Shown piece by piece: positions 1-30,477 of a DNA stretch of 30,477 nucleotides. A program made the translations under genes and the position numbers. The notes beneath the pieces were generated by a model that did no database searches, was not told the DNA's origin, and worked only from the letters and a program-made list of their open reading frames with translations. How positions within the stretch are numbered: position 1 is the stretch's first letter; every line of letters starts with the position of its first letter. Origin of the DNA: a virus; IMG/VR virus record IMGVR_UViG_3300028393_000250, positions 1 to 30,477 of that record. The stretch is one strand, 5' to 3'.

Positions 1-2548
1 CTAGGGGAAGCTCAGGTGCCCCACTCTTGGATATGCTGTTAGCGACCAGTGCGTTGCGGACATTCTCGTTTACAAACGCTGCCAATGTTTCTTGGGCGAT
101 AACGTCCGCGTTACCTACGCTAGCTTGGACGGTTGCAATGTTCGCGGTAATGAGTTCCAGTAGATACTTGTAGATACGTGCAACGTCGATATCGTGCAGG
201 CCCAGCTTCTGTGCAATGTAAGCGCCACCAATCATGCATGCGCCTGTGCAAGAGTAAAACCGATGGGTGCTGTCCAGCGACAAGTCATTGTCAATCTTCA
301 GTTGGATTTGCAGGAGTAGGTCTAGGACTTCTTCTTTATTACGCAACACGTAGTCAATGAACACCGGCCCAGCCACGCCGTAGTTGGTGTTGAGCTTGTT
401 AAATACTGAGTCAATCTCTTCTTTGGTAGAGCCGGTATAGCGCGGTACAGATATCTCAATGGTACGTTTCAACTCACCATCGGCGGTGCTTTTCAACTGC
501 TGTAACTTGTCAACGATAGAGGCATTGCCCGATGTGACTGTGAAGTTCTGCCACGTAGTATTGTTCACCCTTAGGGTGTTACTTTGTGATTCCATCCGGT
601 GCCTACCCCGCCCGTTGGTAACGCCGTATGCCAAGCTAGACAGGTTCTCAGGCTTCTCGTTGGTAATCTCGTCGATGGTATACACAATACTGTTCATCAT
701 CCCTAGCATGTGCATCTTGGACGCGTAGGTATCGTCCTGCTTCATCAGCAACTCGTCGGGATTACCGAATATTGAGTTGGCTACCATCTGCGCCGTAGAC
801 TTGCCCGAACCTGAGCCGTTATGTTTCAGATGAATCAACGCACCCTTGACGGTCTTGCCGCCAATAAACTTAAGTAAGGGTGAGCCAAACCCAGCAAACA
901 AAGTCAGAGCATGGGGCTCTAGTCCGGGGCGGTCATAAAAGTTAACGATGCTCTTCCACTCAGCCAATGCGCCCATTGGTTTGAACGCAGCAGCAAGCTG
1001 CCTAGTACCGCTGGCAGGGGGAGCTAGCTTGGTGCCCTGCGCGGTGTATTCCAGTTCGCCAATCACAAACCCTGTACCATCAGGTGTCCAGCCCATTTGG
1101 TTGCGGGTTTTGTTGGCCGCGTATTGCGACTGCAATTTACGAATCGTCGATGCAAAATAAGCCATAAGTACGTCCAATTGTTTACCATAAGCGACTACGC
1201 CATTTTTTACTAGTAGGTCACGCAGCTTGTCTTTGGTGAACAGGGTAGTTACCGGAGCGAAGAACCTGCGAACGCCATCGCGCTTCATGTGCAGGTTGAT
1301 ACCAACCATTTCCCCATCACCGTTGCCGTGTTCGTCAGAGTCAAAGAACCGTTCTGTCAAGTACAGGTCATCACGATAGATTTCAACCTCCTGCTCGTTG
1401 CCATCAGCATCACGCACCTTGCGGAACACCCCGCCGTTAATCCCGCGAAAGTATGGGAATGGGTACGCCGGTATGCTTAGTACGACTGCGGGAGATGACT
1501 CGTCCTCAGGCTTCTCGATCATGTACTGATCGTCTATAACCTCAGACTCCTCCACAATCCGGCCAATCAGCAGGGGAGTAGATACCTTCTGTGTGCAGCC
1601 CTTGCAGCGGTCAGGGTAGTTGTTGCGATACCAATCGCAGGTATAGGGGCCCTTGGTCTCGGCAGCTTTGGCTTCGGTGTTCTCGGGGGTATAGCCTGCG
1701 TACTGGTCAGAGAGCGCGTGTATCTCGGAGGCACCGTCCTCACAGCGCGTTGCAATGGACAAGGCTCCCCGCCATAGCGGCTCCTCTAAGGTAGCTGCGT
1801 TGTCTATTGCGTACTTAATCTGCGCGCAGCCGTTGCCGGTAAGGCTTTGGATAACAATGCGTTTGAACTCGCACTTAGGGTATTCCCCGCCTACTAACTC
1901 ACGGGTGGTATCGTCCATGCCAAACAACTTAGCCGAGGATAGGTCTGCCGGAGGTTCGGGCAGCAGTGCAGTAAATGTATCCAAGTCAGTTGCCTGCCCC
2001 TCGACCATAATCTGAACCGTACGTACAGTGCCATTCTTGTAGTTGTTGGTGTCAGGTAAACGCAGGATACGAGCGCAGTCCGCAGTTACCGCTGGGTCGG
2101 CATGTAGGTTGTGTTGTGTACACAGTTGCTTCAATGCCTTAGCGTGGACGCGCCAATCTTCTGCGGGCACATCCTCAGTCAGAGGCCAATATACGTGCAG
2201 CCCACCGCCCGAGTTAACAATGTAGGGCTCCGGTAGCGATGTGGCAACGAGGAATATCTTTAGGGCTTGCGCCGCTGCGGCTTGGTCGGCATAGGGTTTA
2301 CCCGTACCGCAATCCAAGTCAAGGAAAAATGAACGCAGGTAGCTAGCGTTCTCAACTTTACGGCTGGACGAATCTTGGAAGGACGCTAGTGCAAAGTATG
2401 CATCTACGCCTTTAGTAGATAGCGCGGAGCCAACCGCGTCTACGTCAGTTATTGTGTTGTGGAAATTCTGCCGGACAGTTCCAGCCCGAATTCCTACCGT
2501 GCAATACGTGCCTTTAATTGGCAGTACGGATGATAAAAAGTCAGTCAC
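1..2548 (-). CDS. AEP primase-helicase (DUF927-type ATPase), 3' end outside window
   Basis: I translated this by hand. The frame stays open from a GTG at 2548 to the left edge (849 codons), so the C-terminus is missing. The N-terminal part (about residues 65-170) looks like an archaeo-eukaryotic primase/PrimPol: a metal-binding DLD at 77-79, SGGGLHVYW at 113-121, then RLPDTNNYKNG. A central segment has the conserved zinc-type cysteines of phage primases (YTCDWYRNNYPDRCKGC). The C-terminal half is a P-loop ATPase with Walker A NGSGSGKST (Lys583) and Walker B TIDEIT (Asp626-Glu627), as in DUF927 replicative helicases. It should both prime and unwind at the phage fork. GTG is the first possible start, because an in-frame TGA lies at 2555-2557 and neither intervening codon is a start. 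GAGG lies four bases upstream. A terminator-like hairpin precedes it. Confidence 0.88.
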   Translation of the reverse strand, partial: MTDFLSSVLPIKGTYCTVGIRAGTVRQNFHNTITDVDAVGSALSTKGVDAYFALASFQDSSSRKVENASYLRSFFLDLDCGTGKPYADQAAAAQALKIFLVATSLPEPYIVNSGGGLHVYWPLTEDVPAEDWRVHAKALKQLCTQHNLHADPAVTADCARILRLPDTNNYKNGTVRTVQIMVEGQATDLDTFTALLPEPPADLSSAKLFGMDDTTRELVGGEYPKCEFKRIVIQSLTGNGCAQIKYAIDNAATLEEPLWRGALSIATRCEDGASEIHALSDQYAGYTPENTEAKAAETKGPYTCDWYRNNYPDRCKGCTQKVSTPLLIGRIVEESEVIDDQYMIEKPEDESSPAVVLSIPAYPFPYFRGINGGVFRKVRDADGNEQEVEIYRDDLYLTERFFDSDEHGNGDGEMVGINLHMKRDGVRRFFAPVTTLFTKDKLRDLLVKNGVVAYGKQLDVLMAYFASTIRKLQSQYAANKTRNQMGWTPDGTGFVIGELEYTAQGTKLAPPASGTRQLAAAFKPMGALAEWKSIVNFYDRPGLEPHALTLFAGFGSPLLKFIGGKTVKGALIHLKHNGSGSGKSTAQMVANSIFGNPDELLMKQDDTYASKMHMLGMMNSIVYTIDEITNEKPENLSSLAYGVTNGRGRHRMESQSNTLRVNNTTWQNFTVTSGNASIVDKLQQLKSTADGELKRTIEISVPRYTGSTKEEIDSVFNKLNTNYGVAGPVFIDYVLRNKEEVLDLLLQIQLKIDNDLSLDSTHRFYSCTGACMIGGAYIAQKLGLHDIDVARIYKYLLELITANIATVQASVGNADVIAQETLAAFVNENVRNALVANSISKSGAPELPL

Positions 2549-2567
2549 ATAGCCTCACGGGGTAGCT

Positions 2568-2602
2568 GGAGAAGAAAAGGGCGGTAGGTCTCCCCACCGC
2601 CC
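2568..2602 (-). terminator. Rho-independent terminator-like hairpin before the primase gene
   Basis: Read on the minus strand, GGGCGGT and ACCGCCC form a perfect 7-bp GC-rich stem around a 10-base loop. TTTTCTTCTCC follows directly. It lies between the HTH gene and the primase GTG at 2548, with only about 20 bases left for a downstream promoter. It may attenuate read-through into the primase rather than fully end the operon. Confidence 0.7.
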
Positions 2603-2613
2603 CACCATTGGGA

Positions 2614-2862
2614 TTACTTGCGCTTGTTAAGACGGGCTGTAATCTTTGGCATGGCCTCAAGCTGTTTAGAGCGCGGCACCGTTGTACCCATAAGCCAGTT
2701 GTAGACAGTCGCACGGGATACCCCAAACAAATCCGCAAGTTCCGCTACGGGAATATCTTTGGAAATGCAAGTGATAGCCAACTGCCGCACTGCGGGGTTA
2801 ACCGCAGCGCTCTCTACTCGGCGTATGAAATGGGTGGTGTGCCCTCTAGCAGCAGAAACCAT
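2614..2862 (-). CDS. small helix-turn-helix DNA-binding protein
   Basis: An 82-aa basic protein. Residues about 38-58 (VAELADLFGVSRATVYNWL) fit an HTH with its recognition helix, and the tail is Lys/Arg-rich. The ATG overlaps the stop of the upstream gene as TAATG, so translation is probably coupled. In this position it could regulate the replication operon or act as an origin-binding accessory factor; the sequence does not say which. A terminator-like hairpin follows its stop codon. Confidence 0.75.
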   Translation of the reverse strand: MVSAARGHTTHFIRRVESAAVNPAVRQLAITCISKDIPVAELADLFGVSRATVYNWLMGTTVPRSKQLEAMPKITARLNKRK

Positions 2863-3734
2863 TACTCATCCACCGACCAGTCGCTAAGGATGTCCGCCAC
2901 GTTTTTCGCTGGCATAGGTGCAGGTGCCGCAGCCGAGGCTTTAGGCCGCTTGGTTGGCTCGTCCATAGGCTTTGCTGGAGCTTCAGAGAATGCCGCAGGC
3001 AGCGCAGCTTGCGTAGTGTTCTCACGGCTTGGCACCATCTTGAACTCAATCGCTTGCTTGGCATCCTCAGTAGTGCTTTGGGCCTTAGCAATCTCCCACT
3101 CACCACGAGTTAGCGGACGCACAGCGCGGAACTTCATGACTGGCACAGCTTCGCTAGTGTCGAACCGGGCCTCAGTAACCAGTCCAGTAATCGGCAGGCC
3201 GTGACCTGACAAGAATTTACCAAACGCTTGCAGGGGCATCTTGTCACCATCTGCCTTACCGAAGTAAGACTTAGCTGGAACCGACAGACGATAGATATTA
3301 CCGCCGATATCATTCTCCAACGCGACAGCCAGTCGCTTGCTGTAACGGCATGCACGGGCCTTGCCATCACCGGAGCCCTCGATATTCTTGGGGCAGGTAG
3401 CACAGGTAGCGCTCTGTGGGTTAGTCACCTCTGCGTTAGGCACATTGCCTTCGGCAGACCAGCATGCTGGCTTGGCGTCCTTACCTTCTTCGTACTTGCC
3501 CTCGTAGTATGTACGGGACACGCCCTTGCTAGTTGCAAGGATAACGAAGTTCATTGACCGATCTTCATTCTTGGCGACTTCCTCACCACCAACAACCATA
3601 CGCCACACGCCTCCCTTAATAGAGATTTGTTTGCCGCCCGAGCTACCGGCAATGTCTTTGGTTGTGGAATCTGCGACATCGCGCAGGTAGTCAGGGAGGC
3701 TTTCACCAGAAGAGAAAAGAGTTAAATTGCTCAT
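2862..3734 (-). CDS. Cys-rich phage protein, candidate ssDNA-binding protein
   Basis: A 290-aa soluble protein. The middle (about residues 90-130) carries a cysteine set with the pattern ACWS...CATCP...ACR that could bind one zinc. The last third is an Ala/Pro-rich linker ending in an acidic aromatic tail (DILSDWSVDE), the design by which SSBs and T7 gp2.5-type proteins recruit partners. It sits between the 130-aa gene and the HTH/primase genes. I infer a single-strand-binding or replication-accessory role; I do not recognise a named family with certainty. The start is supported by AAGGA about 7 bases upstream of ATG. It lies 14 bases after the upstream gene. Confidence 0.75.
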   Translation of the reverse strand: MSNLTLFSSGESLPDYLRDVADSTTKDIAGSSGGKQISIKGGVWRMVVGGEEVAKNEDRSMNFVILATSKGVSRTYYEGKYEEGKDAKPACWSAEGNVPNAEVTNPQSATCATCPKNIEGSGDGKARACRYSKRLAVALENDIGGNIYRLSVPAKSYFGKADGDKMPLQAFGKFLSGHGLPITGLVTEARFDTSEAVPVMKFRAVRPLTRGEWEIAKAQSTTEDAKQAIEFKMVPSRENTTQAALPAAFSEAPAKPMDEPTKRPKASAAAPAPMPAKNVADILSDWSVDE

Positions 3735-3748
3735 AAAAAGTCCTTAAG

Positions 3749-4141
3749 TTATTTTGAAGCGCGACGAACGGTTATCGAGTACTTAGCCTCGACATTTACA
3801 CCAGCAGGCATGAGGTCTGAGTTCTCTTTGATGAAATCCGAAAAGTTGCCTTGGTGGATTCGTCGCTCAAGAAGTTCAGGCACATCGTGCTCACGGATGA
3901 ACTTGTACATACTGTCCCAATCGCTAGTCCAGTATCGGGACTTGATAGTCCGTGTAAAGGAGCCATGCGAAGTCTTACCCCCGTCTTGGCCTGTTGCTTT
4001 GCAGATTTCCAGTAGCTCGTCAGCAACCATGCTTAGCTGTTCCTCAAGCGCTGAAATCTCTGCTTCCATCTGTTTTGTTTTTAGGTCTTTGGCGTCACGT
4101 ATCTTGATGTAGACCGCGACAAGTTGGTCGGCATTTGCCAT
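3749..4141 (-). CDS. conserved phage protein with N-terminal coiled coil
   Basis: A 130-aa protein. The first 50 residues form a charged amphipathic helix (QMEAEISALEEQLSMVADELLEI). A globular part with SHGSFTRT, the DWDSMYKFI segment and a closing ITVRRASK follows. Proteins with this layout (coiled coil, T.GS..., DW..., VRR at the end) recur beside phage primase and ssDNA-binding genes, but I know of no assigned function. It is the first gene of the operon behind the promoter at 4201-4228 and has GGAG seven bases before ATG. Confidence 0.8.
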   Translation of the reverse strand: MANADQLVAVYIKIRDAKDLKTKQMEAEISALEEQLSMVADELLEICKATGQDGGKTSHGSFTRTIKSRYWTSDWDSMYKFIREHDVPELLERRIHQGNFSDFIKENSDLMPAGVNVEAKYSITVRRASK

Positions 4142-4178
4142 GTGTTACTCCGGTTGACTTACGTTGAATAGAAATGGA

Positions 4179-4193
4179 GTGGGGGTCGCCCAC
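4179..4193 (-). other. stem-loop at the predicted transcript 5' end
   Basis: On the minus strand GTGGG and CCCAC pair around CGACC. The stem begins at the base where transcription from the promoter at 4201-4228 is expected to start (about 4193-4194). A 5'-terminal hairpin could protect the replication mRNA from decay. This rests on one short stem. Confidence 0.4.
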
Positions 4194-4200
4194 AATTGAA

Positions 4201-4228
4201 ATTATACACTGTCTAACTTAGTCGTCAA
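4201..4228 (-). promoter_or_regulatory. sigma70-type promoter for the replication operon
   Basis: On the minus strand, TTGACG (4228-4223), a 16-base spacer and a perfect TATAAT (4206-4201). It overlaps the last codons of the SNF2 helicase gene and leaves a leader of about 53 bases before the ATG at 4141. It would drive the 130-aa gene, the candidate SSB, the HTH gene and, past the hairpin at 2568-2602, the primase-helicase. Confidence 0.75.
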
Positions 4229-5771
4229 GCACTTGTTTGTACAAATCGACTAAACCTTGGTGTAAATCTATGTTGCTTTGCAGCATAGCGTACATGCGCC
4301 GCTCGACGGGACTGCCTTGTAGGTGGGTCACCGTGACCTTGTTGGTCTGTCCCGCCCTGTGGGCACGGGAGTTGGCTTGCAAGTAAATCTCTGTAGATGA
4401 TACAGGCCCCCACCACACAACTTGGTCTGCGCGGGTTAGGGTTATCCCGTGGGCCGTAGCCTGCGGACTGAGTAAAAGTATGCGGGGGTTGTCCTCGGTT
4501 TGGAACCGCTTGATGGCCTCGGCTCGCTGGGACGCAGGCATGCCGCCCTGTATGCTCTCTACCGAATAACCCGCTTTGATTAGCTCATCGCGCAGCATCT
4601 CCAGCGTGTGCCGGTACGGGACGAACAGCAAAATTTTATTGTCGGTTCCCTCAATGACGGTCATGAGTTCTGCCAGTCGATTACTGACATCAAACTCAAC
4701 CACGTTCCCATCATCCGTATAGACCGCACCTTGTGCTACTTGGAGTAGCTTGTTGAGCATAGCCGCTGCGTTTACGGCGGTAATTTCTGAGCCTGCCGCG
4801 ATGGTCATCATTTGCTTTTTTAATGCGTCATAGTACTTAGTCTGCTGCGCTGTCAGTGGGATGTCACGGGTTGAATACAGCAGGTCAGGTAGGTCTAGGC
4901 ACTCGGCTTTAGTGAACCGTATCGCAGGCTGCAATATCTGATGGACGATTTGCTGGGCATCTTGACGCGGTACCCACTTGTACTGGTTAATCTTTAGCAT
5001 CACCTTATCTCTGAAGGCTCCCATGAACCGAGGAACTGAGTCGGGCGCAACCAACTTGGCTAGGCCGTATGCGTCTATGGGTGATTGCGATGCAGGGGTG
5101 CCGGTCATGAGCCACAGTCGAGTGTTGGGTCGCACCAGTGCGGCAAGGGCTTTCCATCGGTCAGTAGTCACGCTCTTAACTGCATTGGCTTCGTCCACGA
5201 TGATGAGGTCAAAACCGCCTTCCATAAGCTCTTTGTTAACTACTTTCACCCCATCAAAATTTATGATGACGAACTCATAGCCTTTAGCAATCACAGCTTG
5301 GCGTTGCAGCCTTGAGCCTTGAGCGATAGCCACAGTGCGGTGCATGACTGTCTTGAATAAATCAGAGCGCCATGCAGTCTCCATGATGGACACAGGGCAC
5401 ACCACCAATACACGAGTTACTTTCCCTTGCGTCATCAAGTAGTCAGCCGCCCATGCAGCAGCGCCGGTCTTGCCTGTACCGGCCTCGTTGAACACAAAGC
5501 ATCGTGGGTGTAGGGTTAGGAAGTCGGCAGTAGTTCGTTGATGGTCGAACGGGGTGAACATACCGGGCCATGAGTAGCGCCCCAGTATGGGGCTAGGCAC
5601 ATCCTTGATGCCTAGATTGCGAAGCAGTTGCACTTCGTCAAATCCCCAGTTAACCAGTACGCGGTCTACATCCCCTTGCTGTGCAATAACCTTGCTTTTG
5701 GGGATGAGTGCGGTTATCTGTTGGGACTTTCTTGTGTTGAAAAGCAGGGCTTTATTGTCGATAGTTTGCAT
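4218..5771 (-). CDS. SNF2/SF2-type DNA helicase
   Basis: A 517-aa ATPase from the chosen start. Motif I is NEAGTGKTGA (Lys101), motif II is IIVDEANA (about 190), motif III is MTGTPASQSP, and the C-terminal RecA lobe ends with QANSRAHRAGQ (motif VI), the SNF2/RapA-like signature. Phage members remodel or translocate on dsDNA during replication or recombination. The frame opens upstream at ATG 5840, but those 23 codons cover a 10-bp hairpin with a U-tract (5783-5820). I therefore start at ATG 5771 (MQTIDNKALLF). No clear Shine-Dalgarno is seen there, so the start is uncertain. The stop overlaps the next operon's promoter. Confidence 0.92.
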   Translation of the reverse strand: MQTIDNKALLFNTRKSQQITALIPKSKVIAQQGDVDRVLVNWGFDEVQLLRNLGIKDVPSPILGRYSWPGMFTPFDHQRTTADFLTLHPRCFVFNEAGTGKTGAAAWAADYLMTQGKVTRVLVVCPVSIMETAWRSDLFKTVMHRTVAIAQGSRLQRQAVIAKGYEFVIINFDGVKVVNKELMEGGFDLIIVDEANAVKSVTTDRWKALAALVRPNTRLWLMTGTPASQSPIDAYGLAKLVAPDSVPRFMGAFRDKVMLKINQYKWVPRQDAQQIVHQILQPAIRFTKAECLDLPDLLYSTRDIPLTAQQTKYYDALKKQMMTIAAGSEITAVNAAAMLNKLLQVAQGAVYTDDGNVVEFDVSNRLAELMTVIEGTDNKILLFVPYRHTLEMLRDELIKAGYSVESIQGGMPASQRAEAIKRFQTEDNPRILLLSPQATAHGITLTRADQVVWWGPVSSTEIYLQANSRAHRAGQTNKVTVTHLQGSPVERRMYAMLQSNIDLHQGLVDLYKQVLDD

Positions 5772-5782
5772 GATAGGAACAT

Positions 5783-5820
5783 TAGAAAAACAAAAATAGC
5801 CGGGTAGTAAACTACCCGGC
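5783..5820 (-). terminator. strong rho-independent terminator-like hairpin
   Basis: GCCGGGTAGT and ACTACCCGGC form a perfect 10-bp inverted repeat with only two bases between them. On the minus strand it is followed by TATTTTTGTTTTT. It lies between the HNH gene (stop at 5869) and the SNF2 start at 5771, so it should end or attenuate the long operon coming from 12.7 kb. Confidence 0.8.
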
Positions 5821-5868
5821 AAATCAAGGAGAGACAACATGCCGATTGCTCGGCAGGTAAATTCTAGC

Positions 5869-6126
5869 CTACTTCATCGTACCAGTTTTGGTACGGGCAA
5901 AACTTCTGTTAGCGGTCTGACTACGAGCCCGCAGATTACTTACCTTGGTGGATGCACCACCCTTGCTTAGCGGTTTGATATGGTCTACGTCCACGTTGTC
6001 CGGCAGGGTGCCATTGGCTTTCTCATAGGCGCGGCGAGCCTTATGCCGTTCGGATTGTTTCTTAAGTTGTTCGGGAGTACCTTGATAGTTTGCGTACTCT
6101 TTCGCGTAGTTACGTTTAGTTGCCAC
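5869..6126 (-). CDS. small HNH endonuclease-like protein
   Basis: An 85-aa basic protein. The centre, VDVDHIKPLSKGG (Asp48-His49) followed by VSNLRARSQTANR with Asn64, fits the beta-beta-alpha-metal core of HNH nucleases. There are no zinc-binding cysteines. The N-terminal half is a basic helix (LKKQSERHKARRAYEKANG). I chose GTG 6126, whose reading overlaps the upstream stop; an in-frame GTG at 6138 and ATG at 6192 would extend it into the nuclease gene. It could be a DNA-processing HNH or a remnant homing-type nuclease; the operon position favours a phage DNA-metabolism role. Confidence 0.75.
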   Translation of the reverse strand: MATKRNYAKEYANYQGTPEQLKKQSERHKARRAYEKANGTLPDNVDVDHIKPLSKGGASTKVSNLRARSQTANRSFARTKTGTMK

Positions 6127-6781
6127 GGTGATACTCACATGTAGATACTGGGCAGAATTTACACAGCGCAGAGCTACGGGGATTCCATACACCCACTACT
6201 ACTGCTTGCTCAATTGCATCAGCCCTGCCCGCCCACTTCGACAGGATTGTTGCCAGTTCCAAGCGTTGGAACTCGGTCTTAATAATATCCCCAGCCACCA
6301 CGAATAGCAACGCCCCTTTTACGAGGTCTACTTCCGGGTGATGGGTCATGACCATTGCAGCCATTAACTCAAGCTGCGCTACGTCAGCATACCGACTGCT
6401 CTTGCCGGTCTTGTAATCAACTACTCTTGCAACTCTACGGTCTCGGTTGATCGACAGAAAGTCAGGAATTCCTCGGAACCATACGTCTTTATCAAAGAAT
6501 TCGCAGGGGGTAAAGTCAGCGCGGATTGCCATTCTTTCTTCGCATCGGATTTCTCCGGTTGCTTTGGCGAGAGGTTCCACGAATGGCGCGTAGTGCGCAA
6601 GATGTTCAGGTAAGGGTTTGTTGTCACGTATACGTTCTTCAAAGGCTTTATGTACGGCGGTGCCGTACATGGTCGCTTCTGTGTCTTTTGATTTGAATTT
6701 TTTGAGGATACGAACCTCATGATACCTACGGGGACAACCTTCAAAGTCTTTAATAGAAGAATAGGAGTGTGCAAGTGCCAT
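6116..6781 (-). CDS. Cas4/RecB-like PD-(D/E)XK nuclease with Fe-S cysteine quartet
   Basis: A 221-aa exonuclease-family protein. The core shows GTAVH (His44), GIPDF (Asp107) and VVDYKTGK (Asp122, Lys124), the order of RecB/Cas4 catalytic motifs. Cys16 in EGCPRRY and the C-terminal set Cys207, Cys210, Cys215 (CKFCPVSTC) match the one-plus-three pattern that holds a [4Fe-4S] cluster in Cas4 and AddB. It likely resects DNA ends during replication or recombination. It lies 31 bases downstream of the polymerase and overlaps the HNH gene. No CRISPR or cas1/cas2 is nearby, so it is a phage recombination nuclease rather than an adaptation gene. Confidence 0.88.
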   Translation of the reverse strand: MALAHSYSSIKDFEGCPRRYHEVRILKKFKSKDTEATMYGTAVHKAFEERIRDNKPLPEHLAHYAPFVEPLAKATGEIRCEERMAIRADFTPCEFFDKDVWFRGIPDFLSINRDRRVARVVDYKTGKSSRYADVAQLELMAAMVMTHHPEVDLVKGALLFVVAGDIIKTEFQRLELATILSKWAGRADAIEQAVVVGVWNPRSSALCKFCPVSTCEYHRGN

Positions 6782-6812
6782 GAGTTTCTCGCGTTTGTTT
6801 GGAACCTATAGT

Positions 6813-8711
6813 TTAACAGTCTCCATAACTAGCCCCCATTCCGGCTTCGCAAGCTAATGGTAAACCCGTAGCCCATGCTGGTTGCCATGACATACAGTCC
6901 ACAACAAACTGTTTAGCTTCCTCGGCCTCTTCTATCGGAGCCACGCATGCCACCGCATCATGCACAGTCAGCACCACCTTATAGCGTTTGGAGATACGCA
7001 GCATCTGCTCAGCCACCACACACCGCGCTACCGCTTGGGTGAAGTTCTCCACTATTTTTCCACCGTAAATTTTTACCTGCTGGCCCTTGGAGTAGTACGA
7101 CCACTCAGTGTTACCGTTAATCGTGGTCTGCGTTAAGTCGGGGTAATGTATATACAGCCCGTTAGGCAGCGTCATCCGATTGTTAGGCATGGCATGGATA
7201 ATTCCCACCGCGTCAATCTGTGCCCCATTACCCATAGACATCGCCCTGAGCGCGTCCTGCGCCCGCTGCCATAACGCAGGGATACACGAGTACGTAGTTC
7301 GGTACGTATTAATAATACGTTTGGCCTCGGCTAAGTCCACCTCAACCCCTGCCACTGTCCGTAAGAATATCTGTAGCTTGTTGGGGCCAACCCCATACCC
7401 TGCACCTAGGATAACGGTCTTACCTACTTGGCGTTGGCTACCTGAGCCCGTGGTAACTTGGTCAACTGGTATGCCGTAGATGCTAGCTGCCATGATGCTA
7501 TACACGTCCTGCTTATTGGCAAAGGCGTCCAGCAAGTCCTGCTGTCCAGCCAGCCACGCAAGGGTTCGCGCTTCAATCTGCGATGAGTCGCAGTCAATCA
7601 CCACATGTCCGGGCGGTGCCATCATGGACTTCTTAATCTTGTTGGCGTTCTCCCCCCGTGCGGGCAGGTTCTGTAAGTTCACCGAGTCCTGTCCCGACCA
7701 CCGACCTGAGTGCGCCCCGTAGTACCGCAGGGGTACAGGGAACGCGCCGCGCTGCGACATGCCTATGAATCGTTGGGTGCGTGTCTCCTCCAGCGTGGAC
7801 TTGCTGCCTATACGGCATGCTGCCAGTGTCTGTACGCGCTCATCAGGAAACTCCAGTAAGGAGGCAAACCCCTCGTCGCTCTTGGCAAACGCATAGGTCA
7901 TGCGCCCCGTGGCCGGGCTTATCTTCATGGGCGGCTCTATGCGGAACGTGCGCAGCAGCGTAGCAAACTTCTCATTGGACATGAGTAACTTCTTTATGCC
8001 CGCCATGCCCTCGCTAAAGATAGCGTGTACGTAGTCAGGGTCAGCCTTCTCCAGCATCATGTCCCGTACCGACTCCATCAGGGCTTGCTTGCGGTCTTGC
8101 ACTTCAGTCAGGTGCTTACGCAGCATGGATTCATCTAGCACTAGCACGGGGTCAATGTACATGCGCAGCGTTAGGTCGATCAACTGCAACTCAATCTTAG
8201 GGAACCCAAGGGCCATGTACTTCTTAAATAGCGCATGGGTCAAGTCCACATCGTTTACGCAGTACGCACCATACTGGGCCAACTCCTCAGGGCTAAAGTC
8301 TTTGTAGTTCTTACCTAGCGCCCGCAGCACCTCGTCGCCCTTTTGTCCTACGCCCATGCGCTCGGCCTGTGCCTTGAGACTATGGGACTTCTCATGCGGG
8401 AACAAAGCCCGTGACATACCCATGATGTCAAACCATGCCAGCGGCTGCACCCCGTAGTGCCAGCCTAGTATGGCTCCATCGAACGCTGTGTTCTGACACA
8501 GCACCATCTTGTTTGACCAGTCGTTTTGCTTAAGTACTTTCTCTAGCTTGGGCTTGGCAACCCATGCAGCTTGCTCGTCATTGAGTTTGAATGCAGCACC
8601 AATAGCTTCGAATTGCGGGGAGCGTATGTACTCCTCGGTTGTCATCTTGGTCAGGGAGTAATCACGGGAGTAGTAGGTCTCTAGGTCTAAGGTTAGTAGC
8701 ATAGGTTTCAT
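6813..8711 (-). CDS. DNA polymerase I-type (family A) with 3'-5' exonuclease
   Basis: A 632-aa replicative polymerase. The exonuclease domain is intact: LDLET (Asp9, Glu11), NTAFDGAIL (Exo II) and NDVDLTHAL (Exo III). The polymerase domain has motif A DCDSSQIEARTLAWL (about 370-385), motif B RQVGKTVILGAGYGVG and motif C LTVHDAVACV (His-Asp about 583). There is no 5'-3' exonuclease domain, as in T7-like and many environmental phage PolA enzymes. Together with the primase-helicase and the candidate SSB it forms a near-complete replisome. The start codon is separated by one base from the upstream stop, and GGGGAAG precedes it. Confidence 0.96.
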   Translation of the reverse strand: MKPMLLTLDLETYYSRDYSLTKMTTEEYIRSPQFEAIGAAFKLNDEQAAWVAKPKLEKVLKQNDWSNKMVLCQNTAFDGAILGWHYGVQPLAWFDIMGMSRALFPHEKSHSLKAQAERMGVGQKGDEVLRALGKNYKDFSPEELAQYGAYCVNDVDLTHALFKKYMALGFPKIELQLIDLTLRMYIDPVLVLDESMLRKHLTEVQDRKQALMESVRDMMLEKADPDYVHAIFSEGMAGIKKLLMSNEKFATLLRTFRIEPPMKISPATGRMTYAFAKSDEGFASLLEFPDERVQTLAACRIGSKSTLEETRTQRFIGMSQRGAFPVPLRYYGAHSGRWSGQDSVNLQNLPARGENANKIKKSMMAPPGHVVIDCDSSQIEARTLAWLAGQQDLLDAFANKQDVYSIMAASIYGIPVDQVTTGSGSQRQVGKTVILGAGYGVGPNKLQIFLRTVAGVEVDLAEAKRIINTYRTTYSCIPALWQRAQDALRAMSMGNGAQIDAVGIIHAMPNNRMTLPNGLYIHYPDLTQTTINGNTEWSYYSKGQQVKIYGGKIVENFTQAVARCVVAEQMLRISKRYKVVLTVHDAVACVAPIEEAEEAKQFVVDCMSWQPAWATGLPLACEAGMGASYGDC

Positions 8712-8712
8712 A

Positions 8713-9111
8713 TCAGAACTTCCCCAGTGCTTTATTAAAGAAACTAGAGGCTCTCCTTTGAGTTTCTACGTGGTGTTGATGTTCCAGAGTAGTTGCGTTG
8801 CCATACAGCAGTCGAGGGTCGTTGTGTCCCGTCGCCATATCGTACTGGGTATGTGTTGTGAACTTCGGCATCCGTTCATCTTTCTCCGGGTCGTCCGGCT
8901 TCATCAATGTCTCAAGCACCCACACCATAAGTTCGGGTTCTTTGATGTACTTGTCATGGGCATCGTTAAGTGCTTGGCGGTCACGCTTGGATAAGTTGCC
9001 GTTCTCAGACATGAGGTGCAGTCTGCCCCCATAAAGAAAGTCCTCAGGGTGTGTCTGCATCCGTTCTATCATCATCGCTGCTGCGGGTGAGCAGTCTAGT
9101 TCGTGTGTCAT
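8713..9111 (-). CDS. hypothetical phage protein upstream of polymerase
   Basis: A 132-aa soluble, acidic-to-neutral protein. It has an N-terminal helix (SPAAAMMIERMQTHPEDF), a middle rich in Asp/Glu, and a His-rich stretch (LEHQHHVETQRR). I do not recognise the family. A good Shine-Dalgarno (TGGAGAG) precedes ATG 9111. It is followed directly by the DNA polymerase gene and probably co-translated with it. Confidence 0.75.
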   Translation of the reverse strand: MTHELDCSPAAAMMIERMQTHPEDFLYGGRLHLMSENGNLSKRDRQALNDAHDKYIKEPELMVWVLETLMKPDDPEKDERMPKFTTHTQYDMATGHNDPRLLYGNATTLEHQHHVETQRRASSFFNKALGKF

Positions 9112-9262
9112 GGTCTCTCCAGTTAAGTTGATCGTCTCGTGCGCGGGCTTTACGCTTACGCAGGGCGTCTTTTAATTTGCGGTTCTCCTTCTGCTCCAGC
9201 GGCTTTTGCCGGTTTTGCAAAAAGTCCAAAATTGGATTTGGTGTTGTAGATGTCACGTACAA
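9044..9262 (-). CDS. possible overlapping small basic protein
   Basis: A 72-codon frame (TTG 9262 or GTG 9256) overlaps the VRR-NUC tail by 107 bases and the next gene by 68. Its middle reads like a genuine basic helix (ENRKLKDALRKRKARARDD) and fills the only 44-base gap between the two neighbours. The end, within the 132-aa gene, looks random. It could be a real overlapping gene or an alternative C-terminus reached by frameshifting in the VRR-NUC gene. Confidence 0.3.
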   Translation of the reverse strand: MYVTSTTPNPILDFLQNRQKPLEQKENRKLKDALRKRKARARDDQLNWRDHDTRTRLLTRSSDDDRTDADTP

Positions 9263-9518
9263 GCTCCAAGTTAGTTTCGTTAATAACTAAGGCTATGCCT
9301 CCGGCCTCGTCGATGCGCCGCAGATTGTGTAGTTGTAAGTCAGTGGGTTTGTTGCTACCGGCCTTGGCCTCGATACCTATGAACCTCCCTTGCAGACAAA
9401 CAAGGATATCGGGGGTGCCGTTGTTAGCATGCAAGCCCCCTATGTAGTTCACAGCATACGCACCCTGCGCCTTAAGCGCAGCATGTATCTTAGCCTTGAC
9501 CTTGGCCTCGGGTGTCAT
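9156..9518 (-). CDS. VRR-NUC domain nuclease
   Basis: A 120-aa protein. NNGTPDILVCLQGRFIGIEAKAG gives the PD-(D/E)XK active site of VRR-NUC proteins: Asp37, Glu50 and Lys52. The later Gln/Leu-rich helix (LQLHNLRRIDEAGG) is typical. Stand-alone phage VRR-NUC enzymes act on branched DNA such as Holliday junctions. The last about 27 residues (from KSNFGLF) are Ala/Pro-rich and look unlike the family. This segment overlaps another open frame (9044-9262). The ATG overlaps the upstream stop as ATGA. Confidence 0.9.
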   Translation of the reverse strand: MTPEAKVKAKIHAALKAQGAYAVNYIGGLHANNGTPDILVCLQGRFIGIEAKAGSNKPTDLQLHNLRRIDEAGGIALVINETNLELVRDIYNTKSNFGLFAKPAKAAGAEGEPQIKRRPA

Positions 9519-9685
9519 TTACTACCGTCCACCATTGCCCTGCGCGCAGCGTCTAGTGCGGCCTTGGCGTCTAGCTTTAGGTGTTCGATTTCTTCTTGTT
9601 GCAGCAGCATACGGGCATAGGCTTCCTTAGCAAACTTAGCTAAGTTTTCGTTTGTCCATGCGGCAAAGTTCGGGCCATCACTCAT
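9515..9685 (-). CDS. 56-aa helical protein
   Basis: ATG 9685 to TGA 9515 encodes a 56-aa protein that is almost entirely helical and charged (QQEEIEHLKLDAKAALDAAR). Both ends overlap neighbours by four bases (ATGA), the spacing used throughout this operon, which is the main support for it being real. No function is recognised. Confidence 0.65.
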   Translation of the reverse strand: MSDGPNFAAWTNENLAKFAKEAYARMLLQQEEIEHLKLDAKAALDAARRAMVDGSK

Positions 9686-9954
9686 ATAGGTTTCTCCGTT
9701 GGTTTAGGGCAGTTCTCAGGGGGCACTATTACACACCATACAGCCGCCCATTGTTTTCTATGCTCCCTACCGGAAATCCATCTGTCTATGTACGCATCGG
9801 GCATTGTTATCAGCGCACGTCGAATGGGTTCCGGGGGTTTTTCCAATCGCTCGGCTATCTCAGATACAGTCAGGCCGTCATGATACTTGTGTAGCGCCAT
9901 CCTTACGGCATGGTGGTATGACTTACGCACTGTCACCCCGAACACTAAAAGCAT
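9682..9954 (-). CDS. small winged-helix/HTH-like protein
   Basis: A 90-aa protein. YHDGLTVSEIAERL followed by PPEPIRRALITM (about residues 25-50) fits an HTH of the type that scans 'which helix-turn-helix, then beta wing'. The start is unsettled: ATG 9954 (TTG 9957 just before it) overlaps the upstream gene by 32 bases, and GTG 9936 by 14. It is probably a DNA-binding regulator; the target is unknown. Confidence 0.65.
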   Translation of the reverse strand: MLLVFGVTVRKSYHHAVRMALHKYHDGLTVSEIAERLEKPPEPIRRALITMPDAYIDRWISGREHRKQWAAVWCVIVPPENCPKPTEKPI

Positions 9955-10120
9955 CAATTATCTCAGTTGAGATACGCTGTAACGTAATTGCATCGCCGAC
10001 ATCATGCTTTTCGTTTACACGTAGCAGGCGTTGTATTTCTCTGAGCGCTAACCACGCTTCATCGGCGTGAATTGCATCAAGCACTTCGGCTTTTTCTTCA
10101 AGTTGGATTGTTACTTTCAT
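9923..10120 (-). CDS. hypothetical small phage protein
   Basis: A 65-aa protein starting MKVTIQLEEKAEVLDAIHAD. It is mostly charged helix, with a short beta-strand start. It overlaps both neighbours. No recognisable family; real because of its place in the operon and a purine-rich leader (AGGAAAAAT) before ATG. Confidence 0.65.
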   Translation of the reverse strand: MKVTIQLEEKAEVLDAIHADEAWLALREIQRLLRVNEKHDVGDAITLQRISTEIIDAFSVRGDSA

Positions 10121-10352
10121 ATTTTTCCTGTGGTGGTGTGCAAGTATGGATATCCTGTGTGCGCTTACCGCAGCGGGGGCAGAAGTTTTGCTCCTGCGCT
10201 GGCTGTGCTAGTGCTGCTTTGATGGAAGCGATGGCTTGGACAACCTTGTTTTCATCATAAGTTTGTGCAAGGCCAAAGTCATCCTCGCTATGCCATTCAT
10301 CTTCACAGCAAGTTTCCAGTGCCTCAAGCGCCAGCTTCAATGCTTCTTTCAT
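10098..10352 (-). CDS. small zinc-ribbon phage protein
   Basis: An 84-aa protein. MKEALKLALEALE, an AIASIKAALAQPA segment, then FCPRCGKRTQDIHTCTPP. The CxxC...HxC set (Cys-Pro-Arg-Cys, His-Thr-Cys) suggests one zinc site. Proteins with this helix plus 'ALAQPAQE' plus Cys pair are frequent in Burkholderiales phages; none that I know has an assigned role. I chose ATG 10352, which has AAAGGA upstream, over the longer in-frame start at 10385. Confidence 0.7.
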   Translation of the reverse strand: MKEALKLALEALETCCEDEWHSEDDFGLAQTYDENKVVQAIASIKAALAQPAQEQNFCPRCGKRTQDIHTCTPPQEKYESNNPT

Positions 10353-10365
10353 GTGTTTTTGTCCT

Positions 10366-10572
10366 TTAGTGAGTAATGCATTCATGCAGCACAGATAGCT
10401 TTGCCATTTCGTACATCCATACAGCGTGTTGGTTATCTACATGAGATGAGAGAAATTTAAGTTCGCCATCTTCGTAGAACAGCACAATACAAGATTGCTC
10501 AGGTGCTATACGCTCTATTGCATGGGTAAGCATGGCAGTAGCGTTCCAGTCTTTAAGGTGATGTACTTTCAT
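10366..10572 (-). CDS. hypothetical phage protein
   Basis: A 68-aa soluble protein (MKVHHLKDWNATAML...). It reads as a mixed alpha/beta fold with the strand CIVLFYEDGELKFLSS. ATGA-type overlap with the upstream gene. No family recognised. Confidence 0.6.
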   Translation of the reverse strand: MKVHHLKDWNATAMLTHAIERIAPEQSCIVLFYEDGELKFLSSHVDNQHAVWMYEMAKLSVLHECITH

Positions 10573-10814
10573 GTGTTCTTCTCCTTTGATTTTGCTTCAA
10601 TGGCGCGTTCATAACCAAAGTTAGGTGATTCACATTCGCCATACTGGTTGTGGTGTTGCTCATAGATAACATCAATTTCCTCATCCGTCAGGCTTACCCA
10701 CGGGCGCTTATAGACTTGGATGTCGTCGTCGTCATCTTTGCGCTTAGTGTGATGCACAAGGTACATCCCTTCCTCGTCCAGCGCCGCTGCTTTCTTTGAT
10801 TTGTAGCCTGTCAT
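10569..10814 (-). CDS. hypothetical phage protein with 'SLTDEEI' motif
   Basis: An 81-aa protein. A run of five Asp (KRKDDDDDIQ) precedes WVSLTDEEIDVIYEQH and a closing YERAIEAKSKEKN. The W.SLTDEEI...A.E.K layout recurs in many phage hypothetical proteins. Function unknown. Overlaps both neighbours by four bases. Confidence 0.7.
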   Translation of the reverse strand: MTGYKSKKAAALDEEGMYLVHHTKRKDDDDDIQVYKRPWVSLTDEEIDVIYEQHHNQYGECESPNFGYERAIEAKSKEKNT

Positions 10815-11023
10815 GTTGTTCCCCTTGGTGGATAGCTTGCCATTGAGTAGGCATCATGCATTTGACGCATGAATGCACAAGCCCTCTTATGCTCATCGGC
10901 ACGGGCTGCTGCTTCTACAACATTAGCAAACCTATACCAAGCGTTGTCAGGAACCCAGTTGTCCATTCCGCCTTCGTGTAACCCCATGTCGGCTAATATT
11001 TGCATTGCTTCTTGTTCAGTCAT
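10811..11023 (-). CDS. hypothetical phage protein
   Basis: A 70-aa protein. I chose ATG 11023 (MTEQEAMQILADMGL) because GGGGGAAG lies just upstream; the longer start at 11050 would overlap the preceding gene. It has a helical N-terminus and an ARADEHKRACAFMRQMHDAYSM helix. No function recognised. Confidence 0.65.
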   Translation of the reverse strand: MTEQEAMQILADMGLHEGGMDNWVPDNAWYRFANVVEAAARADEHKRACAFMRQMHDAYSMASYPPRGTT

Positions 11024-11024
11024 A

Positions 11025-11243
11025 TCACTTCCCCCATATTGCAAAAGCAATCATTGTTAAGCCAGCTACTACAAACATAAAAGCAATCAAGCCTTTGAAG
11101 GTATCGGCAAGGTCATCTAGTGGGTCTTCCTGCCCCATTAAAAATCCTTTGACATACGCCTCATTGGCTTCTTGTGCGCGTTGCTTTCTGATAGGGCAGT
11201 CACGCCCTTGTGTGCAAGTTCCTATGTCGTTACAGCAGTTCAT
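11025..11243 (-). CDS. small Cys-rich single-pass membrane protein
   Basis: A 72-aa protein from ATG 11243. A Cys-rich head (MNCCNDIGTCTQGRDCP) precedes a helix and a C-terminal membrane segment (LIAFMFVVAGLTMIAFAIW). The head has five cysteines in 15 residues and could bind metal. A GGGGGTAAG leader supports the start. Function unknown; its neighbour at 11248-11334 is also a membrane peptide. Confidence 0.7.
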   Translation of the reverse strand: MNCCNDIGTCTQGRDCPIRKQRAQEANEAYVKGFLMGQEDPLDDLADTFKGLIAFMFVVAGLTMIAFAIWGK

Positions 11244-11247
11244 TTGC

Positions 11248-11334
11248 TTACCCCCGCCATTCAATAAAAAACATGCCTACTAACACGCCAAGCGTAAAGA
11301 AAACCAGCAATTTAGTTAGGTATTTGAATGTCAT
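11248..11334 (-). CDS. 28-aa membrane peptide
   Basis: ATG 11334 to TAA 11248 encodes 28 residues: MTFKYLTK, a membrane segment (LLVFFTLGVLVGMFFI), then EWRG. The ATG overlaps the upstream stop as ATGA and the stop sits five bases before the next ATG, so it fits the operon exactly. Such a basic-head, one-helix peptide could be a small inner-membrane phage protein; function unknown. Confidence 0.6.
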   Translation of the reverse strand: MTFKYLTKLLVFFTLGVLVGMFFIEWRG

Positions 11335-11558
11335 TTGGCGCGCTCCTTGAGCATTGCGTCTGCATAAACATAAGCAAGAAACGAAACATATTCAGCGTAG
11401 TCTTGATCTGCTTTAGCCGCATTAAAAAGACCGTGCGATATAGCACCTTGCATAGCCAGCCCCGCAAACTCATCACGCAAGGTCATGTCCCTTGCAAAGC
11501 CTCCGGTCTTTACCAGCCAGTCGGTGTAGTCTTCTGCTATCTCTTGGTTGTCTTTCAT
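11331..11558 (-). CDS. conserved small phage protein ('MTLRD..A..AMQG')
   Basis: A 75-aa protein. DMTLRDEFAGLAMQGAISHG followed by VSFLAYVYADAMLKERAK matches a widespread phage/prophage hypothetical family in which MTLRDyFA.kAmqg is the hallmark and A.ADAML.ER closes the protein. No biochemical role is known to me. Coupled to both neighbours by four-base overlaps. Confidence 0.75.
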   Translation of the reverse strand: MKDNQEIAEDYTDWLVKTGGFARDMTLRDEFAGLAMQGAISHGLFNAAKADQDYAEYVSFLAYVYADAMLKERAK

Positions 11559-11755
11559 TTGTATTCCTCCAGTCGTGCGTTAAGGCGGGCAATGCGGGTC
11601 ATGTTGTAGTTAACGATTGACTGGGCGTACTCCACCGCAGTCTCAGCGTTTAACTTCTCAAGGTGCGCGTCAGCTAGTTCGGCGGCAATCATCTCAAGGG
11701 GTGTAGGTTTCTTGAAGGGCTCCTTCATCAACTCCATGAATCGTACTTTTCTCAT
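11555..11755 (-). CDS. conserved small helical phage protein
   Basis: A 66-aa, almost fully helical protein. PTPLEMIAAELADAHLEKL and the closing EYAQSIVNYNMTRIARL fit another common small phage family without a known role. The start has an in-frame ATG at 11755 overlapping the upstream stop. Confidence 0.72.
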   Translation of the reverse strand: MRKVRFMELMKEPFKKPTPLEMIAAELADAHLEKLNAETAVEYAQSIVNYNMTRIARLNARLEEYK

Positions 11756-12273
11756 TTCTTTGCTCCTTTTGTGCGTGCGTAGTAGGCTCTAGCGTATGCG
11801 TTCTTTTTGTTGCGAGCATCCTCGCTAAGTTTATTTTTTTTGCGCCATTCGCGGTGGTAAAGACGCCTAGCCTCCCTTGCTTTGTCTACTTCAGAGAATG
11901 CTTTGTGTTCTACCGCCTGTATAAAAAGCTTGTTATTTATTTGATTTATCTTGCCCTCAAGTTTCCCAATAAATTGGTTGTGATCACTGTTCAGGTCCGT
12001 AAGGTCTTTTACCTGTTGTTCAAGAGCGGCAATGCGGGGGTCGCGTGACTGAAGATAAACCTGATGTTCCAGGTCTTGTAATCTTTTGCCAATGTTCTCA
12101 TGCCTTCCAATTAGGGCTTGGTTTGAGTTTATTAAATTCTGATTTGCGCTTTCCAGTTTTTGCGCCCTCTCACCCAGTTGCGCAATCCATCGGCTGTGAT
12201 CATCGTTAAAGTCCGTAAGGTCTTTTACCTGTTGCTCTAGTTCAGCTACTCTCTTAAAAATGTTCCAATTCAT
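11752..12273 (-). CDS. coiled-coil protein with internal duplication
   Basis: A 173-aa protein. Two copies of an LEQQVKDLTD(F/L)N(D/S)DH unit start near residues 13 and 85, joined by heptad-like coiled coil. The C-terminal third is basic (AREARRLYHREWRKKNKL) and ends in ARAYYARTKGAKK. At DNA level the copies share 24 identical bases (11995-12018 and 12211-12234), 216 bases apart. It probably forms an elongated oligomer, perhaps binding nucleic acid through its basic end. No family recognised. Confidence 0.72.
   Translation of the reverse strand: MNWNIFKRVAELEQQVKDLTDFNDDHSRWIAQLGERAQKLESANQNLINSNQALIGRHENIGKRLQDLEHQVYLQSRDPRIAALEQQVKDLTDLNSDHNQFIGKLEGKINQINNKLFIQAVEHKAFSEVDKAREARRLYHREWRKKNKLSEDARNKKNAYARAYYARTKGAKK
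11995..12234. repeat. 24-base direct repeat, two copies
   Basis: Identical copies at 11995-12018 and 12211-12234, embedded in a longer imperfect repeat (TGTGATCA.. precedes both). The 216-base step equals 72 codons, so the duplication keeps the frame of the coiled-coil gene. Confidence 0.85.
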
Positions 12274-12680
12274 TTGCTTTCTCCTAAGTTGCTAAGTTGT
12301 TCCAATGTTTCTTTTATCTCATTACCCCCTATCAATAGCGCACACATCTCCTGCAGCACAGTACGTTTGTCAGTCATAAACATGTACTCAGGATCAGGGC
12401 ACACTAAAACCTTGTTTAACTTCTCTATGTTGGCTTCGCATCGCTCGTTATGCCTTTTTACAAGTGGCTTACAGATGTAGGAAACATCTTTTGGGTCCAT
12501 GCCGTGCATTTTGCCTATTGCTGTATAGGTCATTCCACTCAGCCAAAGGCTAGCCAGGCTGTCATGAAAAACCTTCTTACCGCCCAGCTGCTGAGCCCAT
12601 GTTTTTTCCCACTCTTCCTCGGGGTATATTTCTACCTCGTACATCCCATCAACCCAACGGCCTTTGCCAATATTTGTCAT
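12270..12680 (-). CDS. hypothetical phage protein, first gene of the long operon
   Basis: A 136-aa protein if started at ATG 12680 (MTNIGKGRWVDGMYEVEI). A longer start at ATG 12719 is possible but lies upstream of the predicted transcription start of the promoter at 12708-12737 and has no Shine-Dalgarno. The segment SLWLSGMTYTAIGKMHGMDPKDVSYI looks like a helix-turn-helix (GMTYTAIGKMHGM), so it may be a DNA-binding regulator. Its position as first gene suits an early regulator. Function otherwise unknown. Confidence 0.65.
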   Translation of the reverse strand: MTNIGKGRWVDGMYEVEIYPEEEWEKTWAQQLGGKKVFHDSLASLWLSGMTYTAIGKMHGMDPKDVSYICKPLVKRHNERCEANIEKLNKVLVCPDPEYMFMTDKRTVLQEMCALLIGGNEIKETLEQLSNLGESK

Positions 12681-12707
12681 AACTTTCCCAAAGTTAAAGT
12701 CGTAAAT

Positions 12708-12737
12708 ATCATAACTCATGAATTACTAGCATGTCAA
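12708..12737 (-). promoter_or_regulatory. sigma70-type promoter of the 12.7-5.8 kb operon
   Basis: On the minus strand a perfect -35 TTGACA (12737-12732), an 18-base spacer and -10 TATGAT (12713-12708). Start of transcription is expected near 12700, giving a leader of about 20 bases to ATG 12680. The -35 lies inside the inverted repeat GTCAAC/GTTGAC (12733-12738 and 12771-12776), which could be an operator or part of a terminator-like fold. Confidence 0.75.
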
Positions 12738-13075
12738 CTGTTGTATCACCACAGCTAAGCCCTCTTACCCGTTGACCCTCCCTCCCCCGGCTGTTGGGTG
12801 TTGGATTGCCAGCGACTCTTTATCAAGGTGCTTTGACCGGTTTTTACGCGATCTATCGGCCAGCCAAGCCGCCCTCCCCTGGAATCCCGATAAAGCCAGT
12901 TCTCACCGGCTTGTCGATCATCTCCCAGCGGTCTAGGGTATGTGTCTTTACGACAACCTTGTTTATTCCTTTTGGCTTACGCTACTTCGGAGGTGCGGGT
13001 CACACCGAGTTTTTTGTCTTTACTTCCACGCTGGCGATACAACCACTTGCTAACGGATGGAGTCCGGTGGCCGCC
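12738..13075 (-). other. non-coding or unresolved stretch with several hairpins
   Basis: I see no convincing protein gene here. On the minus strand two adjacent hairpins stand out: AAGCCGGT-GAGA-ACTGGCTT (12893-12912), a perfect 8-bp stem with a GNRA tetraloop, and TATCGG/CCGATA (12854-12892) extended by CCAG/CTGG with a 4-base bulge. A third pair, GTCAAC/GTTGAC, encloses 12733-12776. Open frames exist on both strands (for example 12794-13186 on plus), none with a proper start. Either a structured RNA or decayed or overlapping coding sequence. Confidence 0.5.
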
Positions 13076-13181
13076 GAAAACGAAAAAAGCCGTTACTACT
13101 GCACTGGGTCGAACCCTCCAAGAATCCCCGGAGGCCAATGCATGAGTAACGGCTCTAAATCTATTGCGTTCGACAGCAACG
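13076..13181 (-). ncRNA. candidate small structured RNA with own promoter and terminator
   Basis: A promoter at 13188-13216 would start an RNA near 13181. About 27 bases later AGCCGUUACU pairs perfectly with AGUAACGGCU (13154-13145 with 13097-13088). Inside, UGCAUUGG pairs with CCAGUGCA (8 bp, one G-U), and CCUCC with GGAGG. The RNA ends in UUUUUU-CG-UUUU. The result is an about 105-base unit: promoter, long interrupted hairpin, U-tract. On the plus strand the same hairpin holds GGAGG eight bases before an ATG (13142), which opens only 14 codons. Function unknown; antisense regulator or decoy are options. Confidence 0.5.
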
Positions 13182-13187
13182 ATTAAC

Positions 13188-13216
13188 ACTATACAGCACT
13201 TTTTGCTTTTCGGCAA
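13188..13216 (-). promoter_or_regulatory. sigma70-type promoter for the candidate small RNA
   Basis: On the minus strand TTGCCG (13216-13211), a 17-base spacer and TATAGT (13193-13188), matching consensus at 4 of 6 and 5 of 6 positions. It lies between the terminator at 13262-13289 and the hairpin RNA, a place where a new transcript must begin. Confidence 0.55.
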
Positions 13217-13244
13217 TAAGTACTAAAAATATTTTCTCCAACTC

Positions 13245-13262
13245 TAACATCTGTTAATGTTA
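13245..13262. promoter_or_regulatory. inverted repeat, possible operator
   Basis: TAACAT and ATGTTA flank six bases just upstream of the promoter at 13188-13216 and just after the terminator. It could be a repressor site; nothing else supports it. Confidence 0.3.
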
Positions 13263-13289
13263 AAAGAACCCCCCAGTTTCCTAGGGGGT
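13262..13289 (-). terminator. rho-independent terminator after the PD-(D/E)XK-like gene
   Basis: On the minus strand ACCCCCTAG-GAAA-CTGGGGGGT forms a 9-bp stem (one G-T pair) with a GNRA tetraloop, followed by TCTTTTAA. It lies 30 bases past the stop of the gene at 13320-13634. Confidence 0.85.
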
Positions 13290-13319
13290 AAGGGTCCGAG
13301 GACCAAGGAGAAAGCAGCT

Positions 13320-13634
13320 TTATTCTACATGAATAATTTTTACTTCCCAGCGGTTGTTCTTTTTTTGCCATCCGTGGACCTCTATCTTGATGCCTGACTC
13401 TCTCACTATGTCCAGGTTCTCATGCTCTAGGATCTTCTTTAGCCGGTCTGATGTGTGGCCCCAGCTGGTGGTCTGCACGCCGATTACCACCCCCTGGCCC
13501 AGGCACAGGATGTCAATAAAGCCGGCGAAGTCATTCTTGCGCTTGGTAAAGGAGTTGTACCGCTCGACCACCTCGGCATAGAAGCCGTTGTCCCTCATGT
13601 ACTTGAGGCTGCGCTGCGTAGTTGTTACCGCCAT
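13320..13634 (-). CDS. PD-(D/E)XK-like phage nuclease-fold protein with altered active site
   Basis: A 104-aa protein from ATG 13634 (MAVTTTQRSLKYMRD). The pattern VVERYN..(6)..DFAGFIDILCL..GVVIGVQTTS, then an Arg/Lys helix and VHGWQKKNNRWEVK, matches a phage family with a restriction-endonuclease-like fold. Asp41 (in FIDIL) is in place, but the usual Glu-x-Lys is Gln54-Thr-Thr56, as in other members with 'QxT'. Whether it cuts DNA is therefore unclear; a Holliday-junction or restriction-like role is an inference. It is a single-gene unit ending at the strong terminator at 13262-13289 and is divergent from the plus-strand cassette. Confidence 0.75.
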   Translation of the reverse strand: MAVTTTQRSLKYMRDNGFYAEVVERYNSFTKRKNDFAGFIDILCLGQGVVIGVQTTSWGHTSDRLKKILEHENLDIVRESGIKIEVHGWQKKNNRWEVKIIHVE

Positions 13635-13641
13635 AAATATT

Positions 13642-13671
13642 TTTCCAAGGGGTTGCAAGACATGATATACT
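13642..13671 (+). promoter_or_regulatory. extended -10 promoter for the plus-strand cassette
   Basis: TTTCCA (13642-13647), an 18-base spacer and TATACT (13666-13671) preceded by TGA, which makes an extended -10 (TGATATACT). A second overlapping candidate, TTGCAA (13653-13658) and TACAAT (13677-13682), is also 18 bases apart. Either gives a leader of about 30-40 bases to ATG 13719. Confidence 0.6.
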
Positions 13672-13718
13672 ATGGGTACAATGTGTTGCCCCACCACCTA
13701 ATTTTACAGGAGAAACAT

Positions 13719-13910
13719 ATGCGCTGCTTTACGGTTCGCTGGGATAAAAACGCTGAAGAAGCCAAGATTTCTTACGCTGATTGGTTCAAGCCAGAGACAG
13801 ATTCATACACCCAATTGATCATTCTTGATGCATTGAATGACGCAATTACTGAACTTCAAGATCTTTACGAAACCACATATGACACTAGATCAACCAAGGA
13901 AAAAGCATGA
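13719..13910 (+). CDS. small phage protein, first gene of the recombination cassette
   Basis: A 63-aa protein (MRCFTVRWDKNAEEAKISYADW...). ATG 13719 has an excellent Shine-Dalgarno (CAGGAGA). The stop overlaps the next ATG as ATGA. Charged, with a C-terminal helix (LDALNDAITELQDLYE). No function recognised; position suggests an early accessory protein. Confidence 0.7.
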   Translation: MRCFTVRWDKNAEEAKISYADWFKPETDSYTQLIILDALNDAITELQDLYETTYDTRSTKEKA

Positions 13911-14785
13911 TCATCACTAACAAATACAACCTACCGCAGACGTTTGTGAACGTCTTAAAGCGGCCGTCTTACTCAAAGGGAAAGGCCAACATATCGGCCA
14001 CCGAGCTGATCTCCTCTCCCAGGATTGTCCAGCTACGCAAGCTGCACGCTGATCAGATAGAGCAGGATGTTAGCGAGATGGTCTGGTCCATCTTTGGCAC
14101 GGCCATCCACGGCGTGCTAGAACACGGCAAGGATGACCACCACATAGTCGAGGAACGGCTGCACACCAGCGTTGACGGCTGGGCTATTTCCGGCGCTATA
14201 GACCTACAGATCGTTAATGAGGACGGCACTATCACTGTTAATGATTACAAGACTGTAGGCGCATGGTCAGTGATGAACGAGAAGATCGACTGGGAGCTAC
14301 AGCTAAACATCTACGCTTGGCTTGTCCGCAAGGTAAAGAACACCGACGTGACCAAGCTGGAGATCGTAGCCATCATCCGCGATTGGAGCCGCAGGGACGC
14401 CGCAATCAAGGCATCCTACCCTGATGCCCCTGTGAAGGTTATACCCGTCCAATTGTGGCCTTACGAGCGCCAGCAGGAGTTTATCCAGCAGCGCATTGAG
14501 ATCCACTCCAACGCCCTGTTTGACCTTGAGACAGGCGACGAGTTACCCCACTGCACTCCTGATGAGATGTGGGAAAAGCAAACTACCTACGCGGTTAAAA
14601 AGATTGGTGGAGTCAAGGCACGCAATGTCTGTGACACCAATGAGGAAGCTCTAGCCAAGGTGGCGGAGTACGGGAAAGAGTACGAGATAGAAGTGCGGCT
14701 AGGAGAACGGACGCGCTGCGCTAACTTTTGCTCTGTTAGCAAATGGTGCAACCAGTACCAGGATTATTTAACAACTAAGGAGTAA
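13907..14785 (+). CDS. RecB/Cas4-like PD-(D/E)XK exonuclease
   Basis: A 292-aa nuclease. Motifs in order: GTAIH (His68), GAIDL (Asp99), VNDYKTV (Asp113, Lys115), then a QLNIYAW helix typical of the Q-motif. The C-terminus has three cysteines (CANFCSVSKWC). The usual N-terminal cysteine is replaced by serine (ISSPR at about 36-39), so a complete Fe-S quartet is not evident, unlike the nuclease at 6116-6781. Next to the ERF annealase it probably resects DNA ends for single-strand-annealing recombination. GC is somewhat higher than in the small genes that follow. Start shared with the upstream stop (ATGA). Confidence 0.88.
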   Translation: MIITNKYNLPQTFVNVLKRPSYSKGKANISATELISSPRIVQLRKLHADQIEQDVSEMVWSIFGTAIHGVLEHGKDDHHIVEERLHTSVDGWAISGAIDLQIVNEDGTITVNDYKTVGAWSVMNEKIDWELQLNIYAWLVRKVKNTDVTKLEIVAIIRDWSRRDAAIKASYPDAPVKVIPVQLWPYERQQEFIQQRIEIHSNALFDLETGDELPHCTPDEMWEKQTTYAVKKIGGVKARNVCDTNEEALAKVAEYGKEYEIEVRLGERTRCANFCSVSKWCNQYQDYLTTKE

Positions 14786-14787
14786 GC

Positions 14788-15204
14788 ATGAAAGATTGGA
14801 TGAAAAAGAATGGCATTCAAGAAGTTGAAACCAAAACGGAAGGCATTACTGCTGACCACATTTGGTACAACGCAGATATTTTGACCCACAAGATGTCTGG
14901 CTGGTCGTTTGAATTTCAGCGGCTGGTTAAAACAATGGAGGACCGGCACAAAGAGCACCTGAAGATGATTGCTGACTTGCTAGAGGAGCGTAAGCAACTG
15001 ATGGCAAGAGGAACTAAAGAGAAGGAAGCCACTGTAATTTACAACGAGATTCAGGAGGCCATTGGGTTTCTTTCTGATTTGCTCAAAGTAGAAGGTGATC
15101 GATTTCGATTTGAATCTATGGATCCATACACCATGGAAGGTCAAATTGATATTGCCATTGACAAATTGGATCAGCTGTGTGTTCGTTTAGAGGCCAAGGA
15201 GTAA
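14788..15204 (+). CDS. hypothetical helical phage protein
   Basis: A 138-aa, mostly helical, charged protein. Two long amphipathic helices (MEDRHKEHLKMIADLLEERKQL and MEGQIDIAIDKLDQLCVRLEAK) suggest an oligomer or partner-binding protein. It lies between the exonuclease and the ERF gene, with GGAG before ATG. No family recognised. Confidence 0.75.
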   Translation: MKDWMKKNGIQEVETKTEGITADHIWYNADILTHKMSGWSFEFQRLVKTMEDRHKEHLKMIADLLEERKQLMARGTKEKEATVIYNEIQEAIGFLSDLLKVEGDRFRFESMDPYTMEGQIDIAIDKLDQLCVRLEAKE

Positions 15205-15206
15205 TC

Positions 15207-15374
15207 ATGGAAGAGTTATTGCCAGTAGCCATAGTTGGCTGGGTTATAGCGTCATGGCTGACGCACGTTGTTGTTTGTTTGTCGGCTGGCAAATGGGGAT
15301 TCCTCATTGCTGGCGCGATTATTTTCCCAATCGCATGGATTCACGGAACCGGCGTTTGGTTTGGGTTTTTTTAA
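15207..15374 (+). CDS. small membrane protein with two helices
   Basis: A 55-aa protein from ATG 15207 (MEELLPVAIVGWVIASWL). Two hydrophobic segments (AIVGWVIASWLTHVVVCL and WGFLIAGAIIFPIAW) indicate an inner-membrane hairpin. AAGGAG lies just upstream. Function unknown; it interrupts an otherwise soluble recombination cassette. Confidence 0.65.
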   Translation: MEELLPVAIVGWVIASWLTHVVVCLSAGKWGFLIAGAIIFPIAWIHGTGVWFGFF

Positions 15375-15383
15375 AGGAAGAGC

Positions 15384-16091
15384 ATGGTACATAAGAAACT
15401 AATGGATGCGCGGATACGTCTGCAGGGCACAAAGCTGAAGAAGAGTGGGTGGAATGATTTTTCCAAATATCATTACTTTGAACTGGGCGACTTCTTGCCT
15501 GAGATCCAAAACATCTTTCATGACATTGGCTTGTGTGGCGTTGTGTCCTATGACGCAAACTACGCAACCCTATCCATCACCGATACCGATGACGGCACAG
15601 TGATTGTTATTGCAAGCCCTATGGCTGCAGCCCAACTCAAAGGCGCACACCCTATCCAAAACCTAGGCGCAGTGGAGACCTACCAACGCCGCTATCTTTG
15701 GATGACGGCTATGGAGATTGTGGAGCATGATGCTATTGACTCTTCCAAGACAGAGGAGCCAAAGGAGATTCCTAAAGTAGAGCCTAAAGCAATTCCAAAG
15801 GAAGAGCCAAAGGCAGCGCCTAAGAAGTACATCAAAGGCGACAAGCTGCCGCCTGAGTGGGTTGAGCCTAACCCGCCGTGGACTATTGAAATTGACGCCG
15901 AACATCCTGCTCAATGGAACCAGCTTCTGGTTGATGCCACCAAGTTAAACCTAGAGATGGCTAAAACCGAGGACGATGTAAAGGACATGTACAAAGTCAA
16001 TCGCCAGCATTACGACAAAGTTAAAGCAGCGTCACCAGAGGTCCATGCCGAAATCATGGATTTATTTAAAGAAGCGAAAGGAAAATTTTAA
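15384..16091 (+). CDS. ERF family single-strand annealing protein
   Basis: A 235-aa recombinase. GWNDFSKYHYFELGDFLP near residue 22 and GAVETYQRRYLWMTAMEIVEHD near 95-116 are the ERF hallmarks. ERF proteins anneal complementary single strands after exonuclease resection, the phage equivalent of RecT/Red-beta. Between about 122 and 150 there is a Lys-Glu-Pro-rich linker with an imperfect repeat (EEPKEIPKVEPKAIPK), then a small C-terminal domain ending in a basic helix. The gene starts after AAGGAAG and its stop overlaps the next ATG (TAATG). It partners the exonuclease at 13907-14785 and the acidic-tailed protein downstream. Confidence 0.92.
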   Translation: MVHKKLMDARIRLQGTKLKKSGWNDFSKYHYFELGDFLPEIQNIFHDIGLCGVVSYDANYATLSITDTDDGTVIVIASPMAAAQLKGAHPIQNLGAVETYQRRYLWMTAMEIVEHDAIDSSKTEEPKEIPKVEPKAIPKEEPKAAPKKYIKGDKLPPEWVEPNPPWTIEIDAEHPAQWNQLLVDATKLNLEMAKTEDDVKDMYKVNRQHYDKVKAASPEVHAEIMDLFKEAKGKF

Positions 16092-16345
16092 TGGACTACA
16101 CAAATACAGGGGCGTTGTTTACCTCCTTAAACAAGCGAAACGAGAAAGCGCCGGACATGAACGGCAACATGAAGTTTGATAAAGCCTATCTCATGGAGAT
16201 GATTGATAAAGCAGAGGGCGAAGATGCTGTAACGATCAAGCTGGACGGCTGGGTTAAGCGCGACAAGAACAACAACCGTATGGTTTCGTTAAAGGTTAAC
16301 ACCTACGTTAAGCCAACACAAGCAAAGGACCCTTGGGATGACTAA
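16091..16345 (+). CDS. small acidic-tailed protein, candidate SSB-like partner of ERF
   Basis: An 84-aa protein. GALFTSLNKRNEKAPDMNG near the N-terminus, a central TIKLDGWVKRDKNNNRMVSLKV that reads as OB-like beta strands, and an acidic tail DPWDD reminiscent of SSB tails. Homologues with 'GALF.n..K..PD..G' occur beside phage recombinases. A ssDNA-binding function is inferred from fold-like pattern, tail and neighbours only. Translationally coupled to ERF by TAATG. Confidence 0.65.
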   Translation: MDYTNTGALFTSLNKRNEKAPDMNGNMKFDKAYLMEMIDKAEGEDAVTIKLDGWVKRDKNNNRMVSLKVNTYVKPTQAKDPWDD

Positions 16346-16580
16346 GAAAATTAAAAAGCCCACAACTGTTGAAGAGTGGGAGAAGGTTTGCGATAACCTT
16401 AACTCTGCATTAAAGTCCTCTATAAAGATGGAGGAAGAGTTAACTAAAGCATTAGATGCGGAAAAGTATTTTAATAACCAGTTTCAAAAGAGAGTTGATA
16501 AGCTTGAAGACCAGCTTGTTATGTCTCATGGCGTGATCAAATATTTGGAGACAAAACTTGAGCGACGCAATCCAGTTTGA
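16338..16580 (+). CDS. coiled-coil phage protein
   Basis: An 80-aa, highly charged helical protein (KMEEELTKALDAEKYFNNQF...KLEDQLVMSHGVIKYLETKLE). Overlaps the previous stop by eight bases and the next gene by 23. No function recognised. Confidence 0.65.
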   Translation: MTKKIKKPTTVEEWEKVCDNLNSALKSSIKMEEELTKALDAEKYFNNQFQKRVDKLEDQLVMSHGVIKYLETKLERRNPV

Positions 16581-16980
16581 AGGCATCAAGACTGGGCTGA
16601 AACAGTCCAAGGACGGCTATGTCTTAACCATGGCCGTCCATCCTGATGATCTGCCCGATGACTTAATGCGTGACTTTGTTGGCTCGCGTTATGTTGTTGT
16701 GATGGTACGGCTGGGCGACGATGAGCAGCCGATGGTCCGAGAACATGAGTTTCCAGGCGATCACGCCGTTAAGATGGCCGGAATACTCTGCCGCGATCCT
16801 GAGTTCTGGGAATGGCTGCACAAGAAAGAGTGGCTCATGGAAAAGAACGAAAAGGCTTGCGCCTCTTGGCTGATCTTCTATCTGGGAATAGAGTCCCGCA
16901 AGGAGCTAAAGACAAGTGAAGAAGCCAGAGATTTATTTAACCGTCTTAAAGCAAGCTTTGAGGCTTGGAGGAACCAATGA
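16558..16980 (+). CDS. conserved phage protein of unknown function
   Basis: A 140-aa protein beginning at TTG 16558 (MSDAIQFEGIKTGLKQSKDGYVL). TTG is chosen because GGAG lies seven bases upstream and the text reads as a family N-terminus. DLPDDLMRDFVGSRYVVVMVRLG forms a beta-rich core; the second half is helical with WEWLHKKEWLMEKNEKACASWL. Phage proteins with this layout are common near recombination genes, without assigned function. Confidence 0.72.
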   Translation: MSDAIQFEGIKTGLKQSKDGYVLTMAVHPDDLPDDLMRDFVGSRYVVVMVRLGDDEQPMVREHEFPGDHAVKMAGILCRDPEFWEWLHKKEWLMEKNEKACASWLIFYLGIESRKELKTSEEARDLFNRLKASFEAWRNQ

Positions 16981-17249
16981 AGAAACTAATCCCCTACAGC
17001 GTATATCTGCCTGTAGAGTATCACGACAAGATCAAGGTCTTGGCAGCGCAGCGTAAGGCATCAGCAATGGTGCGCGACGCCATCTGCATGATCCTTGATG
17101 GTGATGACACCTTTAAATCCGGCTACAACAAAGCCTTGAAAGACTGCGTCCGGCAGATTGATGAAGTTAAAGAGATCGAGCATATCGCCGTTAAGGGGAA
17201 GTACCTTAACGATATGCTGTCCCAAAAAATTGAAGCTTTGGAGATGTGA
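16977..17249 (+). CDS. ribbon-helix-helix-like DNA-binding protein
   Basis: A 90-aa protein from ATG 16977 (MKKLIPYSVYLPVEYHDKIKVLAAQRKASAMVRDAI). A short strand, YSVYLP, then two helices with VRDAI matches the RHH/CopG-Arc fold. The C-terminal half is helical and could mediate oligomerization. GGAGGAACC precedes the ATG, which overlaps the upstream stop (ATGA). Likely a repressor or DNA-compaction factor of the cassette. Confidence 0.68.
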   Translation: MKKLIPYSVYLPVEYHDKIKVLAAQRKASAMVRDAICMILDGDDTFKSGYNKALKDCVRQIDEVKEIEHIAVKGKYLNDMLSQKIEALEM

Positions 17250-17461
17250 TGGATGAATTCGACAAACTACAAAATGCTATCTATGAGGCAATAGCCAACA
17301 CAGAATGCACAAACGCCGTAAACGCTGTTATGGCGCTTTGCGCCGTGATGTGCGACATGATGGTCCAATTGAAGATGGACAACGAGAATCAGGCCATTAA
17401 CGCCGTTATACATACCCTGCGCTTAGCAAAAGAAAACCGCCAGAACACGGAGATCCATTAA
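17249..17461 (+). CDS. hypothetical small phage protein
   Basis: A 70-aa helical protein rich in Ala, Met and Cys (ECTNAVNAVMALCAVMCDMM). The start ATG 17249 overlaps the preceding TGA and the stop overlaps the next ATG. Function unknown. Confidence 0.65.
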   Translation: MDEFDKLQNAIYEAIANTECTNAVNAVMALCAVMCDMMVQLKMDNENQAINAVIHTLRLAKENRQNTEIH

Positions 17462-17658
17462 TGACTGAGCATGAAGAAAACCTACGCGACTTGGCGGCGA
17501 TGTTTGCCATGACCGGATTGATCATCAGGAACAGGGAGGGAGAACTAATTGTCCCTACCGCCTTTGAGCTTGCCGATTACTTTATGGAATCAAGAAAGCC
17601 TGAAGAAGGTATTGCGGCCATCAAAAAGAGTCGCAAGAAAAATGTACAGGAATCGTAA
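17461..17658 (+). CDS. hypothetical small phage protein
   Basis: A 65-aa soluble protein (MTEHEENLRDLAAMFAMTGLII...). Ends in a basic Lys/Arg-rich tail (KKSRKKNVQES). TAATG coupling upstream. No family recognised. Confidence 0.65.
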   Translation: MTEHEENLRDLAAMFAMTGLIIRNREGELIVPTAFELADYFMESRKPEEGIAAIKKSRKKNVQES

Positions 17659-17929
17659 ATTGTTAGACGCTGCGCGTGAGCTGCCCTGCCAGCACTGTGG
17701 TACGCAAGATGGTACGGTAGTGGCGGCTCACAGCAACCAACTAAGGGACGGCAAAGGGCGCGGCCTTAAAGCACAAGACTATAGGATTGCATCACTCTGT
17801 TACAAGTGCCACGCTGACCTGGACCAGGGAACGCATATGAGCAAGGCCGAAAGAATTGAGATGTTTGAGGAGGCACACCGCAAGACTATCGGCCTTATGT
17901 TTGAGCGTGAGATTATTGGGCTGCTCTAA
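17642..17929 (+). CDS. YbcO-like (DUF1364) HNH-type nuclease
   Basis: A 95-aa protein from ATG 17642. Cys16-x2-Cys19, VVAAHSNQ (His30), GKG, KAQDYRIASLC and Cys53-x2-Cys56-His57 followed by LDQGTH reproduce the DUF1364/YbcO layout: a zinc-bound HNH-like fold of lambdoid prophages. The family is a putative structure-specific nuclease near phage recombination genes, replacing or complementing Holliday-junction resolvases. The last gene of the plus cassette, it overlaps the stop of the convergent giant gene by 17 bases. No clear terminator is visible between them. Confidence 0.85.
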   Translation: MYRNRKLLDAARELPCQHCGTQDGTVVAAHSNQLRDGKGRGLKAQDYRIASLCYKCHADLDQGTHMSKAERIEMFEEAHRKTIGLMFEREIIGLL

Positions 17930-20900
17930 CTTTATCGTTAAAGTCCCTCATGGCCTTTACTCTCATCTCTTCAATGCGCTGAGCATTCTTTTTATCATTT
18001 TTCTCAAGGTAAATTTTCTTTTCCTTGTTGAGCTTAGCGATTCTGTTTTCTACGTTATTGGCCTGTTGCCATAACTTAGATTCAGGATTTGCTTTTTTGT
18101 ACTCCTCAACTGGCTCTCTGTTTTGTATGCGCTTTTTGATTTCATGCTCATACTCCGCCATCTGAGATACGTTGTCGTAAAACTTAGCCGAGATAGCGGC
18201 CGGTGTTTTAGTTTCCCCATACAGCTTTCCAACCACTGGAATCTTGTATGCGGGGACCTCTTCACCTTCAGCTGCGGCCTTTATAGAACCAACGCCCTTA
18301 ATTATTTCTCTACTAAAGCCGCCAAAGTACTGACCAGCCAAGTAATCGATCTCGTCAGCTGTCGGGCTAATTAGTCCTTTGGTATGTTTGGTGCCTACTG
18401 GTGAAGTTATGAAATTCAAGAACTCGGCTATGCCCTGGCTTATGAATGTAGCCGTAGGACGCGAACGCTCATATCCAGGCGTTGGCTGGGTTGACATATC
18501 CTTTTTATAGATTGGCCGACCAAATGCATCTTTGTTAGCTGCGACTGCAAACAACGGATCGAACGCAGTAGGGGCAAGCATCTGAGTAAAGCTTCCGGCA
18601 CCAAGCGGATTGAACGCATCAAGTATTAGTGACCCAATGCTTAACGCTTTATCACCAAGACCTTGGTTGCTTTTGAGTAATCCGCCTTTGATTAACACTG
18701 CTTCAGTAATGATGCGGCCAATTCCTGGGAACACATTAAGTCCAGGCGGCATTGGCAAGATGATGTAGTTGTTTCCTGCAAATGGAATAGGGATGATGAA
18801 GTTTTTATCTTTCAAAAACTCTGGAGGATCCCCATCATCGTATCCATTTAGCGCCAGTGCTATTGCCTGAATAACACCCAGGGTAATGCCACCAGCAATA
18901 ATTTTCTTGCCCATAGGACCGTTTAAGGTCTTTGCTAAGCGCGCAGTTCCTTGAACAGATGCATTTACAAAAGCATACAAAGCCTGGAAGGTTGGGGAGG
19001 CCGCGCCCTTGCGGTTAAAGTTAACGGTCAACTCTTTAGCAATAGAGGCTGCTTTTTGCTCGCTTAATCCTTGATCTAATGCCACCTTAAAAGAAGAGAG
19101 ACGCACGGCGTTTTCCATTGCATCGTTGTAGTCTGAGAGCCAATCAAAAAGCTTTTGAGCAGCTTTTTTAACATTGCCTCTGTCAAGGCGTTTCATCTCT
19201 TGCTCAACAATGTTTACTTTTTCTTTTGGCGCACCCGTTCTCATACGTTCAACAAACTTGCCAAAGGACTCACCTTGCCCGCTGAACTGCTGTGCAAACC
19301 CAGTGGTGCCACCCGCCAGCCGCATCTGGTCAAACAAATCCATATAGGCTTGCTCTTTTGGAGATGAAGCTGGCTTATCCCTTAAGCTTTTCCAGATAGC
19401 AAATATTGCGGGCCAGGTGCCTGCTAAAACTGTTTTTTCTTTACCGGCAATTTCTGTTGATGAAAGATTAAAGGCAGCACTTTGTACGTCACGCGCCATG
19501 TTCCATGCGCCAAACACTGGGTTGTATTGCGTATTGATAGATGCAATCCAGCGAGTAACCGCTCCAATATTCCCAAGCACAAAACCAAGCTGGTCCGCGT
19601 CCAGGTTCTTTAAAGACATAGCCATGCGCATGGCGCGCTCATCTTTGGGGTTAAAGATGATGAATCTATCTTCGCCATTGATACGAACAGGAAATACGTT
19701 TTTGCTGTTGTATTGAGCTGGGTTAACGTCATAGCGCACAAGCCCAGTAGTCTTATCAATAGACGGGGTTTGCAGTGGGCGAATAAGGTTTTCAGCGTCC
19801 TGAATAGTCAAGCCAAGGCTAACCATTTCTTGTATAAGCTTGGGTCTATTTTTAACGGCATTAGGGTTAACTGGTAACCAGAATTTTGGATTTGGGCTAG
19901 TGATGGCTAGGGCATACAACGCACGGCCAACCTTGGCTTGTTCAGCCCTGCGAATTGCCTTCTCTCTTTGCATTGCAATGTTTAACAGAATATCCTTAAC
20001 CGGCTTAACAGAGCCCACCGCACGCTTAGATGCCCCGCCTTTTGTGCCTACTCCGCCAACATATCCAGAGCCGGTATGAACAAAGTCCAGATCATCACGC
20101 TGTAGTGGGACGTAATGCTTGTAAGTTTTATTCCATTGGTCAATAGTGTCCTGAGTCTCAAGACCGCCATCAACCAACATCTCTTGAGTCCCCTCAATGA
20201 TGTCATCAATTTTTGATGCAAAGCGCTCTAGCTTGGCCTTCTCTGCTGCTGGTAAGTTAGCCAAATAATCTTGAGCGTCAGTTGTTTTAATTCCTGAGCC
20301 AACATCCTGAACGTCTGGAGATAAATTAATTTTGTTAATCTGTTCGTTACGTTCTTCTGCATGGCGATTGTGAAGATACTTTTCAAGCTCATCTACAGTT
20401 ATTCCCTGCTCCTTCATTTGCTCAAGCAGTGGCCGGAAATCTTCTTCTAGGAAATTCTTAATGCGCTCAGCGGAGCGCCCATGATAAAGAGTCTCTTTTG
20501 TGTAGGCGTCCAGGCGCTCATCAATCTGGCCAACTTTTTCGTTAATTCTTTCAATTACCCGTTTGGTGTCTACTTGTTTATCTGCAACTTGATAGATAAG
20601 ACCATCAGTAAATGATGGCTCAACTGTATCCCAAAGAGCTGTTGGAGCTGCATTGCCTTGATAGTTTTGGATGGACAGGTAATCACCTTCACCCAGCATC
20701 TCTCTCGTAACAAACTTGCCATCAGACTTTGCAAGGCTATCTAATGCACGAATGATTGAGGCGTCAGACTTCAATCCAAACAATGACTTGATCTTCTGGC
20801 CCAGCTCTTTGAGCCAGTTCTTTAGCCTTGCGAGTACCCCGCCTCTTACGGCATCAAAGCGAGACTTAACAATGTCGGAGCCATTTACGGCCCAGAACTC

Positions 20901-23900
20901 AGATGGGTTGAAGTACTCATAAAGCTCGCGTGGCACATCGCCAAGCTTAAGCATTTCACTTGCAAAGGCGTCGCTGTTGGCGCTATTCAAATTCTCCAAC
21001 GTAACTTTAATCCGCTCATAAATTTTTTCCGCACCCTTTGGTACATCTATATTATTTATGCGGTTGTCACCATAGTGAGATTCCATGAGGGCTGCAAAGT
21101 ACAGCTTCTCTGCAGGAGTCTTGGCTTTCTTGGCGGCTTTTGCAAGCTGAGATGACCAAGCCTTGCGGATAGCCTGCTGAACCTTGGTTGGCATCATGCG
21201 CTCAAGATGATGCAAAATCTCATGTACTGTTGTTAAATCAGAACTGCCATTTTTAATAACCGTCATGATGCGCTTATAAGCGTTATATTGACCACCTTGC
21301 CCTGGCTTGCCTTTGCCAATAATAGATACGCCCAGGTCGCTGACAAGGTCTTCGTTGTTCACCATAAACCAAGTGGCTAAGTCACGAGCTTCGCGTGAAA
21401 TTTCTTTGGCATCGACAGCTTGATTCAATCTTGTTTGGATGTGCAGGAACCCACGCTTGCGCTCATTTGGCTCTTCCGCAAGACGTTGCTCTTCATCAGC
21501 AGCAATTGCGGCATCAGCCCGCTCAACAAACTGTTCGTCGGTTATGCGGCCATCTTTACGCATCCGATTGAGAGTCTTAATGGTGCGCTTCAGGGAGTCT
21601 GAGCGTTTCTTTTGCTCACCTTCTGCGTAGCCTTCAATGCTGTAGTAAGTCGGCTCATTCGGCTCTTTAGGCTCCTTGCCTGGGGCCTCCTCTTCGGTTT
21701 TAACCTCAAGCTTATTTGCCTCTGTTTCACGGCCAGTTTGCTTGCGCTCAATCCCAGGCTTAGGAGCTGGAACTTGCTTCTCTGTTACGGTTGTCTTGGT
21801 AACGGGCTCAATCTTCTGGCGGATGATGTCATCACTGTACATAGCTTTACCATTGATAAAGTCCATGACGTTTGCGCCGTTCTCGGGAACGATAAATATC
21901 TTGGCACCATCCATTTGGTTAAGGTGGTTGGTGATTAAGTACTTGAAGGTTTCTTTGTTGACGTTAATACAGCCAAAGGAATAGCGGGAGTCCTCTGCTC
22001 CAGGCTTGTCTAGCGCAGCGAGGCGTTGTTTGGCGTCAGTCTCATTCGTCCATACAGAGTGCATGATTGTGTTTGAGTACGGGCCGTTCTTCCCCATGTG
22101 GGATTTGTCCAGCACAAACACTTTGCCAAAGTCATAGTCACCAGCGGTATACGCCTCACCAGCGCTACGCTTGGCATCACGCAGGCCGAGATCAAACACG
22201 CCGGCCGGAGTAATCCTGTTGGCTACGATCTCATTGTCACCATGCATGTAGTCGCCGATGGCCTTGCCAAACAAAGTCTTGCTTTGGAGCAATAGAGATC
22301 CATCGGGATTGAATAGGTAAGTGTTACCGCTTCGCTTGTCCGCAACAATGAACAGCTTGTCATTAGCCTTGAGCTGGGCCTCCAGGGCTGGGTAGATGAC
22401 GCCATACGCACGCTTAGCGGCATCAGACATCGACTGCGCTTCTTTTGGTAGGTCCTTGATAACCTCACTGGTCTTGATGTCGTACTGAGGCACTGCAATC
22501 GTGTACGGCTTGCTGACAAACTGAGGGTTAAAGACAATCGCCACAGACAGGACGCCGTTGGCAATCTGCTTGATGATCGCCCGGATCTTGCCGTTAACAG
22601 CCTTTGCGCCTTGGGTGATGAAAGCAATGACATCCTTGCGCAGGCTGTCCAAGAACTCAGTAGAGTTATGCTTGGCACCATACTGAGACTCTAGGCTCTT
22701 TGTCTGGTCTTCATTAAGGCTGGAGACTTGGTTGGCTAACAACGCGTGCTGCTTCTCTTCGCCTATTTCTGTGAACTCACCCTCAATCGTGTACGGCTCA
22801 TTAGTAAGCCGAGGGGCGGCAGGCTTCTCTGCTGGGCCCAGCACTTCTACTTCTGGCTCACGAACCATAACTTTGTTAGAGTCTTCCGCAAAGTCAAAGC
22901 CAAACTTTTTATAGAGATCCTCAAGCTGCTGGCGGTCTAGGCCAAAGTTCTTTTCCTTGATGTTGACAATCGGGACCGGCTCAATGTAGAGAGTAACTCC
23001 ATACTGATCAGCGGCCTTGGTCAAGCTATCCAAAGCTTTACTGGCGGCTCCTTTGCCTCGCATATTTGGATCAACCAATAATGCATTTACAGTTAGATCA
23101 CTGGATTCTCCGCGAGCTGTAATAACAGAATTTCGATTTTGAAATAAAACTAGCTGCGGCGTAAACGAAATACGAACACCATCTTTTTCAAAGGTGCGAT
23201 GAGATTCGCCGCCTTTGTCAACGTATGAGCGAGGATCATCCAGCGCCAATACTTTATAGCCGTCATTAAATAGAACAGAGGCCATAGGATAACGTAAAGC
23301 GCCGCCCTCTGGCGTTTCTACTGGCTCAGGTTTAGTTGGCTCTTGTTCTGCTGCATAAGCCTCATCAAACTTTTTCATAGCGGCATCGTAAACCTTGCGG
23401 CCCGCTAAGAATTCATCATCACCAATCTCTTGAGCGCGATAAGCTTCTTGTATTTTATTGAAAGCTTTAATCGCTTTGTTTGACTCATCCATTGCCTTTT
23501 GGTAATCTTCTGATGGAGGCTCTTCTTGTATTTCCTGTTTCCCATTGATGATGTATCTTGCAATGGTTGTGGCCTCGTCTAGATTGCCGTCATAGTAGAA
23601 GTCTTGAAACTCGGAGCCGTCAATTGCCTTTTCATCGGCCTCTGTAGCGCCTTCAAAAGCCTTGGTGTCTACACCATAGTAAGTGCGAGTAAGGCGTTCA
23701 GCCGGAGTCATGCTTTCGGCGTTGTTAGCAATGAAAAATGCGTAGGCAAACCCTTCAGGCGTAAGCGAGCGGGCGTATTTATCCTTGCCGCTTAACTTAA
23801 GTATCTTTGACCCTTCAGTTGGCTCAACAGGAGCCATAGGTAATTCGTTCTCAAAGTTACCCCATAGCAGGGTTTTCTTTGTGTACGGATCTCCATAGAG

Positions 23901-26900
23901 GTTAGGGTCAAACGTCAGATGCGCTGGCGGCAGGTTATTTAACTTGGCAATGCGACCAACAGGATTCTCCAATGCCCAAATTTTTGGCTGTAGAAAATTA
24001 ACTGTACGGATCACTTGCATTACCAGCTCATTGCTGATCTCTGTCTGGCCTTTAGCGTCTTTTTTGGCCCAGAACTGAGCGCCAGAAGAGGCAAAGTCTG
24101 TGCAAGGAGGGGCAGCAAGAATGCCCCATACATCTAAATCGCCATACCCATTTTCAAGTAAGTACTCTGCACTAAAGTCGTTAATGTCTTCGCCCGTTTG
24201 TAGGTCAAAGGTATGGACGTCGTAGCCAGCCTCTTGCCAAGGTTTAGCCCACTCACCAGAGGCATCAAACAAACTAAGAATGGTCTTGTTGTAATTTTTA
24301 TTAGCCTTGCCCTGGCGTGCCGCCTCCGCCTTCCACTCATCTATTTGGGCCTTGGCTTCCTCAGGCGTTAACATTTCAGTTGGCTTTGGCTTAGCTGGTT
24401 TTTCCGTTGAGTGCATTAATGCATTACGGCGAATATCAGAAGGCTCTTCCTCTTCCCGTGTTTCGCTTAAAAGCTTTCCAACAGTTTCGGAATCTGCCTC
24501 AAACGGTACAACCTTAACGCCGTCTTCATTTACCAGCGCTTCTTCGTTCTTTTCCTCTTGGGCAAAGATATCCTTTTGGCCCTGTGCAACTGCAATATCA
24601 GCAGCGCGGTTGCTGCCTGTTAAAGTAAATTCACCAACTTCACGGTCAGCTTTAGCCCTATCCTCAGCCTCTTTATCAGCCTTGGCTTTGGCGGCTTCTT
24701 TTTCCTCTTGCTCAATGCGATACTTTTCTTTAGCTCTTAATCCTTTTGGGGTTGGTTTAGTAAGCGCTTCTCCTTCATCTGGTTCAGTAGATGGAATCTC
24801 GCTTTCGGGCTCAACGCTGCGAGCATTGATTTCACCCTCTCTTTGTTCGTCTGCTGCTTCTTGAAGTTCAAGGTTCTGCTCCTCAATAGTTAGGTAGTCA
24901 TTAATTAATTTTTCAGCCTCTTCAACAGATCCAAAGATTTGCTCAATCTCTACTTGAGAGCTGTAGGGAATGTAGTTCTGCCCACGCACCTGATCTTTGA
25001 TGTACTCTTCCGCTTCTTGGCCGTCAAAGCCAGGGACGTTAGAGCGCATTTGGAACGGTAGGAACTCATCCAAATCGCCGTCTGAAACCATGTCAGCAAT
25101 TGACTTGCCGCTGGATCCTTTTTTGGCTTGAAGTTTCTTTTGGTATATCTGAGGGCTCTTGCCAAACAGTTCAGCTATATCACTAGAGCCAAGCTTCCCA
25201 GTTAGAGAGGTCCATAGGCTTAGTCCAGGCTTGCCTTTGATCTTGCTAACAGCCTTCTCACCCTCTGTAACCCTTTGCTCCGCCTCAGTAACTTCCTGGG
25301 GCCGTGGAACAGCTTTACGGATTACTTGCTGAGCGTTATTGGCAGAAGTGTTTGCGCGCTTGATAGCGGCATTAAACTTGTTTTGATCAGCATTATTGAA
25401 TTCTTGTTGCAGGGCATAGTGACCAGCCAAAAGATTCGATCTATCAGCAATTAAAACGTTGTATTGATTTTTTAATTTACCGGCCTCTGAATCTAATTTT
25501 ATTTTTGGATCTGTAACTTCATAACCAAGATTATTAACTGCCGATACAACACTTCCAAGTGTTTTTTCTATATTATCAAAAGCAGACTTTGCTTCAGGTG
25601 ATGCCGTCTTCTGAAATGTGTCGTAATAATCTTGCTCTGTTGTTAATTTTTTAGCAGGTGTTGCGGGTGTTTTTTTGCCAATAACAATGTACTCTGGTCC
25701 ATTGGTAGTGTTAAACGTAATACCATCGTGACCAGCTTCACGCGCCGCATTGACCAAATCTGCCATAGTATCAGACCGGGTAAGACCCAACTTAGCTTTG
25801 GCATCAACCCATGTTGGAGCTTGTAATAAGTTATCAAACGCATGAACTTTTTCTGATACCACGCCATTTGGACCAGCATACATTTCAGCTACCTTGCGGT
25901 CTGGCGACATGAATTGTGCACCACCAACAGTGGGGCGTTGTTCTTGTCCCTGTGGAACTCCACGGTACAGTGTTATAGGGGCTGCGGGCGCTTGTTTGCG
26001 CTTTTCAATTTCAGCTTTAACAAGGTTATGCTCAGAATCACGCAACTTAATGTTGTTTACTTCAGTCTCAAGTTGCTCATCAGTCATTGCTGCAACTTGA
26101 TTAGGAGTTAGTGCTTTCTGTTCTATAGGGGCTGTGGGCGCTTGTTGTTCTTGCGCTTGCGTGATTGGCGCAATATTTTCCCGCAATGCTTTAATGGTTC
26201 CAACAGGGTCAATTCTTAACCCTGCATTAATTCCCATTATTGCGCTGGTTCCTAGCCTTATGCCAATTTCAGATTGAGCAAATCGTTCAGGCGTCATCCT
26301 TCCCCTTTTGGCGTTTTCCTCCAAAGCCTCTAATTCAAAATCAGCATCTTCAAAAGAAAGTGGTTTTATGCCATCGTAATAAGGGTTTTGTAACAGGCTA
26401 TATCTAAAGTCTGGTGGCACTTTAAATTCTGCGGGCGCTTGTTGTTTTTGCGCTTCTGCTTGCTTGGCTTTAGGGGTTTCAATGCCACTTAAGGCTCCTT
26501 CAATAGAGAGAGGGGTTGGGGTGGTTGGAGTTGGTTCCTCCATTTGCTTGCGAACAAACGGCCCAGCCTCAGCAACTGTTGGCTGAATCTCGGTGGGCTT
26601 AGGAGCTTCAACATTAACAGGTGGTAATGTTGTGGCAGGAGGTTGTCCTAGCGCCTCACGCAGCATTGCCTCTGTATCCATAGACTCAGAGGGAGCAGCG
26701 GTTAGTTTTTCTGGAGATATGGCTACAGGCGAAATAGGGGGTGCAAGCGGAGTGCTTTCGGTAGGAGCTTGGATGCCTGGGCGAGCTGTAGGGGGAGTAA
26801 CTTCTAGGCCAGGGATATTAGCCCTGACATTTGTACCTTTTTCCATGCCGGAATTTGGCATCAAAGACTGACGAACCAATTGATCCAATGCAGTCTGATT

Positions 26901-28268
26901 TACAGTAGCGCCTTTTGCGCCCTCTTCTAGCGCCTGTGCAAGGATATCGGCACGAGTTTGTTCGCCAGTCCTGGCTCCATGAACCCTTGCTCCAGTAGTT
27001 ACGCCTCCTCCAATAACTCCACCAAGCATACCTGCTGCAGCATTATTTAAAATATCTTTAATGTTTTCTTCTGTAAAAAATTCATCTTTTTCTTTTTCTC
27101 GAACTTGACCGGCTATTTGAACACCTTGCTGCGCTCCCTCTTGTAAAGCTTCCTCAAGCGATCCTTTGGGGATTTCTTTAAGCCCCTCTTTAAACGCCTT
27201 CTTTTTAGTTTCTCCAATAACTACCTCTTTAACGCCACGCTTAGCCAATGTTGCAATTGGGCCAAGGGCGGTATCTAATGCGCCATTAATAATGCCAACA
27301 GCTAATGTTGTATCTCCAGTTTTCTTTATATAGTCTGTAATTGCATCTATTTTTTGATTATCTGGAAGGTCTTTAATTTTTTCTTGAATAAATTGCAAGC
27401 GGTCGCCAAGAGCCTGGGCAGCACCCATTGGCGCGCTAACCGCAAAAAGACCAGCAGGACCAGTAGCAGCTCCAGCCAATATTAATGGCGCCATTTGAAC
27501 GGGTAAATTTCCTGCGTTATAAGCAAGCCAATTGGTAAAATCTTTGACGTTCTCAATATCCGTCATGTTGGCCGTGCGGCCGGTATACTTAACTGCATCT
27601 TTTTGGTATTGATCCAATGTATTGATAGAGGCAGCAACAAAATCTTTACGGCGTCCAATTTCACCTATTGTTCGCTCGCGAATTTTTTCTCGCATTGCAG
27701 GGTCAGCGCCAAAATATGCACGAGCTTGCGAGGTAGAGATATCCAAGCCGCGCAATTGATCAGGGCTAGTGATTTCACCAGTCTCAATCTTGTCAAAAAG
27801 ATCAAGCCTTTTCTGAACAGTTCCAAGTGCACCAACATCTTTAAGTACGCTAGTTTGTTCCCACATCGATGGCAACGCAATTGTTGCAGCGCTGACTGCA
27901 CCTTTAACAAACTCTTCCATTGGGCGAGCTTCTGAAGGCGGGCGGGGCTCTTTAGGAGGTTGAGCTATTGTTGGTTCAGTGCTGGGAGCACCAATAGCGC
28001 TCATTACCTGCTCTTCAGGAGATAGTGTGAGCTCAGCCGGAGGTTTTGCTGGTGTCTTTAGTAGGCTTCTTATGCCTGCGCTTGATGGGGTGGCCGCAGC
28101 ATAAGCCTGCTCTTGAGGAGACAGGGCTGGATTACCGGCAAAGTCAGGCACCTTCGGAGTAGGAGCTGGCGGCTGCTTCTCGAGGTAGCCTAGGATCTTA
28201 GCTTTAGCCTCAGCGGGATCTTCAGTGGTAATGTCGTACTGCTGACCCTTGTACTCATAAATAGGCAT
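17913..28268 (-). CDS. giant polyvalent virion-type protein (ART, C5-MTase, GNAT, YkuD, zincin, LPD38)
   Basis: 3451 aa in one uninterrupted frame. Regions in order: YEYKGQQYDITTEDP N-terminus; hydrophobic Ala/Gly segment about 240-285; Pro/Gln-rich linkers about 450-760; ADP-ribosyltransferase-like fold about 765-870 (YRG at 768-770, AGHDGITF); helical region about 1010-1125; C5 DNA-methyltransferase-like domain about 1320-1500 (LSLFDASG, APPCTDF with Cys1389, ALENPVG); GNAT about 1655-1800 (RGKG at 1737-1740); YkuD L,D-transpeptidase about 1960-2150 (TPAGVF, MHSVW, SFGCIN with Cys2100); zincin (HEILH, His2349, Glu2350, His2353); LPD38-like C-terminus from about 2900 with a hydrophobic segment near 3120. 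This is the 'polyvalent protein' style, thought to be packaged and injected with the DNA. Start: ATG with TTAAGG seven bases upstream; it lies eight bases after the 553-aa gene. Confidence 0.9.
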   Translation of the reverse strand: MPIYEYKGQQYDITTEDPAEAKAKILGYLEKQPPAPTPKVPDFAGNPALSPQEQAYAAATPSSAGIRSLLKTPAKPPAELTLSPEEQVMSAIGAPSTEPTIAQPPKEPRPPSEARPMEEFVKGAVSAATIALPSMWEQTSVLKDVGALGTVQKRLDLFDKIETGEITSPDQLRGLDISTSQARAYFGADPAMREKIRERTIGEIGRRKDFVAASINTLDQYQKDAVKYTGRTANMTDIENVKDFTNWLAYNAGNLPVQMAPLILAGAATGPAGLFAVSAPMGAAQALGDRLQFIQEKIKDLPDNQKIDAITDYIKKTGDTTLAVGIINGALDTALGPIATLAKRGVKEVVIGETKKKAFKEGLKEIPKGSLEEALQEGAQQGVQIAGQVREKEKDEFFTEENIKDILNNAAAGMLGGVIGGGVTTGARVHGARTGEQTRADILAQALEEGAKGATVNQTALDQLVRQSLMPNSGMEKGTNVRANIPGLEVTPPTARPGIQAPTESTPLAPPISPVAISPEKLTAAPSESMDTEAMLREALGQPPATTLPPVNVEAPKPTEIQPTVAEAGPFVRKQMEEPTPTTPTPLSIEGALSGIETPKAKQAEAQKQQAPAEFKVPPDFRYSLLQNPYYDGIKPLSFEDADFELEALEENAKRGRMTPERFAQSEIGIRLGTSAIMGINAGLRIDPVGTIKALRENIAPITQAQEQQAPTAPIEQKALTPNQVAAMTDEQLETEVNNIKLRDSEHNLVKAEIEKRKQAPAAPITLYRGVPQGQEQRPTVGGAQFMSPDRKVAEMYAGPNGVVSEKVHAFDNLLQAPTWVDAKAKLGLTRSDTMADLVNAAREAGHDGITFNTTNGPEYIVIGKKTPATPAKKLTTEQDYYDTFQKTASPEAKSAFDNIEKTLGSVVSAVNNLGYEVTDPKIKLDSEAGKLKNQYNVLIADRSNLLAGHYALQQEFNNADQNKFNAAIKRANTSANNAQQVIRKAVPRPQEVTEAEQRVTEGEKAVSKIKGKPGLSLWTSLTGKLGSSDIAELFGKSPQIYQKKLQAKKGSSGKSIADMVSDGDLDEFLPFQMRSNVPGFDGQEAEEYIKDQVRGQNYIPYSSQVEIEQIFGSVEEAEKLINDYLTIEEQNLELQEAADEQREGEINARSVEPESEIPSTEPDEGEALTKPTPKGLRAKEKYRIEQEEKEAAKAKADKEAEDRAKADREVGEFTLTGSNRAADIAVAQGQKDIFAQEEKNEEALVNEDGVKVVPFEADSETVGKLLSETREEEEPSDIRRNALMHSTEKPAKPKPTEMLTPEEAKAQIDEWKAEAARQGKANKNYNKTILSLFDASGEWAKPWQEAGYDVHTFDLQTGEDINDFSAEYLLENGYGDLDVWGILAAPPCTDFASSGAQFWAKKDAKGQTEISNELVMQVIRTVNFLQPKIWALENPVGRIAKLNNLPPAHLTFDPNLYGDPYTKKTLLWGNFENELPMAPVEPTEGSKILKLSGKDKYARSLTPEGFAYAFFIANNAESMTPAERLTRTYYGVDTKAFEGATEADEKAIDGSEFQDFYYDGNLDEATTIARYIINGKQEIQEEPPSEDYQKAMDESNKAIKAFNKIQEAYRAQEIGDDEFLAGRKVYDAAMKKFDEAYAAEQEPTKPEPVETPEGGALRYPMASVLFNDGYKVLALDDPRSYVDKGGESHRTFEKDGVRISFTPQLVLFQNRNSVITARGESSDLTVNALLVDPNMRGKGAASKALDSLTKAADQYGVTLYIEPVPIVNIKEKNFGLDRQQLEDLYKKFGFDFAEDSNKVMVREPEVEVLGPAEKPAAPRLTNEPYTIEGEFTEIGEEKQHALLANQVSSLNEDQTKSLESQYGAKHNSTEFLDSLRKDVIAFITQGAKAVNGKIRAIIKQIANGVLSVAIVFNPQFVSKPYTIAVPQYDIKTSEVIKDLPKEAQSMSDAAKRAYGVIYPALEAQLKANDKLFIVADKRSGNTYLFNPDGSLLLQSKTLFGKAIGDYMHGDNEIVANRITPAGVFDLGLRDAKRSAGEAYTAGDYDFGKVFVLDKSHMGKNGPYSNTIMHSVWTNETDAKQRLAALDKPGAEDSRYSFGCINVNKETFKYLITNHLNQMDGAKIFIVPENGANVMDFINGKAMYSDDIIRQKIEPVTKTTVTEKQVPAPKPGIERKQTGRETEANKLEVKTEEEAPGKEPKEPNEPTYYSIEGYAEGEQKKRSDSLKRTIKTLNRMRKDGRITDEQFVERADAAIAADEEQRLAEEPNERKRGFLHIQTRLNQAVDAKEISREARDLATWFMVNNEDLVSDLGVSIIGKGKPGQGGQYNAYKRIMTVIKNGSSDLTTVHEILHHLERMMPTKVQQAIRKAWSSQLAKAAKKAKTPAEKLYFAALMESHYGDNRINNIDVPKGAEKIYERIKVTLENLNSANSDAFASEMLKLGDVPRELYEYFNPSEFWAVNGSDIVKSRFDAVRGGVLARLKNWLKELGQKIKSLFGLKSDASIIRALDSLAKSDGKFVTREMLGEGDYLSIQNYQGNAAPTALWDTVEPSFTDGLIYQVADKQVDTKRVIERINEKVGQIDERLDAYTKETLYHGRSAERIKNFLEEDFRPLLEQMKEQGITVDELEKYLHNRHAEERNEQINKINLSPDVQDVGSGIKTTDAQDYLANLPAAEKAKLERFASKIDDIIEGTQEMLVDGGLETQDTIDQWNKTYKHYVPLQRDDLDFVHTGSGYVGGVGTKGGASKRAVGSVKPVKDILLNIAMQREKAIRRAEQAKVGRALYALAITSPNPKFWLPVNPNAVKNRPKLIQEMVSLGLTIQDAENLIRPLQTPSIDKTTGLVRYDVNPAQYNSKNVFPVRINGEDRFIIFNPKDERAMRMAMSLKNLDADQLGFVLGNIGAVTRWIASINTQYNPVFGAWNMARDVQSAAFNLSSTEIAGKEKTVLAGTWPAIFAIWKSLRDKPASSPKEQAYMDLFDQMRLAGGTTGFAQQFSGQGESFGKFVERMRTGAPKEKVNIVEQEMKRLDRGNVKKAAQKLFDWLSDYNDAMENAVRLSSFKVALDQGLSEQKAASIAKELTVNFNRKGAASPTFQALYAFVNASVQGTARLAKTLNGPMGKKIIAGGITLGVIQAIALALNGYDDGDPPEFLKDKNFIIPIPFAGNNYIILPMPPGLNVFPGIGRIITEAVLIKGGLLKSNQGLGDKALSIGSLILDAFNPLGAGSFTQMLAPTAFDPLFAVAANKDAFGRPIYKKDMSTQPTPGYERSRPTATFISQGIAEFLNFITSPVGTKHTKGLISPTADEIDYLAGQYFGGFSREIIKGVGSIKAAAEGEEVPAYKIPVVGKLYGETKTPAAISAKFYDNVSQMAEYEHEIKKRIQNREPVEEYKKANPESKLWQQANNVENRIAKLNKEKKIYLEKNDKKNAQRIEEMRVKAMRDFNDKVRAAQ
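25981..26450. repeat. repeated Gln-Ala-Pro linker units inside the giant gene
   Basis: A GCGGGCGCTTGTT-type block recurs at 25984-25996, 26134-26146 (one base different) and 26431-26443. On the coding strand these encode QAPAAP, QQAPTAP and QQAPAEF, the flexible joints between modules. They may promote module shuffling by recombination. Confidence 0.6.
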
Positions 28269-28276
28269 GACAAGCC

Positions 28277-29938
28277 TTAATCAAGTTTAATTACTTTTGG
28301 CGCTGGGGAGGGGGAGCCGTATCCGAACATGGCCTTGGTCCTATCTATGAATCCAGGCGCCTCAACCGGCTTAGGCTGAAAAGATTCATACAGAGGGAAA
28401 TCAGACTTATCGGGCGGAGGAAGTTTAGCCCTTTTATAGGCATCTTCACGAGCTTTATCTCTAATGGCCCTGTAATATTTTCCAATTGGAGCATCCAATT
28501 CTTCAGGCTGAAGCAAAGAAATTCTTTTGTTGGCTTCTGAAAAATCAGTGTTTGGCTTAGCTAAATTTGCCTCAACTGATCTTATTGCTTTTTGGTCAGC
28601 GGTGGGTCTTGACTCTATAAGAGCGTCTAACCTTTCTCTATCAAGCGCTAGCTGTGAATTTTTTATGGCTTTTTGCACTTCTAATTTTTGAAGCTCAATA
28701 GATGCTTGAGTAGCGTGATTGGCAATCAACTCTTGTAAAGTAAGAGCCGCGTTTGTTTCAAGTTTCTTGTAATGATCAAGAGTGCCTTTTGTTTGAGTCT
28801 CTGTATTAGCCAAAGTAACAGCCTTCTCAGAAGCCCCAACTTGAAGAGTTTGACGTCTTGCAATTGTTTCTGCAAGCTGTTTTTTGTATGTAGTGGCAGC
28901 AGATATGTCATTATCAACTATTGCTTTTGCATAAGCTTGACGTAGCGTTTCAATGTCAGCATTTAGTTTTCCAACTTCAATAGATTGCTGACGCTCAAGA
29001 GCCTGCTGTGCCTGTTGTCGTTTAATGTCTTCAGCGGTGTAGTTGCTATAAGACTTACCAAACCCAGCAAATGCTGCACCGATACCTTTTTGTCCACGAG
29101 TAGCTTCACCAGCCGCAATTAGGGCATCACCGAGCGCGCCAAAATTTAAACGCTTTTGGTTATCTTGGAATTGGGCTTTGTTTGCTTCATTTTGCGCCAT
29201 CAGTTTTTCAGATAATTTTGCAAGCTCAGCACCTGGAATTGTGTTTACCAATGTAGCTAATTCTGGGTGCTTATCTAATACTTCTTGACGAATAATATCT
29301 GGATTTGTAGGTAGAGGTTCATCACTCTCACCCCTAATAGCCTTGGCTATAGCAGCAGTTGCGGGCGCTATTAAAGACTGAAGACCGGCCGGCTGGATTG
29401 CAGACGCAGGAGGTCCTTGGCTTTGATCGGCTGCAGCCATGCCAGCACGAGCTTCAGCTTCTCCAGCAGTATCATCATCTGGAACAAGTTCTCCGCCAGG
29501 ACCGCGAACAAGCTCACCTTCAGCAAAAGCAACAATCCCACCAGGAGCATAGTGGAACATATCATCGCGTACAGGTAGGCCAGCTACTCCGCCAGCAGCC
29601 ATACCAGGGGGCATTCCTTGAGGGGCTGGAGGCATCTCCTGTGGGGCGCCTTGAGGCATTCCTTGAGGCGCACCTTGAGCGGCTGGTAATTGAGCAATGC
29701 CTTGTGGAGCAGCTTGCGGTGCGCCTTGAGGCATACCTCGACCACCTACCTCAGACTCTAGCTTTTCTTTAACAGATTGCGTTGGCGGCTCTGTTTTACG
29801 CTGCTCTGATGTTTTGCGGCGGTTAAGTTCACCAAGAGCCATGTAAGGAGGAACCTCTGGATTCTGTCCATTTGCATAGGACATGACCACTTGAGTAGGG
29901 AGATCCTTAAGATGCTCTTGAATTTGTATAAGATTCAT
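28277..29938 (-). CDS. PQG-repeat internal virion-type protein
   Basis: A 553-aa protein. The N-terminus (LPTQVVMSYANGQNPEVPPYMALGELNRRK) is shared by internal virion proteins of many aquatic podovirus-like phages. Residues about 68-120 are a low-complexity Met-Pro-Gln-Gly/Ala repeat, followed by FHYAPGGIVAFAEG and then an acidic Ala-rich stretch. Residues about 210-470 form long coiled coil (QAQQALERQQSIEVGKLNADIETLRQ). It lies directly before the giant gene, with AAAAGG before ATG. A structural or ejection role is inferred from these features and from its neighbour; I cannot name the protein. Confidence 0.78.
   Translation of the reverse strand: MNLIQIQEHLKDLPTQVVMSYANGQNPEVPPYMALGELNRRKTSEQRKTEPPTQSVKEKLESEVGGRGMPQGAPQAAPQGIAQLPAAQGAPQGMPQGAPQEMPPAPQGMPPGMAAGGVAGLPVRDDMFHYAPGGIVAFAEGELVRGPGGELVPDDDTAGEAEARAGMAAADQSQGPPASAIQPAGLQSLIAPATAAIAKAIRGESDEPLPTNPDIIRQEVLDKHPELATLVNTIPGAELAKLSEKLMAQNEANKAQFQDNQKRLNFGALGDALIAAGEATRGQKGIGAAFAGFGKSYSNYTAEDIKRQQAQQALERQQSIEVGKLNADIETLRQAYAKAIVDNDISAATTYKKQLAETIARRQTLQVGASEKAVTLANTETQTKGTLDHYKKLETNAALTLQELIANHATQASIELQKLEVQKAIKNSQLALDRERLDALIESRPTADQKAIRSVEANLAKPNTDFSEANKRISLLQPEELDAPIGKYYRAIRDKAREDAYKRAKLPPPDKSDFPLYESFQPKPVEAPGFIDRTKAMFGYGSPSPAPKVIKLD
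29581..29740 (-). repeat. Met-Pro-Gln-Gly-rich coding repeat
   Basis: Imperfect tandem units of GGAATGCCTCAAGGCGC type encode GMPQGAPQ/AAPQG/APQGMPQ. The units are short (12-24 bases) and vary mostly at third bases. The product is a flexible Pro/Gln/Gly segment. Confidence 0.7.
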
Positions 29939-29950
29939 TTTCTTTACCTT

Positions 29951-30477
29951 TTACGGTCCTATGTCAAGCCCAAGCGTCTTTAATAAATCGCCAACATTTT
30001 TATAACCAAGCGCTTCTGCAACTTTAGTTCCGCCACCTAGAGTAGATAGCAAGTTACCAATGTCGCTCATTTGTGCCGGCGTATTTGATACCGCAGATGT
30101 TGGCAATCCTGTGATCACGTCTCGCTGGAACTGAAGCTGCTGGTAAGGGAACTGACGTTGTTTCTCAAACTCAGCCAGATCAGCCGCAGTACCTTCTGCT
30201 TCAATGTTGCGTTGTGTAGTGCCGGCTTCTAATTGAGCTTTAAGGTTGGCAAGGTCAGTTGTATTTTGCGTAACGCCAATATTGCTTTGTGCCTGTGCAG
30301 CAGCAAGTGCTGCTTTTTGCGCATCTATTCCATAGTTAGCGCCAAACTGTTTAGATTTTTCGGCTTCTTGTTCGGCAGATAAACCGTATTGAGCCCGGTT
30401 TTGTGCAGCAGTCATACCCTGGTTAGCAGCAAATTGTCTAGACTTTTCATTAGCTTCTTCAGCAGATAAACCGTATT
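29951..30477 (-). CDS. repeat-rich virion-type protein, 5' end outside window
   Basis: Reading stays open from the right edge, so the visible ATG at 30415 is probably internal. At least two copies of a 29-residue unit (YGLSAE..EKS.QF.AN.G.TAAQ) lie at the N-terminal side, then a helical QKAALAAAQAQSNIG stretch, and a C-terminal part with FEKQRQFPYQQLQFQRD and LLSTLGGGTKVAEALGYKNVG. The ending is typical of internal or connector-associated proteins coded beside large ejection proteins, but this is weak. Transcribed with the two genes downstream. Confidence 0.7.
   Translation of the reverse strand, partial: YGLSAEEANEKSRQFAANQGMTAAQNRAQYGLSAEQEAEKSKQFGANYGIDAQKAALAAAQAQSNIGVTQNTTDLANLKAQLEAGTTQRNIEAEGTAADLAEFEKQRQFPYQQLQFQRDVITGLPTSAVSNTPAQMSDIGNLLSTLGGGTKVAEALGYKNVGDLLKTLGLDIGP
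30375..30477. repeat. 87-base tandem repeat at the window edge
   Basis: A 16-base identical block at 30375-30390 and 30462-30477 lies 87 bases (29 codons) apart, within a longer imperfect repeat. More copies may continue beyond the edge. Confidence 0.75.

Follow-up and report, generated by a model that had tools for sequence, protein, structure and literature searches.

Known phage RNAs and the RNA1 locus

Phage-encoded structured RNAs with a known function are few. The packaging RNA (pRNA) of phage phi29 is a phage RNA of ~100 nt whose loops base-pair, whereas the put antiterminator RNA of phage HK022 is short, folds into two hairpins, and is located right at a phage promoter. In Pistol and other small ribozymes, the loop of a 5′ hairpin pairs with a downstream strand, forming a hairpin-loop pseudoknot. 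Anti-CRISPR RNAs that mimic CRISPR repeats were also considered as a candidate kind for the locus described here. GOLLD and ROOL are large, ornate phage RNAs, often encoded near tRNA islands, and are still without a known function (PMC12286853).

The window analyzed here is a complete stretch of 30,477 bp from an IMG/VR virus record carrying genes for a DNA polymerase, helicase, exonuclease, and Erf, as well as a 3451-aa protein. The open frame of the latter (17913–28268, minus strand) includes a DNA methyltransferase-like region at residues 1321–1528 and a C-terminal region common to PHROG giant proteins of unknown function. The candidate RNA of this window, denoted RNA1, resembles GOLLD and ROOL in being phage-encoded, structured, of unknown function, and equipped with conserved kissing or pseudoknot contacts (PMC12286853). 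However, it is ~99 nt rather than 600–800 nt long, has its own terminator, and is matched by neither the GOLLD nor the ROOL model of Rfam; a member of either group would be a large, multi-domain RNA that forms homo-oligomers. RNA1 departs from the phi29 pRNA in that its loop pairs intramolecularly, with a bulge, in that a terminator forms its 3′ end, and in that most loci are away from packaging genes; no phi29-type pRNA model of Rfam matched RNA1. Structurally, an own terminator and a pseudoknot also set it apart from HK022 put. Nor does RNA1 agree with Pistol-type ribozymes: it matches no Rfam model, we recognized no conserved cleavage site in it, and it closes with a terminator.

Searches of the window against Rfam 15 (4,227 models) yielded no match at the gathering threshold, and only chance matches at E ≤ 10 in the region 12700–13350; RNA1 of the other members scanned was likewise without an Rfam match. 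ARAGORN and Rfam detected no tRNA or tmRNA in the window, tRNAs adjoining RNA1 only in a few relatives. These results agree with the initial impression that the RNA is neither a tRNA, nor 6S RNA, nor a known riboswitch. The Betaproteobacteria-1 RNA (RF02932; membership cut-off ≥49.4 bits over 120 positions) occurs in the same phage setting and, in several records, on the same strand, yet it is a different RNA, and its model does not match RNA1. Our search of open-license papers found no account of RNA1, an earlier description elsewhere being possible. We classify RNA1 as a new family within a known kind, the structured noncoding RNAs of phages.

Two resemblances were pursued and abandoned. The motif GGUUCGACC resembles a T-arm, but tRNA mimicry was rejected because this motif changes freely together with its pseudoknot partner. 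The 3′ strand of P2 (see below) agrees over 10 nt with what we take to be helix 68 of 23S rRNA, but this match was dropped because it is short and not preserved in the GUUAC class.

Architecture of the predicted transcription unit

The original prediction placed at 13076–13216 a stand-alone small RNA gene comprising a promoter, an RNA of about 105 bases with a long interrupted hairpin, and a U-tract, but named no strand. All parts that it described are present, in that order, on the minus strand, to which all coordinates in this section refer. Read 5′ to 3′, the unit consists of the promoter, a start near 13181, the P1 hairpin, a linker, the long interrupted hairpin, and six U. The promoter scan located a sigma-70-like promoter (13216..13188) composed of a −35 hexamer TTGCCG (13216..13211) and a −10 hexamer TATAGT (13193..13188) separated by a 17-nt spacer. 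By itself, such a consensus match is about what chance provides (8 found versus 9.8 expected in the scan), and relatives were therefore needed to decide. Conservation and the covariance model support a predicted RNA of ~99 nt, extending from an approximate start at 13181 to the final U, at 13083.

The P1 hairpin is formed by GUUGC (13180–13176) and GCAAU (13167–13163), which enclose an 8-nt loop (13175–13168). Within this loop lies the 5′ strand of the predicted pseudoknot, GUCGAAC (13174–13168), the partner of which, GUUCGAC (13114–13108), occupies a bulge between P4 and P3. The long hairpin opens with P2, a 10-bp stem between the near-invariant strand AGCCGUUACU (13154–13145) and AGUAACGGCU (13097–13088), the latter forming the base of the terminator hairpin. 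P2 is followed by a conserved 2 × 2 internal loop, with CA as the 5′ half (13144–13143) and GU as the 3′ half (13099–13098), by the 8-bp stem P3, in which UGCAUUGG (13142–13135) pairs with 13107–13100, and by the P4 hairpin (13134–13115), in which CCUCC (13134–13130) and GGAGG (13119–13115) flank a variable apical loop. P2 and P3 are the nested stems of 10 and 8 bp originally noticed, whereas the P1 hairpin (13180–13163), the loop–bulge pseudoknot, and a further RNA directly downstream had been missed. A six-base U-tract (13088–13083) completes the intrinsic terminator. Folded alone, RNA1 reaches −45.8 kcal/mol compared to −26.5 for shuffled sequences (z = −5.9), with 0 of 200 shuffles as low.

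Upstream of the promoter, the terminator expected to isolate the unit was found as a terminator-like hairpin at 13289..13268 (9 pairs, 6 of them G-C; tail TCTTTTAACA). Between this hairpin and the promoter, a short stretch (13233–13261) recurs at several distant sites in the related genomes G001, G002, G004, and G007, and is perhaps a dispersed regulatory repeat.

Relatives and conserved transcription signals

Records related through neighboring proteins, searches with neighboring genes, and pattern searches yielded at least 115 distinct relatives of RNA1 that keep the terminator strand, nearly all of them in IMG/VR viral contigs. Removal of near-duplicates reduced these 115 to 86 non-redundant members. 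The only selection criteria were conserved words at the 5′ end and the 3′ strand of P2, with at least four T required in the tract, so that the pseudoknot, P3, and P4 represent independent tests. Sequence conservation detected by BLAST in two related records begins at 13181, the predicted first transcribed base, and the covariance model recovers the window copy at 13187..13084 (69.5 bits, E = 3.6e-16). RNA1 occurs once per contig in the searched loci, weaker matches on the opposite strand being the same site read in reverse.

Bacterial MAG contigs account for two of the 115 copies (L321 and L337). Other matches in bacterial genomes contained no RNA1, and most pattern matches in genome contigs lacked the terminator and were due to chance; of 401 genomes from a Comamonadaceae MAG’s family, one, the starting genome, contained RNA1. 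No close DNA relatives were found among named phages with two query sequences; a third query variant identified a copy in MW202484, which is metagenomic though named as a phage record. The hosts of the freshwater phages carrying RNA1 are probably Burkholderiales.

The transcription signals are conserved among the relatives. A −10-like hexamer is positioned 6–7 nt before P1 in 105 of the 115, with at least five matches to the consensus in 56% (9% in shuffles), and a perfect −35 TTGACA occurs in 30 of 115, at least four of six positions matching in 47% compared to a background of 12%. The modal length of the U-tract is six T (77 of 111 relatives), four or more being required by the search itself. 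The two features that mark an autonomous sRNA gene, a promoter at a fixed distance and an intrinsic terminator with a GC-containing stem and six U, are thus both present. Judging from the promoter spacing and the U-tract, RNA1 would run from the edge of P1 to the terminator, leaving its ends almost without unstructured bases. Conserved start and stop signals hence frame RNA1 as a predicted transcription unit. The description as stand-alone holds with reservations, as a second RNA, RNA2, follows 20–30 nt downstream of the terminator without room for a promoter of its own.

RNA1 lengths are randomly distributed modulo 3 (23/23/19), which indicates that the element is not coding. At most 45 of the 115 members keep any one reading frame through it open, so that the protein-coding reading is out on account of both uniform lengths and broken frames; a protein conserved in one frame, named at the outset as evidence against an RNA gene, was not found. 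The annotation of MW202484.1 places a “hypothetical protein” across most of RNA1 and the sequence that follows (33533–33892; L371:4037–4396), probably a false gene call.

Covariation of the pseudoknot and helices

The pseudoknot forms seven Watson–Crick pairs in 85 of the 86 non-redundant members (shuffled mean 7.9, maximum 16), the lone exception using a different P1 register. Besides GUCGAAC/GUUCGAC of the window, the co-varying loop/bulge pairs in the first alignment include GUCGUUC/GAACGAC, GUCGUGU/ACACGAC, GUAGGAA/UUCCUAC, GUUGCAC/GUGCAAC, and GUGGAAA/UUUCCAC, and single column pairs show up to four standard pair types (e.g., AU17/GC13/UA12/CG10). P3 pairs in 84 of 86 members (shuffled mean 18.6, maximum 31) and P4 in 79 of 85 (shuffled 58.5), and the 5-8-5 geometry of P1 is fixed in 69 of 85, most of the remainder deviating only by a GUUGUUG register or by one pair fewer.

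A model-fitted alignment of 65 members, with the pseudoknot left out of the model, had 96.3% of cells paired and 19 pairs with changes on both sides; its covariation score, 0.424, fell to 0.167 on shuffling and to 0.113 or less on sliding. In this alignment, 96.9% of P1 cells and 98.4% of P4 cells are paired, all four P4 pairs having changed on both sides. P2 displays compensatory G-C to A-U replacements in L086, L101, L103, and L134, and several changes in L371; every helix of RNA1 covaries. The CA half of the 2 × 2 loop is unvarying in alignments A1 and A2, the other half being GU or GC, and the pair adjoining this loop flips from U-A to A-U in 24 of 65 members. Read on the minus strand, G-U pairs greatly outnumber A-C pairs (168 versus 9), which implies that the constrained molecule is the minus strand, as RNA.

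A pattern covering the 3′ end alone fetched at least 41 new loci, namely 36 complete members, one incomplete, and four unrelated, and P1 and the pseudoknot are kept in 35 of the 36 complete members. The exception, L386, resembles a chimera of two types.

Covariation, the check proposed with the original prediction, proved overwhelming, and together with the folding energy supports the candidate small RNA gene and its long interrupted hairpin. On this comparative evidence, RNA1 is a real structured RNA gene of phages, uncatalogued before, in which the P1 loop and a bulge in the 3′ arm of the long interrupted hairpin pair as a loop–bulge pseudoknot.

Accompanying RNAs and genomic settings

Immediately past RNA1, the minus strand of the window carries a second, larger structured RNA, RNA2 (~270 nt; 13062..12792, boundaries approximate; profile match 13088–12792), which begins 20–30 nt past the RNA1 terminator. 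RNAalifold analysis of 33 members predicted 61 pairs, 26 of them with compensatory changes, including hairpins with GNRA loops. RNA2 has no Rfam match, and its types do not clearly stand out by simple folding energy, the evidence being covariation; further copies occur in, e.g., L073, L074, L081, L101, L106, and L109. Almost all inspected RNA1 loci have 250–300 nt of noncoding, structured-looking sequence 20–30 nt downstream, and in other phages other RNA types take the place of RNA2. Among these is Betaproteobacteria-1, which is present in 7 of 50 RNA1 records (L214:3599–3482, L200:7009–6892, L189, L208, L180, L233, and L264), mostly just downstream and in several cases 12–20 nt after RNA1 and on its strand. 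Rfam lists it as a separate sRNA. None of the copies inspected in bacterial genomes is preceded by RNA1, indicating that the elements are separable.

A third, repeated element of ~100 nt, RNA3 (GUUGGUGG...ACGGGUUAGCGCCGU...AACACUGCUUNAUGUGAGCCACCAAC), has a closing stem of ~8 bp and is represented by 57 distinct copies in the fetched loci, often beside RNA1 and sometimes twice per locus (e.g., plus-strand copies in L241 at ~4986, L224 at ~5280, L217 at ~6066, L182 at ~5258, and L257). It separates RNA1 from RNA2 in L086, L088, L097, L216, and L268, and Rfam scans of L101 and L097 gave no match to it. Phage tRNA genes (Met, Pro, His, and Asn; L193:896–1062, L198:1689–1763, L201:11338–11412, and L243:2624–3045) lie 39–49 nt upstream of RNA1 and co-directional with it in L193, L198/L121, L201, and L243.

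The protein-coding surroundings vary. RNA1 neighbors a divergent exonuclease gene in 33 loci, a count partly due to searching with that gene, and divergent ssDNA-annealing genes in 16, and lies within recombination clusters in 12; it immediately follows TerL in 17 of the 115 loci, precedes TerS/TerL in 5, and resides elsewhere in 32. In 91 of 94 cases, the next gene is oriented like RNA1, which often heads the replication operon. The unit thus occupies at least five different genomic settings, several of them unrelated, and is mobile between them.

Proposed function and alternative explanations

No single neighbor of RNA1 is constant, for which reason a trans-acting, probably protein-binding role fits best, and we propose with moderate confidence that RNA1 is a mobile, trans-acting RNA gene. 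Under this proposal, host RNA polymerase would transcribe RNA1, at a guess early in infection, and the base of the long hairpin together with the six U would act as the intrinsic terminator ending it. The product would be stable and compact and would accumulate. The pseudoknot tolerates any pairing sequence, and we therefore read it as scaffolding that would only fix the geometry. By contrast, the lower stem and the 2 × 2 CA/GU loop hardly change though pairing would permit it, and may constitute the recognized surface, through which RNA1 would most likely act as a decoy or scaffold by binding a protein of the host or the phage. Alternatively, the lower stem could be invariant because it serves as a DNA-binding site or as an antisense seed. 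The gene would spread as a self-contained, “moron”-like transcription unit, usually with other structured RNAs and sometimes with tRNAs.

The main rival to this trans-acting role, possible but tentative, is a cis-acting 5′ leader that controls read-through of its own terminator into RNA2 and the following genes, like HK022 put or a regulated attenuator. RNA1 starts at +1 and ends in a U6 terminator, after which RNA2 and co-directional genes follow without an intervening promoter; this arrangement and the prevailing co-direction would fit a leader equally well, as would the frequent position at the head of the replication operon. A put-type RNA suppresses termination in cis through RNA polymerase, and the location of RNA1 partly fits this type. 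Yet no conserved alternative antiterminator pairing was found, the pseudoknot and the terminator stem being compatible and conserved together, and a cis task shared by loci directly after TerL, before TerS/TerL, and behind tRNAs is hard to see. It is unlikely, though conceivable, that RNA1 is the unvarying part of a mobile RNA cassette of phages, in which one of several large structured RNAs (window-type RNA2, Betaproteobacteria-1, or another) follows it, at times accompanied by tRNAs and RNA3, and that together these would form an undescribed RNA-based machine, such as a multi-RNA particle or an RNA counter-defense device. The structured-looking sequence behind almost every inspected RNA1 and the covariation of window-type RNA2 in 26 of 61 pairs might also suggest a single RNA of ~400 nt that functions as a unit, with RNA1 and RNA2 as its domains, comparable to the large ornate phage RNAs, but a six-U terminator lies between them, other elements can be inserted there, and the inspected bacterial Betaproteobacteria-1 copies do without an upstream RNA1, all of which renders a single RNA quite unlikely.

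An antisense regulator would draw on the most conserved part of RNA1, the strand GCCGUU(U)ACNCAUGC, for pairing with a host or phage mRNA. We regard this as improbable: the strand is locked in a stem of 10–12 bp in all members, with the compensated changes in L086, L101, L103, L134, and L371, and its only other match in the window is its own hairpin arm, no second, unrelated match being present. A DNA-packaging RNA resembling the phi29 pRNA, with copies joined by loop–loop contacts, could be read from the 7-bp loop pairing and the 17 loci immediately after TerL, but packaging genes are distant from most loci and the Rfam scans found no phi29-type pRNA, making this role very improbable. Finally, the unit does end in a hairpin and a U-tract, so that 13076–13216 might be a mere intrinsic terminator behind a fortuitous upstream promoter, with no functional RNA. 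This is scarcely credible given that P1 and the pseudoknot are unnecessary for termination, yet covary in 85 of 86 members, and that the promoter is conserved at a fixed distance; unless the alignments are wrong, the covariation refutes it.

The RNA1 family, which Rfam lacks and which well over a hundred contigs of environmental phages carry, is at ~99 nt small enough to solve and mutate, and its pseudoknot offers ready-made compensatory mutants, so that both structure and function are directly testable. That other structured RNAs constantly accompany it suggests an unexplored layer of RNA biology in freshwater phages.

Follow-up and report, generated by a model that had tools for sequence, protein, structure and literature searches.

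The window, meaning the whole stretch of 30,477 nucleotides analysed here, comes from a record that is a 30-kb metagenomic fragment. It holds a real open reading frame of 3451 aa with a coding span of 28268-17916; the single long frame (17913-28268, 3451 aa) of the original prediction is thus correct in coordinates and length, to which we add that it lies on the minus strand. Features are listed below from the upstream genes to the end of the giant gene, with residue numbers referring to the giant protein.

29951..30415, minus strand: next upstream open reading frame, 154 aa as listed
28277..29938, minus strand: upstream 553-aa gene, at the place of a virion-associated neighbour (JC1 gp68, BcepMigl gp17)
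17913..28268, minus strand: gene of the 3451-aa polyvalent protein, stop codon at 17913-17915
26469..28268, minus strand: N-terminal region, residues 1-600 (1-57 conserved in close relatives, the remainder mosaic)
26172..26426, minus strand: helical cassette, residues ~615-699, also in relative L008 (about 69% identity)
25653..25985, minus strand: ADP-ribosyltransferase (ART) domain, residues ~762-872, with invariant R769, Y797 and E859
24624..25637, minus strand: conserved domain of unknown function, residues 878-1215
24564..24629, minus strand: linker motif FTLTGSNRAADIAVAQGQKDIF, residues 1214-1235, ending in beta-clamp-like Q-x-D-I-F
23634..24308, minus strand: C5 cytosine-methyltransferase-like (C5-MTase-like) cassette, residues ~1321-1545, with PPC Cys1389 and ENP 1434
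22848..23306, minus strand: GNAT acetyltransferase-like cassette, residues ~1655-1807
21717..22751, minus strand: YkuD L,D-transpeptidase-like module, residues 1840-2184, with His2070 and Cys2100
20829..21617, minus strand: putative zincin metallopeptidase, residues 2218-2480, with HEILH at 2349-2353 and Glu2457
17916..20831, minus strand: constant C-terminal chassis, residues ~2480-3451, common to all relatives
18231..18827, minus strand: LPD38 domain, residues 3148-3346 (E=1e-32)

The positions of the diagnostic motifs were checked: LYRG at 767, GHDGITF at 846, PPCTDF at 1387 (Cys1389), ENPVG at 1434, RGKGAA at 1737, SFGCIN at 2097 (Cys2100) and HEILH at 2349. Upstream, a family search with the 553-aa gene returned no match, and in relative G018 the gene at the place of the 154-aa frame is 295 aa long. 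Given that the source is a metagenomic fragment, the linker repeats of the giant gene could conceivably have led to a chimeric assembly; the in-frame swaps at identical slots that we see in several independent contigs count against it.

The classification as a polyvalent protein holds, in that several unrelated enzymatic domains (ART, C5-MTase-like, GNAT, YkuD) and LPD38 lie in one chain. Polyvalent proteins (Iyer et al. 2017, PMC5512222) are likewise giant, carry enzymes of different kinds alongside LPD and zincin-like modules, and are predicted to be injected early. However, the main text of that survey makes no mention of YkuD or transpeptidase, which the window protein has, and the methylases in it are of the adenine type, whereas the cassette found here is C5-MTase-like. 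Judged by its sequence, the protein is a variant of this known kind, with a slot-and-cassette layout on a fixed chassis brought out here by comparison.

The C-terminal ~970 residues are constant across about 40 phage loci (mean column identity of the chassis 55% in 17 loci), although only 26-39% identical to their counterpart in named phages, and the LPD38-like C-terminus of the original prediction was recovered as a clear LPD38 match. Going beyond the original prediction, comparison of ~40 relatives delineates, N-terminal of this chassis, five in-frame slots at which cassettes have been exchanged, acquired or lost. The enzyme cassettes are discrete, occupy the N-terminal two thirds of the giant protein and come and go among relatives as whole units. 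The ART cassette is missing even in the nearest relatives, and many sister proteins carry a DarB-type adenine-methylase/helicase in place of the C5-MTase-like cassette, none having both. The helical cassette is flanked by repeated QQAPA linkers, and the domain at 878-1215 is common to seven relatives (L027, L036, L037, L042, L035, L017 and L015) and partly to L002; a tblastn search of named phages with residues 1-1309 found nothing. We considered a packaging tag common to all N-termini and dropped it, because the N-termini differ between subgroups. The domain order ART, C5-MTase, GNAT, YkuD, zincin, LPD38 was absent from every other record examined, in keeping with the suggestion that this set may not have been described before. 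The giant protein joins a conserved chassis to a row of interchangeable enzyme domains and probably serves as a toolkit for delivery, its tools being exchanged from phage to phage.

Support for an ART-like segment with YRG...GHDGITF comes from relatives and from structure prediction. The segment of the window sequence itself has no Pfam match, the curated cut-off of ART-PolyVal (PF18760) not being reached. A single-sequence search for relatives returned only a junction fragment; when widened with two invented variant rows as a search net, it found a real relative (L074), after which only real sequences were used. Among the nine new relatives of the ART family, seven match PF18760 (best 3.2e-5). 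A Foldseek check on an AlphaFold model had been proposed together with the claim; for the model of the segment (pLDDT 81), ARTs head the Foldseek and VIA matches, with Z up to 7.6, and the matches include the ART fold in the cyanophage A4 pre-ejectosome structure (9k3a). AcrIF11 and MbcT (PDB 6kyf, 6fkg) have the same fold, but their sequence identity to the window ART is just 11-17%. A scan of genome contigs for the ART found nothing, nor did a tblastn search of named phages with the ART alone, and PDB sequence searches with the ART, the YkuD module, the zincin segment and the chassis gave nothing useful. The window ART is best called a divergent sister group of ART-PolyVal PF18760, a subfamily new to us that combines an invariant active site with a confident predicted fold shared with the anti-CRISPR AcrIF11.

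The predicted C5-methylase, with its PC (Cys1389) and ENP motifs, matches PF00145 above the cut-off (2e-6, 27.9 bits against 22) and phrog_757 at 2.7e-39. Motifs I, IV (PPC), VI (ENx) and VIII are present when the cassette is aligned with phage Dcm-like proteins. We retain the label 'C5-MTase-like' because a canonical target-recognition domain was not found between motifs VIII and IX, which are separated by only ~30 residues; this gap is similarly short in the small standalone phage proteins of the alignment. The assignment of the RGKG segment to GNAT likewise stands, with 21.6 bits against PF00583 (cut-off 20.7) and an orthologue matching PF13508 at 6e-6. For the predicted YkuD module, a Pfam search of the window segment gave no match, and the detection comes from the aligned segment of orthologue L004 (PF03734, 6.6e-8, 33.7 bits, cut-off 23.4); the catalytic His2070 and Cys2100 (SFGCIN) are invariant. 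The zincin claimed from HEILH fared less evenly. HExxH (2349-2353) and a distal Glu2457 (NPSEFWA) are invariant in 20 sequences, but the structure model of the segment is poor (pLDDT 57) and its structural matches are helical-bundle noise, with no zincin among them; the invariant HExxH...E pattern makes a zincin probable.

An unexpected finding, outside the original prediction, is the linker motif, which follows the pattern FxLTGS[DN]R[PA]AD...Qx[DS][LIM][FL] and recurs in unrelated giant phage proteins. It matches the motif for binding to DnaN, the sliding clamp of bacteria (Q-L-x-L-F: Q1, hydrophobic 4, F5), and its Qx[DS][LIM][FL] end fits the known clamp consensus (PMC4549789): Q, L/I/M and F/L are dominant at the clamp-motif places across 26 instances. 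In the window protein the end reads QKDIF at 1231, with Lys, not Leu, at position 2, and the candidate DnaN-binding peptide is TLTGSNRAADIAVAQGQKDIF. On the strength of this resemblance, we tentatively suggest that the motif might be a docking peptide for a sliding clamp, of host or phage, that would load injected polyvalent proteins onto replicating DNA. If so, the methylase, acetyltransferase and other cargo would reach the phage genome as it enters or when it has just been replicated; alternatively, the host replisome would be blocked. Binding to DnaN would then provide this class of protein with a shared address inside the cell. We rate slightly lower the alternative that the motif instead serves as a packaging tag or as a processing signal, for example a site at which the zincin or a protease of the host would cut. 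Its location at a cassette boundary and its two copies in L015 and L035, flanking the GNAT cassette, would suit such a role, but L002, L015, L017 and L035 have the motif without the HExxH...PSE(F/Y)WA zincin, and the clamp-like end is retained where the preceding linker is deleted. The motif was also considered as a DNA-level recombination patch and rejected, because synonymous codons vary freely, Ser being encoded by both AGY and TCN; it is conserved at the protein, not the DNA, level.

The giant gene ends the structural operon, beside virion proteins, in JC1 and BcepMigl; in Stx phage P27 it closes the late region, and in relative G018 a few genes separate it from that of a virion structural protein (phrog_3287, 4e-61). 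Burkholderia phage JC1 gp69, a DarB-like protein of the Bcep22-like phages, has a homologous core (26% identical, E=2e-55) and the same operon position, but its cargo differs; mass spectrometry places it with the virion (51 unique peptides, PMC9144972), and P1 DarB is located in the virion head (PMC9024508). We rejected a DarB-like label for the window protein, since it lacks the dyad that defines such proteins, with its adenine-methylase NPPF and SNF2 helicase motifs, which many sister proteins have. Because the homologous C-terminus of JC1 gp69 is virion-associated and the gene sits last in the structural operon, packaging in the virion and ejection with the phage DNA is our best inference for the window protein.

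Such a protein could also belong to an internal core or ejection conduit, its enzyme-like cassettes being largely leftovers of its ancestry or structural filler that is retained for bulk or folding and not for catalysis, as the window ART falling below Pfam detection, the ~30 residues from motif VIII to the last motif of the methyltransferase cassette and the weak GNAT and YkuD scores in the window sequence itself might suggest. We regard this as improbable, since each domain keeps its catalytic residues without variation (ART R/Y/E, YkuD His/Cys, MTase PPC and ENP, HExxH...E) and the gain and loss of cassettes as whole units counts against a filler. A factor for assembly or lysis timing that acts only in the producing cell, late, and is never injected would suit a gene that closes the late operon and is followed by lysis genes in several named relatives, but is very unlikely given that JC1 gp69 has one of the highest peptide counts among virion proteins and that ART, GNAT and MTase cargo suits modification of the host early in infection, the case made for polyvalent proteins in PMC5512222.

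We therefore favour, with a probability of roughly 0.7, a late-expressed, virion-packaged protein that is ejected with the phage DNA and consists of a chassis with swapped enzyme cassettes. The chassis would supply packaging and ejection, and the loosely linked domains would be threaded out of the virion into the host. YkuD might work on peptidoglycan or cross-links during the periplasmic passage, ART and GNAT might modify host cytoplasmic proteins, possibly defence or transcription factors, and the C5-MTase-like cassette might protect or mark the incoming DNA, standing in for the DarB-type adenine-methylase/helicase of sister phages. The zincin may cut the chain into pieces. We infer that envelope, proteins and DNA could be targeted simultaneously, as originally proposed. 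The delivery idea for polyvalent proteins thereby becomes directly testable: the constant chassis indicates what should suffice for packaging, the slots indicate where cargo is accepted, and sister phages differing by one cassette are natural experiments on the benefit of each enzyme.

Related giants show how far the likeness extends. In Stx-converting podophages, the LPD5/hypothetical giant protein (phrog_616) has a homologous core (27-28%) and is encoded where the late region ends, as are its counterparts in Vibrio phages; the P27 protein has no ART, MTase, GNAT or YkuD cassette in common with the window protein by sequence. From the virion RNA polymerase of Schitoviridae (N4), an ejected beads-on-a-string protein of ~3,500 residues (PMC12633501), the window protein differs in that no RNA polymerase domain was found; the likeness, one of analogy, lies in the long chain of loosely linked domains, ejected in N4 and probably so here, with two more ejection proteins beside it in N4 (PMC12633501).

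The giant protein consists of a constant C-terminal core (the chassis, residues 2480-3451), conserved throughout the relatives, and a mosaic remainder. The C-terminal part is common to 35 IMG/VR loci, whose frames mostly reach 2000 to over 4200 residues, and comparison at the DNA level with the closest relatives revealed five in-frame slots (A to E) where cassettes are swapped. The features are given below in residues of the giant protein, except for the reading frame itself; L-numbers denote related loci.

Nucleotides 28268 to 17916, minus strand: giant open reading frame, 3451 residues
Near residue 557: slot A, extended in L036, L037 and L042
614-878: slot B, predicted ADP-ribosyltransferase (ART) cassette in the window
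1214-1235: linker motif, FTLTGSNRAADIAVAQGQKDIF
1240-1640: slot C, putative methyltransferase in the window; little or nothing in L036 and L029
1645-1807: slot D, putative GNAT in the window; different content in L042 and L039
2208-2212: slot E, closed in the window; filled in L037, L042, L039, L029 and L003
3148-3346: LPD38, E=1e-32

A position check placed every motif of the original prediction at its expected residue, and the LPD38-like C-terminus it had proposed is, by its profile score, certain. The segment with the predicted C5-methylase scored above the Pfam cut-off (2e-6), and a phage methyltransferase family matched at 2.7e-39. Small phage proteins that stand alone, Bas01_0030 among them, can be aligned with the cassette, as can, at 54% identity, part of a protein of Pseudomonas phage 8P. 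The PPC and ENP motifs are conserved, but the cassette leaves no space for a canonical target-recognition domain. The phage 8P protein (L044:11842-27279, 5145 aa, annotated as structural) has only this cassette in common with the giant protein and lacks the C-terminal core, so the cassette travels among giant proteins that are otherwise unrelated. GNAT passed one Pfam cut-off in the window and scored more strongly in the orthologue L003. YkuD, which Pfam did not detect in the window's own sequence, gains its support from the homologous L004 segment (47% identical, 6.6e-8) and from the invariance of His2070 and Cys2100; the main text of the polyvalent-protein survey makes no mention of this domain. 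As for the predicted zincin, 20 relatives retain HExxH (2349-2353) and Glu2457 (within NPSEFWA) without exception, a gluzincin pattern. The fold found no such backing, the AlphaFold model being poor and its structural matches noise, and the assignment therefore stays at probable.

The ART, also among the predicted domains, had no profile match in the window's own sequence, and its support came through relatives. A widened search, which included two invented variant rows, led to a real relative (L074), and a clean search with two real sequences then recovered nine loci, every one in a giant open frame. Seven of the nine alignment members matched PF18760 ART-PolyVal (best 3.2e-5). The AlphaFold model built on this alignment reached a pLDDT of about 90 across the core, and its leading matches were ARTs (MbcT, AcrIF11, the diphtheria toxin catalytic domain, PARPs, and residues 1420-1593 of one chain of the cyanophage A4 pre-ejectosome); in a viral structure library it also matched many ART-PolyVal proteins. 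Foldseek E-values against the PDB were no better than 3e-3 and VIA Z scores did not exceed 7.6, a range in which the tool cautions that a match may reflect a common arrangement. We take the window's cassette to be an ART, an assignment predicted from the agreement of family, modelled fold and R-Y-E residues. L074 to L083 (each with its ART near 3001-3330) represent a divergent subfamily spread across otherwise different giant phage proteins, and in most members PF18760 detection is weak.

Among named phages, those that share the core are Stx-converting podophages, phages of the Bcep22-like group, many Vibrio phages and Methanosarcina virus MetMV. The giant gene is the last of the late operon in JC1, BcepMigl and Stx P27; in a 63.7-kb relative (G018), a structural protein of the head-and-packaging kind is encoded a few genes away from it. 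CsCl-purified JC1 virions yielded 51 unique peptides of gp69 (PMC9144972), a protein with 26% identity to the window's core, and N4 sets a precedent for ejecting a chain of ~3,500 residues in beads-on-a-string form (PMC12633501). Together, these observations strongly suggest that the giant protein is packaged and ejected. In the MetMV protein (L045:5563-14571, 3002 aa; virus assigned to an archaeal host), core identity to the window is 39%, nearer than in the Stx or Burkholderia phages; transfer across domains and a mislabelled host could each account for this. A giant gene with LPD38 and the core also ends a same-strand gene run in Endozoicomonas gorgoniicola record NZ_CP103299.1, filed as a plasmid, which may be a phage-plasmid or prophage.

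The linker motif was traced across all IMG/VR contigs with a DNA pattern for its LTGS[DN]R[PA]AD part only, yielding 19 non-redundant frames, nearly all giant. Q-x-x-[LIMV]-[FLIV] followed within 21 residues in 17 of the 19, compared to 3% of windows taken from other parts of these proteins, and the strict Q-x-[DS]-[LIM]-F in eight (0.14% of windows elsewhere). Four frames without the intervening AAARG stretch retained the Q-motif, and a related peptide ending in QADLL occurs in the LPD38 protein of the Endozoicomonas plasmid. Because synonymous codons vary at every conserved position, selection acts on the peptide. The window's QKDIF fits the published beta-clamp motif Q-L-x-L-F (PMC4549789) at Q1, hydrophobic 4 and F5, but not at L2. 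On this sequence likeness we propose that the linker may dock the protein on the clamp; the main rival is a processing or packaging signal. The comparisons establish the protein's anatomy, its conserved catalytic residues, its mosaicism and the gene's position. In the most likely mechanism, the giant protein would be packaged via its chassis and ejected together with phage DNA, YkuD would work in the periplasm and ART, GNAT and the methyltransferase in the cytoplasm, the zincin would cleave the giant chain, and the linker would dock on the clamp.

Three further sequences occupy slot B in relatives, one shared by L027 and L036 and one each in L037 and L042, between the same peptides that flank the ART cassette. 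Linker 600-614 recurs at 700-714 at the DNA level, a repeat through which cassettes could be exchanged. The L042, L039, L029 and L003 records hold a canonical ART-PolyVal domain, placed by its coordinates in slot E. The ART slot's content is unique to this record, a single metagenomic contig, and may stem from an assembly chimera, but in-frame swaps on several independent contigs speak against chimeras. Many other core-family members carry instead a DarB-type dyad of adenine-methylase and SNF2 helicase; the linker motif was not found in these, and dyad and C5 cassette occurred together in none of the members examined.

Residues 878-1215 (window 24624-25637, minus strand) form a conserved domain common to about eight relatives, with no Pfam match and no significant PHROG match. 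In L013, ORF 6674-12649 contains FDP[VE]AYLRSV three times within its first 60 N-terminal residues. The window is the whole of its IMG/VR record (30,477 bases), which is classified as viral and is probably a fragment. Its other half (2862-16580) encodes a phage DNA polymerase, helicase, Erf-like annealing protein and exonuclease; the main gene direction switches near 13 kb, and a plus-strand HNH endonuclease gene (17549-17929) is convergent with the giant gene, the two sharing 17 bases at the latter's 3′ end.
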